A stretch of DNA of 56,425 bases from Gammaproteobacteria bacterium (GTDB taxonomy: Bacteria > Pseudomonadota > Gammaproteobacteria > Steroidobacterales > Steroidobacteraceae): positions 1-56,425 of the forward strand of contig JAQGOE010000326.1 of the NCBI GenBank assembly GCA_028293725.1. Direction: 5' to 3'. Under the pieces are notes generated by a model that was not told the DNA's origin, searched no databases, and saw only the letters and a list, made by a program, of their open reading frames with translations. A program made the position numbers and the translations under genes. Position 1 is the first letter of the stretch; each line of letters begins with the position of its first letter. Below are positions 1 through 56,425 of this stretch, in pieces.

Positions 1-322
1 TGAGCAGCGCTATGCAGGATACCAACAGCTCGAGCCACTGAAACGGTGGCGGGTCAAAAGGGACAACCCCAAAGCGCGCGCTGATCGAATTGAACAGGAT
101 CCATACGGCCGACAGCAGCAGGATGCCAACCAGGTAGGCCGGCCGGCCCACGATGCGGCTGACTCGCTCAAGGCGTAGCTGTGACGGGCTGGTCGCGTCC
201 CACTCGCGACGCTGCAGCGCCACCACTCCCTCGATGTTCTCACTGATGTGATCGGACAGAGCCGCCGCGGCGGGTCGATCTGTCTCGGCGTTCAAGTCAG
301 GCGACGGACGTTCTTCTGGCAT
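1..322 (-). CDS. DUF1003 family membrane protein (partial, C-terminus off the window)
   Basis: The first 107 residues of a minus-strand gene that runs off the left edge. After a polar N-terminus (about residues 1-27), the segment ENIEGVVALQRREW leads into RIVGRPAYLVGILLLSAVWILF, the first membrane helix, followed by a proline/phenylalanine-rich loop (VVPFDPPPFQWLELL) and the start of a second helix. This order of helix, PFDPxPF-like loop and helix is typical of DUF1003 proteins, small inner-membrane proteins of unknown function. ATG at 320-322; no strong ribosome-binding site is visible. The 222 bp between this gene and the divergent gene at 545 must hold the promoters of both, but I could not assign them. 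Confidence 0.75.
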   Translation of the reverse strand, partial: MPEERPSPDLNAETDRPAAAALSDHISENIEGVVALQRREWDATSPSQLRLERVSRIVGRPAYLVGILLLSAVWILFNSISARFGVVPFDPPPFQWLELLVSCIALL

Positions 323-544
323 GCGAAAGGATACAGAAAGATTAAAGAAAGAATCCACGAGCAAGTTTGCTTTGTTGCAGCAAGTCCTTTTCACGAGCGC
401 GTGCAAAAGACCTTACCGTAGAGTATATGACTACGTAGAGACGTTAGTCTCCGGCTGACGAGACGTACACAAGACGGGAAACCGTCGTGCCGTTCATGGG
501 GAGCCTGCTCGAACACGTTCAATCGAATCGTGGCGGGAGGGTGT

Positions 545-3055
545 ATGAAAGCGGTGCTCGCAGTCGTAGCGGTCTTCTCCGTGGCCTTACTCGGCGCGGG
601 CGTGTTCCCCAGCGCCAGCGCGTGGGCGAGCACCACTCAGATTATCGCGGCCGGAACGTCGCAGACGAATCTGCCGACGGAAACGACCTGGCCCGGCGCC
701 CAAAACCCACCTTATATATGCTGTTGGGCCCAACAAGGTCAGTACGTCACCTTCTCCTTCACCGTAAGCGGTGGCTCGACGGCGTTAGCGTTGCGCTACA
801 GCGCCGGCCACGGGGCGATCACCCGCAAGATCGAGCTGGATGGGGCAACGTTGGTTGCGGATCAGACCTTTCCGGGTACGCCTAACTGGAGTACCTGGGC
901 AACGCTGACCTTGACCAAAACGCTCAGCAGCGGGACACATACCCTCACCGTTATTTTCGACACGCCGTCCGGGTCAGCTGGATACCTCAACCTCGACAAC
1001 CTCGCGGTTACACAACAAGCGGCTACCGGCACACAGGTCATAGCGGCCGGCAAGTCACAAACCAACCTCCCCACGGAGACGACGTGGCCCGGCGCCCAGG
1101 ATCCGCCGTACATCTGCTGTTGGTCCGCGCAGGGTCAATATGTCACCTTCTCTTTCACCGCAAGCGGCGGCGCGACGACTCTGGCTCTGCGCTACAGTGC
1201 CGGCCACGGGGCGCTCACCCGTAAGATCGAGCTGGATGGCACGACCCTGGTTGCGAACCAGACGTTTCCGGGCACACCCAATTGGAGCACCTGGACGACG
1301 CTGACGTTGAACGAGACGCTCGCCAGCGGGACGCACACCCTCACCGTTATTTTCGATACGCCGTCCGGCTCAGCCGGATCCCTCAACCTCGACAACCTCA
1401 CAGTTACACAGCAAGCGGCTACCAGCACGCAGGTCATCGCGGCCGGGAAGTCGCAAACCAATCTCACCACGGAGACGACGTGGCCCGGCGCCCAAGATCC
1501 GCCCTACATCTGCTGTTGGTCCAAGCAGGGTCAATACGTCACCTTCTCTTTCACCGTTGGCGGGGGAACAACCGCGTTGGGGCTGCGCTACAGCGCCGGC
1601 AACGGGGCGATCACACGCAAGCTCGAGTTGGATGGCGCTACTCTCGTTGCGAACCAGACTTTTCCGGGCACTCCCAACTGGAGTACCTGGACGACCCTGA
1701 CTTTGAACGAGTCGCTCAGCAGTGGAGCGCACACGTTCACGGTCATTTTTGACTCACCGTCCGGCTCGACCGGTTTCCTCAATCTCGATAATCTCACCGT
1801 CAGTCAAGGCAGCGGCGGCGGAAACCCACCACCCACGGCAGTGGCCGTTTCCCTGGGCTATGCCGACAGTGCCAGCGGATTGACTCCCTGGTCGGGGTCC
1901 GCAAACACACTTTTCATCGGCGAGCCACCTCAATGCTGCGCGACCCACGGCCCGGACAACGGCAGTCCGGGGTATGACGGGGGCGCGATCGAGATTACAA
2001 ACACAGCGTCCACGGCGGTCACGGTCACCAATGTCACGGTGGATTTTGGGGGAGCCTCGAGTCCTTCGAGCTTTGCTCTCTGGGGCGGAACCGCGGCCGG
2101 CTCGCTGCCGCAGTCGCTCCCGGCCGGGTGGCACCTGGTATTGACCATGCGGTCGGGTTTTGACTTCGATACCTCGGATCTGCTCGGCGAGGCGTGTCAT
2201 ATCAACAGCGGCGTGGTACCCGTCGTGCACGTTACGCTCAACGGGACCGACACCGACTACCTGGATGACCATCAGATACTCAACAGTGACGGAGCGGATC
2301 TCGCCTCGTGCCCGGGAGACGTATCCGAGCAGAAGTCATTCCAGGTCGTGATCCCCGGCGCGCAACCCGCCGCCGCCCCGGTAAACGACGTCGCTCCATC
2401 GATAACCGGCACGGCAACCGGGAGTCGCGTTCTGAGTGGCTTCGCGGGGGGTTGGAATGCCAGCCCACCACCCGCCATAGTGTTGCAATGGATGCGTTGT
2501 GACAGCGCCGGCGGAAACTGTGCGGCCATCTCAGGGGCGACTTCGCCAACGTACCGTCCGATAGCCGCCGACGTGGGATCCACGCTTCGCTTGCAGATTA
2601 CGGCCACCAACGCCACCGCGAAAGTGGCCATTTCCTCGGCTCCCACAACCGCGGTGGCCTCCGGACCGGCGGTGACACAGATGGGGGATACGTCGACTGG
2701 ATTCACTTCTGTCTATGTTTCCACGGTGTCAGAGCTGGCGTCGATCTTTACCGCGACTTCATCCGGGACGACCACCGACTTCGAATTCTTCGCGCGCGGC
2801 GCGGGCGGCACACAGGTATTTACCCCCAAGGTCTATTCGGTGGTCAACGGGGCGAAGGGCACCCTGTTGGCGACGGGAGCCGCCGTCACGGTGCCGAAGG
2901 GTACTAACGGCCAGTGGTATGTATCCAAGATGACTGGCTTGGCGCTCACCTCCGGCACCCGGTACGTGTTGGCACTCGACCCGTCGGGTACCCCGAGTAC
3001 TTATGTCGGCTCCGAAACCAACGGCGAGATGGCTTTTTTCGTGGACTATCAGTGA
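545..3055 (+). CDS. Large secreted protein with three tandem carbohydrate-binding-like repeats
   Basis: An 836-residue exported protein. The ATG at 545 is preferred over an upstream in-frame GTG because GGGAGG lies just before it and the signal peptide (MKAVLAVVAVFSVALLG, cleavage near ASAWA) starts there. Residues about 31-425 are three near-identical 132-residue repeats (DNA period exactly 396 bp), each with TETTWPGAQ, an ICCW vicinal-cysteine motif, GQYVTFSF, FPGTPNWSTW and LNLDNL. This looks like a galactose-binding-type beta-sandwich (CBM6/35-like), which is an inference from the pattern. A Gly/Pro linker leads to a beta-rich domain with another CC pair, an Ig-like module and a C-terminal beta domain. 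No catalytic motif is visible. A role in binding glycans or surfaces is plausible but unproven. It converges on and overlaps the next gene by 7 bp. Confidence 0.8.
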   Translation: MKAVLAVVAVFSVALLGAGVFPSASAWASTTQIIAAGTSQTNLPTETTWPGAQNPPYICCWAQQGQYVTFSFTVSGGSTALALRYSAGHGAITRKIELDGATLVADQTFPGTPNWSTWATLTLTKTLSSGTHTLTVIFDTPSGSAGYLNLDNLAVTQQAATGTQVIAAGKSQTNLPTETTWPGAQDPPYICCWSAQGQYVTFSFTASGGATTLALRYSAGHGALTRKIELDGTTLVANQTFPGTPNWSTWTTLTLNETLASGTHTLTVIFDTPSGSAGSLNLDNLTVTQQAATSTQVIAAGKSQTNLTTETTWPGAQDPPYICCWSKQGQYVTFSFTVGGGTTALGLRYSAGNGAITRKLELDGATLVANQTFPGTPNWSTWTTLTLNESLSSGAHTFTVIFDSPSGSTGFLNLDNLTVSQGSGGGNPPPTAVAVSLGYADSASGLTPWSGSANTLFIGEPPQCCATHGPDNGSPGYDGGAIEITNTASTAVTVTNVTVDFGGASSPSSFALWGGTAAGSLPQSLPAGWHLVLTMRSGFDFDTSDLLGEACHINSGVVPVVHVTLNGTDTDYLDDHQILNSDGADLASCPGDVSEQKSFQVVIPGAQPAAAPVNDVAPSITGTATGSRVLSGFAGGWNASPPPAIVLQWMRCDSAGGNCAAISGATSPTYRPIAADVGSTLRLQITATNATAKVAISSAPTTAVASGPAVTQMGDTSTGFTSVYVSTVSELASIFTATSSGTTTDFEFFARGAGGTQVFTPKVYSVVNGAKGTLLATGAAVTVPKGTNGQWYVSKMTGLALTSGTRYVLALDPSGTPSTYVGSETNGEMAFFVDYQ

Positions 3056-3765
3056 ACGGCCGCGAAGACCTTCTTGATGAGTGAGTTCGCCTGCCCGAGC
3101 GGATCTTTACGGATGGCGTGCTCCTCATCGGCGATACGACTGAACAACCCGTCCAGTGCCTTGGAGGTCACGTAGTCGTTGAGGTCGGCGTCCTGCTTGT
3201 TGACCAGGCCGAGCTCGGCCGCCTTGCCGGCATACTTGTCGTACACGGAGGCGAGCTGCAGCTTTTCGGTTTCGCGGGCGATCGTTGGCTTGAATTTGGT
3301 CGTGAGCTGCGCGCTAGTGGCGCGTCTGAAATACTGGGTGCCAGCGTCCTCACCACCGGTGAGGATGCCCTTTGCGTCAGAGACGCTCATCCGTTGCAGA
3401 GCCGCCTTGAATATAGGCTTGGCGTCGGCGACGGCCATCTCGGCGGCGTGATTCATTCCCACCTTGAGCTTATCCGCCTCTCCGCCCATTCCCACCATGC
3501 GCAACGCGCGATCCGCCTTTTCGAGTGCCGGGGGCAGAGGGATGGCCACCTTGGGGTCGTTCAGAAATCCGTTAGGTACGCCGAGTTGTGACACCGCCGT
3601 GTCGATTCCTTGTGACAAGGCGGCACGTAAACCACTGGAGGCGTCGTGGGAAGTCAACGCGTCCAACGTGGAGGGTGCTCCCCAGGCCGCCCCGGAGCCT
3701 GCAAATATTGTTGCGGCGCACAGGACCGCCACGTTACGGCATCGCCATAAAGGCAGTGTGTTCAT
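3049..3765 (-). CDS. DUF4197 domain-containing exported protein
   Basis: A 238-residue protein with a signal peptide (AVLCAATIFAGSGAAWG) and one DUF4197 domain. Family features visible: SSGLRAALSQGIDTAV near the N-terminus, GFLNDPKVAIPLP, MNHAAEMAVADAKPIFKAAL in the middle, and the C-terminal DYVTSKALDGLF followed by DEEHAIRKDPLGQANSLIKKVF. The family is common in proteobacteria and its function is unknown; it is probably periplasmic. The stop codon lies inside the 3' end of the convergent repeat protein. No Shine-Dalgarno sequence is visible upstream, and a hairpin (3766-3799) abuts the start codon. Confidence 0.88.
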   Translation of the reverse strand: MNTLPLWRCRNVAVLCAATIFAGSGAAWGAPSTLDALTSHDASSGLRAALSQGIDTAVSQLGVPNGFLNDPKVAIPLPPALEKADRALRMVGMGGEADKLKVGMNHAAEMAVADAKPIFKAALQRMSVSDAKGILTGGEDAGTQYFRRATSAQLTTKFKPTIARETEKLQLASVYDKYAGKAAELGLVNKQDADLNDYVTSKALDGLFSRIADEEHAIRKDPLGQANSLIKKVFAAVH

Positions 3766-3799
3766 GATTGCGGCTCGGGTTGCGATGACCCGGGCAATC
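3766..3799 (-). terminator. Hairpin between the TlpA-like gene and DUF4197 gene
   Basis: Arms GATTGC (3766-3771) and GCAATC (3794-3799), with an inner stem CGGGT (3776-3780) and ACCCG (3788-3792). It lies 46 bp beyond the stop of the TlpA-like gene and directly against the DUF4197 start codon, so it could end transcription from the upstream gene or fold in the DUF4197 leader. There is no U-tract. Confidence 0.35.
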
Positions 3800-3845
3800 G
3801 TACTCTCTCGAGCACACTGGCGCGTCGGTTACCAGGCGGCCACTC

Positions 3846-4427
3846 TCAAGCGCCACCCCGCGAACTTCGCGGCTCGAGCAGCGGTGTCACGACTTCCTCC
3901 AATCTCTCGGCCGTCCAGGAAGGCTTCCTTTCTTGCCACCCATCCTCCACCAGCAGGCCCGCCCGGTCGATGGTGAAATTGACGGGCAGTCGCCAGATGC
4001 GCCCATAACCCGGCGCGCTGGAATGGCACAGTAACCCGACCGGAAAGCGCAGCGACTGCGCGATCTTGCGGACCTCGGGAAGCTCGTCAGGCGTATCCAG
4101 GCTGAAACCCAACACGCGCAGGCCGGCGGCGGCGTGCTGGGCCGCGTACCTCGAGAGCAAAGGCAATTCGTCGCGGCATGGCGCGCACCAGGTCGCCCAG
4201 AAAGTCAGAACGACCACCGACCCCAACAAGTCCGCCGAAGAAATTCGCGCTCCATCCACGGTCACGAGGGTGACCGCTGGAGCCCGGGTACCAACCCGTA
4301 ACTCTTCCGCCCCTGCGGGCGCTCCTCGCAGCGAATTCCCGGCAAGCAGCGTCGCGACCGACCCTTTCAACATCGCGCGGCGCGTGATCGGGGGCGCGGA
4401 GTATGGTCGATACCTCGTCATCAACAT
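3846..4427 (-). CDS. TlpA-like thiol-disulfide oxidoreductase, Tat/Sec exported
   Basis: A 193-residue thioredoxin-fold protein. Residues 16-40 form an export signal with a twin arginine (TRRAMLKGS...). The redoxin domain begins near residue 45 (VGTRAPAVTLVTVDG) and carries the active site WATWCAPC with Cys81 and Cys84, then LRVLGFSLDTPDELPEV typical of TlpA/ResA proteins. It should act as a periplasmic dithiol reductant, for example in cytochrome c or copper-site maturation. The start ATG at 4425-4427 overlaps the end of the upstream AraC gene; a second ATG at 4419-4421 forms TGATG with its stop. Either way the two genes look translationally coupled. Confidence 0.87.
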   Translation of the reverse strand: MLMTRYRPYSAPPITRRAMLKGSVATLLAGNSLRGAPAGAEELRVGTRAPAVTLVTVDGARISSADLLGSVVVLTFWATWCAPCRDELPLLSRYAAQHAAAGLRVLGFSLDTPDELPEVRKIAQSLRFPVGLLCHSSAPGYGRIWRLPVNFTIDRAGLLVEDGWQERKPSWTAERLEEVVTPLLEPRSSRGGA

Positions 4428-4864
4428 TTTTGCGGTCCACCCGCCCTGCGATAAACCTGCGGTGGTTGCGCGAAGCGCTGCTCGAAAGCACGTGTGAAAC
4501 TGGAGGTGTGCTCGTAGCCGACCGCGGCGGCGATCTCTTTGATCCTCAGGCGGGTGCCCCTCAGCAGCAACGCGGCCTTTTGCAGCCGTCGCTCGGTCAG
4601 GACACGGCCGAGGCCGACGCCGGTCGTTTGCTTGTACAAGTGCTGGAGCCGCGACTCGCTGAGATTCAACTCCGAAGCGAGGTCGGAGATTTTGCACAGT
4701 GACGCCGATTCGACCATTTCCAACATCCTGCGGATGCGGCCCTCCAGTGCGGTCGGAATCGGCTCGCCGGTGCCACCGTCGGCGGTAGCCCACTCCGTCT
4801 GTGTCTGTGCTTCGGCCGATGCAGTGGGCTCTGCACCGCCGCTCCTCCCCTGCGGACTCGACAT
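4421..4864 (-). CDS. AraC-family transcriptional regulator (DNA-binding domain only)
   Basis: A short regulator (147 residues from ATG at 4862-4864, chosen because GGGAGG lies 10 nt upstream; starts at 4882 or a GTG at 4954 are possible). The C-terminal 100 residues are an AraC double helix-turn-helix: CKISDLASELNLSESRLQHLYKQTTGVG, then LRIKEIAAAVGYEHTSSFTRAFEQRF. The N-terminal 40 residues are low-complexity, with no cupin or other sensing domain, so the signal it responds to is not evident. It sits between two redoxin genes and overlaps the TlpA-like gene, suggesting it controls this envelope redox group. Confidence 0.8.
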   Translation of the reverse strand: MSSPQGRSGGAEPTASAEAQTQTEWATADGGTGEPIPTALEGRIRRMLEMVESASLCKISDLASELNLSESRLQHLYKQTTGVGLGRVLTERRLQKAALLLRGTRLRIKEIAAAVGYEHTSSFTRAFEQRFAQPPQVYRRAGGPQKC

Positions 4865-4993
4865 ACTTATCGTGCCTCCCATCCTAGGACGCCTCGATCC
4901 ACTCGCGGTTTTAGCACGAGCCGGATTGATCTCGCCATAGAGCGAGAGATCCACACCTCGTAATCAGACTCGGTCTATAAGCAACCTGAGCGG

Positions 4994-5539
4994 CTAATGA
5001 TTTTCATCGAGTAGCTTGCCGATCAGGTTGCGCAGCGAGCTCTCATCCTCCAAGGTCAGATCTCCGCCGCGGCCGCCGCTCGCAGCTCGTATGGTACCGC
5101 TTCGATCGATGACGATCACCTGGGGAATGCTTAAGATTTCCTGACGCGTTCGTCCCAGGTAACGGTCCACGTCTTCCTTGGAGGAATATCCAACCGGAAA
5201 CGTGAGCTTGAAGTAGTCCTGCATCGTGGCGGCGAGCCGCCGCCCGTCGACCGACGTGTTAGGCGGGTCGAAGACGACTCCAACAGGTTGAAAGCCGCGC
5301 GACCCGAGCTCGCCCTGGAGTTTTCCCAGCGTCCTCAAGACGCGCAAACAATGTTCCGACTTGACGAACAGAAATTCCATGACCACAACTTTCCCTTTGA
5401 AAGCGGAGAGTTGGACGCTCTGGCCGCCGGGCGAAACGATGGCGAACTCCGGCGATGCGCGCGGCACCGGCGCTGCCGGAACGACCAGGGAGGTAGCGGC
5501 CACGAGCAGTGAAGCGATGCCTGCAATGAGTTTCAGCAT
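4994..5539 (-). CDS. Exported redoxin-like protein with single active-site cysteine
   Basis: A 181-residue AhpC/TSA-type thioredoxin-fold protein with an N-terminal signal peptide (MLKLIAGIASLLVAATSLVV). The domain shows FKGKVVVMEFLFV, GSRGFQPVGVVFDPP and IPQVIVIDRSGTIRAASGG. Where relatives carry a CxxC (TCPHC-type) pair, this protein reads S61-E62-H63-C64, so only one cysteine remains. That would prevent classical dithiol exchange; a peroxidatic, metal-binding or redox-inert role is possible. The ATG at 5537-5539 lies 1 nt after the stop of the solute-binding protein gene, so the two are co-translated. An in-frame 55-residue upstream extension is the antisense of that gene's 3' end and is rejected. 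Confidence 0.8.
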   Translation of the reverse strand: MLKLIAGIASLLVAATSLVVPAAPVPRASPEFAIVSPGGQSVQLSAFKGKVVVMEFLFVKSEHCLRVLRTLGKLQGELGSRGFQPVGVVFDPPNTSVDGRRLAATMQDYFKLTFPVGYSSKEDVDRYLGRTRQEILSIPQVIVIDRSGTIRAASGGRGGDLTLEDESSLRNLIGKLLDENH

Positions 5540-5540
5540 G

Positions 5541-6878
5541 TCACACCTGTTGCCATTTAGTGACGATACGGTGAATTTCCGCGGCGGCGCCCGCCGCGGC
5601 GTCTTCTGGCGTGCGCTCGCCTTTGAGTACGCTCTGGACCATCCGCGGGACCAGGAAGCTGTTGAAAACCTCCATGTAAGCCGGCGTCGCGAAACCCGGC
5701 ACACCCAGGTTTGGTGTCCAGTGCAGCGCGTCCTTCAGCGCTACGTACTTGAAGGAAGGGTCCGCCCGCGGATCCTTGGAGAGTCGCACGATGAGATCAG
5801 GGACGGTCTTGGGATAAATCGGAAAATTGCAGCCGAGACTCTTCTCGTAGCCGGCCCTGGAGCTGTCAACCAGGTCCGCGATGAATTGAGAGGCCACTGC
5901 CGGGTTGGGAGCAAAGTTCCAGACCACGGAGCAATTCGTAATGTGTGGCAACGCAGTGACACCGACGCCGTTGATCCCAAGGAGTGGCGGCTGCACCCAG
6001 AGCTTGCCGGCGACCTGGGGGTCGCGTTTCTCAGCAGCGCGCACCAGGCTGATGGAGTTGGTGGTGATGGAAGTCTGGCGCGCCAGCATGGCCCGAACGT
6101 TGCCCGCCGGGCCCCAAGTCAACTGCTCGGGCGAGCCCGACTCCTGGTAGAGCGACTGGATGAATTTCAGCGCCAGGACGCCAAATACGTTCTTGTCGAA
6201 CAGCACGTTGCCACCGCCATCCAACAGCCAGGCCCGGTGTGCATACAGGAGAGTGTGCAAGGTGATGTTGCCCTCGAGAGTCGGCGTAAATGCCAGCCCC
6301 GAAGGGATGCCGAATTTATCGCGCAACGTGCGCCCACCGGCGCGCAAACCGCTGTACGTCAAAGGTCCGCCGGGCGCTCCGACCCGGGCCCAGTAGTCCT
6401 GAAAGAACTGCACGGGCGTCGGCATCCAGTAGTCGGCAAACGCGAAATAGCGGCGACTCCCGGGATGGAACGTCGAGCGGTAGGCAAGTTGCGGGATGGC
6501 GCCGTATTTCGCAGCCGCAAGCTGGTAGATCCCAGCATGGTCGATGGTGTGTTGGTAATACTCGGCCGGGGACCACGGGAAGATAAAGACGTCGTGTCCC
6601 TTAGCGGCTGCGACCTCGGCCGCCGCCGCCGCGGCAATTTTTTCCACCGGGATCTTATCCACGGTGATCTTCACGTGATGTTGCGCACCCCACTCGCGGG
6701 CAACGCCCTCGAACCAGACATCGAACTCAGGGATGAAGTGCGCCCACTTTGCGATCCGCAGTGTTTCCTGGGCCGCCCCCGTGCCGGCGCGGAGTAAAGA
6801 AGGGCCGGCGACAACAGCGCCGGCCGCGAATTTAACGAAGTCCCGGCGAGCTACCGGCCTTCCCTTGAGCTTGGCCAT
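5541..6878 (-). CDS. Tat-exported ABC-type extracellular solute-binding protein (family 1)
   Basis: A 445-residue periplasmic binding protein. The N-terminus has a twin-arginine signal (ARRDFVKFAAGAVVAGPSLL). The mature part starts ETLRIAKWAHFIPEFDVWFEG and follows the family 1 (sugar/oligosaccharide) layout: IPVEKIAAAAAAEVAAAKGHDVFIF, aromatic residues around PWSPAEYYQH, and a C-terminal lobe with FNSFLVPRMVQSVLKGERTPEDAAAGAAAEI, the usual end of this family. The ligand is unknown. No permease or ATPase lies nearby: it is followed at 1 nt by the redoxin and preceded by the multicopper oxidase group. A GGGGGAG precedes the ATG by 12 nt. Confidence 0.85.
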   Translation of the reverse strand: MAKLKGRPVARRDFVKFAAGAVVAGPSLLRAGTGAAQETLRIAKWAHFIPEFDVWFEGVAREWGAQHHVKITVDKIPVEKIAAAAAAEVAAAKGHDVFIFPWSPAEYYQHTIDHAGIYQLAAAKYGAIPQLAYRSTFHPGSRRYFAFADYWMPTPVQFFQDYWARVGAPGGPLTYSGLRAGGRTLRDKFGIPSGLAFTPTLEGNITLHTLLYAHRAWLLDGGGNVLFDKNVFGVLALKFIQSLYQESGSPEQLTWGPAGNVRAMLARQTSITTNSISLVRAAEKRDPQVAGKLWVQPPLLGINGVGVTALPHITNCSVVWNFAPNPAVASQFIADLVDSSRAGYEKSLGCNFPIYPKTVPDLIVRLSKDPRADPSFKYVALKDALHWTPNLGVPGFATPAYMEVFNSFLVPRMVQSVLKGERTPEDAAAGAAAEIHRIVTKWQQV

Positions 6879-6905
6879 CGTTCAGTTCACTCCCCCCGAG
6901 TGACA

Positions 6906-6937
6906 ACCCTGGCAGGTTCAGGTCGACCTGCCAGGGT
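6906..6937 (-). terminator. Perfect 12-bp hairpin between secreted-protein and binding-protein genes
   Basis: Arms ACCCTGGCAGGT (6906-6917) and ACCTGCCAGGGT (6926-6937) are perfectly complementary around an 8-nt loop. It begins 19 nt after the stop of the minus-strand gene at 6957. There is no U-tract on either side, so it is either a factor-assisted terminator or a hairpin that stabilises the upstream mRNA and sets different expression of the two halves of the cluster. Confidence 0.6.
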
Positions 6938-6956
6938 GTGCTCAGTTGTCGCGCGG

Positions 6957-8141
6957 CTATGGCGATGCCGGTACCGATCCGTCGCCGCCGCCAGGAAACT
7001 GGCCGGTGGTTTGCAGGCTGACGAAGTTGGCCGTCAGCTTCCGGTTCTGCGGCTGTCCGTTAGGCAGGAACACCTGGTCCAGGAAAGCGTCCCTGGCGAT
7101 CGCGCCGTTGCGTGGATCCGGAATAGCCGGGCAAACCAGCCAGATCGCACCCCCGTCCGTCCCCATGGGGGTGAGCTGCCCCTCAGCGCCGCAGCCGTTG
7201 GCCTCGATCTGGTTGTTGGTATCGTCCGCGGTGACGATGATTGGACCACCATCGAGGCTGACCCCGTTCTTGGCCTCCAGGGCTGCAAAGACCGACGCGC
7301 AGATGGCGGTGGTCGGGTGGAGCGGATCCTGGGTGAGCCAGACATAAGTGATGATCCACATCCCCAGCAGATCGTCACAGAAGTAGCCGAACGGGCTGTC
7401 CGAAGGGCTGTCGCACACATCGGGATCGGTACTGATGCAGTTGTTGTCGCTGCCGTCCATGGCATTGCGATTGGAGGCGAATCTCCAGTCCTGCCGCAGG
7501 TTTGGCGTGAAGATCGTATTCACCGTATTGAGCTGGAAACACGGCGTGGGCGGTGCCAGGGGGCTGACGATGTCCGATGCACAGGGATTCGTCGCGAACA
7601 CACCGTTGGGTAGCCGTTGCTTGACCATCGCGTAGGCTTCAAAGTTGCTGACGATGGTCTCCATCGCGATTCCGCGCGGGTTCTCACTGTTACCGATCGA
7701 GATGTCGTGAGTGCCGGCAAGACGCGTATAGCTCGTCTCGAAAGCGCTCTCGCTGGTGAGGAAACCCAGGATCGAGATGAACTGGTTGGGCGCGCTCGTG
7801 CCGTTGTCACTGAACCCGCCCGTGGTGGCCAGTATGCGGAAATTCCTCCGCTCGGGATCATTGGTGGCGCAGGTCGAGTCGGCTACCCAGTTGACTCCGT
7901 TGCCCCTGGCTGGGGGACCTGTCCGCCGGGCGGTGCCGAAGCGGCCGACAACCTGGGTCGGAATGATGCCGTTATCTTCGTAGAAGGTATCGCTGTAGTC
8001 GCAAGGCGGCGGGTTGAACTTACTACTCCTGACCGTGGCCGAATCCTGTGCGGACGCGAGAGTGGACAGCGCCAGGAGTGGCAGCCCCGCCAACGCGAGG
8101 GCAACAACATGGAGCCAGGCACGCATGGATACGTTTTTCAT
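6957..8141 (-). CDS. Unrecognised secreted protein with multiple cysteines in multicopper oxidase cluster
   Basis: A 394-residue protein I do not recognise. It has a clear signal peptide (WLHVVALALAGLPLLALSTLASAQD). The mature part has about ten cysteines (PPCDYSD, STCATND, NPCASD, TPCFQL, NNCIS, DVCDS, YFCDD, AICAS, NGCGAE, LVCPA), which suggests disulfides in the periplasm or outside the cell. The composition is Asn/Asp/Pro-rich with no transmembrane helix, haem motif or HxH copper motif. AGGAGG lies before the ATG, and the gene follows the SCO1 gene by 13 bp, so it should be co-expressed with the chaperone and oxidase. It could be a partner or substrate of the oxidase; this is inferred from position only. 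Confidence 0.75.
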   Translation of the reverse strand: MKNVSMRAWLHVVALALAGLPLLALSTLASAQDSATVRSSKFNPPPCDYSDTFYEDNGIIPTQVVGRFGTARRTGPPARGNGVNWVADSTCATNDPERRNFRILATTGGFSDNGTSAPNQFISILGFLTSESAFETSYTRLAGTHDISIGNSENPRGIAMETIVSNFEAYAMVKQRLPNGVFATNPCASDIVSPLAPPTPCFQLNTVNTIFTPNLRQDWRFASNRNAMDGSDNNCISTDPDVCDSPSDSPFGYFCDDLLGMWIITYVWLTQDPLHPTTAICASVFAALEAKNGVSLDGGPIIVTADDTNNQIEANGCGAEGQLTPMGTDGGAIWLVCPAIPDPRNGAIARDAFLDQVFLPNGQPQNRKLTANFVSLQTTGQFPGGGDGSVPASP

Positions 8142-8154
8142 GATGGTCCCTCCT

Positions 8155-8832
8155 CTAGGATGGCTGAATGCGGTTGGTTTCGGGGTGCAGCATCCAGGAG
8201 ATGGATTCGGCCACGTACGGCGCGTTTCCCAGCCCCGGACAAGCAGCCCATAACATCAGCGGCTCGTTGCCGTAGCGGACGTTGCCGATGTGCTGGCTCT
8301 TGTCTTTGTCGACGGAGGGATCCGGGTACTGGAAGCCGATGCCGCGGCGGATTTTCTCCAGATCGGCGGGCTTGCCGGTCAGGAAGGTCCAACCCGGCTT
8401 CGCGTGGAACATGTCCCGGTAGGCGCGGATGGCCTTGACGTCGTCCTCCTCGGGCTTGAGGGTGAATGAGTACATGAAAAGCTTCTTGCCCACGTCGTCG
8501 CCGAGCAACTTCTGCACCGTGACCAGGTTGGCTGTCACGGCGGGACAGATCTCGTCGCACTTGGTGTAGAAGAAATTCAGGGTGACGATCTTGTCCTTGA
8601 GCAGGTCGTCGTAGAACCTCACCTGTTTGCCTTCATGGGTCAGCAGTGGCACGTTAGGTAAGTGCAGCCGCTGGATGCGCTGCCGCGCCAGCTGCGACTG
8701 CGTCGGTTTCACATCGCTCACCGCCGCGACGGCGGCACGCGCGAGGGTGCTTCCCCCGGCAAACGTGGCCGCTCCAGCGAGCGGTGCCAGCGCTGTCCAA
8801 CCTAGCATCTTCCTTCTCGATAGGTCGCTCAT
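8155..8832 (-). CDS. SCO1/SenC family copper chaperone
   Basis: A 225-residue exported thioredoxin-fold protein. The N-terminus has a twin-arginine-like signal (SRRKMLGWTALAPLAGAATF). The SCO signature is present: KCDEICP, giving the CxxxC copper ligands Cys92 and Cys96, plus His181 in SQHIGN as the likely third ligand. LKPEEDDVKAIRAYRDMF and GWTFLTGKPADLEKI match the family. SCO proteins carry Cu(I) or reduce copper-site thiols, classically for cytochrome oxidase; here the neighbour is a multicopper oxidase 31 bp upstream, so delivery to that enzyme is the simplest reading. AGGAG precedes the ATG at 8832. Confidence 0.9.
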   Translation of the reverse strand: MSDLSRRKMLGWTALAPLAGAATFAGGSTLARAAVAAVSDVKPTQSQLARQRIQRLHLPNVPLLTHEGKQVRFYDDLLKDKIVTLNFFYTKCDEICPAVTANLVTVQKLLGDDVGKKLFMYSFTLKPEEDDVKAIRAYRDMFHAKPGWTFLTGKPADLEKIRRGIGFQYPDPSVDKDKSQHIGNVRYGNEPLMLWAACPGLGNAPYVAESISWMLHPETNRIQPS

Positions 8833-8863
8833 GTGTTTAATCTCCTGGAAGTTGCGTCGCCGC

Positions 8864-10843
8864 TCACGGCACCAGTATTTCGTCGCCCTGCGCCAGCACG
8901 TGCCATAGCGCCATCATCGCGTGATCCTCATGCACCACGTTGTGACAGTGGATGGGGTACTTGCCTACCCAGTCGCGGAACTTGAAGAACAACATCACGC
9001 GCTCGTTGGGATGCAGTTGGGTGACGTCCTTGCGCCCCAAGTCGGTCGGTACGGTGGGCGCCACACGGTTGCGGCTGAGAATCTGGTGCTCCTCCAGGTG
9101 AATGTGTACGGGGTGCGTCCAGTCGCCGGTGAGATTGGTCAGCAGCCACTGCTCGGAGCTGTTCTGCTGGACCGTGAAGCGGAACTGGTTGCAATCCATG
9201 AACTGGCCGTTGATCGACCACTGGCCGTTCAAACGATCGAACTTGAAGGTGCGCACGATGCGGGGTGCCACATTCGTGGTGGGTAGGCTGTAGAACGAGG
9301 GATTGGTGGCAGGATCGACGCTGTCGTCGGTCACAGCCGTGCCACTCACCCGGAACTGCAGACAGAGGTCGCCGCTGCCGGCGGGCTTGATCGCGGGTTG
9401 GCTCGAGTTGAGCACCAGGGTGCACTCGGTGCTCGAGCTGTTCTGGGCGGCCACCTGGCTGTCGACGGCCACCGGACCCTGACCATTCAACTGGTTCAGC
9501 CGGTTCTCCAGGTAAAGGGTCTGCCCGGCGAACTTGCTGAAGTCGACGATGACATCGACGCGCTCCGCGGGCCCGATGCGGACGCTCTGGACCTGGATCG
9601 GATGCGGCAGCAGGTTGCCGTCCGTGCCGATCAGGTAGTACGGATTGGTAGCGCCCAGGTTGTTGAGGTTGGTGAGGAAGAACTCATAGAAGCGCGATGG
9701 ACCCGTATCCAGCAGGCGGAAGCGGTAGCGGCGCGGCTGTACGTTGAAGAAGGGCTGTATCTTGCCGTTGACCAGGAATTTATCGCCGAGGATGCCGTCC
9801 AGGTTGAACAGATCGAACACCAGCTCACCGCTGGTCGGATCGTAGACCCGGTCGGCAAACGACAGCGGAATATCGAACGCCGGGAAGTCAGGCAGATGGA
9901 AACCCGTACTGCTGTCGCCGGTGTCGAACTGGTTGAAGAGACAGTAGAACCCGGTCAGACCCTTGTAGGTGTTCTGCGAAGTGAAATCCACCCGATGATC
10001 GTGATACCACAACGTGCTCAATGACTCGTTGATGTCGCCGTTGGGCGCGAAGTCGGAGTTGAATCCGGCCAGCACGTTGGGGTAGTACTGGTCGCAGAAG
10101 TGACCGGCGGAATAGAAGTCGCAGGGATTGCCATCGCTCTCCGATGGGTTGTGCGCGTTGTGCAGGTGAGTGGTCACCGACGGCATGCCGAACCCGGAGT
10201 TGTTCACCTGCGTTACGGGCGGCAGGGAATTGATGTTGCGAGTGAGCTGCGGCTTACCGTAGAAAGCCTGGTAGGTCGGGCCCGGGCTGCGGGCGCCGGT
10301 GCCGTCATCGAATCCCCACAGGGTCTGTACAGGCAGCGTGGTGTCGGCCGTCTGACGCGCGGTGAACTGCCGCTGGTTGAATTGATACAAGGTGCCGGGA
10401 ACGACCGGAAACCGTGTGGGATTGATGAGCGGCGCCTGAAAGGCGGCGGCGCGCACCTCGCCCGCCGCGGTGTTGGGATTCAGCGTCGGCGTGGGACTCA
10501 GCGCTGTGACCTTGCGCGCCAGCGGCATGACCACCAGGGGATCCAGGAAAGGCCGCGTCTGTGGGCTCTGGGTCTGGTTGCCGGGCACGCAGCTCTGGTT
10601 CGTCCCGGGACTGGTGTTGGTTCCGGAGCTCGCCGGCTGATCGGTGGCGACCTGCCCGTAGGCCCGCGCGCTCAGACCGCTCTTGGCGATGAGCATGCCG
10701 CCCGAGGTGAGCAATCCCATCTTGAAGAGCTCGCGCCGGCTCGTTAGTCCGGCTGCGATCAGCTCGCGTCGATTCTTGGCCGCGTCGCACATCTCCTTGA
10801 AACGTCGCCGGGAAACCTTCTCTCCAAAGACGTTGTAGTACAT
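8864..10843 (-). CDS. Multicopper oxidase, CotA/bilirubin oxidase-like, Tat-exported
   Basis: A 659-residue laccase-type oxidase. The ATG at 10841-10843 has GGGGAGG upstream; an upstream ATG at 10885 is less likely. About 50 residues precede a twin-arginine signal (TSRRELFKMGLLTSGG), an unusually long leader. All four copper motifs are visible: HLHNAH at residue 226, WYHDH at 279, HPVHIH at 577 and HCHNVVHEDHAMM at 632, so type 1, 2 and 3 copper sites look complete; Met is in the axial position. The family oxidises phenols, bilirubin, Mn(II) or Cu(I) with O2, and the substrate cannot be told from sequence. First gene of a minus-strand group with SCO1 and the secreted protein at 6957. Confidence 0.92.
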   Translation of the reverse strand: MYYNVFGEKVSRRRFKEMCDAAKNRRELIAAGLTSRRELFKMGLLTSGGMLIAKSGLSARAYGQVATDQPASSGTNTSPGTNQSCVPGNQTQSPQTRPFLDPLVVMPLARKVTALSPTPTLNPNTAAGEVRAAAFQAPLINPTRFPVVPGTLYQFNQRQFTARQTADTTLPVQTLWGFDDGTGARSPGPTYQAFYGKPQLTRNINSLPPVTQVNNSGFGMPSVTTHLHNAHNPSESDGNPCDFYSAGHFCDQYYPNVLAGFNSDFAPNGDINESLSTLWYHDHRVDFTSQNTYKGLTGFYCLFNQFDTGDSSTGFHLPDFPAFDIPLSFADRVYDPTSGELVFDLFNLDGILGDKFLVNGKIQPFFNVQPRRYRFRLLDTGPSRFYEFFLTNLNNLGATNPYYLIGTDGNLLPHPIQVQSVRIGPAERVDVIVDFSKFAGQTLYLENRLNQLNGQGPVAVDSQVAAQNSSSTECTLVLNSSQPAIKPAGSGDLCLQFRVSGTAVTDDSVDPATNPSFYSLPTTNVAPRIVRTFKFDRLNGQWSINGQFMDCNQFRFTVQQNSSEQWLLTNLTGDWTHPVHIHLEEHQILSRNRVAPTVPTDLGRKDVTQLHPNERVMLFFKFRDWVGKYPIHCHNVVHEDHAMMALWHVLAQGDEILVP

Positions 10844-10906
10844 AACCGCCTCCCCTGATGTTGGAGCTAGCGTAGCCCGCGTCACTCCGGAGCAGATAGG
10901 CGAAAC

Positions 10907-10918
10907 TTTTAGCTAAAA
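10907..10918. promoter_or_regulatory. 12-bp perfect palindrome upstream of multicopper oxidase
   Basis: TTTTAGCTAAAA, self-complementary, 64 bp upstream of the multicopper oxidase start in the 231-bp divergent region shared with the antiporter gene. It is AT-rich in a GC-rich context and well placed for an operator. No particular regulator is implied. Confidence 0.35.
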
Positions 10919-11074
10919 CCGCTGTTTGTTAGCATTTCGCGCTGAGGGCTCGCGGCGCGGGCAAAGAGCCGCGCGCGTGCGGCATAGCTCGTGCGACCTT
11001 GGGCCCGCTTTGACTGGCCGGTCAACGCCGTTTTGCCGCATACTCGGCTTCGACACCGGATTCGAATAACGCCA

Positions 11075-12676
11075 ATGACGCCAGTCGCACGCTTTGAACT
11101 CGTTCTCATTTTGATGGCGGCCGTCATCGTGCTGGAGTTACTGGCACGCCGGCTGCGTATGCCGCCTGCCGCGGCATTCATTCTCGGTGGAATTGCGCTC
11201 GCGCTCATTCCTGGAACGCCCGATGTCGAGCTCGATCCGGACCTGGTGCTGGTGCTGTTTCTGCCACCGCTGCTGATGGCCGGCGCTTATTTCACGGTGT
11301 GGCGCGACTTTCACGCCAATCTGCGCATCATTCTGCAGCTGGCCATCGGTGCGGTAGCGTTCACAACGGCGGCCGTCGGCATCGTCGCCCATTGGATGTA
11401 TCCGTCGCTTCCCTGGGCGGCGTGTTTCGCACTCGGAGCCATTGTGTCTCCGCCTGACGCCGTGTCGGCCAAGGCGGTTCTGCAACGCCTCACGCTACCG
11501 CCGCGAGTCACCGTGCTGCTGGAGGGCGAAAGCCTGGTCAACGACGCGACCGGCCTGGTGCTTTATCGGTTTGCGGTGACCGCCGCACTGACGGGTGCGT
11601 TCAGCGCGGGCCACGCCGTCTTGAGTTTCGGCGGACTGGCGCTCGGCGGCGTGGCGTTGGGACTCGGGTTCGGGTGGTTGGTGACGGTGCTGTTACTACG
11701 CCTGCGTGACCCCACTCTGAGCGTGATCGCGAGTTTCCTGGTGGCCTGGGTTTCCTACATCGTCGGCGACTGGCTCCACGTGTCGGGTGTGCTGTCCACG
11801 GTCGCGTGCGGCGTGGTGGTGGGAATACGCCAGCACACCGTCCTGTCGGCCGCGACCCGCGCCCAGGCGGAGGCCACCTGGGGGGTCATCGGGTTCATTC
11901 TCGAGTCGTTGATATTTATTCTGATCGGGCTGTCGCTGCGGAGTGTTTTGCAGCGCCTGGGCGGCAACTGGCATGCCATCGCCGTTCTCATGCCGGCCGC
12001 GTGGGCGATCATTGCAACAGTTATCGTCTCGCGGTTCGTCTGGATACTCCCGGCAACCTACATACCGCGTGCCTTGAGCCCATCGCTGCGCCGGCGCGAT
12101 CCCTACCCGCCAGTGTCGGTGCCCATCGTCATGAGTTGGGCCGGTATGCGCGGTGTGGTCAGCCTGGCAGCCGCTCTTGCCCTACCGGAGGAGTTCCCGG
12201 GACGTGACTTCATTCTGGCGACGACGTTCGCGGTGATCCTGGTCACGGTTCTGGTTCAGGGCGCCACGTTAGCTCCCTTGATTCGCGTCCTGGGCCTCAA
12301 CAACTTCACGCCGCAACAAACGACTACTCTGTCCGAACCCGAAGCCCGGGTCGAGATGGCGAGAGCGCAACTCGCCGAGGTCGAAAGATTGTCAGCGCGC
12401 GAAGACCAGACGCAACGCCATCCGCGCCTCGTCGAGCAGTATGGCTATCGGGCGCGAGCGGCGACCCGTTTCAACGAGGCCGCCGGGAGCCTGGTCGAGC
12501 AGAAGCGCGAGCACTTTACGGTCGTGCTGGCGGCGGTTGCAGCGGGCCGAGCCGAGATTCTGCGCCTCTATCACGCGGGCACGATCCACGATTCGGTACT
12601 CGGTGTGTTGGAGCACGACCTCGATCTCGAAGAAATCAGTGCGCGCAGGCACCTCGGCGAGCCCTCAGAGGGCTGA
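11075..12676 (+). CDS. Na+/H+ antiporter, CPA1 (NhaP/NhaK) family
   Basis: A 533-residue membrane protein with about 12 helices and a C-terminal cytoplasmic tail of about 110 residues. The CPA1 ion-binding motifs are present: ALGAIVSPPDAVSAKAVL (helix 5 region) and LLEGESLVNDATGLV (helix 6, the Asn-Asp pair). SWAGMRGVVSLAAALALP matches the conserved helix 11 region. It exchanges Na+ (or K+) for H+ at the inner membrane for pH and ion homeostasis. ATG 11075 is chosen because MTPVARFELVLILMAAVIVLEL begins at the first helix; the upstream in-frame extension from 10991 is Arg-rich and lacks family character. Divergent from the oxidase cluster. Confidence 0.9.
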   Translation: MTPVARFELVLILMAAVIVLELLARRLRMPPAAAFILGGIALALIPGTPDVELDPDLVLVLFLPPLLMAGAYFTVWRDFHANLRIILQLAIGAVAFTTAAVGIVAHWMYPSLPWAACFALGAIVSPPDAVSAKAVLQRLTLPPRVTVLLEGESLVNDATGLVLYRFAVTAALTGAFSAGHAVLSFGGLALGGVALGLGFGWLVTVLLLRLRDPTLSVIASFLVAWVSYIVGDWLHVSGVLSTVACGVVVGIRQHTVLSAATRAQAEATWGVIGFILESLIFILIGLSLRSVLQRLGGNWHAIAVLMPAAWAIIATVIVSRFVWILPATYIPRALSPSLRRRDPYPPVSVPIVMSWAGMRGVVSLAAALALPEEFPGRDFILATTFAVILVTVLVQGATLAPLIRVLGLNNFTPQQTTTLSEPEARVEMARAQLAEVERLSAREDQTQRHPRLVEQYGYRARAATRFNEAAGSLVEQKREHFTVVLAAVAAGRAEILRLYHAGTIHDSVLGVLEHDLDLEEISARRHLGEPSEG

Positions 12677-12778
12677 TTCTCGCCGCAGATCCACCGGAAT
12701 CGCCGGGAGCAGCTTGAAAACGGCCACCGCCGCACCTACCGTAGCTGTCTCGAGTCCGCCGCAAAAAGGAGTGACCAT

Positions 12779-13306
12779 ATGACCGCATCGACCGAGCGCG
12801 CAATCCTGGCCGGAGGTTGTTTTTGGGGCGTACAGGACCTGCTCCGGCGTTATCCGGGCGTCATCTCCACCCGGGTCGGCTATTCCGGCGGGGACGTGCC
12901 GAACGCGACGTACCGCAATCACGGCACTCATGCCGAAGCGATCGAAGTCATTTTCGATCCCAAGGTGATGAGCTATCGGAAACTGCTCGAGTTTTTCTTC
13001 CAGATCCACGATCCGAGCACCCTCAACCGGCAGGGCAACGACCGCGGACTCAGCTATCGCTCGGCGATTTTTTATACGACCGAGGAGCAGAAGGAAACGG
13101 CCGAGGACACTATCGCGGACGTCAATGCGTCAGGTCTCTGGCCGGGAAAAGTGGTGACGGAAGTCGCCCCCGCGGGCGATTTTTGGGAAGCGGAGCCGGA
13201 GCACCAGGACTACCTGGAGCGTATCCCGAACGGCTACACCTGCCACTTCGTGCGCCCTGAATGGAAGCTCCCGGTCCGGGCCAAGAAGGCCGCCGGCGTG
13301 GCGTGA
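12779..13306 (+). CDS. msrA: Peptide-methionine (S)-S-oxide reductase MsrA
   Basis: A 175-residue cytosolic repair enzyme that reduces methionine-S-sulfoxide in proteins. The catalytic motif GGCFWG is at residues 12-17 (Cys14 nucleophile). Family blocks [50 protein letters not shown] and [10 protein letters not shown] are all present. AAAGGAG lies before the ATG. Length is normal for the family. It fits the oxidative-stress and redox theme of neighbouring genes but is a stand-alone unit, 102 bp after the antiporter and convergent with the PQQ enzyme gene. Confidence 0.97.
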
Positions 13307-13318
13307 GTCGAGGCGGAA

Positions 13319-13342
13319 TGGACGGTCCTCAGTGACCGTCCA
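13319..13342. terminator. Bidirectional hairpin between msrA and PQQ dehydrogenase
   Basis: Arms TGGACGGTC (13319-13327) and GACCGTCCA (13334-13342) with a 6-nt loop in which the stop codon of the minus-strand PQQ gene falls. It sits 13 bp after the msrA stop, so it can serve both convergent transcripts. No U-tract. Confidence 0.5.
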
Positions 13343-15194
13343 CTCCAAACGCGAGCAGCACATTACCCGGTTGGCCGGTGATGCGGCCGTAGCCGGAATT
13401 CACGTACACCATGCCGCCGGCGACGGTAGCTCCGCCGTTATCCAACGAGCCGCCCACGCCGGCAACGCCATTCACCGTGTCGAACGACTGGGCCGTATCG
13501 AAATCCCAGATCACACGACCGTCGCCACTGGCGTAGGCGCGTAAATGACCATCCTGAGAACCCGAAAACACCACTCCCGGCATGGCTGAGACGGCCTGCG
13601 ATTGGGCCGCGATGCAGTTTCTGGTACCCCAACTACACACGGGCGCGGGCGGATCGGCGCGCCACACCTGTTTGCCATCGTCGATCCGAAGTGCGACCAG
13701 GCCTCCAGGCTTGGCAGTCGTTGCAGCGGCGTCGGAAACAGGGGCATACAACATTTTCGAGTCCGCGGCACTGCCCCACTCGATGCCACCGAGACTGCTG
13801 CCAACACCGGCTTGCGCGGTCCACAACTCGCGGCCGGTCTCGGGGTCGAGACCGTAGACCTGTCCCGACTTCTCCCCCGTCAAGAGTACCTGGTGTCCGT
13901 TGGGCAGCGCTCGCAAGATCGGCGACGTACCGAAATCAACATCGGGGCCGAGCGTCTGTGGACACTTACCCTTCCCCGCGGAGTCCGGCGACTCACAGCC
14001 GACGACGTAATTGTCCTTGGCGTGCAGCTGATTCGCCCAGCGGACGGCGCCCGTGCTCATGTCGAGGGCGAGAATCGAATCCGTACGGCTGGTCGGGACC
14101 TCGGTGTATGAATTTCCCGTACCTACATACAACAGGTGGCGCTTGGGATCGAGGGTGGGCGCGGACCACACGGAACCGCCGGCGGGGCCATACAGCTGCG
14201 TACCATTTTCCGTTTTCTTGTAAGGCTGCGGCTGCTGCTCGATGGTGAAGGTCCGCCAGAGCAGCTTGCCGTCGCGAATATCGAGCGCGGCGACGCCGCC
14301 GCGGAACTTACAACATTCATAACCCGGCGCGGCGGCGGAGAGTTCCTCCAGGGACGACAGGGGGACATAGAGCTGTTGATCGTAGGGCACCGGGGCGCCT
14401 GTGATTCGCGCATCCGGGTGTTGATCGAGCCGCTTCTTCCAGATGGGCTTACCGGTGTCGGCGTTCAGCGCATAAACCGTAGCGGAGTCGTCTCCGAACA
14501 CGGTGGCGAGCTGCCTGCCGGAGTCACTCTGAATCATTACCACGGACACGGCAGCGCGCACCGGCGCCTCGGTGTCGAATGTCCAGTGGGTGCAGCCCGT
14601 CTTCGCATCGAGAGAATAAACGCGCCCAGCGGAGCTCGTCACATACACCCGCCCGCCCACGATCGTCGGCTGGCCGTAGATGTAGCTCGCCCGGTATCCG
14701 AACGCCCACTTCACTTTCAAGTGCGGCACATCAGCAGCGGTGATTCCGGGATCGGGTTGATAGCGCGAGTTGTTGAGATCGCGCCCCCAGCCGTTCCAAT
14801 TCGAGCCGCTGTCGGCCGCCTTGGCAACGCCGTGTGCCGTGCAGAGATTCGTCTCGGGAGCCTTGCCGAGGCTACCGGTGGGCGCCTTACCAGTGACAAA
14901 AGTCGTGACGGCCACGCGATCATTCATATTGAGGCCGGCCGCCTGCGCGCGCATGACGCCGTTCGTCAGAATCTGCATCACCTCGTCCGGGGTGCGCCTG
15001 GCGATGATGTCGCGGGCTGGAATCCGATCTTTCGGATGATCATGACAAGTGCTGCAGAACTGCCCGTAGAGTTGCGAGCCCGGGACCGACGGGGGGCCGT
15101 CGTTGCCCGCTCCGGCAGCCGGTGCCGAAACGAACAACAAAACGGCGGCGAGGGCCGCACTGGCCTGCGGCAGTTGCCGGACGATCAGCGCCAT
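13329..15194 (-). CDS. Periplasmic cytochrome c / PQQ-type quinoprotein dehydrogenase (PVA dehydrogenase-like)
   Basis: A 621-residue exported quinohaemoprotein. After a signal peptide (ending near APAAGAG), a small cytochrome c domain has the haem motif CSTCH (Cys47, Cys50, His51). The rest is a PQQ beta-propeller with repeated blades such as VYSLDAKTG, VYALNADTGKPIW, LALDMSTGAVRW and VYGLDPETGRELW, and a vicinal CC in GYECCKFRGGVAALD like that near PQQ in alcohol dehydrogenases. The domain order, haem first then PQQ, resembles polyvinyl alcohol dehydrogenase. The substrate is unknown. The ATG at 15192-15194 overlaps the stop of the upstream propeller gene by 1 nt (TGATG), so they are translationally coupled. 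Confidence 0.87.
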   Translation of the reverse strand: MALIVRQLPQASAALAAVLLFVSAPAAGAGNDGPPSVPGSQLYGQFCSTCHDHPKDRIPARDIIARRTPDEVMQILTNGVMRAQAAGLNMNDRVAVTTFVTGKAPTGSLGKAPETNLCTAHGVAKAADSGSNWNGWGRDLNNSRYQPDPGITAADVPHLKVKWAFGYRASYIYGQPTIVGGRVYVTSSAGRVYSLDAKTGCTHWTFDTEAPVRAAVSVVMIQSDSGRQLATVFGDDSATVYALNADTGKPIWKKRLDQHPDARITGAPVPYDQQLYVPLSSLEELSAAAPGYECCKFRGGVAALDIRDGKLLWRTFTIEQQPQPYKKTENGTQLYGPAGGSVWSAPTLDPKRHLLYVGTGNSYTEVPTSRTDSILALDMSTGAVRWANQLHAKDNYVVGCESPDSAGKGKCPQTLGPDVDFGTSPILRALPNGHQVLLTGEKSGQVYGLDPETGRELWTAQAGVGSSLGGIEWGSAADSKMLYAPVSDAAATTAKPGGLVALRIDDGKQVWRADPPAPVCSWGTRNCIAAQSQAVSAMPGVVFSGSQDGHLRAYASGDGRVIWDFDTAQSFDTVNGVAGVGGSLDNGGATVAGGMVYVNSGYGRITGQPGNVLLAFGVDGH

Positions 15195-16231
15195 CACGGC
15201 GCCGTGCGGTAGGCGATGCGGTCGCCGCGGAAGGTTCCAAACCAAAGCGTGGAGCCGACCTGCACGGCAGTGGTCGCGCCACTGAATTCCTTCGCGCCGG
15301 GCTCCTTGACGACAGGTGTGACCTTCAACGTCTTGGGATCGAGTAGCACGGTCGCCCACGCGAGTGGCTCGTTCAGATTCTTCGGGGTGACGAATTGCCC
15401 GGTGACAAAGATCCTTCCATCGGGTGCCCAACGCAGATTGTCAGGATTGAAATCAACCTTGACGCTCGAGCGCTCGCCCGCACCGGTGAGAGGCACGCGA
15501 TAAATTTCATGCGTGCCGTAGGCGTTGACGAATACCCATTTGCCGTCGCGGGAGACGACGATGCCGTTGTCTCCCGAGAGTTGCGTACCTGGAACTTCGC
15601 TGAATCCCTTGCCGGGGGTCCATAGATAGACGACGCCGTTGATCTGGCCCGCCAGAATGTGCTGGAAGGCTTCCTTGTCGGCGTTGTCCATGAATTTTGT
15701 GACGACGAAGCCGCCCTTGGGCAAGGCGGCCACCGAGTTGGGATTCACTCCCGACGGCACCACGACGCAGCCCACCCACTCAGCGGATCCCTTGCCGGCG
15801 TTCAAGTGGAAGACCTCCACCGAATCACGCCCGGCGTGGTTGATCGCGTAAACGGTCGATACGCCACTATGCCCCGGGACCACATCCAGTCCGTGAGTCG
15901 CGAGCCCCTTCAGATCCGGTGCGGCGCACGAATACGCCGGATCCGGCTTCGCGGCAATCGATAAAATAACGGGCTTGAACGTCTTTGCCGCGGTATCGAT
16001 CAGATACAACCCCGCGGATCCGGGCTGGAGAGAGCCGCCGACCAGCCAGCGGCCACCTTCGACCGGAAGGAAGTCCTCTACATTGACCACACCGCAGACA
16101 AAACTCAGATCGCCCACGGGTGCGCAGGATGTCGATCCGGCAGGCGCAGATTGGGCGCGCACCGAGTGCGTTGTGATGAACGATGTGGCAAGGACGAGCG
16201 TTGCGGCGGTAACGGCGGCGAGCGACTTCAT
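15194..16231 (-). CDS. Secreted SMP-30/strictosidine synthase-like beta-propeller protein
   Basis: A 345-residue protein with a signal peptide (LAAVTAATLVLATSFITTHSVRAQ) and propeller-like repeats: GGRWLVGGSLQPGSAGLYLID, PNSVAALPKGGFVVTKF, GDNGIVVSRDGKWVFVNAYGTHEIYRVPL and VDFNPDNLRWAPDGRIFVTGQF. The pattern matches the SMP-30/gluconolactonase and strictosidine synthase superfamily, many of which are lactonases or sugar-binding proteins. It is translationally coupled to the cytochrome c/PQQ dehydrogenase, so it may process the lactone or aldehyde product of that enzyme; this is an inference. Catalytic metal ligands cannot be assigned with confidence. Confidence 0.75.
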   Translation of the reverse strand: MKSLAAVTAATLVLATSFITTHSVRAQSAPAGSTSCAPVGDLSFVCGVVNVEDFLPVEGGRWLVGGSLQPGSAGLYLIDTAAKTFKPVILSIAAKPDPAYSCAAPDLKGLATHGLDVVPGHSGVSTVYAINHAGRDSVEVFHLNAGKGSAEWVGCVVVPSGVNPNSVAALPKGGFVVTKFMDNADKEAFQHILAGQINGVVYLWTPGKGFSEVPGTQLSGDNGIVVSRDGKWVFVNAYGTHEIYRVPLTGAGERSSVKVDFNPDNLRWAPDGRIFVTGQFVTPKNLNEPLAWATVLLDPKTLKVTPVVKEPGAKEFSGATTAVQVGSTLWFGTFRGDRIAYRTAP

Positions 16232-16280
16232 CTGGACGTCTCCCCTTTGACTGGCCGCCGATGTTACCTCAAGCCGGCTG

Positions 16281-16832
16281 TCATACCCTCAACTCCAGAT
16301 TGTAGGGAGCCGCCTTGGCGCAATAAGTGCGCTCGTGTGCCAGCAGCCAGCGCTTGCGTTCCAGCCCACCACCAAAACCAGTGAGAGATGCATCCGCGCC
16401 AATAACGCGGTGGCAGGGAACGATGATGGGTATGGGGTTCGCGCCATTGGCGGCGCCGACGGCACGCACGGCCGCGGGGCGACCGATCGTGGCCGCCAGT
16501 TGGCCATAGCTCACGGTAGTCCCCATCCGAATGTCTCGCAGCGCGGACCAGACCCGCCGCTGAAAGTCGGTGCCGCGAGTCTGCGTCCGGATGGACTCGA
16601 TCGCCCCCAGCTCGCCTTCGAAATAAGCCTCGAGCGCGAGTCTGGCGGGAGAGTGTGCGCGCGTTGCCCGAAGTTGATATCCGCTCTCGCCGTAGTGGAG
16701 ACGCAGCGACCGCTCCATGCGGTGCGACTTATCTTCCCACTCCGCCGCGCGCAGGCGCTGTTCCGCGTCGCTGACAAGCAGCATCCGGCCTGTGGGAGTA
16801 TCAAACGCTTCGGAAAAAAAGAGCTCGCTCAT
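16281..16832 (-). CDS. ogt: Methylated-DNA--protein-cysteine methyltransferase (Ogt-type)
   Basis: A 183-residue DNA repair protein that transfers the alkyl group from O6-alkylguanine to its own cysteine. The active site PCHRVIG is at residues 139-145 (Cys140). The C-terminal domain shows FQRRVWSALRDIRMGTTVSYGQLA and RAVGAANGANPIPIIVPCHRV, with FGGGLERKRWLLAHE after it. ATG 16832 starts MSELFFSEAFDTPTGRMLLV, the usual N-terminal beginning; the longer in-frame reading adds 34 residues without family character. It is divergent from the Ada-AlkA fusion gene over 155 bp, a pairing that suggests joint regulation by the adaptive response. Confidence 0.95.
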   Translation of the reverse strand: MSELFFSEAFDTPTGRMLLVSDAEQRLRAAEWEDKSHRMERSLRLHYGESGYQLRATRAHSPARLALEAYFEGELGAIESIRTQTRGTDFQRRVWSALRDIRMGTTVSYGQLAATIGRPAAVRAVGAANGANPIPIIVPCHRVIGADASLTGFGGGLERKRWLLAHERTYCAKAAPYNLELRV

Positions 16833-16987
16833 GACGCTCGCCTCTTGGGTTCGTTCGGTGATCCTGGAGCGGCATAGTGGTCCGGGCGTCCGGGGCTCGC
16901 TGGCGGAATTCGGACACGGATCGCCGCCCGACACTGATGTCCGAAAACCGCTAGACCGGCTGGCGGAGGCCGTGCCAGCATCATGGC

Positions 16988-18451
16988 ATGGAAGACCTAG
17001 ATCACAATGCCTGCTACAGGGCCGTCAAGCTGCGCGACGCGCGCTTCGACGGACGTTTCTTTACGGCGGTCAAGACGACCAAAATCTATTGCCGGCCCAT
17101 ATGCCCCGCGCGAACTCCTCTGTCCAAGAACGTTACGTTCTTCCCTACAGCGGCGGCGGCACAGGAGGCCGGCTTCCGGCCGTGCCTACGCTGCAGGCCG
17201 GAAACCGCGCCGGATATGGGCGCCTGGCGCGGTACGTCCAACACTGTCAGCCGTGGTCTCGCGCTCATCGAGCTCGGCGCGTTGGATGAGTCTGATGTCG
17301 AAGGCCTGGCGACCAGGCTCGGCCTGGGGGAGCGGCAGCTACGTCGCTTGTTTCGCACGCACCTGGGCGCATCGCCCATAGCTGTCGCGCAGACGCGCCG
17401 GATCCTACTCGCTAAACAACTCGTACACGAGACGCGTCTGCCGATGACGGAAATCGCGTTCGCGGCCGGATTCGGCAGCATTCGCCGCTTCAACGAGACA
17501 TTCCAGGCATTGTATGGACGTCCGCCGAGCGCGTTGCGACGGCTCGGTGGCGCCGATATACCGGTGGCGGACCACGGCGAATTCAGTCTTCTGCTGCGTT
17601 ATCAACCGCCGTACGACTGGCCGGCGATGCTGGAGTTTCTGCGAGCACGGGCGATTCCCGGCGTGGAGCATGTTGATGATAACAGCTACGCCCGGACCTT
17701 CAGTATCGACGGGGTGCAGGGAACCGTAACGGTTCGCCCTGCACCGGGTAATGCCCTGAAAGCGAACATCCGGACGGCGAAGTTGTCGATCCTGCCGCGA
17801 ATCATCGCCAGACTGCGCCGGGTGTTTGATCTTGCCGCCGACCCGCTCGCCATCTCGGCACACCTCGCGACGGACCCGACCTTGGCGCCCTTGGTTTCTA
17901 AGCGGCCGGGCCTGCGGGTTCCAGGCGCATGGGACGGGTTCGAGCTGGCGATCCGCGCCGTACTGGGGCAGCAGATCACCGTGTCTGGCGCAATCAGGCT
18001 GGCCGGACGCCTGGTTACCAAATTTGGCGAGCCGATGGCTCATCCCGAGGGTGACCTGACACATATCTTTCCGCTGCCCGAGGCGCTGGCCTCGGCGAAG
18101 CTCGCCGCCTCCCTGGGAATGCCGGCTGCGCGGGCCGCAACGCTCTCCGCGGTCGCGGCCGCCGTCATCGCGGACCCCGATCTGCTCGGGGCGCACATCA
18201 GTCTCGAGGAAGCGATCAAGCGGCTACGCTCGATACGCGGTGTCGGCGAATGGACCGCGCAATACATCGCTTTACGGCAGTTGAGAGAGCCGGACGCATT
18301 CCCGGCGGCCGACATTGGGCTGTTGCGTGCTCTTGCCGATAGCGACGGACGGCGGCCGGACGCCGGCGAGCTTTTGGCGCAAGCGGAGAAGTGGCGTCCG
18401 TGGCGCGCCTACGCTGCACAACATGTGTGGACGGGGATGCCGAGCAGGTAG
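16988..18451 (+). CDS. alkA: Ada N-domain / AraC / AlkA DNA glycosylase fusion (adaptive response)
   Basis: A 487-residue three-part protein. Residues 1-75 form the Ada zinc domain with Cys35, Cys39, Cys66 and Cys69 (YCRPICP, PCLRCRP), equivalent to E. coli Ada Cys38/42/69/72; Cys35 would accept the methyl group from DNA phosphotriesters and switch the protein to activator. Residues about 90-185 are an AraC double helix-turn-helix (VEGLATRLGLGERQLRRLFRTHLG; MTEIAFAAGFGSIRRFNETFQ). Residues about 190-487 are AlkA, with the helix-hairpin-helix IRGVGEWTAQYIALRQL and the catalytic-region DAFPAADIGL, which removes 3-methyladenine and similar bases. There is no Ogt domain; that function is supplied by the divergent ogt gene. 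Confidence 0.95.
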   Translation: MEDLDHNACYRAVKLRDARFDGRFFTAVKTTKIYCRPICPARTPLSKNVTFFPTAAAAQEAGFRPCLRCRPETAPDMGAWRGTSNTVSRGLALIELGALDESDVEGLATRLGLGERQLRRLFRTHLGASPIAVAQTRRILLAKQLVHETRLPMTEIAFAAGFGSIRRFNETFQALYGRPPSALRRLGGADIPVADHGEFSLLLRYQPPYDWPAMLEFLRARAIPGVEHVDDNSYARTFSIDGVQGTVTVRPAPGNALKANIRTAKLSILPRIIARLRRVFDLAADPLAISAHLATDPTLAPLVSKRPGLRVPGAWDGFELAIRAVLGQQITVSGAIRLAGRLVTKFGEPMAHPEGDLTHIFPLPEALASAKLAASLGMPAARAATLSAVAAAVIADPDLLGAHISLEEAIKRLRSIRGVGEWTAQYIALRQLREPDAFPAADIGLLRALADSDGRRPDAGELLAQAEKWRPWRAYAAQHVWTGMPSR

Positions 18452-18503
18452 GTGGTCTGGCCCGTGGCATAATCGGCGCCTCGTTTTCTGCAGGGGCACT
18501 CGG

Positions 18504-19163
18504 ATGGATCGGATACTCGAGCCGGAAATCATGGACGGCGAGGCGGAGGCTGACGCTTACGCCCGGGCGGATTTCGCCGATTCCAACCAGTGGTACGCGG
18601 ACCATTTCGCCGCCGAGTACCCGGACCATCTGCGGGAAATCGTCGATCTGGGCTGCGGACCGGCGGATGTGACGGTGCGGGTTGCGCGCCTTGCGCATCA
18701 CGGGCATATCGTGGCCGTCGACGGCTCTGCCGCGATGCTGGAGTTCGCGCGCCAGGCGATCCATAGCGCGCGACTGTCGCAACGGATCACCCTTCACCTC
18801 GGGCGCCTGCCGGGCCTGTCTCTTCCAGAGCATCATTTCGATGCCGTGTTGTCGAAGGACATGCTCCATCATCTACCGGACCCGCAGGTTCTGTGGAGCG
18901 AAGTGCGGCGACTGGGAAAACCGGGCGCCGCCGTGTTTGTCATGGACCTGATGCGACCCGACTCGCCGCTCGAGGCGAAGGAAATTGTCGAGCGGGTTGC
19001 TGGGAAAGAGCACCCGGTTCTGAAGGAAGACTTCTACAACTCGCTGTGCGCGGCGTTCACGGTCAGCGAGGTGCGCAGCCAACTCCAGAGCGCTGGCCTG
19101 CCGCTCACGGTCGAGCAGGCGACCGCGCGGCACATGCGCATTAAGGGAGTTATTCACGGGTGA
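18504..19163 (+). CDS. Class I SAM-dependent methyltransferase
   Basis: A 219-residue Rossmann-fold methyltransferase. Motif I is VDLGCGPADVTVRVA (about residues 52-66), followed by VAVDGSAAMLEFARQA (motif post-I) and FDAVLSKDMLHHLPDP (motif II region with the common LHHL). It is closest in pattern to the Methyltransf_25/11 families acting on small molecules; the substrate is unknown. ATG 18504 is chosen because MDRILEPEIMDGEAEADAYA starts the family-like region; the upstream reading from 18315 overlaps the AlkA gene and is its shadow. The 3' end overlaps the convergent M61 peptidase gene by 10 bp. Confidence 0.85.
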   Translation: MDRILEPEIMDGEAEADAYARADFADSNQWYADHFAAEYPDHLREIVDLGCGPADVTVRVARLAHHGHIVAVDGSAAMLEFARQAIHSARLSQRITLHLGRLPGLSLPEHHFDAVLSKDMLHHLPDPQVLWSEVRRLGKPGAAVFVMDLMRPDSPLEAKEIVERVAGKEHPVLKEDFYNSLCAAFTVSEVRSQLQSAGLPLTVEQATARHMRIKGVIHG

Positions 19164-21031
19164 GTGTGAGACTTGAGCACGTCGCTCAGCGTGTCAGGCG
19201 TGCCTTCGATGCGCGTCAGGTGCGGAAACCGCGGACCATCGAAGTAAGCGACGGACAGCGTGCGGTAGTAGTCATCGTTCTCGACCAACAACTCGATGGG
19301 CTTGTGGGTTGACTGGGCCGCGACGAGGGCGGCTTCCAGGATCTCGGGAGTGAACTTCTTGCCGTTCACGGCAACCAGCGTCATCCCGGGGCCCGCGCCG
19401 CCCAGGGCCGCCGCCCGTCCTTCGATGACATCGGTCAGGACACCCTTCTCATCGAGATTGAACCCGATGGACCATTCCAGGCGGGTGGTCTTGCGTATTT
19501 TCTGCGAAATCTCCACCTCGGAATTCTTCTCAGCCGAGTAACTCAACTGCCAGCCGGTGTGTTTGAGTCCCTCGAGCAATGCCTTGGTGTCAGGAACGTC
19601 CAGGTGCTTGCGAATGATTCCGCGCCAGTCCGCGGGCGCGATCGAGGCGAGCGTCGTGTAGAGGTCGTTTTCAACATAAGGCTTGACCTCCGGCTTGCCG
19701 TCGTTGCCCGAATAGAACCGGTGTGTAAAGTCGTCCAACGTCGCTTTCCCATCGCTGTGGGCCCGCAGCTGCGCGTCGACATCGAGCCAGAGAAATACCG
19801 ATGCGTCGTAAAAATCCACACTCCGACGCGCGGACGACCAGGCTCGCGGCGAGTCGTAAAGGACCTGGGCTTGCACGGCCGTGTCGGCGAGCGGACGCCA
19901 GCGTGGGCCGGTGGAGATGTCGAAGTGACCGGCGCTCACGGCAATGAGCTCCCGATAATCCTCGGGCTTGATCAGCCCGGCGCGCGTGGGCAGCACGTCA
20001 CCCCAGAACTGGGTCATTCCCTCATAGACCCACAACAAGGAGCCGTCCATGGGCTTCAGGTAATCCGGGCTCAGCAGTCCCTGCGGCCTGCGGAACTTGC
20101 CGTTCCAGCTGTGGACATACTCGTGACCCAGGAGGCCGGCGACCAACTTACGACTATCGGCCTCTTTCAGGACCGTCTCGGGGACCCGGTCATCGCTCGA
20201 CTCGTGATGCTCCTCGCCGAACGCCTCGATGTGATCCGAAAGGCTCAGCAGCCAGGTGTAGTGCCGGTAATGGCGGGAGGCGAACACCGCGCCCGCCTCC
20301 GCAACCAGGTTGCCATAACCCTGCGCGAAATCCGTCGGGACTTCGGTGGCCATGGCCGTATCGGCAGCGATGGAAATCATGTGATGAGTGTCAGCGTGTG
20401 GCGCGGAGCCCGGCAGGTCGACATGGCGAACGAACTCGCCCATCTGCACGGGAGAATCGATGAGCTGCGCCAGCGAGACGGGCTCGAACTCCAACGCCCC
20501 GCCCTCGCCCACGTGGGTATCGAGCGAGCAGGTCGCAGTCCAGCCGCGGGGAATCGCCACAGAGCCGACCGCGGGAAGGGTCGCCGCGTCGCGGCCTTTG
20601 GGGAGAAAGACAAACTCGTTCCAGCGGATGATGGCCAGTCGAGCGGTGCTGCCGGGCGAGCTCGAAAAGCCACCACCGTCGGCGGGCATGCCGGTGTCGA
20701 GCGTGATGTCGAGCTGAGTGGCGCCGGCCGGCACCGTGACACTGATGGCGTACATCTCGTAAGGATCGCGTTTCCACTCGAGCCGTTGTCCGTTGGCTTT
20801 GATCTCGAGGCCGATGATGGAATCGAGCGGCCCGGCGGGCGCGTGTTCGGCGGGAATCCACTTCGGGTAGACGAGCACCAGCGGCCCCGGTTTGACGGCT
20901 AGGGTTTCGTGGGTCTGCAAATGCCGCCGGATCACATCGCGGGCGTCTATCCGGACTGTGAGGTCGGCTCCAAAGGTTGGGGCGCAGGTCAGAAGCAGCA
21001 CGGCCAGCGCCGCGCATTGAGTGCGGGTCAT
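19154..21031 (-). CDS. M61 family metallopeptidase (glycyl aminopeptidase-like) with PDZ domain
   Basis: A 625-residue exported peptidase with a signal peptide (AALAVLLLTCAPTFGA). Domain order: an N-terminal beta domain (about 22-210), the M61 catalytic domain with the zinc motif HEYVHSWN (His303, Glu304, His307) and the following GKFRRP and WVYEGMTQFWGDVL that carry the third-ligand Glu, and a C-terminal PDZ domain (about 525-600: LDEKGVLTDVIEGRAAALGGAGPGMTLVAVNG). M61 enzymes release N-terminal Gly or Ala from peptides in the periplasm. Length and order are typical of the gammaproteobacterial form. No obvious operon partner. Confidence 0.93.
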   Translation of the reverse strand: MTRTQCAALAVLLLTCAPTFGADLTVRIDARDVIRRHLQTHETLAVKPGPLVLVYPKWIPAEHAPAGPLDSIIGLEIKANGQRLEWKRDPYEMYAISVTVPAGATQLDITLDTGMPADGGGFSSSPGSTARLAIIRWNEFVFLPKGRDAATLPAVGSVAIPRGWTATCSLDTHVGEGGALEFEPVSLAQLIDSPVQMGEFVRHVDLPGSAPHADTHHMISIAADTAMATEVPTDFAQGYGNLVAEAGAVFASRHYRHYTWLLSLSDHIEAFGEEHHESSDDRVPETVLKEADSRKLVAGLLGHEYVHSWNGKFRRPQGLLSPDYLKPMDGSLLWVYEGMTQFWGDVLPTRAGLIKPEDYRELIAVSAGHFDISTGPRWRPLADTAVQAQVLYDSPRAWSSARRSVDFYDASVFLWLDVDAQLRAHSDGKATLDDFTHRFYSGNDGKPEVKPYVENDLYTTLASIAPADWRGIIRKHLDVPDTKALLEGLKHTGWQLSYSAEKNSEVEISQKIRKTTRLEWSIGFNLDEKGVLTDVIEGRAAALGGAGPGMTLVAVNGKKFTPEILEAALVAAQSTHKPIELLVENDDYYRTLSVAYFDGPRFPHLTRIEGTPDTLSDVLKSHTHP

Positions 21032-21447
21032 TGAGAATTACCTTCCTGTGGTGAGACTGGGTCGGGCGCCGTCTTATGCAGCGGGCGCTTGTAGAAGGAT
21101 GTTCACGCACGAACCCGTGGCTTGGCAACCACAGGTATGTGGCAGGAGCAAACAAATTCTTTACTTGCCAGCGGGGCGCGACTATCTTCCCGCCCCGTCA
21201 TTAGTTGCAGAAGGCGTGCCTGTGGGCAGTTGTATCGGTGGTAGTTGTTGCTGCGTGAAGCGCGGCTGCGATCCGGCTCGATAACGCCAAGGCATTGCTG
21301 GGCGCTGTCCTGCCGATAGCAGGCAGCGCAGACGGTGCGAACGCCCGGTTCGCGCCCGAACTCTTTCTCCAGAAACTTCCCACTCCGGTTACCGGCTGTG
21401 CTCGTCGAGGGCGGCGGACGCCCCCGTTCGGCTCCTGGGGAAATACG
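21032..21447. other. 416-bp intergenic region between divergent M61 peptidase and NRAMP genes
   Basis: No convincing ORF on either strand: the short reading frames here have no ribosome-binding site and no recognisable protein. The stretch must hold the promoters for both divergent genes. I looked for a manganese-sensing (yybP-ykoY) riboswitch ahead of the transporter and found no match to its conserved core, and no strong hairpin before the start codon. Confidence 0.5.
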
Positions 21448-22734
21448 ATGGTCAGAAAAATATATAAGAGCATCGCGGAGCATCCGCGGATGCGGCAGAT
21501 CGGCCCGGGGCTCATCACCGGGGCGGCCGACGACGATCCAAGCGGAATCGCAACCTACTCGCAGGCAGGCGCGCAGTTCGGGTTCCACATGCTGTGGACC
21601 ATGATCTTCACGTACCCCCTGATGGTCGGCATCCAAATGGTCAGCGCGCGACTCGGCTGCATCACGGGCCGGGGGCTGGCTGCGAATGTAAAAGCGGTTT
21701 TCCCACGGCCGGTGCTCTACGGCATCGTGGGTCTGTTGCTCATGGCCAATACGATCAACGTCGCAGCGGATATCGCCGCGATGGGTGAGGCGTTGCGCCT
21801 GCTGATCGGCGGCTCAGCTCACCTCTACTCAGTACTCTTCGGCGTCACTTGCCTGACGCTGCAGGTCTACCTCAGGTATGAGACCTACGTGCGTTACCTG
21901 AAATGGCTGACGCTGGGCCTTCTCTCCTATGTGGCGGTGGTTTTCACGATCCATGTGCCGTGGGACCAGGTCATTCGGGGTGCTCTTCTCCCGGAGCTGC
22001 GGTTCGACCACAACACTATCTCGATGGTGGTGGCCGTGCTCGGCACCACGATCAGCCCGTACCTGTTCTTCTGGCAGGCGGCCCAGGAAGTTGAGGACCT
22101 CAAAGCCATCTCGGCCCGCAATGGCGGCGGTCTCCTGCCGCCTCACGCAGAAGCGGTGGCGCGACAGCACCTGCGCCGCATTCGTTGGGATACCTACCTG
22201 GGAATGGGCTTTTCGAATCTGATCGCGTTTTTCATCATCCTCGGCACGGCGGCTACTCTCCACGCGGCCGGGATCACACACATCGAGACTGCGGGCCAGG
22301 CGGCGGAGGCGCTGCGTCCCATCGGCGGTCCGGCGACCTTTCTGTTGTTCAGCCTCGGCATCATCGGGACCGGAATGCTTGCGGTCCCCGTACTTGCGGG
22401 ATCCGCGGCCTACGCCGTCGCCGAGAGCTTCGAGTGGAGCTCGGGCCTGGACTCCAAGGTGCACGAGGCGCGCGAGTTCTACGCAATCGTGGCCGTCGCC
22501 ACGATCGGGGGCGTACTTCTGAACTTCACGCACCTGGACCCGATGCGGGCCCTAGTATGGTGCGCTGACATCAATGGCGTGATCGCCATTCCGATCATGA
22601 CCGTCATGATGCTGCTGGCGGCGCGGCACGACATCATGGGGCAATTCGTCATTCGGCCGCGGCTGCGCGGTCTCGGGTGGGCGGCAACCGGCGTCATGAC
22701 AGTGTCGGTGCTCGCCATGTTCGCCACAGGTTAG
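21448..22734 (+). CDS. NRAMP-family transporter with altered metal-binding motifs
   Basis: A 428-residue inner-membrane protein with about 11 helices. The NRAMP fold is recognisable from GPGLITGAADDDPSGIATYSQAG (helix 1) and LGTTISPYLFFWQ (helix 6). In classical Mn/Fe NRAMPs helix 1 has DPGN and helix 6 has a Met-Pro-His; here these read D30-P31-S32-G33 and Ser-Pro-Tyr, so the Met that favours soft transition metals is missing. This puts it in a divergent clade whose substrate could be Mg2+ or another ion rather than Mn2+. ATG 21448 is preferred (MVRKIYKSIAEHPRMRQIGPG); the 51-residue upstream extension has no homology character. Not called mntH for this reason. Confidence 0.85.
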   Translation: MVRKIYKSIAEHPRMRQIGPGLITGAADDDPSGIATYSQAGAQFGFHMLWTMIFTYPLMVGIQMVSARLGCITGRGLAANVKAVFPRPVLYGIVGLLLMANTINVAADIAAMGEALRLLIGGSAHLYSVLFGVTCLTLQVYLRYETYVRYLKWLTLGLLSYVAVVFTIHVPWDQVIRGALLPELRFDHNTISMVVAVLGTTISPYLFFWQAAQEVEDLKAISARNGGGLLPPHAEAVARQHLRRIRWDTYLGMGFSNLIAFFIILGTAATLHAAGITHIETAGQAAEALRPIGGPATFLLFSLGIIGTGMLAVPVLAGSAAYAVAESFEWSSGLDSKVHEAREFYAIVAVATIGGVLLNFTHLDPMRALVWCADINGVIAIPIMTVMMLLAARHDIMGQFVIRPRLRGLGWAATGVMTVSVLAMFATG

Positions 22735-22782
22735 GCTCCAAAGCAGTGGGTTGCGGATGATTTGCATTGCGCGCCCCGAGAT

Positions 22783-22804
22783 GTTACAACACGTCACATG
22801 TTAC
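22783..22804. promoter_or_regulatory. Candidate BlaI-type operator upstream of the efflux operon
   Basis: GTTACA (22783-22788) and TGTTAC (22799-22804) form an imperfect inverted repeat, and ATGTTAC is also repeated directly at 17-bp spacing (22781, 22798). It lies 13 bp before the BlaI-like start codon. BlaI/MecI repressors bind paired TACA/TGTA half-sites, so autoregulation is plausible. Confidence 0.4.
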
Positions 22805-22817
22805 GGCAGGTCACACG

Positions 22818-23189
22818 ATGAGCGACGCCCTACCCCCGCTGGGAGATCTGGAGCACGAGCTTCTGACGATCCTTTGGACCCATGGCGAGATGACGGCGGT
22901 GGCAGTCCGCAAACAGGTCACCCGCAAGCTCAAGGACGCGACCATCCGCACGGTACTGCGGCGCCTCGAGGACAAAGGTTATGTCACTCACGCGGTGCAG
23001 GCCGGAACCTTCCTCTATCGGCCGAAGGAATCGGCGGAGAGCGCGGCGGCGAATGCGGTGAAGGGTATCGTCGAGAGATTTTGTGGAGGCTCGATCGAGC
23101 GGGCCCTGTTGGCGTTGGCGGATGCAGCGCTGGTCGAGCCAAAGCAGTTGGCGGCCATCGCCGGCAAGCTGCGGCGTAAGTCGAAGTAA
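22818..23189 (+). CDS. BlaI/MecI/CopY family transcriptional repressor
   Basis: A 123-residue winged-helix repressor. The DNA-binding domain is clear: LGDLEHELLTILWTHGEMTAVAVRKQVTRKLKDATIRTVLRRLEDKGYVTHA, followed by FLYRPKESAESAAANAVKGIVERFCGGSIERALLAL, the dimerisation segment of the family. ATG 22818 has AGGT upstream; an in-frame start at 22767 is less likely because it would pass through the presumed operator. Such regulators normally pair with a BlaR/M56 membrane protease, and none is present here; instead the gene heads an HlyD-ABC-FtsX operon at 18 bp spacing, which it probably represses. Confidence 0.93.
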   Translation: MSDALPPLGDLEHELLTILWTHGEMTAVAVRKQVTRKLKDATIRTVLRRLEDKGYVTHAVQAGTFLYRPKESAESAAANAVKGIVERFCGGSIERALLALADAALVEPKQLAAIAGKLRRKSK

Positions 23190-23207
23190 GAGTCGGAATG
23201 CCCCGCG

Positions 23208-24527
23208 ATGGCCACACCGGAAATCAAGTTGGCTACATCGCGCGATGCTCGCTCCATGGACCGCAAAATTCGCGCCAATCCGTGGTCGCCAGCGCGTTGG
23301 CCCGTGGCGCTGAAAGTGGCGTTCGCCGCTGTTGCAATCATTTTAGCAGCGCTGCTGGCGATCGAGTTGAGGACGCGAGCGGGCGCGCGAACGGTCCGCA
23401 TGCCTCTGGCGCAACTGACTATCGCAACTGTAGAACAGGGAGTCTTCCATGACCTCGTCGCGGTGCGCGCCAGCGTCGTGCCGCGTGACACGATCTACAT
23501 CGACGCCGTCGACGGTGGCCGCGTCGAGCGGGTATTGGTCGAGCCGGGGGACCTCGTTCAGGCGGGCACGCCCATGATCGAGCTCAGCAACACCAACCTC
23601 GCGCTGTCGGTTATCCAGGAAGAGTCACAGCTGAACCAGGCGATCTCGCAGCTTCAACAGAACGAGATCGCGCTCGAACAGAACAGGCTGTCGAACGATC
23701 GGGCCCTCGCGGAAATCGGCTATGGCCTCGTGCGACTGGAACGCTCGGCCGCGCGCCGCGATGCCGTAGCCGCCCTGGGTGGCGTGTCGGCAGAGCAACG
23801 CGACGTAGTCACCGACGAACTCGCCTACTACAAACAGCTCCAGCCCATCCAGTCGGACAGCAACAAACGGCAAGCCGAACTGCGTGACCGGCTCCTGCCC
23901 GACATTCACCGGCAACTCGGCATCCTGCGCGGCAATCTCGACGTCGTACACAGTACGCTCGATGGCCTCATCATCCGAGCGCCGGTCACCGGACGGGTTA
24001 CGGCCATCGATCTCAAGGTTGGTGAGCATCGCAATGCCGGGCAGCGGCTCGCGGAAGTCACTCCCAACACCGGCATGAAGCTGTCCGCCAACATCGACGA
24101 ATTCTATCTGCCACGAGTGCGCGCCGGTCAGACCGCCGTCTTTGAGTTCGGCGGGGGGACCGCGACGGTCGCCGTACGGAAAGTTTATCCCCAGGTTCAG
24201 AACGGTCAATTCACCGTGGAAATGAGCTTCAACGGAGCGGATCCGTCGGGGCTGGTCGCGGGTGAGGCGGTCCGGGGTCGGCTGCAGTTAGGCGGGGACG
24301 CACCCGCTCACATTCTTCCGGTCGGAGCGTTCCTCGAGCGTAGCGGCGGTGATTGGGCCTTTGTTGTGACCCCGGACGGCAAAGCAGCGCAACGGCGCCG
24401 CATCAAGGTCGGCCGGCGCACCACCGAACAGCTCGAAATCGTTGGGGGTCTCGCCGTTGGAGAGCGGGTGATTACTTCGGACTACACAGGTCTGGACCAG
24501 GTTGACCGGGTCAGCCTGACACAGTGA
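23208..24527 (+). CDS. HlyD/MacA-type periplasmic adaptor of efflux system
   Basis: A 439-residue membrane fusion protein. One N-terminal helix (VALKVAFAAVAIILAALLAIEL, about residues 35-55) anchors it. A lipoyl-like half (VDGGRVERVLVEPGDLVQAGTPMIELSN) is followed by a coiled-coil hairpin (about 140-250, rich in Gln, Glu and Leu), the second lipoyl half (LIIRAPVTGRVTAIDLKVGEHRNAGQRLAEV) and the beta-barrel and membrane-proximal domains. It would link the ABC transporter encoded downstream (11-bp gap) to an outer-membrane channel; no TolC gene is in the window. A start at 23256 (MDRKIRANPW) is possible. Confidence 0.92.
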   Translation: MATPEIKLATSRDARSMDRKIRANPWSPARWPVALKVAFAAVAIILAALLAIELRTRAGARTVRMPLAQLTIATVEQGVFHDLVAVRASVVPRDTIYIDAVDGGRVERVLVEPGDLVQAGTPMIELSNTNLALSVIQEESQLNQAISQLQQNEIALEQNRLSNDRALAEIGYGLVRLERSAARRDAVAALGGVSAEQRDVVTDELAYYKQLQPIQSDSNKRQAELRDRLLPDIHRQLGILRGNLDVVHSTLDGLIIRAPVTGRVTAIDLKVGEHRNAGQRLAEVTPNTGMKLSANIDEFYLPRVRAGQTAVFEFGGGTATVAVRKVYPQVQNGQFTVEMSFNGADPSGLVAGEAVRGRLQLGGDAPAHILPVGAFLERSGGDWAFVVTPDGKAAQRRRIKVGRRTTEQLEIVGGLAVGERVITSDYTGLDQVDRVSLTQ

Positions 24528-24537
24528 GGGAGGCTCC

Positions 24538-25212
24538 ATGTTGAAGCTCGAACACGTTTCCAAGGTCTATCGTGCGGCGGACGTCGAGACGGCCGCGCTG
24601 GATGATCTCTCGTTGGAGATACGGTCCGGCGAGTTTCTCGCGATCATGGGACCGTCGGGCTGTGGCAAATCGACACTCCTCAACATCCTGGGTCTCATCG
24701 ACTCCCCTACCTCCGGAGCCTATTGGTTCATGGGAGAGAACATGACGGGTCGCTCGGAGGAGCAGCTCACTTTGCATCGCCGTGAGGGCGTGGGCTTCGT
24801 GTTCCAGAACTTCAATCTCATCGATGATCTCAACGTCGCGGAGAACGTCGAGATGGGACTCATCTACCGGCGTGTGCCCGGCGCGGAACGGCGTCGACGT
24901 GTCGCGGCCGCACTGGAGATGGTGGATCTCGCACATCGGGCACGACACATGCCCAAGCAACTCTCCGGGGGGCAACAGCAACGTGTCGCGGTCGCGCGCG
25001 CGCTGGTCTCGGATCCCAAAGTCATCCTGGCGGACGAGCCGACCGGCAACCTCGATACGGCCAATGGGGACGCCGTCATGGAGATGTTATCGGGAGTCAC
25101 ACTGCAAGGGACCACCATCATCATGGTCACGCACTCCGAAGTCCACGCGAAACGTGCCGACCGTGTGGTCTACATGCTCGATGGGCGCTTCGCCGACGCC
25201 ACGGAGGTCTAA
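24538..25212 (+). CDS. MacB/LolD-type ABC transporter ATP-binding protein
   Basis: A 224-residue ATPase. Walker A GPSGCGKST is at residues 38-46, the Q-loop VFQNFNLIDDLNV follows, then the signature LSGGQQQR, Walker B VILADEPTGNLD and the switch His in MVTHSEVHAKRADRVVYMLDG. LSGGQQQRVAVARAL with EPTGNLD is the typical pattern of the MacB/LolD/FtsE subfamily, which works with FtsX-type permeases. The ATG lies 11 nt after the adaptor gene and the stop is 1 nt before the permease start, so the subunits are made together. Confidence 0.96.
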   Translation: MLKLEHVSKVYRAADVETAALDDLSLEIRSGEFLAIMGPSGCGKSTLLNILGLIDSPTSGAYWFMGENMTGRSEEQLTLHRREGVGFVFQNFNLIDDLNVAENVEMGLIYRRVPGAERRRRVAAALEMVDLAHRARHMPKQLSGGQQQRVAVARALVSDPKVILADEPTGNLDTANGDAVMEMLSGVTLQGTTIIMVTHSEVHAKRADRVVYMLDGRFADATEV

Positions 25213-25213
25213 C

Positions 25214-27703
25214 GTGTGGCGCAACTACTTCGCCGCCGCACTACGCAATCTCCTGCGGAATCGCGCTTACGCCACGATCAACATCTGCGGGCTCGCGCTC
25301 GGGTTTGCGGCAGTCCTGCTGCTCGCCCTGTTTGTGCGGGATGAGTACAGCTTCGATCGGTTTTTTCCCGACCACGAGCGGGTTTACCGGGTCATGGAGA
25401 CCCTCCAACTTCCCGGGCAGGCCCCGGTGCGCGTCGCGGTTACCGCCGCGAACATCGCGTCGGCGATGAAGTTGGACTTTCCCGAGGTGGAAGCCGCGAC
25501 GCGGCTCTCGTACGCAGGAGTCGCGCTTCGCGAGGGCGATATCGAGGCCCCGGCCAACGCTTATTGGGTCGATCCGGACTTTTTCAGCGTACTGCCGATG
25601 AAAGTCATTGCGGGCACTCTCGACGGAGCACTGGGCAAACCGGACGGAATCGTGCTCACCCGGTCGCTGGCGCGCCGTTTTTTCGGTAGCGAGACTGTCG
25701 CCGGCAGGACGATCGAGATGGACCACAAGCACGTGATGCGCGTCACCGCGGTCATCGAGGATCTGCCATCCAACACGCACCTCAAATTCGAGGCGCTCCT
25801 GCCGGGAATTGCCAGCTTCTCACGGTTGAGCATTCTCGATGCCCCGGGGACGGTGGCACCTGGCAAACTGCCGCTGGAAGACACCTACTCCTATGTGAAG
25901 CTGCGGCCCGGCGCAACGGCGCAGGCCATAGTCGCCTCGATGCGCGGCTTTGCCAGGAGGCATGTGACCGGTGAGGTTTCCGGGGTGCCCATATCGAGCG
26001 TGTACACGTTCAGTCTCGTCCCGCTGACACACATTCATCTCAACGAGCGCAGCATCGGGGACATGAAGCCACCAGGAGACCCTCGCACCCTGCAGGCCAT
26101 GATCATGATCGCAGTACTCATCCTCATCGTGGCGGGAAGCAACTTTGTCAGCATGATGACCGCGCGGGCGGCGCGACGCGCAGTCGAGGTGGGGGTCCGC
26201 AAGTCCGTCGGCGCAACGCGGATGCAGATCATCATGCAGTTCTTCGGGGAGTCGCTGTTTTATGTGGCTCTCGCACTGGCGCTGGCGATGTTCGTCGTCG
26301 AGCTGGCGTTGCCGTCCCTCAATGGCTTCCTACAACGCGAGATCGCCTTCAATTACCTGCGCGACCCGCTACTGGGATTGTCCATCCTGGCCGCCTGGTT
26401 GATTACCGTGGTGGCCGCGAGTCTCTACCCGGCACTGGTCCTGTCGATGTTTCAGCCCAGCTCGGTGCTGAAGGGAGTCGTGGCCCTGCCGGGCGGGTCG
26501 GGACGTATGCGGCAGGCCCTGGTCGTTTTCCAATTCGGCACCCTCATTGCCTTGATTGTCGCGACCCTCACCATCCACCGGCAAACGCAGTACGCCATCG
26601 AGGATCGGCTGCGTCTGCCGACTGACCAAATCTTCTTGAGTGGTATGGGGTGTCCCGTGGCCTTCAGGGATGCCGTTGCGAATCTTCATGGCGTGCAGGC
26701 TGCGAGCTGTGTGTCGGCCGCGGCTCTGTCCTGGGGGCGCTTCGGAACCGTTTTCGCCGCACCCAGCGGCGCAAACATATCATTCCGGACCGCGCCCCTG
26801 GACCGTAGCTTTCTCGAGTTGTTTGCGGTCAAACCACTGGGCGGCCGGCTGTTCAGTGAGGATCGCGGTGAAGATAACCTGCTGCGGGACGACCCCGAGA
26901 GCCCGTCGAATCCCTCCGTTGTAATCAACGAGGCAGGCGCGCGAGCCTTGGGGTACGCCTCCCCGCAAGCCGCAGTGAACCAGTACGCGCGTTGGGCACG
27001 CATCGGCAGTGACGGGACCAATGTCACGCTCCGCGAGAGCGCGAGCTCGCAGATCATAGGCGTGATCCCGGACTTTTCGGTGGGCTCGGTCCGGGATGTG
27101 ATCGAGCCGACGGCCTACTACATCGACCCTTCCATGCTCGGCTCCATTGTCGTGAAATTCGACGGCGCCATGATTCCGGAAACGATGCGGGCGGTCAAAG
27201 CGCTGTGGGTACAGCTATATTCAACAAAACAGGGGCCGGCAACGCAACAGGCGCCCGCACCGTTTGATGGAGTTTTCCTCAACCAGTATGTGAATGACCT
27301 CTACGCCGACATCCAGAGGGAGTCGGCAATCTTTTCGGCCTTCGCGGGGGTTGCGGTAGCGATAGGGTCTCTGGGGCTGTTGGGTCTGGCGGTGTTCACC
27401 GCCGAGCGGCGCACCCGCGAGATCGGTTTACGCAAGGTGATGGGGGCCAGCCGGTGGGATATTCTGCGCTTTCTGGGCTGGCAGTTCGCGCGGCCGGTTC
27501 TGTGGGCCAACCTGATCGCGTGGCCGTTGGCTTACGGTTTCATGCATCACTGGCTGGATGGCTTTGCCTATCACGTCAACCTGAACCCACTGGTTTTTGT
27601 GGGGGCCAGCGCGCTGGCGCTCGTCATTGCGTTGTTGACAGTGTCGGGGCACGCGGTGCTCGTGGCTCGGGCTAGACCAACCGAGGCGTTACGGTACGAG
27701 TAG
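25214..27703 (+). CDS. MacB/FtsX-type ABC transporter permease (two FtsX domains)
   Basis: An 829-residue permease beginning at GTG 25214, with GGAGG just upstream inside the ATPase gene's last codons. Layout: helix 1 (ATINICGLALGFAAVLLLALFV), a periplasmic core domain (about 45-270), three helices of the first FtsX domain (IAVLILIVAGSNFVSMMTA; LALALAMFVVEL; GLSILAAWLITVVAASLYPAL), a second single helix and periplasmic domain (FQFGTLIALIVATLTI onward), and the last three FtsX helices with RTREIGLRKVMGAS. This 4+4 organisation matches the large permeases seen with BlaI/PadR regulators in soil bacteria. The exported substrate is unknown; candidates are antibiotics, peptides or lipids. Confidence 0.93.
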   Translation: MWRNYFAAALRNLLRNRAYATINICGLALGFAAVLLLALFVRDEYSFDRFFPDHERVYRVMETLQLPGQAPVRVAVTAANIASAMKLDFPEVEAATRLSYAGVALREGDIEAPANAYWVDPDFFSVLPMKVIAGTLDGALGKPDGIVLTRSLARRFFGSETVAGRTIEMDHKHVMRVTAVIEDLPSNTHLKFEALLPGIASFSRLSILDAPGTVAPGKLPLEDTYSYVKLRPGATAQAIVASMRGFARRHVTGEVSGVPISSVYTFSLVPLTHIHLNERSIGDMKPPGDPRTLQAMIMIAVLILIVAGSNFVSMMTARAARRAVEVGVRKSVGATRMQIIMQFFGESLFYVALALALAMFVVELALPSLNGFLQREIAFNYLRDPLLGLSILAAWLITVVAASLYPALVLSMFQPSSVLKGVVALPGGSGRMRQALVVFQFGTLIALIVATLTIHRQTQYAIEDRLRLPTDQIFLSGMGCPVAFRDAVANLHGVQAASCVSAAALSWGRFGTVFAAPSGANISFRTAPLDRSFLELFAVKPLGGRLFSEDRGEDNLLRDDPESPSNPSVVINEAGARALGYASPQAAVNQYARWARIGSDGTNVTLRESASSQIIGVIPDFSVGSVRDVIEPTAYYIDPSMLGSIVVKFDGAMIPETMRAVKALWVQLYSTKQGPATQQAPAPFDGVFLNQYVNDLYADIQRESAIFSAFAGVAVAIGSLGLLGLAVFTAERRTREIGLRKVMGASRWDILRFLGWQFARPVLWANLIAWPLAYGFMHHWLDGFAYHVNLNPLVFVGASALALVIALLTVSGHAVLVARARPTEALRYE

Positions 27704-27728
27704 AGGGGCGTGGGGTAAGAACGCGTGT

Positions 27729-28742
27729 CTATTTCTTCTTCTGGGTTGCCAGGTACGCGCGGGCGGCGTTCAACAGGGCCGTGTCGTCTTGAGCGGGCAT
27801 AGCGAAGTCGACATGTATTCCCGCTGACAGGGGTCGCTTGTCTTCGAGGAGTATTTCGCCTGTCGGTAGCACGACGCCTCGGTTTGCCCCCGGCGGGAAG
27901 ACCAGCGACGACACTGCCCCGTTGACGGCTGGCTTCTCTTCGCCAATCACGGCCGCATGACGGTAGGCCTGCAGTACCGCGGCGACCAACAGTGCGCCAC
28001 TGTCGGTGCGATTGTCGATCAACACGGCCACCGGGAGATTGGTAGGTTTGTGCCCGGTCGCCTCGGACTCGTATTTCGTCAGCGTGCCTTGCTTCGTGAT
28101 CGTCTGGAACAACGTCTGGCCGCTCTTGATGAAGAAACCAACCAGGCACGACGAGTCAGTCAACGGTCCACCTTCGTTGCCACGCAGATCGAGGACGAAC
28201 CCGCTGATGTCGTCGGCTGATTTGAGATCGAAATAACGTACGAAGTCGGCGCACGTGCGCCGGACGTTGGGGTCGGTCACATTCATGGTTGGGAGAGTCA
28301 CGATCCTCAGCGAGGCGACGTCGTGGGTTGCCGGCCCCCCGCTCGAGCCTGGCTCGAAATAGTCGGCCCCAATGGTTGTCAGGAATCGTGCGCCGTGACC
28401 CAGCGAGTTCACCACTCCGGTCATCGCGGCCTGCGCGAGGGAACTGGCGTCAGCGGGCGGTTCCGTCGCATCGATCGCCGCTATCGCGGCTGCCTTCAAG
28501 TCACGTACGTTTGGGGGGTAGTAGACGGTTTTTAGGATATAGCGGCTGAACGATGTGACGTGGTTCTCATCCGCGGGTGTCATGGCAGCGGCCGAGGCAG
28601 GTAGGCGCTCGTGAATATGCGCAACAATCCCGCTCGCCAGGTCATCACCTTCGTCAGCCCTGGCAACGCTCGATGCGGCCACGCCGCACAGAAGGCAAGC
28701 CATTGCGAAAGCCAGACGACGCCGAAAACCTGAACTGAACAC
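27729..28742 (-). CDS. Exported S41-family peptidase homologue, catalytic lysine not conserved
   Basis: A 337-residue protein starting at GTG 28740-28742 (GGGAG upstream) so that a signal peptide (FRRRLAFAMACLLCGVAASSVARA) is N-terminal. The S41 (tail-specific protease) domain shows ISGFVLDLRGNEGGPL and VLIDNRTDSGALLVAAVLQAY, with Ser248 at the nucleophile position. Where the family has GKG with the general-base Lys 25 residues later, this protein reads EKPAVNG, so the canonical Lys is absent (a Lys lies four residues earlier). The usual Glu after the Ser is also lost. No PDZ domain is visible. It may be a divergent or inactive periplasmic protease. Convergent with the efflux operon. Confidence 0.78.
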   Translation of the reverse strand: MFSSGFRRRLAFAMACLLCGVAASSVARADEGDDLASGIVAHIHERLPASAAAMTPADENHVTSFSRYILKTVYYPPNVRDLKAAAIAAIDATEPPADASSLAQAAMTGVVNSLGHGARFLTTIGADYFEPGSSGGPATHDVASLRIVTLPTMNVTDPNVRRTCADFVRYFDLKSADDISGFVLDLRGNEGGPLTDSSCLVGFFIKSGQTLFQTITKQGTLTKYESEATGHKPTNLPVAVLIDNRTDSGALLVAAVLQAYRHAAVIGEEKPAVNGAVSSLVFPPGANRGVVLPTGEILLEDKRPLSAGIHVDFAMPAQDDTALLNAARAYLATQKKK

Positions 28743-29059
28743 CTGACACTCCCGTGATTCGCGTTCCCGAAACTCAGCCGTTGATCTTATGACCAAAGGT
28801 CTGGCTTGGATTGAATACAAAGTCGGCGTGCGATTCTGTGACACAGGTGCAGGATCAAATTGAGCCGGCCGCGCAGCGGTGGCGAGGCGCCCAAAGTGCG
28901 AGGTTCTGGTGCAGATCCGGGCGTTTATCGCTTTAAATGCCCCGTAGTTGGACCGCCACAATGGTGCAGGCATGAGCGGAATGCGGCTATTGATGTGAGA
29001 TTTAAGCGATTTTCACCTGGGGGAATGTGAGTTCGGTGTAGAGGTTAGGCGTGGCAACA
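28743..29059. other. 317-bp region between yjbQ-like gene and S41 gene
   Basis: Both flanking genes are on the minus strand. The S41 reading frame stays open upstream to 28973, but that part is Arg/Thr-rich, lacks a ribosome-binding site and would bury the signal peptide, so I treat it as non-coding. It should hold the S41 promoter. I see no RNA gene, hairpin or repeat in it. Confidence 0.5.
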
Positions 29060-29467
29060 TCACCAAACGGTAGCGATGACGCGACGCTCGTGAGGGATTT
29101 TGCGGTGCTCCCAGAGGTAGAGGGCTTGCCAGGTGCCGAGGGCGAGCTCGCCGGCGACCACGGGGATGGAGAGGGAGTTTTGCGTCAGTACGGTACGGAT
29201 GTGCGAGGGCATGTCGTCGGGGCCTTCGGCGTCGTGTTCGTAGACTGGGTCGCCATCCGGGGCTAGGCGCGCGAAGAAGGTTTCTAAGTCCCGTCGTACG
29301 CTGGGGTCGGCGTTTTCGCCGAGTATGAGCGATGCGCTCGTGTGGACGAGGAAGACGTTGCACATTCCGTCCCGCACACCGGATTCCCGCACGAACGAGC
29401 CGGCCCGAGCGCTCAGGTCGGCAAAACCGCGGCCGCTCGTGCGAATCGACCATTCCTGGCGCTTCAT
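29060..29467 (-). CDS. YjbQ/UPF0047 family protein
   Basis: A 135-residue cytosolic protein of the YjbQ family, whose members have weak thiamine-phosphate synthase activity and no firm physiological role. Family signatures: CNVFLVHTSASLILGENADPSVRRDLETFF and the C-terminal SLSIPVVAGELALGTWQALYLWEHR, containing the conserved GxLxLGTWQ.I.L.E.R. His and Asn/Asp residues near the putative active site are intact. ATG 29467 is chosen because GAGGAG lies 7 nt upstream; an ATG at 29482 is possible and the 113-residue longer reading is a shadow of the cyanase start region. Divergent from cynS over 121 bp. Confidence 0.92.
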   Translation of the reverse strand: MKRQEWSIRTSGRGFADLSARAGSFVRESGVRDGMCNVFLVHTSASLILGENADPSVRRDLETFFARLAPDGDPVYEHDAEGPDDMPSHIRTVLTQNSLSIPVVAGELALGTWQALYLWEHRKIPHERRVIATVW

Positions 29468-29588
29468 TTTGCTGCTCCTCATTTTCGAAAGTGAACCGCC
29501 GGACAGCCGAGAGTAGCATTCGCAGTGTGGCGAGGAACACCCCTGAATCGATGGTGAGCAGGCAACGCCTGCGTAAATGGAGAAGCTC

Positions 29589-30071
29589 ATGAAACGTAGT
29601 GACCTGACCGAAAAAATTCTCGATATCAAGCGGGAGAAGGGCTGGACTTGGAAACACATCACTACCGAGATAGGCGGCATGTCGGAGGTGTTAGTCGTGG
29701 GGGCGCTGTTGGGCCAGATGAAGCTGACGAAGCCGTTGTGTGAAAAGGCTGCGCGGCTGTTCGGCCTCAGCGAGAGCGAGCAGCGGCTGCTGAATGAGAT
29801 ACCCATGCGCGGAACGCCGATGCCGCCGACCGATCCCCTCCTCTATCGATTCTTCGAGCTGGTCATGGTGAATGGTCCCGCGTGGAAGGCGCTCATCGAG
29901 GAGGAATTCGGGGACGGCATCATGTCGGCGATCGACTTCGATATGGAAATCGCGCGCGTGGCGAATCCCGCCGGTGACCGGGTGAAGCTTACGATGACCG
30001 GAAAGTTTCTTCCCTATCGGTACTATGGCGCCGCCGAAGGCCACGCGACCCTGGGTTATAAAGAGAAATAG
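29589..30071 (+). CDS. cynS: Cyanate hydratase (cyanase)
   Basis: A 160-residue enzyme that converts cyanate and bicarbonate to ammonia and CO2. The N-terminal helical DNA-binding-like domain (ILDIKREKGWTWKHITTEIGGMSEVLVVGALLGQMKL) is followed by the catalytic domain. The active-site residues match E. coli Arg96/Glu99/Ser122 as Arg87 and Glu90 (YRFFE) and Ser113 (GIMSAIDF). GGAG 6 nt upstream supports ATG 29589; an ATG 12 nt earlier is in frame. The C-terminus ends FLPYRYYGAAEG, several residues longer than in E. coli. No cyanate transporter or carbonic anhydrase is adjacent; a zinc-ribbon SDR follows by 12 bp. Confidence 0.96.
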   Translation: MKRSDLTEKILDIKREKGWTWKHITTEIGGMSEVLVVGALLGQMKLTKPLCEKAARLFGLSESEQRLLNEIPMRGTPMPPTDPLLYRFFELVMVNGPAWKALIEEEFGDGIMSAIDFDMEIARVANPAGDRVKLTMTGKFLPYRYYGAAEGHATLGYKEK

Positions 30072-30083
30072 GCTGCCATTAGG

Positions 30084-31607
30084 ATGACTGCTGATACGAC
30101 TCTAGCGGACGAGGATGTACGTACCTGTGTGCGCGTGCTACGCGCGATCGAGGCTGATCGGTCGCATCTCACGCGACTCACGCAAGAGCAGCGGCGCGAG
30201 CTTTTGACGCTTGCGGGGCTGGTCGCCAAACCCGAGCGGCATGATCTTGTAAAGATGGCGAAAGCGTTTCGGCGCGCCGAGCGTGAAGCGGCGAAGGAAC
30301 GTGACAGGAAGGTCATCGAGCAAACAGGGCTCCGCGTCCAGCGGCGCTCCGAAGTATATGCACCCCTCTGGCTCGAGCCACCGAAACCGGAGGACCTGGG
30401 CGATCGCCCTGAGCTCCACCAGGAGCGCTCCTGCTACGTCTGCAAGAAGCCGTTCGCAAAGGTGCACCGCTACTACGACTCGATGTGTGATGAATGCGGT
30501 GACTTCAATTATGCCAAGCGGGAGCAGACCGCCGATTTGAGCGGCCACTACGCACTCGTCACAGGCGCCCGGGTCAAGATCGGCTTTCAGGCATCGCTCA
30601 AACTCCTGCGTGCGGGCGCGCACGTCGTCGTCACCACGCGATTTCCTGTCGATGCGGCTGAAAGGTACTCGAAAGAGCCAGATTTTCCGGCGTTTCGTGA
30701 GCGTCTTCAGATCCATGGGCTCGATCTCAGGCATACGCCCAGCGTTGAATTGTTCACTCGATTTATTGTCGAGAGGCTACCCCGGCTCGACTACATATTG
30801 AATAACGCGTGCCAGACGGTGCGTCGACCCGCCGGTTTCTTTCAACATCTCCTTGCCAGAGAGGCAGAATCTCTAGTGTCACTTCCGCAGGCCCTGCGGG
30901 GTCCGCTTGCGAGTCACGACGAATTGCGGCGGAGTCTGGAGGGAGCGCAGGCGCAAGGCGTTGGCGCGCTCGTGGCCGCGACAGCCCGGGGACACGGCGA
31001 GGGACTTCTGCACAGCGCTGAGCTGTCGCAGCGGCGCTATCTCGATGAAGATTTTCGCGACGGCGAGGCGCTATTCCCGACTGATCGTTACGACGAGGAT
31101 CGGCAGCAGGTCGACTTGCGTGAGATCAACAGCTGGCGGCTGCGCATGCATGAGGTCGAGACACCGGAGCTTCTGGAGGTGCAACTCGTGAACGCGATTG
31201 CGCCTTACATTCTGAACGCTCGCCTGAAGCCGCTCATGGTAGGCACCGCGGGGGCTCACAAGCATATCGTCAACGTCAGCGCGATGGAGGGACAGTTCTA
31301 CCGGGCGACCAAGACCGACAAGCACCCGCATACCAACATGGCCAAAGCGGCGCTCAACATGATGACGCGGACGAGCGCCCCTGACTACGTGAAGGACGGT
31401 ATTCATATGAATGCCGTGGACACAGGGTGGGTGACGGATGAGGACCCTGCTGTCCATGCGGCCCGGAAGGCGGAGGAAGGGTTCTCGCCGCCGCTGGACA
31501 TCATCGACGGTGCCGCGCGGATCGTCGACCCGATTTTTGTGGGCCGACTCACCGGAATGCATGTGTGGGGGCAGTTTCTGAAAGATTATAAATCGGCGCC
31601 CTGGTAG
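30084..31607 (+). CDS. Zinc-ribbon / short-chain dehydrogenase fusion protein with atypical active site
   Basis: A 507-residue protein. Residues 1-100 are helical and charged with no family I can name. Residues about 117-145 hold two CxxC pairs (CYVCKKPF and CDECGDFN), a zinc ribbon. From about residue 155 there is an SDR Rossmann domain: YALVTGARVKIGF (nucleotide-binding loop), LDYILNNACQT (the NNAG-like motif) and HIVNVSAMEG (catalytic Ser). At the YxxxK motif it reads T-N-M-A-K followed by AALNMM, so the catalytic Tyr is Thr. An insertion of about 90 residues after NNACQT is also unusual. The substrate is unknown. It probably forms an operon with cynS. Confidence 0.82.
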   Translation: MTADTTLADEDVRTCVRVLRAIEADRSHLTRLTQEQRRELLTLAGLVAKPERHDLVKMAKAFRRAEREAAKERDRKVIEQTGLRVQRRSEVYAPLWLEPPKPEDLGDRPELHQERSCYVCKKPFAKVHRYYDSMCDECGDFNYAKREQTADLSGHYALVTGARVKIGFQASLKLLRAGAHVVVTTRFPVDAAERYSKEPDFPAFRERLQIHGLDLRHTPSVELFTRFIVERLPRLDYILNNACQTVRRPAGFFQHLLAREAESLVSLPQALRGPLASHDELRRSLEGAQAQGVGALVAATARGHGEGLLHSAELSQRRYLDEDFRDGEALFPTDRYDEDRQQVDLREINSWRLRMHEVETPELLEVQLVNAIAPYILNARLKPLMVGTAGAHKHIVNVSAMEGQFYRATKTDKHPHTNMAKAALNMMTRTSAPDYVKDGIHMNAVDTGWVTDEDPAVHAARKAEEGFSPPLDIIDGAARIVDPIFVGRLTGMHVWGQFLKDYKSAPW

Positions 31608-31610
31608 AGG

Positions 31611-33185
31611 TCAGAAGCGCAGCACCTTCACGTAGCGTACGTGTGACAACTCCCGCAGCGCCTGCTGGACGCTTTCCGGAACTACCTGGTCCACGCCCAC
31701 GATAGCGATAGCATCGCGCCCTTCCGACTGCCGCCCCAGGTGAAAGGTCGCGATGTTGATATTGGCCTCGCCCAACATCGTGCCGAGTGCGCCGATGAAG
31801 CCTGGCTTGTCCTGGTTGTTGATGAAGAGCATCACCGGATGGAACTCCGCCTCCAGGGGCATTCCCTTCACTTCCACGATCTTCGCGGACCCGGCGTTCA
31901 CTACACCCGCCAAAGTACGCCAGCTGCCGCCGGTAAGGACTCTGATCCGGATCAGCGACCCGTAGATGGGGGATGTTTCCCGTTTCGACTCTGTGAGCGG
32001 GGTGCCCTTCTGCCTGAGCACGTCCGGGGCGGACACCATGTTCACGTCAGGCATCAACGGCCGCATGAGCGAAGCCAGCGCGATCGCGGTGAGGGGCCGC
32101 GTGTTCAGATGTGCGACGTCACCCTCATATTCGATCTCCACCGCCTCGAGGCCGTCGTCGGCGACCTGGCCGGCGAAAGAGCCGAGTTTCTCGATGAGCG
32201 CACTGAAGGGCTTCAGACGAGGCGCTTCCTCGGCAGTGATCGACGCCATGTTGAGTGCGTTGGTCACGGCGCCTGACAACAGGAAGTCCGACATCTGCTC
32301 GGCAACCTGAAGGGCCACGTTTTCCTGCGCTTCGTTCGTGCTGGCCCCGAGGTGCGGAGTAGCCACGAAATTGGGCGCGCCGAACAGGACATTTTCCTTG
32401 GCAGGCTCCGTGATGAATACATCGAAGCCCGCCGCGGCGACCTGCCCATTTTCCAGCGCAGCGCGCAGTGCTGCCTCATCGACGAGGCCACCACGCGCGG
32501 CGTTTACGATGATGACGCCTTTCCTGGTCTTCGCGATAGCCTCAGCGGACAGGATGTTGCGCGTCTTGTCGGTCAGCGGCGTATGCAGCGAGATGACATC
32601 GGAGCGTGCCAGGAGATCCTCCAACTCCACTTTCTCAACCCCGATCTTCACCGCACGCTCGGCAGACAGGAACGGGTCGTAGGCGATGACCTTCATTTTG
32701 AGTGCCAACGCGCGCTCGGCCACCAGGGCCCCGATGTTGCCGCAACCGATCAATCCCAGGGTCTTGGCATACAACTCCACCCCCATGAAGCGGTTCTTTT
32801 CCCATTTCCCGGCTTGGGTGGAGACATCTGCCGCGCCGATCTGGCGCGCTGCGGCAAACAACAGTGCGATAGCGTGCTCGGCGGTCGTGATCGAATTGCC
32901 GAACGGCGTATTCATGACCACGATGCCGCGCGCGGTGGCCGCCGGAATGTCGATGTTATCCACACCGATGCCGGCGCGACCGATCACCTTGAGATTGCGG
33001 GCAGCGGCGATGACGTCCTTGTCGGCCTTGGTGGCCGAGCGTACCGCCAGGCCATCATAGGCCGGGATGATTTTCAACAAGTCCGGCTTCTTCAGCCCGA
33101 CGTTGACGTCAACTTCGAGGCCACGGCTGCGAAAGATATCGAGCGCTCTGGGGCTCAGCTCATCGGCAATGAGAATTTTAGGCAT
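31611..33185 (-). CDS. serA: D-3-phosphoglycerate dehydrogenase
   Basis: A 524-residue enzyme for the first step of serine synthesis, oxidising 3-phosphoglycerate with NAD+. It is the long, type I form: substrate- and nucleotide-binding domains (GLIGCGNIGALVAERA) with catalytic Arg231 (NAARGG), Glu260 (FITEP) and His278 (PHLGAST), then an ASB-like intervening domain (about 320-450) and a C-terminal ACT domain (PGFIGALGTMLGEANINIATF) for serine feedback. Length and residues match the Mycobacterium tuberculosis type. It follows serC by 10 bp, forming a serC-serA operon; its stop is 3 bp from the stop of the convergent SDR gene. Confidence 0.98.
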   Translation of the reverse strand: MPKILIADELSPRALDIFRSRGLEVDVNVGLKKPDLLKIIPAYDGLAVRSATKADKDVIAAARNLKVIGRAGIGVDNIDIPAATARGIVVMNTPFGNSITTAEHAIALLFAAARQIGAADVSTQAGKWEKNRFMGVELYAKTLGLIGCGNIGALVAERALALKMKVIAYDPFLSAERAVKIGVEKVELEDLLARSDVISLHTPLTDKTRNILSAEAIAKTRKGVIIVNAARGGLVDEAALRAALENGQVAAAGFDVFITEPAKENVLFGAPNFVATPHLGASTNEAQENVALQVAEQMSDFLLSGAVTNALNMASITAEEAPRLKPFSALIEKLGSFAGQVADDGLEAVEIEYEGDVAHLNTRPLTAIALASLMRPLMPDVNMVSAPDVLRQKGTPLTESKRETSPIYGSLIRIRVLTGGSWRTLAGVVNAGSAKIVEVKGMPLEAEFHPVMLFINNQDKPGFIGALGTMLGEANINIATFHLGRQSEGRDAIAIVGVDQVVPESVQQALRELSHVRYVKVLRF

Positions 33186-33195
33186 GAGGACATCC

Positions 33196-34374
33196 TTATC
33201 CGGCTGTCTGCAACGGCGCCACGCAGGTGGCGAAGGCCCATTCGAGCCAGGGTGTCAGGGCTTGCAGGTCGCTCTGCTCCACGGTAGCTCCACACCAGAT
33301 GCGCAACCCCGGCGGTGCCGACCGATAGGACGCCGCATCGAGCGCGACACCCTCCTTCTCCAGGACCGCGGCCAGATTCTTGGCAAATTCCGCCTGGGCG
33401 GCCTCGGGCAACGAGCTCACGCGCTCGTCGACCACTTTCAAGCAAACACCGGTGTTGCTGCGAGTCGCGACCACAGGAGCCAGGAACTCCACCCAGGGCG
33501 TCCGGGCGACCCAGTCCGCGAGGACTTTGGCGTTGGCATTGGCGCGGGCCTGGAGCGCTGGCAGTCCGCCGATTCCCTGCGCCCATTTCAAGGCGTCCAG
33601 ATAGTCCTCGGTAGCCAGTAGCGACGGCGTGTTGATGGTCGCACCCTCGAACAATTCCTGATCGAGTTTGCCCTTCTTGGTCATACGGAAAATCTTCGGC
33701 AGCGGCCGCGGCGGCGTGTAGCTTTCCAGGCGAGCCACCGCGCGGGGCGAGAGAATCAACATACCGTGAGCCGCTTCGCCACCCAGGACCTTCTGCCACG
33801 AGTAGGTGACTACGTCGCACTTCGACCACTCGATCGGCTGTGCGAATGCGCCGCTGGTGGCATCGTTGATGGCGAGACCTTCGCGGTCCGCGGGAATCCA
33901 GTCGAAATTGGGGATCTTCGCGCCGGAAGTCGTGCCATTCTGTGTGAACACGATGTCGGCATTTTTGCGCGCCAGCGACAGGTCCGGCAGCGTGCCGTAG
34001 GGACGGCCGACATGAATACGGCAATCTTCGAGCTTCAATTGCTCGGCCGCATCGGTCACCCACTCTTCGCCGAAGCTTTCCCAGGCAAAGATGTCGACCG
34101 GGCGCGCGCCCAGCACCGACCACAACACCATTTCGACCGCGCCGGTGTCGGATGCGGGAACAATGGCGATCTTGAAATCCGCCGGCACACCTAACAGGAT
34201 GCGGGTGAGATCAATGGCTTCTTTGAGTTTGGCTTTTCCGGGTTTCGAGCGGTGTGAGCGCCCTAGCAAAGCACCGTTGAGTGCTTGCAGACTCCAGCCC
34301 GGACGCTTTTTGGTCGGACCCGAAGAGAATCGAGGATCGGCCGGACGGGTGCCCGGCATCGGAACGCGTGTCAT
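33196..34374 (-). CDS. serC: Phosphoserine aminotransferase
   Basis: A 392-residue PLP enzyme converting 3-phosphohydroxypyruvate and glutamate to phosphoserine and 2-oxoglutarate. The PLP lysine is Lys195 in TYSWQKVLGGE; other conserved blocks are RFSSGPTKKRPGWS, LLGRSHRSKPGKAKLKE, FTQNGTTSGAKIPN, INDATSGAF and EGATINTPSLLATEDYLDAL. This is the alphaproteobacterial/actinobacterial subtype (about 390 residues) rather than the short E. coli subtype. GGGAG precedes the ATG. First gene of serC-serA. Confidence 0.96.
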   Translation of the reverse strand: MTRVPMPGTRPADPRFSSGPTKKRPGWSLQALNGALLGRSHRSKPGKAKLKEAIDLTRILLGVPADFKIAIVPASDTGAVEMVLWSVLGARPVDIFAWESFGEEWVTDAAEQLKLEDCRIHVGRPYGTLPDLSLARKNADIVFTQNGTTSGAKIPNFDWIPADREGLAINDATSGAFAQPIEWSKCDVVTYSWQKVLGGEAAHGMLILSPRAVARLESYTPPRPLPKIFRMTKKGKLDQELFEGATINTPSLLATEDYLDALKWAQGIGGLPALQARANANAKVLADWVARTPWVEFLAPVVATRSNTGVCLKVVDERVSSLPEAAQAEFAKNLAAVLEKEGVALDAASYRSAPPGLRIWCGATVEQSDLQALTPWLEWAFATCVAPLQTAG

Positions 34375-34539
34375 CAGTTTGTACTCCCATCCTTACAGAT
34401 GAGCGTCCGCCGTTGGGAGCGGATGGCCCGTCGCGAAGGATAGAGATCCCTCGCGGGGTGTCAACTGGTTTGTTACCCGGAATGTGAAATCGGTCTAATG
34501 CACTTTTTTGTTATGAGCTCAGAACGGGATGGCCGAATG

Positions 34540-36036
34540 TCAGTTCCGAGTCACGGCGTGTGCCTTCGTTCCGTCACGGGAGAACTCGAACTGCACCAAC
34601 CACTGTCGCGAGGCGTGACCGTCGGCGGCAGGGACGAACTTCCATTTGCTGGCGGCTTGGCCGGCTACGCGTGCGAAATATTTGCTCGGGCCGGGAGTCT
34701 CCAGCACGTCACTGATGACGGAGCCCGCCTTGTCGACGGTTACGCGCACCGTCACTTTGACTCGTCCGTGAATGGTTTGTCGGGCACTTAGTGGGACCGT
34801 GGGGATCTCTTCGTGCAGCACCGCGGATGGCAGGCCCGACTCGGCGTCGGTAGGTCTTGAATGGTTCACGGGCGCACGAGTCGGCGGCACGTGGTCATTG
34901 GAATCTGCGGAAGCGGACGGCGCGACCGGCGGGAGGGCCGGCTGCGCGCCGGATGTTTGGGCGGCGGCTGTTGGGGAGGTGCTCGTTGGGGCGGCGGTAG
35001 AGGCCGTCTCAGTCATTGGGGCGTCCGTGTTGGAACGACCCTTGAACCAATAAACACCCAACCCAACGATCGCCAGTATCGCGACCACGACCGCAATCGG
35101 CACGGCAGGCGACTTCCGTTCAGGAGACACTTCCGCAGCCGGCTCGGAGTTCAGTACCGCACGGATCACCAGGCGAGTGGGAGTTTCCGCGGCGGGAGGC
35201 TTTGCGACATCCGCGGGTGGAGGAGTCGAAACGGCGGGCTCCGTGGCTCCCGGCTTGAGCCAGCCCTGGAGGTCGGCAACGCTGGGCCGTTGCGCCGGGT
35301 TGCGAGCCAGGCAGCGCCGCACGATGTCAATGAATGTCACCGGAAAGTCCGTCGGCAACACTACATTCTCGCCGCGCTCGCCGGACCTGGAAGGGGGCCG
35401 TTGAGTCAGGGCCTGGCAAAGGGTGACACCCAGCGCCCAAATGTCACCGGAAGTCGAGAAGCTACCGTCCCGGGCCTCCGGAGGGTTATACATGGACAGC
35501 GAGCCGATGCTGGCAGTCGCTTCGCCGGCGGGACGGATGGTGTCGCTCGCCAGCTTGAGTTGGTTGTCGATGACCAGGATGTTGGATGGCTTCAGCTGGC
35601 CCTGCACCAGGTCCCTGGAGTGTAAAAATCCCAGCGCGTCCAAGGTCAGCGGCAACATTTCCCGCACTTCGGCTTCGCTCAGCGGGCGGTGCTGCAGCAA
35701 CTGGCCGAGATTCTGCTCGGCGTAATCCATGACCACGTAGAGGTAATGCAACCCACCGATCTGGCAACGGCCAGCTTCGAAAAGGCGGATCAGGTGGGGA
35801 TGCAAGGCCGCGGCGGCATGCCAGTGCGATAGCTGTGATTCAGCCAACGTGGGGATGGCGGGAACCAGCTTAAGGGCAGCGCGGGGAAGGCTTTGCGGGG
35901 CGTACTCGGTGAGGAATACGCCGCTGTGATCCGAACTGCCGAGACAGCGGTGCAATGGCAAGGTTCCATTGACGACACGCCCTTCCAATTGTGTCCAGAC
36001 CTCGCTCATGGGTGGCCTTTTGGCTTCCACGTCCAT
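34540..36036 (-). CDS. Membrane-anchored pseudokinase fused to a TonB C-terminal domain
   Basis: A 498-residue protein. Residues about 20-262 form a Ser/Thr kinase fold: ALKLVP with Lys56, YVVMDYAEQNLGQLL hinge, and QLKPSNIL with Asn152. The catalytic loop HRD is replaced by Gln145-Gly146-Gln147, DFG reads Ser164-Asp165-Thr166, and the glycine loop is degenerate, so phosphotransfer is unlikely. NPPEARD (APE-like) and GDIWALGVTL keep the fold. A Pro/Ala linker precedes one membrane helix (312-331), then a Pro/Ser/Thr periplasmic linker and a TonB-like C-terminal domain (about 415-490: VTVRVTVDKAGSVISDVLETPGPSKYFARVA). A start at 36009 (MSEVWTQ) is possible. The role is unknown; signalling to or energising an outer-membrane partner is conceivable. 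Confidence 0.85.
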   Translation of the reverse strand: MDVEAKRPPMSEVWTQLEGRVVNGTLPLHRCLGSSDHSGVFLTEYAPQSLPRAALKLVPAIPTLAESQLSHWHAAAALHPHLIRLFEAGRCQIGGLHYLYVVMDYAEQNLGQLLQHRPLSEAEVREMLPLTLDALGFLHSRDLVQGQLKPSNILVIDNQLKLASDTIRPAGEATASIGSLSMYNPPEARDGSFSTSGDIWALGVTLCQALTQRPPSRSGERGENVVLPTDFPVTFIDIVRRCLARNPAQRPSVADLQGWLKPGATEPAVSTPPPADVAKPPAAETPTRLVIRAVLNSEPAAEVSPERKSPAVPIAVVVAILAIVGLGVYWFKGRSNTDAPMTETASTAAPTSTSPTAAAQTSGAQPALPPVAPSASADSNDHVPPTRAPVNHSRPTDAESGLPSAVLHEEIPTVPLSARQTIHGRVKVTVRVTVDKAGSVISDVLETPGPSKYFARVAGQAASKWKFVPAADGHASRQWLVQFEFSRDGTKAHAVTRN

Positions 36037-36220
36037 AGCTCATACCTCGAAATAGATATCGCCGAAGATAGCACTCGGCGCGTACTTTACTGAGCCTGAC
36101 TCGGCGCCGGGGCTTAAGCCGCGGCTCGGCACTCGCGGCGCAATTAGAAGCGCGACGTCGAACTTCCTTCAAGTGTCACTGCGATAATCTGTGGACCCAC
36201 TCGCTTTCCTGGAGCCTGCC

Positions 36221-37090
36221 ATGAGACTGACGAACCTCGGCGTCTGGGCCGCCACCGACGGCCTTTCGGCGGCGGAAGCCGCCACTTTCGCGAAACGCGT
36301 GGAAGCGTGGGGCTATGGAGTCCTGTGGACTCCGGAGGCCGTGGGCCGCGAGGTATTTTCCGCCTCCGCATGGCTCCTGGCCAACACGACTCGTCTCATT
36401 GTTGCGAGCGGAATTGCCAACATCTACGCGCGTGACGCGTTTGCGGCGGCAGCGGCGCAAAAAGGGCTCAACGAGCAATCGGGCGATAGATTCCTGCTCG
36501 GGCTGGGCGTTTCGCACATCCCCTTGGTGAAGGACATGCGACAGCATGAATACGGCAAGCCGGTCGCTACGATGCGTGCCTATCTCGAGGGCATGGCCGC
36601 TGCGCCTTACAAATCCATAGCGCCTCGGTCACCGCCGCAGACGGTACTGGCCGCGCTCGGGCCAAAGATGCTGGAGCTTGCCGGCGAGCGGGCGGACGGC
36701 GCCCACCCGTATAACGTTCCTCCGGAGCATACCCGTGAGGCCCGCGAAATTCTTGGAACGAACAAACTTCTATGCGTTGAGCAGGCAGCAATCCTGGAGA
36801 CTGACGGGAGCCAGGCGCGTGCCCTGGCCCGTCAATTCCTGGAGATTTATATGGGCCTGCCCAACTATGTGAATAACTGGCGGCGCCTGGGGTTCTCGGA
36901 CCCGGATTTTGCGGGAGGCGGCTCGGACCGCTTGATTGACGCGGTCGTCGCCTGGGGCGACGAAAAAGCGATTCGTAAACGGATCGACGAGCACTGGCAG
37001 GCAGGGGCGGATCACGTCTGCGTGCAGGCGATCGGCGCGGGCGGGCGGGCCGACGAGCGTTTGCTGAGCGCCCTGGCGCCACACACCTAG
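36221..37090 (+). CDS. Luciferase-like (LLM) F420-dependent oxidoreductase, TIGR03620-like
   Basis: A 289-residue TIM-barrel oxidoreductase. It begins MRLTNLGVWAATDGLSAAEAATFAKRVEAWGYGVLWTPE (GGAG upstream of ATG 36221; a GTG at 36191 is in frame) and shows TTRLIVASGIANIYARD, FLLGLGVSH and LAALGPKMLELAGERADGAHPYNVPPEHT, the layout of the probable F420-dependent subfamily found in mycobacteria. It probably uses F420 to oxidise or reduce an unknown substrate. Its place at the head of the F420 operon (79 bp before cofC) makes F420 the likely cofactor; FMN use cannot be excluded from sequence alone. Confidence 0.85.
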   Translation: MRLTNLGVWAATDGLSAAEAATFAKRVEAWGYGVLWTPEAVGREVFSASAWLLANTTRLIVASGIANIYARDAFAAAAAQKGLNEQSGDRFLLGLGVSHIPLVKDMRQHEYGKPVATMRAYLEGMAAAPYKSIAPRSPPQTVLAALGPKMLELAGERADGAHPYNVPPEHTREAREILGTNKLLCVEQAAILETDGSQARALARQFLEIYMGLPNYVNNWRRLGFSDPDFAGGGSDRLIDAVVAWGDEKAIRKRIDEHWQAGADHVCVQAIGAGGRADERLLSALAPHT

Positions 37091-37169
37091 ATCGGCGGCC
37101 GGGCGCTTGAGCAGGAGGCTGGTCGAGCATGACCCGCATGAGTATTCTGGAGCTGAACTGGAGACGTGG

Positions 37170-37805
37170 ATGAGCTTAACCGTACTGGGTGATCTGACGC
37201 GCCGTCGGGGCGCATGCGCTCTGATTGCAATCAAGGAGCGCGCTCGCTGCAAGACCCGGCTCGCTGACGTGCTCGCGCCGCCAGAGCGTATCGATCTCGT
37301 GAGATCCATGCTGACAGTGGTGCTGGCGGCCGCGGGAAACGCGCAAACGGTGCACCAGGTCATTGTGATCAGCCCGGAGCGCGATACGGTACCCGCCGAA
37401 ATCCCGGTGCTTGCCGATACGGGCGAATCGCTCAACACCGCACTCGTTCAGGCACACACCCTGGTGCGTGAATTCGGCTGCCACGAGATTGTGGTGCTAC
37501 CCGCGGACCTGCCGCTGATCACCTCCGCCGAAATCGATGAGCTCGTGCGTGCCGCGCGCGCCGGCGGCTTCGCGATGGCCACGGATGCGGCGGGCGTCGG
37601 TACCAACGCGCTCTGCCTGATGTCAACACAACCCTTCCGCTTTCAATTCGGCCCGGACAGCCGGCGCCTGCATTTAGAGGAGGCGCAGCGATTGGGATCG
37701 AGCCCGCAGGTGGTGCACCTGGCGGGCCTCGAATTCGATGTGGACTCCTCCGCCGATCTCGAACTGTTGGATGAACAGAAATGGCTGACGCGACTTCGGG
37801 CTTGA
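37170..37805 (+). CDS. cofC: 2-phospho-L-lactate (or phosphoglycerate/PEP) guanylyltransferase CofC/FbiD
   Basis: A 211-residue nucleotidyltransferase that makes the guanylylated three-carbon donor for F420 side-chain assembly. Family marks: ALIAIKERARCKTRLADVL (nucleotide-binding start), VVLPADLPLITSAEID and AGVGTNALCL, followed by RFQFGPDSRRLHLEEA. ATG 37170 has GGAG 6 nt upstream; the longer reading from 37107 adds non-family residues. The true substrate (phospholactate, PEP or 3-phosphoglycerate) differs among lineages and cannot be read safely here. The 3' end overlaps cofGH by 25 nt, showing tight coupling. Confidence 0.92.
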   Translation: MSLTVLGDLTRRRGACALIAIKERARCKTRLADVLAPPERIDLVRSMLTVVLAAAGNAQTVHQVIVISPERDTVPAEIPVLADTGESLNTALVQAHTLVREFGCHEIVVLPADLPLITSAEIDELVRAARAGGFAMATDAAGVGTNALCLMSTQPFRFQFGPDSRRLHLEEAQRLGSSPQVVHLAGLEFDVDSSADLELLDEQKWLTRLRA

Positions 37806-40204
37806 GCGCGCTGCTGCGCGCCGTGGAGGCGGGCCGGCGGCCGGATTCGGCGGACGCGTTGGCTGTCCTGCCTGATGCTCCGCTTGCGGAGTTGCTACCC
37901 GTCGCCGAGTCATTGACGTTGGCCGGGTTCGGCGACGTGGTGACCTACTCCCGCAAAGTGTTCATCCCGCTGACGCAACTGTGTCGGGATGTCTGCCACT
38001 ACTGCACGTTCGCCAAAGCGCCGCGCCAGCTCAAAGGGGCCTACCTCTCGCCCGACGAAGTGCTGGCGATCGCGCGCGCGGGTGCCGCCGTCGATTGCAA
38101 AGAAGCTCTGTTCACACTCGGGGACAAACCCGAGGAGCGCTATACAGCCGCCCGCGCTGCGCTGGATGCCGCGAATGCCACCAGCACGTTGGAATATCTC
38201 GAGCGGATGGCGAAGCTCGTACTCCAGGAAACGGGTCTACTGCCCCATCTCAACCCGGGGGTCATGGACGCCGGGGATTTGCAGAGGCTTCGGCCGGTCA
38301 GCGTGTCGATGGGTTTGATGTTGGAGAGCGCTGCGGAGCGGTTGTGCCAGCGAGGGGGGCCTCATTTCGGGTCTCCGGACAAGCGACCGGAGCGGCGCCT
38401 GGCGACGTTGCGGGCGGCGGGCGAACTGCGCGTCCCCATGACTACGGGGCTGCTGATCGGTATTGGCGAGACGCGGAGCGAGCGCATTGAGTCGCTGTTG
38501 GCGCTGCGTGAACTCCACGATACGCACGGGCATTTGCAGGAGCTGATTATCCAGAATTTCAGGGCGAAGCCGGGAACCCGGATGGCCAAGGCTCCCGAGC
38601 CCGCTCTCGAGGAGCAGCTGTGGACGATTGCGGTGGCGCGGCTGCTGTTCGGGTCCGGGATGTCGATTCAAGCACCGCCCAACTTGCAACCCGAGGGGTT
38701 GGCCAGCCTGGTGCGTGCCGGAATCAACGACTGGGGTGGGGTGTCGCCGGTGACGCCAGACCATGTCAATCCGGAAGCGCCCTGGCCGCATCTGGAGGAT
38801 CTCGCGCGCAGTACCGACACGGCCGGGAGAGTCCTGGTGGAGCGACTGGCGCTGACACCAGCTTATGCGGCGCGGCCCGAGATATGGACGGATTCGGCTA
38901 TCACGCCGCGCGTGCGGCGGGCCAGCGACAGTCGCGGGTTTGCGCGGCCGGATCGTTGGTTTGCCGGCTCGGGGGCGGCGTTGCCCGCGGTCGCGGAGCG
39001 TTGGTCGATGGGTTCGGGAATTGGCCACAGCAAGAAAACAGCTGCGATCATCGCTGCGGCGCGCGCCGGACACGCTCTGAACGAGTCAGACATCGTGCGT
39101 CTCTTCAGCGTGGAAGGCCGCGACCTTGACGAGGTGATCGCCGCGGCGGATCAGTTGCGCCAGGAATCGGTCGGCGACACGGTCACCTACGTCATAAACC
39201 GGAATATCAACTACACCAACATCTGCCTGTACCACTGCGGGTTCTGCGCGTTTTCGAAGGGCCGCGGGGCTGCGGATCTGCGCGGACCGGCTTATAACCT
39301 CGAGCTCGACGAGGTCGCGCGCCGCACGGTCGAGGCGGCGGCGGTCGGTGCGACCGAGGTCTGTCTGCAGGGAGGCATTCATCCGAGCTTCACGGGGCAG
39401 ACCTACCTGAGTATCGTCCGCGCGGTGAAGGAAGCTGTGCCATGGATGCACGTGCACGCCTTCTCGCCATTGGAAGTCAGTCATGGCGCCAGCACCCTTG
39501 GACTGCCGCTCGCGACCTACCTGGAGAAGTTGCGGGATGCGGGACTCTCGACATTACCGGGAACGGCCGCCGAGATCCTGGATGACGAGATTCGGGACAT
39601 TATCTGCCCGGACAAGTTGCGTACGGACGAATGGTTGGAAGTGATCGCTACCGCTCACCAAGTGGGTCTGCGCACGACGTCCACGATCATGTTTGGACAT
39701 GTGGAGCAGCCCGTCCACTGGGCGAGGCATCTGCAGCGCCTGCGCGCCCTGCAGACCCGTACGGGCGGTATCACCGAATTTGTACCGCTGGGATATGTGC
39801 ATATGGAAGCGCCACTGTGGCGCAAAGGTCGAACGCGGTCGGGTCCCAGTTTTCGTGAGGCCGTGCTGATGCACGCCGTGTCCCGGCTCGTCCTGCATCC
39901 GCTGATCAAAAACATCCAGACGTCCTGGGTGAAGATGGGCGCGCAGGGCGCGGCCATATGCCTGAGCGCGGGCGCCAACGATCTGGGCGGGACGCTGATG
40001 AACGAGTCGATTACCCGAGCCGCGGGTGGCGTTCATGGACAGGAGCTCGACGCATCGAAGCTACAGGCATTGGCCCAAAGTATCGGTCGCACAGCCCGTC
40101 AGCGCACCACGTTGTACGGCGCTCCTGACGAAGAGCATGTAGACGAAGAGCACCTCCGCTCCCGGGAAGCGCCCTCTTCGTCCGATCTGGCAACGGTTGG
40201 CTGA
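37781..40204 (+). CDS. fbiC: Bifunctional FO synthase CofG-CofH (FbiC)
   Basis: An 807-residue fusion of two radical SAM enzymes that build FO, the F420 chromophore, from tyrosine and a ribityl-diaminouracil. The CofG half comes first with the cluster motif CRDVCHYC (Cys68, Cys72, Cys75), and the CofH half carries CLYHCGFC (Cys482, Cys486, Cys489). Further marks are GEAL/KEALFTLGDKPEE, HLNPGVMDAGDLQRLRPVSVSMGLMLE, LQGGIHPSFTGQTYLSIVRAVK and GTAAEILDDEIRDIICPDKL. Full-length fusions are typical of Actinobacteria; archaea and cyanobacteria have separate proteins. Start at 37781 lies inside the 3' end of cofC. Confidence 0.97.
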   Translation: MADATSGLSALLRAVEAGRRPDSADALAVLPDAPLAELLPVAESLTLAGFGDVVTYSRKVFIPLTQLCRDVCHYCTFAKAPRQLKGAYLSPDEVLAIARAGAAVDCKEALFTLGDKPEERYTAARAALDAANATSTLEYLERMAKLVLQETGLLPHLNPGVMDAGDLQRLRPVSVSMGLMLESAAERLCQRGGPHFGSPDKRPERRLATLRAAGELRVPMTTGLLIGIGETRSERIESLLALRELHDTHGHLQELIIQNFRAKPGTRMAKAPEPALEEQLWTIAVARLLFGSGMSIQAPPNLQPEGLASLVRAGINDWGGVSPVTPDHVNPEAPWPHLEDLARSTDTAGRVLVERLALTPAYAARPEIWTDSAITPRVRRASDSRGFARPDRWFAGSGAALPAVAERWSMGSGIGHSKKTAAIIAAARAGHALNESDIVRLFSVEGRDLDEVIAAADQLRQESVGDTVTYVINRNINYTNICLYHCGFCAFSKGRGAADLRGPAYNLELDEVARRTVEAAAVGATEVCLQGGIHPSFTGQTYLSIVRAVKEAVPWMHVHAFSPLEVSHGASTLGLPLATYLEKLRDAGLSTLPGTAAEILDDEIRDIICPDKLRTDEWLEVIATAHQVGLRTTSTIMFGHVEQPVHWARHLQRLRALQTRTGGITEFVPLGYVHMEAPLWRKGRTRSGPSFREAVLMHAVSRLVLHPLIKNIQTSWVKMGAQGAAICLSAGANDLGGTLMNESITRAAGGVHGQELDASKLQALAQSIGRTARQRTTLYGAPDEEHVDEEHLRSREAPSSSDLATVG

Positions 40205-40227
40205 TTGGAATAAAAGGGGAAACCGCC

Positions 40228-41232
40228 GTGCTACGACTGGGTTACAAGGCATCCGCGGAACAATTCGGGCCGAGCCAGTTGCTCGGTTTTGCGGTTCTCG
40301 CCGAACAGCGAGGCTTTGATTCCGTATTTATCAGCGATCATTTCCAGGGTTGGCGCCACACCGGTGGCCACGCGCCTTTCTCGATGTCGTGGCTGGGCGC
40401 GGTCGGCGCGCGTACTTCGCGCATCGTTATGGGAACCAGCGTGCTCGCACCCACATTCCGCTACCACCCCGCCATTGTCGCGCAAGCCTTTGCAACACTG
40501 GGCGTCATGTTTCCTGAGCGAGTGATTCTCGGAGTGGGAACCGGCGAATCGCTCAACGAAGTGCCGGCCACGGGGATGCCGTGGCCTGAGCCCAAGGAAC
40601 GTACCGCACGGCTCAAGGAAGCGGTCGCGTTGATCCGACAACTTTGGAGCGAGCCGCGAGTGAGTTTCCGTGGCCAGTACTATCGGACCGAGAAGGCGAC
40701 GATCTACGACAAACCCGACGTGTTGCCGCCGATCTATGTAGCCGGCGCCGGTCCGGTAATGGCGAAGTACGCGGGCCAATTCGCCGACGGTTTTATCTGC
40801 ACCAGCGGCAAAGGGACCGAACTATACGAGAGTACGTTGCTCCCCAACTACACCGCGGGCGTTCAGGCCTCGGGACGGGCGCCGCAGGATGTTGACATGA
40901 TGATCGAGGTGAAGGTGTCGTTCGACAGCGATCCGCAGCGCGCCCTGGACGATACCCGCCATTGGGGGGCGCTGGCGCTCTCGCCCGAGGAAAAAAGCTC
41001 GGTCGATGATCCACTGGAAATGGAACGTCTCGCGGACAAGGTGCCCGTCGAGCGCGCGGCGAAGCGTTGGATCGTGTCGACGGATCCCGATGAGCAGGTG
41101 GAAAGGATCCGGCCGTACGTCGAGATGGGTTTTCGGCATCTCGTGTTTCACGCACCAGGACCCGATCAGGTACGATTTCTGAACCTGTACGCCGACCAGG
41201 TCTTGCCCCGGCTGCGTGCGGCATTTGGTTGA
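40228..41232 (+). CDS. fgd: F420-dependent glucose-6-phosphate dehydrogenase
   Basis: A 334-residue luciferase-like enzyme that reduces F420 with glucose-6-phosphate. It starts at GTG 40228 (GGGGA upstream). The sequence is strikingly like mycobacterial FGD1: LGYKASAEQF, DHFQGWRHTGGHAPFS, GTSVLAPTFRYHPA, FLGVGTGE-type LGVGTGESLNE, and DGFICTSGKG. Residues described for the M. tuberculosis enzyme (His40, Trp44, Glu109) are present as His38, Trp42 and Glu107, and the CTSGKG phosphate-binding segment is intact. It sits within the biosynthesis operon, 23 bp after fbiC, so cofactor synthesis and reduction are made together. Confidence 0.94.
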   Translation: MLRLGYKASAEQFGPSQLLGFAVLAEQRGFDSVFISDHFQGWRHTGGHAPFSMSWLGAVGARTSRIVMGTSVLAPTFRYHPAIVAQAFATLGVMFPERVILGVGTGESLNEVPATGMPWPEPKERTARLKEAVALIRQLWSEPRVSFRGQYYRTEKATIYDKPDVLPPIYVAGAGPVMAKYAGQFADGFICTSGKGTELYESTLLPNYTAGVQASGRAPQDVDMMIEVKVSFDSDPQRALDDTRHWGALALSPEEKSSVDDPLEMERLADKVPVERAAKRWIVSTDPDEQVERIRPYVEMGFRHLVFHAPGPDQVRFLNLYADQVLPRLRAAFG

Positions 41233-41248
41233 GCGAGTTCGATATTTC

Positions 41249-42022
41249 ATGAGCTCCGCTGTCGAGCTGCGAATCACGGCTCTGCCCGATTTTCCGCACG
41301 TTACCGCGGGGGACGATCTCGCGGCCATGACCGCGGACGCCTTACGCCGCGGTGCCCTGCAACTGCACCCGGACGATGTGTTGGTATTTGCGCAGAAGGT
41401 GGTCTCCAAGGCCGAAGGGCGGCGGATCGACCTGACTACGGTCACTCCGGGTGCCCGGGCGCTCGAAGTCGCCCAGACCGTGCAGAAGGATCCGCGCCTG
41501 GTGGAACTGGTTTTGCGCGAATCGCGCCGGATTGTGCGCGCCGCGAAAGATGTCCTGATTGTCGAGCACCGGCTGGGATTGATCATGGCCAACGCGGGGA
41601 TCGATCAGTCCAATGTCGCCGACCCGGCGAGTGGCGAATTCGCACTACTGCTTCCCGAAGATCCGGATGCCAGCGCGGCCGGCTTGCGCGAGCGGCTGCG
41701 CGCGCTAACCGGCTGCGCACCGGGTGTGGTGATCAGCGACAGTTTCGGCCGTCCGTGGCGTGTCGGAACGATCGGAGTTGCAATCGGTTGCGCCGGGGTT
41801 CCCGCAACCCTGGACCTTCGTGGCAGCACGGACATGTTCGGTCGTCCTCTACGAGTAACCGTTGTGGGTCACGCGGATGAGGTCGCCTCGGCGGCATCGA
41901 TAGTGATGGGACAGGCGAGCGAAGCCCGGCCCGTAGCGCTGGTGAGAGGCCTGGTATCGCGGGAACCTGCGCAGCCTGCCGCCGTACTCATCCGCCCCCA
42001 ACAGCAGGATCTTTTCCGTTGA
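41249..42022 (+). CDS. cofE: Coenzyme F420-0:L-glutamate ligase CofE
   Basis: A 257-residue GTP-dependent ligase adding glutamates to F420-0. Marks: DVLVFAQKVVSKAEGRRIDL, RSVRAAKDVLIVEHRLGLIMANAGIDQSNV-like segment, PGVVISDSFGRPWRVGTIGVAIGCAGV and DMFGRPLRVT. It is the single-domain form, lacking the C-terminal nitroreductase-like domain (FMN-dependent dehydro-F420 reductase) of mycobacterial FbiB. ATG 41249 is 16 bp after fgd; no strong ribosome-binding site is visible, suggesting coupling. The stop overlaps cofD by 4 nt. Confidence 0.95.
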   Translation: MSSAVELRITALPDFPHVTAGDDLAAMTADALRRGALQLHPDDVLVFAQKVVSKAEGRRIDLTTVTPGARALEVAQTVQKDPRLVELVLRESRRIVRAAKDVLIVEHRLGLIMANAGIDQSNVADPASGEFALLLPEDPDASAAGLRERLRALTGCAPGVVISDSFGRPWRVGTIGVAIGCAGVPATLDLRGSTDMFGRPLRVTVVGHADEVASAASIVMGQASEARPVALVRGLVSREPAQPAAVLIRPQQQDLFR

Positions 42023-42966
42023 GCGGTCACGTGGTTGCGCTATGCGGCGGCGTGGGGGGCGCCAAGCTCGCGCACGGATTGTCCCTGGCGCTGGCGGCCG
42101 AGCCGGACAGTCTCTCGATTATTGTCAACACGGGCGACGACTTCCGACACCTCGGCCTGAGTATCGCGCCCGATCTGGATTCGGTGCTGTACGCCTTGGC
42201 CGGACTATCCGATCCGGTCAGGGGCTGGGGCCGGCGGGAGGAGACCTGGCGCTTCATGGAGGCGCTGCGCGGCCTGGGCGGCGAGAGTTGGTTTCAACTC
42301 GGCGACGGCGATCTGGCTGTGCACGTGGAGCGCAGTTGGCGACTGGCCCAGGGTGCCACGTTGAGTGAAGTCACCGCCCATTTTTGCGAGGCCCTCGGCA
42401 TCACCGCCCGGGTGCTGCCGATGAGCGACGATCCAGTGCGCACGCGGGTGCTGACCCCGGAAGGGTGGCTCGATTTCCAGGATTACTTCGTGCGGCGGCA
42501 ATGTCAGCCGGCCGTACGCGAATTCATGTTTTCCGGTGCCGAGACCGCACGGGCGCAGCCGGAGGCGCTTGCCGCCCTACAACGGCGCGATCTGCGGGCG
42601 ATTGTCATTTGTCCGTCCAATCCCTTTGTCAGTGTCGAGCCCATCCTGGCCGTGCCGGGTATCCGGTTAGCATTGCAGCAGGCAGAGGCACCGGTCGTGG
42701 CCGTTACGCCTATCATTGGAGGCAAAGCGATCAAAGGGCCCGCGGCCAAAATGATGACTGAGCTGGGACTTGACGTAAGCCCGGCCGCGGTCGCCCGGCG
42801 CTACGCGGGACTCATCGACGGGTTCGTGGTGGATCAGACGGACCCGGTTCCCGAGTCGCTACCGGGTGTTACGTTTGTACAGGCTGCAACACTGATGAGC
42901 AGCGTCGAGGACCGATTGTGGCTGGCCCGCGCGGTGTTGCGGGCAGCCGACGCACTTTTTGCATAA
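42019..42966 (+). CDS. cofD: 2-phospho-L-lactate transferase CofD (FbiA)
   Basis: A 315-residue transferase that attaches the phospho-three-carbon unit from the CofC product to FO, giving (dehydro-)F420-0. Marks: VVALCGGVGGAKLAHGL (nucleotide-binding start), SIIVNTGDDFRHLGLSIAPDLDSVLYALAG, WFQLGDGDLAVH, LPMSDDPVRTRVLT, and VICPSNPFVSVEPILAVPGI with TPIIGGKAIKGPAAKMM. The start is TTG 42019 overlapping the cofE stop (TTGA); GTG 42031 is an alternative. Order cofE-cofD with overlap indicates one transcript. If PEP is the donor, a dehydro-F420 reductase must be encoded elsewhere. Confidence 0.95.
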   Translation: MSGHVVALCGGVGGAKLAHGLSLALAAEPDSLSIIVNTGDDFRHLGLSIAPDLDSVLYALAGLSDPVRGWGRREETWRFMEALRGLGGESWFQLGDGDLAVHVERSWRLAQGATLSEVTAHFCEALGITARVLPMSDDPVRTRVLTPEGWLDFQDYFVRRQCQPAVREFMFSGAETARAQPEALAALQRRDLRAIVICPSNPFVSVEPILAVPGIRLALQQAEAPVVAVTPIIGGKAIKGPAAKMMTELGLDVSPAAVARRYAGLIDGFVVDQTDPVPESLPGVTFVQAATLMSSVEDRLWLARAVLRAADALFA

Positions 42967-42978
42967 GTGGAGTACATC

Positions 42979-43434
42979 ATGGCTGAACCGAGTGGATCTA
43001 AAGAACTTCCGGATTGGATCAAGAATCACCTGGCGCGCTACATCGCCACCGACGGCGAGGAGGGCTACCTCTGGGATGCGGCTCTCGGCGGTGGCAAGGG
43101 CATGGTCCCTACCCTGTTGCTCACTACAACCGGACGTAAGTCCAGCCGCGAGCTCACCCTGCCGTTGATTTTCGGCACGTCCGGCCCGGACTATGTCGTG
43201 GTGGCCTCCAAGGGCGGCGCGCCGGCACATCCGGCCTGGTATCTGAATCTCGAGGCCAACCCGACAGTGAAGGTGCAAGTCAAGGCCGACAAATTCACCG
43301 CACGGGCGCACACGGCCGACGCGCAGGAACGCGCCGCGCTTTGGCCCAGGATGGTGGAAATTTATGGGCCCTACGCCGATTACCAGAAGAAGACCGACCG
43401 GCAGATTCCGGTCGTGGTGTTAAAGCGGGTGTGA
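42979..43434 (+). CDS. Ddn-like F420H2-dependent nitroreductase/quinone reductase family protein
   Basis: A 151-residue split-barrel protein of the deazaflavin-dependent nitroreductase family. Typical segments: LLLTTTGRKSSRELTLPLIF, YVVVASKGGAPAHPAWYLNLEANPTVKVQV, and RAALWPRMVEIYGPYADYQKKTDRQIPVVVL. The YxxYxxY spacing in the last segment corresponds to the three tyrosines of M. tuberculosis Ddn (130/133/136). Members reduce quinones, nitro compounds or other substrates with F420H2 at the membrane. ATG 42979 has GGAG 8 nt upstream. Last gene of the F420 operon, 12 bp after cofD; overlaps the convergent LLM gene by 15 bp. Confidence 0.92.
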   Translation: MAEPSGSKELPDWIKNHLARYIATDGEEGYLWDAALGGGKGMVPTLLLTTTGRKSSRELTLPLIFGTSGPDYVVVASKGGAPAHPAWYLNLEANPTVKVQVKADKFTARAHTADAQERAALWPRMVEIYGPYADYQKKTDRQIPVVVLKRV

Positions 43435-44481
43435 CGCGCGCCTGAGTTGGGGCAGGACCTGCCTGCCGTAGAAGTCGAGGACCTTCTGTTGGTCGGGCTG
43501 GCCGGAGTGGATGTTGACGATGCTGACGCCACTGTCGAACAGCTTTTGGATCGCCGTCGCGTGCACGGCAGGATCTGTGCTGACCGTCCAGTCCCCGTAG
43601 ACCTTGGGTAGAGGTAGATCCTCCCGGGCCTGACGCTCGATCTGCGCCGGGTCCGGGATGTTGTGATAGCCTTTGAAGGCCTGCGGGATGAAATTCCACA
43701 GTCTGGCTGCGGTCTGAGCCTCGCTCGGTTCGCCGACGACCACGAAGATCTCAACCAGCACCGGCATCTCGCCGGGATTTTTTCCCGCCGCGCGGGCGCC
43801 GCTTTCCCACTCGTGCCTGGACTCCTTCCAGGTATTCGGGTCGGTGATGAGGCCGTCGCCATGTTGGCCGGCAAGCCGCATCGCCTTCGGGCCATTGGCG
43901 GCCAGCAGCAGTGGCACAGGCGATGCCGGAGGATCGTACAGCCTGCCGCTCACCGTGTAATGGGCACCTTGGTGTTGCACCGGATTGCCGCTCCACAACT
44001 GGCGAATAATCGTTACGGCTTCGATGAGTCGGTCCCAGCGCTCCCGCCAGGCGGGCCAATAGCCGGTCGCGGCCTGCTCATTGAGGGCTTCGCCCGAGCC
44101 CAACCCGAGGAAGATCCGACCGGGATAAAGCTGACTCAACGTGGCAAACGCCTCGGCCACAACTGCCGGACTGTAACGTAGCGTGGGGCAAGTCACGGTC
44201 GGCCCCATCCAGACGCGGCGAGTTTGCTGCCCCAGGGCGCCGAGTGTGACCCACGCCTCCCCGCAGTGGCGCTGGTTGGCCTGCCAGGGTTGGAAATGAT
44301 CACTGGTGGCCAGCAAGTCGAAACCCGCCTGCTCGGCGGCGGCACCGAGGCGCAGCAGCTCGGGAACCGGGAACTGCTCGTGGGCCAACATGAAGGCAAT
44401 CATGCCTTTGTGTAGGGATTCGGCCGGAATGGTGGCAGCCGGGGCCTCCGCCGGGGCCGCGGTTGGGAATCTGTGGAACAT
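43420..44481 (-). CDS. Luciferase-like F420-dependent oxidoreductase, Fgd/fHMAD-like
   Basis: A 353-residue relative of Fgd. ATG 44481 has a perfect AGGAGGT 6 nt upstream, so the in-frame extension to 44604 is rejected. The first 26 residues are Ala/Pro-rich, and then the domain begins GMIAFMLAHEQFPVPELLRLG. It has SDHFQPWQ with His62 and Trp66, and LGLGSGEALNE, so the F420 site matches Fgd. The G6P-binding CTSGKG is replaced by LITDPNTWKE, so the substrate is not glucose-6-phosphate. The closest known type is the F420-dependent hydroxymycolic acid dehydrogenase group. Convergent with the F420 operon and presumably a user of the cofactor. Confidence 0.88.
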   Translation of the reverse strand: MFHRFPTAAPAEAPAATIPAESLHKGMIAFMLAHEQFPVPELLRLGAAAEQAGFDLLATSDHFQPWQANQRHCGEAWVTLGALGQQTRRVWMGPTVTCPTLRYSPAVVAEAFATLSQLYPGRIFLGLGSGEALNEQAATGYWPAWRERWDRLIEAVTIIRQLWSGNPVQHQGAHYTVSGRLYDPPASPVPLLLAANGPKAMRLAGQHGDGLITDPNTWKESRHEWESGARAAGKNPGEMPVLVEIFVVVGEPSEAQTAARLWNFIPQAFKGYHNIPDPAQIERQAREDLPLPKVYGDWTVSTDPAVHATAIQKLFDSGVSIVNIHSGQPDQQKVLDFYGRQVLPQLRRASHPL

Positions 44482-44627
44482 TGAGCACCTCCTGACAGTC
44501 GTAAGTCGCAGGTTTTGTGCCGTCAGGAAACATATGACAGGGGTGAGCGGCGCCGCTGCCGGCGCGGAACACCAGCGCAGGTGGCACGTTGATGCGCCAT
44601 ACATGGTCGTTCATCAGGTTGACAACG

Positions 44628-44960
44628 ATGTTTACAGCGAAAAATGGGCGGCGCACGCGCAAATCCGCCGAAGCCGAGCTTCGAAACCTGGTCTCCAGCT
44701 CAGAAGAGCTTCTCAAGACCTTGAACGACCAGGGTGGCGATGCCGTGGCCGCCCTACGGGTAAAGCTGAGCAGGAATATTTCTACGGCGAAGCAGCAAAT
44801 GAACGTGCTGGGTGACGCGTTGGATTCAATCTCCCGGGAAGCGGCCGAGGAGACCCGTGGCTTCGTCTCCCGCCGGCCGTGGCTGACGGTTGCGTTAGGA
44901 ATTGTGTTGGGCGTCGCGGTAGGAACGGCATTCGCGGCCGTTGGCTCGGGACGCCGCTAG
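44628..44960 (+). CDS. DUF883 (ElaB/YqjD-type) membrane-anchored protein
   Basis: A 110-residue protein with an N-terminal amphipathic helical segment (RKSAEAELRNLVSSSEELLKTL ... ALRVKLSRNISTAKQQM) and a single C-terminal membrane helix (WLTVALGIVLGVAVGTAFAAV) ending in a basic tail. This is the ElaB/YqjD/DUF883 layout: stress-induced proteins anchored in the inner membrane, some of which bind ribosomes in E. coli. ATG 44628 is chosen at MFTAKNGRRTRK; the reading from 44589 adds unrelated residues. Divergent from the LLM gene over 146 bp. Confidence 0.88.
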   Translation: MFTAKNGRRTRKSAEAELRNLVSSSEELLKTLNDQGGDAVAALRVKLSRNISTAKQQMNVLGDALDSISREAAEETRGFVSRRPWLTVALGIVLGVAVGTAFAAVGSGRR

Positions 44961-44967
44961 ACAACAA

Positions 44968-45009
44968 AACCCCGCAGGCGGCGCCCCCGGAAGCGGGCGC
45001 TGTGGGGTT
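44968..45009 (+). terminator. GC-rich hairpin after DUF883 gene
   Basis: Outer arms AACCCC (44968-44973) and GGGGTT (45004-45009) with an inner GCGCCC/GGGCGC stem. It starts 7 nt after the DUF883 stop. A run of T after it is lacking, but the position and stability fit a terminator. Confidence 0.6.
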
Positions 45010-45150
45010 CCCATTCGACCTTTGCTGTCGCTGGCGATTTGCTAGGAGTTTGGCCAGGACGGGCGCCGTTCGGATGTCTGCTTGAAGACTCTCCACCCCG
45101 GACAGGATAGCGTTCGCGCCATCCATACTCATCCGGGACGGGAGATACGC

Positions 45151-45720
45151 ATGCTCAGCCGCTGGTCCGCCGCAATCCGTTACATTACCGCCGCATTTGC
45201 CGCAATCGTACTGGTCGCATCCGGCCGGCCCGTTCCGGCCGCGGCTGCGGAAAAAAGCGCTGCCGGCCCTTGTGACACGCCACAACACCACCAATTTGAC
45301 TTCTGGGTCGGGGATTGGCAGGTGTTCGAGGCCAAAAGCAACCAGCTAGTGGGCTATGACCGGGTGGAAAAGCATTCACACGGCTGTATCGTCCAACAAA
45401 ACCTGACCATGATCACCGACTTGTACCGCGGACCCGAGGTTGGGTACCGGATGTCGGGCATCGGCGTCAACCGTTTCGACGGGGAAAACTGGCTGGAGCT
45501 CTGGGCGGACGATACCTGGGGGGCCATTGCGCTGCGAGGAACGCTGGATTCACACGGCTCGATGGTGCTGACCACACTCACCCCGTCGCGCAACCGGGAC
45601 CTCAGGTTGGTATGGGAGCAGCGGCCCGACGGCAGTGTCCGGACCCTCCAGTACGTCGCGCCGGCCGGGAGTGGGAAGTGGGAGCTGTTTGGAGAGCTCA
45701 TTTATCGCCCAAACCGGTGA
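45151..45720 (+). CDS. Exported DUF1579-like protein
   Basis: A 189-residue protein with a signal peptide (YITAAFAAIVLVASGRPVPAAAA). The mature domain starts QFDFWVGDWQVFEAKSNQLVGYDRVEK, the hallmark opening of DUF1579-type beta-barrels, and continues as regular beta strands (WLELWADDTWGAIALRG; LTTLTPSRNRDLRLVWEQ). Such barrels often bind small ligands; function here is unknown. GGGAG before ATG 45151 supports this start rather than the in-frame reading from 45082. It stands alone, with no clear operon partner. Confidence 0.8.
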   Translation: MLSRWSAAIRYITAAFAAIVLVASGRPVPAAAAEKSAAGPCDTPQHHQFDFWVGDWQVFEAKSNQLVGYDRVEKHSHGCIVQQNLTMITDLYRGPEVGYRMSGIGVNRFDGENWLELWADDTWGAIALRGTLDSHGSMVLTTLTPSRNRDLRLVWEQRPDGSVRTLQYVAPAGSGKWELFGELIYRPNR

Positions 45721-45850
45721 AATCGGTGGGGTTGGACCCGGCCGGGGGTGAAACATTCATACAAAATCAACCTAAAGAGTGATCAACAGGGGGTGTTGAA
45801 CGGCCTCTCAACGTGTATCATTCGCCGGTTGTCTATACTTGGAGATGATG

Positions 45851-46048
45851 ATGGCCAAACGTCCGTCGAGTGATGGAGCCTCCTGGAGCGCCAGCGAGCT
45901 CAAGACCCTGAAGAAGTTAGCCAGCAATGGCACCGCCGCAGATGCGGCGAAGGCATTGGGCCGTACGGCCGCCGCCGTCCAGCAGAAGGCGATGCGCAGC
46001 GGTATTTCGTTCCGTAAGAGTCGGCGGGCCCCCGCCAAGAAGAAATAG
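45851..46048 (+). CDS. Small basic helix-turn-helix-like protein
   Basis: A 65-residue protein. The core SWSASELKTLKKLASNGTAADAAKALGRTAAAVQQKAMRSGISF resembles a short Myb/SANT- or homeodomain-like helix-turn-helix, and the C-terminus is very basic (RKSRRAPAKKK), as in histone-like DNA-binding tails. GGAG lies 6 nt before ATG 45851; two more ATGs just upstream overlap that site. Similar small proteins are found in many proteobacteria with no assigned role. It is followed by two hairpins. Confidence 0.78.
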   Translation: MAKRPSSDGASWSASELKTLKKLASNGTAADAAKALGRTAAAVQQKAMRSGISFRKSRRAPAKKK

Positions 46049-46055
46049 GCTCGAC

Positions 46056-46102
46056 GTGTCCGAGGACCCTGGCCGTGCAATAGCCGGCCGGGGTCAGGAC
46101 AC
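46056..46102 (+). terminator. Long imperfect hairpin after the small basic protein gene
   Basis: GTGTCC (46056-46061) pairs with GGACAC (46097-46102), continuing inward through ACCC/GGGT and GGCCG/CGGCC around a 9-nt loop. It starts 7 nt after the stop codon, as expected for a terminator, but has no U-tract. Confidence 0.55.
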
Positions 46103-46110
46103 AAGCGGTT

Positions 46111-46128
46111 GGGGGGGATAACCCCCCC
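46111..46128. terminator. G7-ATAA-C7 hairpin in convergent intergenic region
   Basis: Seven G (46111-46117), loop ATAA, seven C (46122-46128). It lies in the convergent region between the small basic protein gene and creA and may back up the preceding terminator or act on the creA transcript. Confidence 0.45.
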
Positions 46129-46239
46129 TCTCCTGCCTCAACACCCACTCGGGTGACCCCCGGACAAACTCACGAATGGTGAGTAAAACGCCAACAATGG
46201 TCGTTTTTTCCAATAATTCCGGGGGTGCGTTGCGCTAGT

Positions 46240-46740
46240 CTAAGAGGTTGGCTGAGGCGCCACCCACCCCATGACGGGCACGGAGCTGATGGAGTTCTTG
46301 GGACTGCCAGCGACCACCCGGTCGCTGTAGGAAACATAGACCAGAACATTGCGGCCGCGATCGTAGAAGCGGACGACGTGAAGTTGCTTGAAAAGCAGGC
46401 TGCGGCGCTCGTCGAAGACCGACTCGCCATCCTTGAGGTCGGTCGGGATCTTTATGGGCCCGACCTGGCGGCAGGTGATGCTGGCGTCGCTCGTGTCCTC
46501 CGCCAGACCCAAGCCACCCTTGATACCGCCGGTCACGGCGCGGCTGATATGACAGGCGACACCCTGTACCTTGGGATCGTCGAATCCATCCACCGCGATC
46601 TTGTCATTGGGTCCTAACCAGCGGAAGTTCGTGCTGACCCGGCCTGTCGTACCTCGCTCGGGCCGGCTCCATATCCATAAAACCAGGATGAGGAACAGAG
46701 CCAACACGATCACCACGACAGTCGTACCGATTTTACGCAT
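46240..46740 (-). CDS. creA: CreA family periplasmic/membrane protein
   Basis: A 166-residue protein with an N-terminal hydrophobic segment ([18 protein letters not shown]). The remainder matches CreA very closely: [78 protein letters not shown] and [13 protein letters not shown]. CreA is conserved in proteobacteria and its function is unknown; it is not part of a creABCD set here. GAGG lies before the ATG, 9 bp after the exonuclease gene, so the two are co-transcribed. Confidence 0.96.
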
Positions 46741-46749
46741 ACATTGTCC

Positions 46750-47577
46750 TCACCCGGTGGGTCGCGCCCGCTCGACTCGGGCGAGCAGACGGGGGTCACC
46801 CAGTCGCTGCTGGAAGTTGGCAAAGGTGTCGGTCGGGCCGCGCCAGCGCAACTCGTCGACCCTGGCAAACAGTGGGGCGTCGGTGCGCAGCGTCGCCAGA
46901 TTCTTGAACAACAGCGCAAGATCACGACTCTCGCCCAGAATTTCCGCTGGAAAGTCTTCGATCCTGCCGTGGCGGGTCAGCAGACCTGCCGCTCCTTTGG
47001 CCCCTATGCCTGCAATACCCGGATAACCGTCCGCGCTATCGCCGACTAGAGCCAGGTAGTCGGGAATCAGCTCCGGGGCGACACCGAACTTGGCTCGCAC
47101 GCCGTCAGCGTCCCGGATGACCTTGGTCTTCCGATCCACCTGCACCACTCGATCGGTGCGTACGCACTGCGACAGGTCCTTGTCAGGGGTCCAGATACAG
47201 ATCTTTTCCACTTGCGGGTCTTTCGAGGCGAGCGCGGCTGCCGAAGCTAATGCGTCGTCCGCCTCGAGTTCCACCATCGGCCATACGGCAACACCCATCG
47301 CGGCCAGGGCGTCTTCGAGTGGCTGAAACTGCGCCGCCAACGCGGCATCGATGCCATCGCCGGTTTTGTAGCCACTCCAGAGGTCATTGCGGAAGGATTC
47401 GATGACATGGTCGGTTGCGACACCCAGGTGCGTCGCGCCCTCCTCCACCATCTGCAGAACGGTGTTGAGCACTCCTGTAACCGCACCGAAGGGCCGGTCA
47501 ACGCCCTTCGAAAAGCGTCGCAGGCCATAGAAATGACGGAAGAGCTCGTACGTTCCGTCGATGAGGTGGACGATCAC
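46750..47577 (-). CDS. 5'-3' exonuclease / flap endonuclease-like (PIN-like) protein
   Basis: A 275-residue structure-specific nuclease without a polymerase domain, like Xni/ExoIX. The metal-binding acidic residues are visible in IDGTYELFR near the N-terminus, MVELEADDALASAA, and TPDKDLSQ; the helix-hairpin-helix/K+ region GDSADGYPGIAGIGAKGAAGLL is intact. It would trim flaps or RNA primers in DNA repair or replication. Starts at GTG 47575-47577, only 3 nt after the stop of the upstream regulator gene, so translation is probably coupled though the functions seem unrelated. Confidence 0.92.
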   Translation of the reverse strand: MIVHLIDGTYELFRHFYGLRRFSKGVDRPFGAVTGVLNTVLQMVEEGATHLGVATDHVIESFRNDLWSGYKTGDGIDAALAAQFQPLEDALAAMGVAVWPMVELEADDALASAAALASKDPQVEKICIWTPDKDLSQCVRTDRVVQVDRKTKVIRDADGVRAKFGVAPELIPDYLALVGDSADGYPGIAGIGAKGAAGLLTRHGRIEDFPAEILGESRDLALLFKNLATLRTDAPLFARVDELRWRGPTDTFANFQQRLGDPRLLARVERARPTG

Positions 47578-47580
47578 GAC

Positions 47581-48564
47581 TTAAGAACGCGCCTTGCGGA
47601 TGGGAGCGCCAGTGTAACCCCTGGAGGAGTGTCTTCTGAACACCGGCGCGTCGGTGGCTTGTCGGCGGTCTTCACTGGGCAGCATGGCGAAAGCGCGTCG
47701 ATAGACTTTCGCGAAGTATTCGACCGAGCTAAACCCGGTGAGAGCCGCCACTTCGGTCACACTGAGGCGGGTCTGTTGCAGGTACTGATGCGCCCGCTCG
47801 ACGCGCACCAGCCTGTATTCGCCATGCACGGTTCGGCCCAGCGCTTCTTTGAACCTTCGCTCCAACTGGCGTAGTGAGATGTTGAGTCGCTGTGCGATGG
47901 ACTCGCAGGGCAGCGGGTCATCGATGTAGGACTGCATCAAAGCACGGGCCTGGTCGATGACGGGATCCCGAGGCTCGTCGTGGAGTTTGCGTCCGCGGTT
48001 GAGCAGCAGATGCCGCGCCACCTCCTCGGCGACTTGCGCGTCCGCATGCTGTGCGATCCAGGCGATCATCATGTCCAGAATGGCGGCTGCGCCCGCGCAG
48101 GTGAGGCGGTTCCTGGTGAGCGAATAGGGGTTGGCTGTGATCCGGACTTTGGGAAACAACTCCTGAAAGCCGGCCAGGTTGTCCCAGTGAATGGCGGCCG
48201 GATGACTGTCGAGCAGACCCGCCTCCGCCAGCGCCAGGCTGCCATTTTCGATGCCGCCCAACTCCAGGCCCGAGCGGGCGACCCGTTGCAGCCAACGCGT
48301 GAGCGGCCGGCTACGCGCGCTCGGCAGGGGCTCGAAACTCGCCAGTACGAAAATGGAAGCGCAGTCCCTTGCGGCCGCCAAGTCGCCGTCGACGGCAAGG
48401 ATCGCGCCGTTACTGGCGCGAACGGGTTTGCCGTCCACGGAGACGGACTTCCATTCGAACAGCGTCCGCTGGGCGAGCCAGTTCGCCACGAACAGAGGCT
48501 CCGTCACGGCGGCGAGCCCCAGATTGGAGAACTCCGGCAGCAGCACCAAGGCCAATCGACGCAT
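47581..48564 (-). CDS. GbdR/CdhR-type GlxA-AraC family regulator
   Basis: A 327-residue regulator. The N-terminal DJ-1/PfpI-like domain (MRRLALVLLPEFSNLGLAAVTEPLFVANWL ... GIENGSLALAEAGLLDSHPAAIHWDNLAGF) lacks the catalytic Cys and has the AxIHW segment typical of GbdR, CdhR and related amine-responsive activators. The C-terminus is an AraC double helix-turn-helix (ESIAQRLNISLRQLERRFKEALG; VTEVAALTGFSSVEYFAKVYRRAF). ATG 48564 has GGGGA 6 nt upstream. Divergent from a Rieske oxygenase and choline genes, so glycine betaine, choline or carnitine is the likely inducer. Confidence 0.9.
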   Translation of the reverse strand: MRRLALVLLPEFSNLGLAAVTEPLFVANWLAQRTLFEWKSVSVDGKPVRASNGAILAVDGDLAAARDCASIFVLASFEPLPSARSRPLTRWLQRVARSGLELGGIENGSLALAEAGLLDSHPAAIHWDNLAGFQELFPKVRITANPYSLTRNRLTCAGAAAILDMMIAWIAQHADAQVAEEVARHLLLNRGRKLHDEPRDPVIDQARALMQSYIDDPLPCESIAQRLNISLRQLERRFKEALGRTVHGEYRLVRVERAHQYLQQTRLSVTEVAALTGFSSVEYFAKVYRRAFAMLPSEDRRQATDAPVFRRHSSRGYTGAPIRKARS

Positions 48565-48620
48565 GGATTCCCCGCTTCGCGCGGCTGTGACCCGATCGGC
48601 CACCGCGATCGATTTAGCAC

Positions 48621-48646
48621 AATTCCGTCATCCCTATGACGGAATT
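48621..48646. promoter_or_regulatory. 26-bp palindrome in the divergent regulator/oxygenase region
   Basis: AATTCCGTCAT (48621-48631) and ATGACGGAATT (48636-48646) are perfectly complementary around CCCT. It lies 57 bp upstream of the regulator start and 78 bp upstream of the oxygenase start, with no gene end nearby, so an operator is more likely than a terminator. It is AT-richer than its surroundings. The bound protein is not known; the adjacent GbdR-like regulator is the obvious candidate. Confidence 0.65.
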
Positions 48647-48723
48647 TTACAGGTAACGCCGGCATGCGGATCCTAATGTGAGCCGCGACGGGGCCCTTTG
48701 AACCGAGCCTTCGAGGTGACGCG

Positions 48724-49848
48724 ATGTCTTTCCAGTGGAGCGAGTCCGATCAGAGCGCGGGAATGTCCCTGCCGGCGCCCTACTTCTACGACGAGTCGAT
48801 CTTCCAGAAAGAGCGGCTGAATATCTTTTTCCGCAGCTGGCACCTGGTCGCCCACGTCAACGAGTTGCGCACCCCCGGGGACTTCGTGACCTACGACATC
48901 CTCGACCAGAGTGTCATTGTTACAAGAAGCAAGGAAGGTGGAATCCACGCGTTTCACAACGTATGCCAACATCGGGGGAATCGTCTCATCAACGCTCCCC
49001 GAGGGCACACACCGGCGATAACGTGTGGCTACCATGCGTGGACATATTCGATGGACGGCCGATTGCGCGGAGCTCCGCGCACCGAGTGCCTGGCGGGATT
49101 CGACAAGACCCGTCATGGACTCAAGCCGGTGCGGGTTGAGATTTTCGCCTCCTTCGTCTACGTCAACCTCGATCCGCAGGCACAGTCGGTGGCCGAGATG
49201 GCTCCGGGCGCTGAAGCGCAGATGCGGCGTTATCTGCCGGACCTGGATCGACTGACCTTGATCGAACAGGTGGATGTACCCGTCGCGGCGAACTGGAAGG
49301 TCATCCAGGAGAACTCGATCGAAGGGTATCACTTCGACTATTCCGGTCCGGTGCACAAACAACTGGTGCAGCTCATTGATTTCGAAGGCTACCGCCTCGA
49401 GCCGCGCGATAAGTACTGGACCTACATCGGACCTCCACGCAAGGACGTGACACAGGCCTACGGAGTACCGCTCGCCGGCGCGCACTGGCAAACCGATTGG
49501 TTCTTCAACATCGGAATTTGGCCTAACGCGACGATCTATACATTTCCCTACTCGGACGTCGTGGGCACATTCATCATGAATCCGACCGGGCCGGAAACTT
49601 CGAACCTTCGGTTCGGGTACTACGGTGTGGAGGGCCGCGAGCTCTCGGACGTGACGAAGTCCTGTATCCGCTGGATGAATGAAGAGCTGGGTCCTGAGGA
49701 CATTCGGCTCAATATCTCCAACCAGAAGGGGCTGCGATCGATGGGATTCGCGCAAGGCCGCTACATCATCGGTGAGACGCCCAGCAATCGGAGCGAGCAT
49801 CTCGTGCGCCACTTCCATCGGCTCTGCCACGATGCCATCCAGTCATAA
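48724..49848 (+). CDS. Rieske non-haem iron oxygenase, alpha subunit (glycine betaine/carnitine monooxygenase-like)
   Basis: A 374-residue ring-hydroxylating-type oxygenase. The Rieske [2Fe-2S] ligands are Cys81 and His83 (CQHRG) and Cys101 and His104 (CGYHAW). The catalytic-iron region reads ENSIEGYH (Glu200, His203) with the next His at 211, eight residues on rather than the usual five; EDIRLNISNQKGL near residue 330 supplies the acidic ligand region. The Glu-bridge form ENxxE links it to the quaternary-amine group (GbcA, CntA, stachydrine demethylase). It probably N-demethylates glycine betaine or a similar compound. No reductase subunit lies nearby. Overlaps betA by 17 bp. Confidence 0.88.
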   Translation: MSFQWSESDQSAGMSLPAPYFYDESIFQKERLNIFFRSWHLVAHVNELRTPGDFVTYDILDQSVIVTRSKEGGIHAFHNVCQHRGNRLINAPRGHTPAITCGYHAWTYSMDGRLRGAPRTECLAGFDKTRHGLKPVRVEIFASFVYVNLDPQAQSVAEMAPGAEAQMRRYLPDLDRLTLIEQVDVPVAANWKVIQENSIEGYHFDYSGPVHKQLVQLIDFEGYRLEPRDKYWTYIGPPRKDVTQAYGVPLAGAHWQTDWFFNIGIWPNATIYTFPYSDVVGTFIMNPTGPETSNLRFGYYGVEGRELSDVTKSCIRWMNEELGPEDIRLNISNQKGLRSMGFAQGRYIIGETPSNRSEHLVRHFHRLCHDAIQS

Positions 49849-51502
49849 CGACTCCCGTTACGACTACATCATCGTGGGCGCCGGCTCGGCCGGCTGCGTT
49901 CTCGCGGCGCGTCTCACGGAAACGCCGGGGACCCGGGTGCTGCTGCTCGAAGCCGGTCCCGCCGATAAAAGCTGGGAGATCGACATGCCGTCGGCCGTCG
50001 GAAGACTCCTGTCTTCCGACCGCTTCAACTGGAACTATCTCTCCGAGCCCGAGCCGTTTCTGAACGGCCGGCGACTGACTCATCCGCGCGGACGGGTGCT
50101 CGGCGGCTCATCCTCCATCAACGGGATGGTGTACATCCGCGGCCATGCGTTCGACTACGACCATTGGGCACGAAGCGCAGCTTCAGGGTGGGGTTATGCC
50201 GACGTCCTACCCTACTTCATACGAGCGGAGCGCCATATCGATGGTGGTGACGACTACCACGGCGCCATAGGGCCTTTGTCCGTGTTTGCTCCGAATCCCG
50301 CCGACTCGCCATTGGTCGCCGCTTTCATACGAGCCGCCGGGGAAGCGGGCTACCCTCTGTCGGACGATGTGAACGGCGCGCAACAGGAGGGTTTCGGCAG
50401 AATCGACCGAACCACTCGAAATGGGCGCCGGTGGAGCGCCGCACGCGCTTATCTGCACCCGGTATTGCAACGCCCGGGACTGACCGTCCAATCCGAGGCG
50501 CTGGTGCAACGAGTCGTGTTCGAGCAGGATCGGGCGATCGGGGTTCAGTATTCAGTGCGCGGAAACCTGGTGACTGCCTACGCCGACGCGGAAGTGATCG
50601 TTTCGGGTGGCGCGATCAACTCACCAAAGATTCTGCAGCTCTCAGGTGTCGGTCCGGCAGACTTTCTGCGCCGCTTGGGGATCGATTCTGTTTGTGACCT
50701 GCCGGGTGTGGGCGCCCATCTGAACGATCACCCCGACATCGTCGTACAACATCGATGTCTGCAACCCGTCTCGATCTACCGCTTCAATCGAGGCGTTGGC
50801 AAGCTGCTCACGGGGCTGCGCTGGTTTATGCGCCACGACGGCATTGCGGCATCGAACCACTTCGAGGCCGGCGGATTCATCCGCAGTCGCCCGGGCGTTG
50901 ATTTTCCCGACCTGCAGCTGACCTTCATGCCGCTCGCCATCAAACCGGGTACCGTCGAGGACGTGGGTGAGCACTCCTTCCAGGTCCATATCGATCTGAT
51001 GCGGCCGCGGAGCCTGGGTCAGGTCAACATACGATCGGCCGATCCAGCAGCGCCGCCGTCGATTCTATTCAACTACCTGCAGGACCCCCAGGACCGGCTG
51101 GATCTGCGCGCCTCCGTGCGCCTCACCCGCGAAATCCTGGCGCAGCCCGCATTGGCTCCGTTTTGCGGGGAGGAGTTGTCTCCCGGCTCACAGACCCAAT
51201 CGGACGAGGCCATCGATTCGTTTGTCAGGCAGGGTGTCGAGACGTGCTATCACCCGGTGGGCACGTGCCGAATGGGAAAAACGGATGACTGCGTGGTCGA
51301 TGAAGAATGCCGGGTACGCGGACTCGCGGGACTCCGAGTCGTGGACGCATCGATCATGCCGTCCATCGTCAGCGGCAATACGAACGCGCCGACGATCATG
51401 ATCGCAGAGAAGGTCAGCGACCTCATCCGCGGTAAAACAGCCCTGCCGAAGTCGGCCGCCCCGGTCTGGATTCATCCGCGGTGGCAAACAGCACAACGTT
51501 GA
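49832..51502 (+). CDS. betA: Choline dehydrogenase (GMC oxidoreductase)
   Basis: A 556-residue FAD enzyme oxidising choline to betaine aldehyde. The FAD motif GAGSAGCVLAARL is at residues 16-28, and GMC signature 1 PRGRVLGGSSSINGMVYIRG and signature 2 VSGGAINSPKILQLSGVGP are intact. The segment ASNHFEAGGFIRSR and the C-terminal CYHPVGTCRMG and SGNTNAPTIMIAEK (active-site His and Asn) closely match E. coli BetA. ATG 49832 (MPSSHNDSRYDYIIVG) lies inside the oxygenase 3' end; the in-frame upstream part from 49679 is a shadow of that gene. betB, for the next step, is not in the window. Confidence 0.93.
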   Translation: MPSSHNDSRYDYIIVGAGSAGCVLAARLTETPGTRVLLLEAGPADKSWEIDMPSAVGRLLSSDRFNWNYLSEPEPFLNGRRLTHPRGRVLGGSSSINGMVYIRGHAFDYDHWARSAASGWGYADVLPYFIRAERHIDGGDDYHGAIGPLSVFAPNPADSPLVAAFIRAAGEAGYPLSDDVNGAQQEGFGRIDRTTRNGRRWSAARAYLHPVLQRPGLTVQSEALVQRVVFEQDRAIGVQYSVRGNLVTAYADAEVIVSGGAINSPKILQLSGVGPADFLRRLGIDSVCDLPGVGAHLNDHPDIVVQHRCLQPVSIYRFNRGVGKLLTGLRWFMRHDGIAASNHFEAGGFIRSRPGVDFPDLQLTFMPLAIKPGTVEDVGEHSFQVHIDLMRPRSLGQVNIRSADPAAPPSILFNYLQDPQDRLDLRASVRLTREILAQPALAPFCGEELSPGSQTQSDEAIDSFVRQGVETCYHPVGTCRMGKTDDCVVDEECRVRGLAGLRVVDASIMPSIVSGNTNAPTIMIAEKVSDLIRGKTALPKSAAPVWIHPRWQTAQR

Positions 51503-51521
51503 GAGGATTGAGGCGACGCCT

Positions 51522-52256
51522 ATGACAGACGAATATCAGGAACAACGCGCGGATCTCGCCGCGGCTTTCCGCTGGTTCGCGCGGCTAGGTATGGCGGAAT
51601 CGGTTGCAAATCACTTCAGTGTCGCGGTCTCGGCCGATGGCAGCCGTTTTCTGGTCAATCCCTGCCGGCGCCACTTCTCGCAAATCACGGCGAGCGAACT
51701 GCTGCTCCTGGACGCCCACGATCCATCGACGCTGCAAAAAACCAACGCTCCCGATCCGACAGCCTGGTACTTACACGCCGGCTTGCATGCAAATGTTCCG
51801 CACGCCCGCTGCGTCATGCATCTGCACTGCAAGTACGCGACGGCCCTGGGTTGCCTGGCGGACAGCACGTTATATCCAATAGATATCAACGCGGCGCGCT
51901 TCTTCGGACGGGTTGCCATTGATGCACAATTCTCGGGCATGGCGCTCTCGAGCGACGAGGCCGCGCGTCAGGCAAAGCTTCTGGTCGACGGCAAGAGCGT
52001 ACTGCTCATGGCCAATCATGGAGTACTGGTGGTGGGCGCCACGGTCGCCGCGGCGTTCGATGAGCTCTACTATTTCGAGCGCGCGGCCGAGATGCTGCTG
52101 ACGTGCTATTCCACCGGAAAGCCCTTGCGCTTCATGCCGCACGCGACGGCTGAGCTGACGAAGCGGCAATGGCTCGAATACGGCAACTTTCCCGCGGATC
52201 ATTTGAACGCGGTGAAGGAAATTCTCGATCGCGAGGAGCCGGAATTCCGGCGCTGA
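51522..52256 (+). CDS. Class II aldolase/adducin family protein
   Basis: A 244-residue protein with the class II aldolase fold. Zinc-ligand and substrate regions are visible: FRWFARLGMAESVANHFSV, FLVNPCRRHFSQITASELLLLD, HAGLHANVPHARCVMHLHCKYATALG (the HxH pair) and LLMANHGVLVVG (third His). The usual phosphate-binding Ser/Gly pattern is changed to NPCRRHF, so the substrate may not be a sugar phosphate. Its place between betA and betC, 19 bp after betA, suggests a role in handling an aldehyde or hydroxy product of choline-derivative breakdown; this is inferred from context only. Confidence 0.85.
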   Translation: MTDEYQEQRADLAAAFRWFARLGMAESVANHFSVAVSADGSRFLVNPCRRHFSQITASELLLLDAHDPSTLQKTNAPDPTAWYLHAGLHANVPHARCVMHLHCKYATALGCLADSTLYPIDINAARFFGRVAIDAQFSGMALSSDEAARQAKLLVDGKSVLLMANHGVLVVGATVAAAFDELYYFERAAEMLLTCYSTGKPLRFMPHATAELTKRQWLEYGNFPADHLNAVKEILDREEPEFRR

Positions 52257-52279
52257 TGGTACGCGAGGCAAGCTATTCC

Positions 52280-53794
52280 ATGACGTCGAGACCCAACATC
52301 GTTGTGTTGATGTGCGACCAACTCGGGGCGCGCGCCCTGCCGGCCTACGGCCACCCGCTGGTCAAGTCGCCCCATATCGACGCCCTGGCGGCGCGGGGCA
52401 CCGTGTTCGACAACTGTTATTCCAGCTTTCCGCTGTGTGTTCCGGCGCGGCTGGCTTTCATGACCGGACAACGCTGCTCCACCATCGGCGCGTGGGACAA
52501 TGCGGCGCAACTGCCTGCAGATATTCCCACGTTCGCGCACTACCTGAGGCGGCTGGGCTATCGCACCTGCCTCTCCGGCAAGATGCATTTCATCGGGCCC
52601 GACCAGCTGCACGGTTTCGAGGAACGGGTCACCACCGACATCTGCCCTTCCGACTTCAACTGGACGGCTGACTGGGACGATCCCTGGCGGACCATGGATT
52701 GGTTCCACAACATGAAGAACGTGAAGTCGGCGGGGATCGCGGAACGCTCGCTGCAACAGGATTTTGACGAGGAAGTGTCTTTCCATGCCGCGCGGAAAAT
52801 TTTCGATTGGGCGCGCCAGCCGGACGAGCGGCCCTTTCTGTTGGTCTCGTCGTTTACCCATCCGCACGATCCGTACGTCACGCCCAGGCGCTTCTGGGAT
52901 CTCTATCGCGATGACGAAATCGACATGCCGCGGGTGCCGTTCATCGAGCCCCAGCTGCGCGATCCTCATAGCCGCCGCCTCTGGGAGCAATACGACCGTG
53001 GCGAGCTGAACGTCAGTGACGAGGACGTGCGCCGGGCCCGGCATGCCTACTACGGAAGCATCTCGTACGTCGATGAGCGGATCGGCGAGGTTCTCGATGC
53101 ATTGACGCGCACGAAGTTGCTAGACAACACGGTGGTCATTTTCTGCAGCGACCACGGGGACATGATTGGCGAGCGCGGACTCTGGTACAAGATGAGCTTC
53201 TACGACTGGTCCGCGCGGGTCCCCTTCATTATGGCGGGCCCCGGGATTCCCGCGGGCCACCGGGTTCGCTCCAATTGCGCCCATGTCGATCTGCTACCCA
53301 CCCTCGTCGAGCTCGCGGTTGGCAAGGAGTGGAACGGGTATCCGGAACCTGTTGATGGCAAGAGCCTTCTGCCGTTGCTGACGGCCGAGGAGCCCGAGCG
53401 GATCGCGGTCAGCGAGCTCTTCTCGGAAGGCGTCGCCGCTCCGTATGTCATGTTACGCAAAGGAAAATACAAGATTAACTTCGTGGAGCACGATCCCCCA
53501 CAGGTATTCGACATGGAGGCCGATCCTGACGAGCTCCACGACCTTGCAGGAGACCCGGCTCATCAGAGCGTGACCACTGGGTTGCTGGCAGAGGTCGGCA
53601 GGCAATGGGACATGCCGCGTCTGAAGGCCGATGTCCTGAGGAGCCAGCGCCGCCGTCGCTTCGTCTACCAGGCACTGACGACCGGCCAGGTAACCCCCTG
53701 GGACTTCCAGCCCTGGGATGATGCGTCGAAACGCTACTATCGGGGGACGAATTCTTACCACGAAGCGGAGGAGCGGGACCTTCTCGGTCCGTGA
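52280..53794 (+). CDS. betC: Choline-sulfatase
   Basis: A 504-residue type I sulfatase that would hydrolyse choline-O-sulfate to choline and sulfate. The formylglycine site is Cys53-Val-Pro-Ala-Arg57 followed by LAFMTGQ, the metal-binding Asp13 (LMCDQLG) is N-terminal, and FCSDHGDMIGERGLWYKMSFYDWSARVPFI carries the second metal-binding region. The C-terminus RRRFVYQALTTGQVTPWDFQPWDDASKRYYRG is characteristic of choline-sulfatase. ATG 52280 matches the family start; ATG 52256, overlapping the aldolase stop as TGATG, is possible. The transporter gene follows with no gap. Formylglycine formation needs a maturase not seen here. Confidence 0.92.
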   Translation: MTSRPNIVVLMCDQLGARALPAYGHPLVKSPHIDALAARGTVFDNCYSSFPLCVPARLAFMTGQRCSTIGAWDNAAQLPADIPTFAHYLRRLGYRTCLSGKMHFIGPDQLHGFEERVTTDICPSDFNWTADWDDPWRTMDWFHNMKNVKSAGIAERSLQQDFDEEVSFHAARKIFDWARQPDERPFLLVSSFTHPHDPYVTPRRFWDLYRDDEIDMPRVPFIEPQLRDPHSRRLWEQYDRGELNVSDEDVRRARHAYYGSISYVDERIGEVLDALTRTKLLDNTVVIFCSDHGDMIGERGLWYKMSFYDWSARVPFIMAGPGIPAGHRVRSNCAHVDLLPTLVELAVGKEWNGYPEPVDGKSLLPLLTAEEPERIAVSELFSEGVAAPYVMLRKGKYKINFVEHDPPQVFDMEADPDELHDLAGDPAHQSVTTGLLAEVGRQWDMPRLKADVLRSQRRRRFVYQALTTGQVTPWDFQPWDDASKRYYRGTNSYHEAEERDLLGP

Positions 53795-55615
53795 ATGCGC
53801 GCACTCTGGAGATTCTACCTCGCAATAGCGCTCGTCATTGTTTCGTCGGGTGTCAGCGCCGGCGTAGAGCCGGCTGAGTGCCGCAACGTTCGCTTCGGTG
53901 TGGTCGGCTTCTCAGATGTCGCAGCCGTCACCGCCATCACGGTAGAGGTTCTGAAGGGGTTGGGCTACGCGCCCGCAACTGTCAACCTGCCCATCCCCAT
54001 TATTTTCGCCTCCCTGCAGAATAAGAACATCGAAGTGTTCTTGGGCAACTGGATGCCCGCCCAGGAAGCCGATAGCAGGCCCTACCTGGCGAACGGCTCG
54101 GTCGAAGTCATCGGACCGAACCTGGAGAAAGCCAAATTTACACTCGCCGTGCCTCAATACCTGTATGACGCCGGGCTGCGGGACTTTGGGTCCATCAAGA
54201 ACTTCGCCGGACCATTGGATTCCGCGATCTACGGCATCGAGCCCGGCGCGGCCGCCAATCGCCTGGTGTTGGGCATGATCAAGGCCGATACCTTCGGACT
54301 GGGACGGTTCCGGCTGATCGAGTCCAGCGAGCAGGGAATGCTCGCAGAAGTCGAGCGGGCTTACCGCAACCGTAAACCGATCGTCTTCGTCGGATGGGAC
54401 CCGCATCCGATGAACCTGCGCTTCAAGATCCAGTATCTGGGGGGCGGCGATGCCATTTTCGGTCCTGACTTCGGCGGGGCGATCATCAACACCGTGACGC
54501 GCGCAGGCTTGAGCGCGGAGTGTCCCAACCTGGGGCGGCTGCTGCGCAATCTGCGGTTCAGCCTGCGGGGCGAAAGCGAGATCATGGCGGCCATTCTCGA
54601 CCAACATGAGCAACCCGACGTCGCGGCGCGGGTCTGGTTAGGCTCGCACCAGGAGTCGGTCAGCGCGTGGCTGACGGGCGTGTCCGGTTTTGACGGGCGG
54701 TCGGTGATGGCCGCAGCCTGGGGGAGCCGTAGTGTATCGAGCGCAACCGGCACGACGGGCTCGACCGGTGGCGCGTTGGAAGGTTGGATGGCCGATCACA
54801 AGATTCCGTTGGGCGATGCGACGTCGCGTGGGCTGGAGTACCTCAAGACGCGTGGCGCCCGGGTGTTCGATGGGGTGTCACTGGTGGGCCGCGGGATGGT
54901 CGATTCGGTGACGCTGGTGTTGCGCTCGGTTCCCGCGCTCCTCTTTTTGGTGGCGGCCGGGCTGCTGACCTGGGCGATCAAGCGATCGTTGTCGCTCGCC
55001 CTCTTCGTGTCACTCGCCCTGCTGTTTGTGCTGAACCAGGGCTATTGGACACCGATGCTGGAGACTTTGTCGCTGGTGTTGGTGGCGACACTTGCCTCGG
55101 TAGCCGTAGGTATCCCGGTGGGCATCGCGGGGGCGCACCATCCGCGCTTTTACGCCACGCTGCGGCCGGTTCTCGATTTGATGCAGACACTGCCGACGTT
55201 CGTGTATCTGATTCCGACACTGGTGCTGTTCGGACTGGGTCCGGTGCCCGGACTCATTTCAACAGTGGTGTTCGCGATGCCGGCGCCGATCCGCTTGACG
55301 CAGGCGGGGGTCGCGGCAGTTCCGCCCGCGCTCAGGGAAGTTGCGCATGCCTTTGGGGCCACGAAATTCCAGCTTCTCTGGAAAGTGGAATTGCCCTGTG
55401 CTGCGCCGATGATCTTCGCCGGGGTTACCCAGTGCATCATGCTCAGTCTCTCCATGGTGGTCGTCGCCGCACTGGTCGGCGCGGGAGGACTCGGAGTACC
55501 CGTCGTGCGCGCTCTCAACTCGGTTCAGGTGGGGCCCGGGTTCGATGCCGGGTTGGTCATTGTTTTGCTCGCGGTGTTGCTGGATCGGTTATTCAGGCCG
55601 CGGGATCGCGGTTAA
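53795..55615 (+). CDS. Choline ABC transporter: substrate-binding protein fused to permease (ChoX-ChoW type)
   Basis: A 606-residue single chain. A signal sequence (FYLAIALVIVSSGVSAGVEP) precedes an OpuAC-type binding domain (about 28-305; FGVVGFSDVAAVTAITVEVLKGLGYAP, FLGNWMPAQEAD, FVGWDPHPMN) with aromatic ligand-box residues. A Ser/Thr/Gly linker (about 306-325) joins a ChoW/ProW permease (about 330-606) with GWMADHKIPLG, five or six helices, and the ATPase-coupling loop AFGATKFQLLWKVELPCAAPMI. ProW-type permeases have a periplasmic N-tail, so the fusion is topologically sound. The ATP-binding subunit is missing from the window. ATG directly follows the betC stop. Confidence 0.9.
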   Translation: MRALWRFYLAIALVIVSSGVSAGVEPAECRNVRFGVVGFSDVAAVTAITVEVLKGLGYAPATVNLPIPIIFASLQNKNIEVFLGNWMPAQEADSRPYLANGSVEVIGPNLEKAKFTLAVPQYLYDAGLRDFGSIKNFAGPLDSAIYGIEPGAAANRLVLGMIKADTFGLGRFRLIESSEQGMLAEVERAYRNRKPIVFVGWDPHPMNLRFKIQYLGGGDAIFGPDFGGAIINTVTRAGLSAECPNLGRLLRNLRFSLRGESEIMAAILDQHEQPDVAARVWLGSHQESVSAWLTGVSGFDGRSVMAAAWGSRSVSSATGTTGSTGGALEGWMADHKIPLGDATSRGLEYLKTRGARVFDGVSLVGRGMVDSVTLVLRSVPALLFLVAAGLLTWAIKRSLSLALFVSLALLFVLNQGYWTPMLETLSLVLVATLASVAVGIPVGIAGAHHPRFYATLRPVLDLMQTLPTFVYLIPTLVLFGLGPVPGLISTVVFAMPAPIRLTQAGVAAVPPALREVAHAFGATKFQLLWKVELPCAAPMIFAGVTQCIMLSLSMVVVAALVGAGGLGVPVVRALNSVQVGPGFDAGLVIVLLAVLLDRLFRPRDRG

Positions 55616-55664
55616 GGAGTGGCTGCGGCGACCGGCGCAAGGTGGGCTTCCCTCTAGCCAGAGC

Positions 55665-55724
55665 TTGCCTTTCCTTTTAATGCTTATTATATTAGGCATT
55701 AACTAATTTAGTGCCTAATATAAT
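55665..55724 (+). promoter_or_regulatory. Promoter embedded in a 13-bp inverted repeat (auto-operator)
   Basis: TTGCCT (55665-55670), 17 bp, then TATATT (55688-55693) fits a sigma-70 promoter. The -10 box lies in ATTATATTAGGCA (55686-55698), which is perfectly complementary to TGCCTAATATAAT (55712-55724), separated by 13 nt. The right arm reaches the ATG of the XRE gene. A protein bound here would block both the promoter and the start codon region. Confidence 0.7.
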
Positions 55725-56055
55725 GGCTTCAAGCTCTCTTCCCTTAGAGGTCACGCAGCGACTGCAGCAGCTCGCCGAACGGATACGCATCGCCCGGAAG
55801 CGACGGGGATGGACCATAGCTGAGACCGCGGCCAAAGCCGGTCTCAATCGCAATACGCTAAGCGCCCTGGAATTGGGAAAACCGGGCGTGGCGATCAGCG
55901 CCTATGTGTCGGTGCTCTGGGTGCTGGGACTCGACCGTACCCTCGATGAGGTTGCCGACCCGGATAAAGACACTCATGGAAAGGCACTTGAAGTTGCCCG
56001 TCTTCCGAAGCGCGTCAGGAAGCACAACGTGCCGAAGGACGAATACGACTTCTGA
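55723..56055 (+). CDS. HipB-like XRE family regulator (orphan antitoxin-type)
   Basis: A 110-residue protein with an HTH_3 domain (LAERIRIARKRRGWTIAETAAKAGLNRNTLSALELGKPGVAISAYVSVLWVLGL) and a basic C-terminal tail (RLPKRVRKHNVPKDEYDF). This arrangement is that of HipB-type antitoxins that normally precede hipA. No toxin gene follows: 50 bp downstream the opposite-strand dipeptidase ends. The start is ATG 55723 or GTG 55711, both inside the inverted repeat and with no Shine-Dalgarno sequence, so the mRNA may have a very short leader. The AT-rich leader differs from neighbouring DNA, which may mark recent acquisition. Confidence 0.85.
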   Translation: MASSSLPLEVTQRLQQLAERIRIARKRRGWTIAETAAKAGLNRNTLSALELGKPGVAISAYVSVLWVLGLDRTLDEVADPDKDTHGKALEVARLPKRVRKHNVPKDEYDF

Positions 56056-56100
56056 CGCAACATGACCGAACGCCAGAACCACCGATGTAACTGAGAGTTA

Positions 56101-56123
56101 GATACTCACGAATGAGGAGTATC
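56101..56123. terminator. Hairpin overlapping the dipeptidase stop codon
   Basis: GATACTC (56101-56107) and GAGTATC (56117-56123) around a 9-nt loop, placed between the 3' ends of two convergent genes and containing the dipeptidase stop codon. Short and without a U-tract. Confidence 0.35.
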
Positions 56124-56425
56124 CAGGGTGGCTTCGGACGCCGCGCGCTCGGCGCGGAGCTTCACTGACACACGTTCCGCTTCCGCCATCACGCGTAACA
56201 CGTTTTCGCCGGCGATCTTGGCGATGTCGGAGTCGCTCCAGCCACGACGCATGAGTTCCACCAGCAGCGCCGGATATCGATCGACAGCCTCGAGGCCACG
56301 GGGGCCGTCGGGAATCCCGTCGAAATCAGATCCCAGGCCGATATGATCGATACCGGCGACCTTGCGGATTTGCTCGGCGTGATCGGCGACCTGCTCGAGT
56401 GTAGCCTGCGGCTTCGGATGCTCCT
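56106..56425 (-). CDS. Membrane dipeptidase, M19 family (partial, N-terminus off the window)
   Basis: The C-terminal 105 or so residues of a renal dipeptidase-type zinc hydrolase; the gene enters from the right edge. The diagnostic segment IDHIGLGSDFDGIPDGP holds the conserved Asp of the active site, and DIAKIAGENVLRVM is the standard C-terminal motif (GGN/GEN..R.). M19 enzymes cleave dipeptides, including D-configured ones. The tail after the motif (EAERVSVKLRAERAASEATLDTPHS) is short, and signal peptide and lipobox cannot be judged because the N-terminus is missing. Confidence 0.93.
   Translation of the reverse strand, partial: EHPKPQATLEQVADHAEQIRKVAGIDHIGLGSDFDGIPDGPRGLEAVDRYPALLVELMRRGWSDSDIAKIAGENVLRVMAEAERVSVKLRAERAASEATLDTPHS

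Follow-up and report, generated by a model that had tools for sequence, protein, structure and literature searches.

Gene content of the F420 locus

The DNA analyzed here (the window, 56,425 nucleotides in total) carries, between positions 36221 and 44481, eight genes in the order LLM, cofC, fbiC, fgd, cofE, cofD, a Ddn-like gene and a convergent Fgd-like gene. A block of this content and order had been described in a sequence-only reading; all eight open reading frames were recovered, each scored above its curated Pfam cut-off in a profile search, and the Pfam and NCBIfam identities hold. On the plus strand the block begins with an LLM-class oxidoreductase of the TIGR03620 (MSMEG_4141) family (36221..37090; 324 bits against a cut-off of 220; PF00296), a candidate F420H2 user. 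This gene is followed on the same strand by cofC (2-phospho-L-lactate/PEP guanylyltransferase, 37170..37805, alternative TTG start at 37107), fbiC (fused CofG-CofH FO synthase, 37781..40204), fgd (F420-dependent glucose-6-phosphate dehydrogenase, 40228..41232), cofE (F420-0:L-glutamate ligase, 41249..42022, alternative GTG start at 41216), cofD (2-phospho-L-lactate or PEP transferase, 42019..42966, alternative GTG start at 42031) and the gene of a Ddn-like F420H2-dependent reductase (FDOR-A, 42967..43434, alternative ATG start at 42979). The eighth gene (43420..44481, with a possible longer ATG start at 44604) lies on the minus strand and encodes an Fgd-family LLM enzyme, which is not an Fgd.

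From cofC onward the genes are as tightly packed as had been proposed, with computed gaps of 0–23 nt and overlaps of 4–25 nt. LLM and cofC lie 79 nt apart, or 16 nt with the TTG start of cofC; cofC and fbiC overlap by 25 nt, and a gap of 23 nt precedes fgd. Between fgd and cofE there is either an overlap of 17 nt or, with the ATG at 41249, a gap of 16 nt, cofE and cofD overlap by 4 nt, and cofD is followed by the Ddn-like gene with a gap of 0 nt (12 nt with the ATG at 42979). The Ddn-like gene and its convergent neighbor share 15 nt at their 3' ends. A search for promoter-like sites, which carries little weight at the local GC content, returned none.

Enzymes of cofactor synthesis

CofC, CofD and CofE all scored above their equivalog cut-offs (TIGR03552, 155 versus 105 bits; TIGR01819, 292 versus 257; TIGR01916, 261 versus 181), and PDB matches back the three identities. 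With two other CofE/FbiB models CofE fell short of the cut-off (NF009809, 245 versus 274; NF009810, 210 versus 304), and it has no FbiB C-terminal domain. FbiC matched PRK09234 with 1135 bits (cut-off 1018) and contains both radical-SAM halves with their two CX3CX2C motifs, which were picked out by eye in the protein.

As an alternative, we considered that the operon might yield a variant cofactor, for instance 3PG-F420, from 3-phosphoglycerate supplied by the serA-serC neighborhood. In favor of it, serA, whose substrate is 3-phosphoglycerate, lies 3 kb away, and the cassette is devoid of a dehydro-F420 reductase. According to the published criterion, a CofC of the 3PG type carries S or T at the position of Mrhiz S162 (PMC8764529). 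The window CofC, with its FGPDS motif, has a glycine at this position; furthermore, serC was found in none of the 80 nearest genomic FbiC loci and serA in one, as a weak match. We therefore regard this alternative as very improbable, and 3PG-F420 supplied by serA was ruled out by the CofC residue: 3PG-F420 is not an expected product, because CofC carries the glycine of the 2-PL/PEP type. The window shares with the Mycetohabitans 3PG-F420 pathway (PMC8764529) F420 synthesis genes in a proteobacterium, but differs from it in this CofC residue.

A dehydro-F420 reductase is required for the PEP route alone. In an NCBIfam search of the cassette the FbiB C-terminal domain, which carries this activity, was absent, a point against the proposed pathway if PEP is the substrate. 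The corresponding model, TIGR03553, exceeded its cut-off in none of 24 related F420 genomes (weak matches in five), yet it did so in none of 14 control genomes either.

Cofactor reduction and use

Fgd scored 480.5 bits with TIGR03554 (cut-off 420), matched PDB entries 5lxe and 3b4y and keeps all eight residues that were checked, namely E13, H40, W44, E109, N112, K198, K259 and R283 (Mtb numbering), which we take to be the catalytic and glucose-6-phosphate phosphate-binding residues of Mtb Fgd. By equivalog score and residue conservation the protein is a predicted glucose-6-phosphate-driven F420 reductase. The Ddn-like protein belongs to the FDOR-A/Ddn family according to PF04075 (143 bits versus 22), TIGR00026 (106 versus 46) and its similarity to solved Ddn structures, the best PDB matches being 3r5l, 3r5p and 3r5r.

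The convergent enzyme exceeded the cut-off solely of the broad subfamily TIGR03557 (236 versus 210 bits) and remained below that of TIGR03554 (224 versus 420). An identity as fHMAD (TIGR04465) was ruled out by score (316 versus 470 bits). The protein, whose best PDB match is 9fp4, does not have the three residues that presumably bind the phosphate of glucose-6-phosphate. It is hence a candidate F420-dependent dehydrogenase that would act on a substrate other than glucose-6-phosphate. Inspection by eye for a Tat signal, as expected of fHMAD, without a predictor, gave one RR pair with no hydrophobic run behind it for the longer start, and none for the start at 44481.

Origin and mobility of the cassette

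The closest relative of the block was found in a gammaproteobacterial metagenome-assembled genome (JOPF125, JASHSK010000009.1; locus L001), with the same LLM-cofC-fbiC-fgd-cofE-cofD-ddn order and identities of 62–79%. In contrast to the window, one additional ORF separates cofD and ddn in L001, and the fgd of L001 is the only relative seen there of the convergent gene. Other proteobacterial FbiC loci share the synthesis genes (at E 1e-15, cofE in 59, cofD in 61 and cofC in 32 of 80 loci). In these loci a Ddn homologue occurred in L001 only, and a relative of the LLM gene in L001 and in one further locus (L017, 41%).

The fused FbiC and the presence of Fgd had been read as signs of an actinobacterial-type source. 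In the FbiC tree four actinomycete sequences formed a clade of their own (SH-aLRT 100%), and the window FbiC grouped with those of L001 (99) and genome G123 (98), both from the gammaproteobacterial sample, inside a mainly proteobacterial set. Three actinobacterial sequences likewise formed a separate clade in the Fgd tree, and the window Fgd is 59–60% identical to actinobacterial Fgd (Nocardia and Rhodococcus) versus 79–96% to L001 and metagenomic relatives. These trees, which covered FbiC and Fgd among the cassette genes with a thin actinobacterial sampling (four FbiC, three Fgd), place the window outside the small actinobacterial clades. Nor is the fusion supported as a mark of such an origin, as FbiC is a single frame without stop in 79 of the 80 nearest loci, chosen for similarity to a fused query; the 80th has one internal stop. 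The mycobacterial/rhodococcal system (FbiC, FbiA/B/D, Fgd, Ddn) uses the same enzyme families, including FDOR-A, but differs from the window in its separate FbiC and Fgd clades and its FbiB C-terminal domain, and the window genes form one operon.

The idea that the cassette is a mobile F420 island gained recently from an actinobacterial source is favored by the compact, self-contained cluster and by the finding that no window gene beyond the cassette recurs in 15.7 kb of L001. A precedent exists in Aromatoleum aromaticum EbN1, whose plasmid 2 (NC_006824) carries a PNPOx-family protein, a fused fbiC, an F420 reductase, cofE, cofD and cofC in a single run like the window; this betaproteobacterial cassette differs, however, in lying on a conjugative plasmid, in the surrounding transposases and in its reductase, Fno (npdG). 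Apart from the tree positions, several results stand against such an island, which we consider very improbable: the GC content of the window is flat (0.60–0.65 throughout, without a step), tRNA genes are lacking, 35000–46500 has no direct or inverted repeats of at least 20 bp, and a Pfam scan of 29 of the 45 predicted genes gave no transposase or integrase. The proposal of a portable actinobacterial cassette in an F420-free lineage mostly fails.

Host lineage

Most likely, the host is a gammaproteobacterium of the Steroidobacteraceae type. Among the 120 matches listed for each of SerA, Fgd and the M61 peptidase, three carried an organism name in each case; these nearest named proteins (SerA 98, 98 and 95%, Fgd 83%, M61 61–62%) are all nine from Steroidobacteraceae or Gammaproteobacteria, and one of the named Fgd proteins (P0102) lies on a 1.12-Mb contig.

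The serC-serA pair of the window is alphaproteobacterial in look, which is at odds with the Steroidobacteraceae assignment. The serC leader RF00517 lies immediately upstream of serC (45.5 bits). It was found in 10 of 17 SerC loci of F420 genomes, all ten being among the 15 titled Alphaproteobacteria or their families, and in none of six gammaproteobacterial loci with the same SerC type. SerC identities reach 66%; SerA is 59–68% identical in 14 of the 17 loci and 42% in the sole gammaproteobacterial one, none being seen in the other two, and just 38–44% in the six gammaproteobacterial loci. These data would agree with an alphaproteobacterial host, i.e. a member of a class from which F420 producers and Fgd have been published, if related metagenome contigs owed their Steroidobacteraceae names to binning errors. 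With respect to the nine named relatives, the long contig and the clustering of the window FbiC with gammaproteobacterial sequences, we judge this unlikely. A cross-class transfer between an alphaproteobacterial host and the gammaproteobacterial L001, prompted by the SerA and SerC matches, was dropped in view of the same named relatives.

Proposed working of the operon

F420 enables low-potential reductions in cells and has uses in biodegradation and drug activation. Very probably the block is an F420 operon, chromosomal in appearance, that belongs to a proteobacterium (most likely the Steroidobacteraceae gammaproteobacterium) and serves F420 synthesis, glucose-6-phosphate-driven reduction and use; family scores support the earlier view that these three parts stand together in one proteobacterial block. 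FbiC would form FO, CofC would activate 2-phospho-L-lactate or PEP with GTP, CofD would couple the product to FO, and CofE would add glutamates to yield F420. Fgd would then reduce F420 at the expense of glucose-6-phosphate, filling the slot held in most related clusters by Fno (NADPH:F420 reductase), and the Ddn-like FDOR-A enzyme would use F420H2 to reduce quinones or similar compounds. Additional users or suppliers may be the LLM protein and the convergent dehydrogenase. Cofactor production, the substrates and a respiratory or detoxifying role are what we infer from these predicted functions, and an operon this compact could be tested in Gram-negative laboratory hosts.

Distribution of F420 genes in proteobacteria

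FbiC was detected in 14 of 369 sampled gammaproteobacterial genomes. PF04075 (Ddn family) occurred in eight and Fgd in three of the 369, in every case within the 14 FbiC genomes (hypergeometric 3.8e-13, or 1.0e-11 without genome G001, uncorrected for kinship); FDOR-A genes in this sample are therefore found only alongside F420 synthesis genes. Neither user is obligatory, because six of the 14 FbiC genomes do without PF04075 and 11 without Fgd.

The sequence-only reading had called the lineage not known for F420. This does not hold for proteobacteria at large, since F420 production has been published for Alpha- and Betaproteobacteria; some surprise stays, as the word Gammaproteobacteria does not occur in the parts of the 2021 review consulted, which assign the Ddn/FDOR family to Actinobacteria and Chloroflexi alone (PMC8498797). 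F420 operons are common in proteobacteria, and Gammaproteobacteria as hosts and Fgd as the recharging enzyme are little described there. The new content is modest: F420 synthesis and FDOR-A genes in Gammaproteobacteria, and an Fgd and Fno that do not co-occur.

Regarding the latter, the 80 FbiC loci contained Fno in 48 cases, Fgd in nine, neither in 23 and both in none; Fno exceeded its cut-off in none of the nine Fgd genomes tested, and Fgd was found in none of 47 Fno genomes. We tentatively suggest, as a possibility somewhat short of even, that Gammaproteobacteria maintain a widespread, little-described F420 economy with Fgd and Fno as interchangeable and mutually exclusive reductase modules, the Fgd version sending F420H2 via FDOR-A to the quinone pool. 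If true, this version would be a Gram-negative counterpart of the mycobacterial route from glucose-6-phosphate via F420 to menaquinone, and the exclusion would provide a testable rule for F420 charging. A pair test of Fgd versus Fno on the FbiC tree was discarded as circular evidence, since only rows with either reductase entered; the best FbiC tree (62 rows) contains eight changes of reductase type.

Cassette genes and predicted pathway

The eight genes at 36221..44481 (LLM, cofC, fbiC, fgd, cofE, cofD and ddn-like on the forward strand, plus a convergent Fgd-like gene) and their spacing are as the sequence-only reading had given them, and curated models bear out the families. FbiC carries both radical-SAM motifs, and its score of 1135 bits exceeds the cut-off of 1018. 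Fgd reaches 480.5 against the cut-off of 420 for the F420-G6P dehydrogenase equivalog, with 8 of 8 checked residues conserved, including the three holding the G6P phosphate; which residues matter, and what each does, is taken from the Fgd1 literature. For the convergent gene, pairwise alignment revealed all five F420-site residues and none of the three phosphate residues, and its scores fall under the cut-off for both named equivalogs (TIGR03554, TIGR04465). Consequently, it is named here as an Fgd-family enzyme only. Its best solved relative is 9fp4, an F420-dependent hydroxymycolic acid dehydrogenase. Another relative (64 percent) lies at L144, in the genome of the Verrucomicrobiaceae MAG locus L066. 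Directly upstream of the operon, and divergent from it, lies a gene (34540-36009) for a serine/threonine-kinase-like protein whose C-terminal domain is of TonB type.

The operon is real and probably a working F420 operon. According to family knowledge, FbiC would synthesize FO, CofC would activate the side chain, CofD would transfer it and CofE would add glutamate; Fgd would then reduce F420 with G6P and the Ddn-like enzyme would perform the oxidation step. Alignments of CofC place a glycine, within the FGPDS motif, at the position held by S or T in 3-PG-using enzymes, residues which mark 3-PG use (PMC8764529). Due to this glycine, 2-PL or PEP is the expected substrate. PEP would need a dehydro-F420 reductase, and none was recognised in the cassette or, above cut-off, in 24 related genomes, a weak test in which the controls also gave no match above cut-off. 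Glycine occupies the deciding position in 51 of the 60 loci read; the other nine, from Pseudomonadales and related MAGs (L024, L026, L029, L035, L039, L040, L042, L057 and L060), carry D (eight) or N (one). Being neither of the G nor of the S/T type, these residues may indicate a different side-chain precursor.

Distribution of F420 clusters

Searching genome contigs with the window FbiC gave at least 583 confirmed relatives, of which the best 80 were analyzed; their titles are mostly Alpha- or Gammaproteobacteria or plain Proteobacteria. FbiC is a single stop-free frame in 79 of these 80 loci. The sole exception, L051 (Halieaceae MAG), has one in-frame stop inside the match; the gene may be split or broken, or the assembly wrong. 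At E 1e-15, cofE was found in 59, cofD in 61 and cofC in 32 of the 80 loci, several of which are truncated by contig ends. With these partners beside FbiC in so many loci, compact clusters are normal. L001 (MAG JOPF125) shares the gene order of the window cassette, fgd, LLM and ddn included. Plasmid 2 of Aromatoleum EbN1, which is conjugative, carries a similar cassette (L156, 185492-199687) but with npdG; flanked by IS256-, IS5- and IS630-like transposases, it is a portable F420 cassette. In total, 60 plasmid records match the window FbiC at E 1e-50, and 56 cover at least 80 percent of it.

Co-occurrence was analyzed in 369 gammaproteobacterial genomes, an even sample of the class to which the L001 genome belongs (three equal-sized searches with recurring handles, treated as one draw). 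FbiC was found in 14 (E 1e-150, with no more than two candidates scored in each genome), PF04075 above cut-off in 8 and Fgd in 3 (E 1e-60). All PF04075 and all Fgd genomes fall inside the FbiC set, with hypergeometric probabilities, kinship ignored, of 3.8e-13 and 4.4e-5, respectively; omitting G001, the centre of the draw and picked for its cassette, the former becomes 1.0e-11. None of 14 control genomes was positive for PF04075. Within the FbiC set, PF04075 is absent from 6 genomes and Fgd from 11. Of 147 genomes belonging to the same order as G001, 54 match FbiC at E 0.001, but three of these reach no more than E 1e-4 to 1e-6.

F420 production has been demonstrated for Alpha- and Betaproteobacteria, and FDORs are given for Actinobacteria and Chloroflexi (PMC8498797); the word Gammaproteobacteria is absent from that review. 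Eight brine-pool MAGs of different phyla carry F420 clusters in varied order, and the same report cites a betaproteobacterial cluster (PMC5108811). Soil and slow growers have been linked to F420 synthesis (PMC10432406), and cofC, cofD, cofE and fbiC were described in bog MAGs in a sentence naming Proteobacteria and Actinobacteria (PMC8359052). The sole mention of Gammaproteobacteria in PMC11104420 concerns genome editing. Neither literature linking Steroidobacteraceae or Steroidobacter to F420 nor a title devoted to F420 in Gammaproteobacteria was found in a search covering subscription journals sparsely, so that absence is not proven. The operon is of an already-known kind, and its class is under-described for F420.

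Origin of the cassette and its host

An actinobacterial-type source had been proposed; the trees, which cover FbiC and Fgd among the cassette proteins and sample actinobacteria thinly, do not support such a donor. In the FbiC tree (quick method, 96 rows picked by similarity to the window), Rhodococcus, Nocardia, Nonomuraea and Paenarthrobacter form one actinomycete clade (100 percent SH-aLRT); these four belong to an outer set of seven, completed by Thermomicrobium, Leisingera (an alphaproteobacterium) and Miltoncostaea (an actinobacterium). The window pairs first with L001 (99), next with G123, a genome of the gammaproteobacterial draw (98), and then falls within an eight-row set (95) that also contains one Planctomycetota MAG. 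The Fgd tree (31 rows, with very long branches in some and deeper forks unsettled) sets three actinobacterial sequences apart (100/100) and places the window in a 13-row clade with Steroidobacteraceae proteins (99/81). Two contigs titled as Klebsiella pneumoniae MAG (L049, L073) are probably mislabelled bins, since in this FbiC tree they sit with Halieaceae and further Gammaproteobacteria.

Two lines of evidence on the host conflict. The serC leader (an Rfam match of 45.5 bits) and the serC-serA pair at 31611-34433 are of alphaproteobacterial type, although the named relatives of the contig are Steroidobacteraceae. Among 17 SerC loci taken from F420 genomes, the leader occurs in 10, all of them within the 15 that are alphaproteobacterial by title; it occurs in none of six gammaproteobacterial loci sharing this type of SerC. 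SerA identity to the window is 59-68 percent in 14 of the 17 loci versus 38-44 percent in the six. On the other side, all nine organism names in three 120-row lists, whose other rows carry no organism, are Steroidobacteraceae or Gammaproteobacteria: the closest such relatives of SerA (98, 98 and 95 percent) and Fgd (three at 83 percent), and those of a distant M61 peptidase (62, 62 and 61 percent). The alpha-type pair may stem from a transfer long ago or from faulty naming of the relatives; we consider a Steroidobacteraceae-like host carrying an old alpha-type ser pair quite likely. Further along the window (47581-55615) lie genes for an AraC-type regulator, a Rieske oxygenase, a GMC oxidoreductase, a class II aldolase, a choline-sulfatase-like sulfatase and a glycine-betaine ABC transporter, likely a choline-O-sulfate/betaine cluster, in which no F420 connection was seen.

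Fgd versus Fno

A useful outcome of the analysis is a rule on the F420 reductase. Among the best 80 FbiC loci, 48 carry Fno (tblastn with EbN1 NpdG, E 1e-15), 9 carry Fgd (at least 55 percent identity), 23 neither and none both (Fisher 1.2e-4). A whole-genome TIGR01915 search of 24 FbiC genomes, a set excluding the Fgd genomes of L028 and L041, gave 10 above cut-off and none among the nine Fgd genomes (Fisher 0.002); G001 showed two weak matches. Conversely, Fgd was found at E 1e-60 in none of the 47 searchable genomes (of 48) with Fno beside FbiC, the same query detecting Fgd in G001, G094, G096 and G532. In 5 of the 15 non-Fgd genomes, all but G189 covered by the whole-genome Fgd search, neither enzyme reached the cut-off, and a third F420 reductase may therefore exist. 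On the best FbiC tree the reductase type changes at least eight times.
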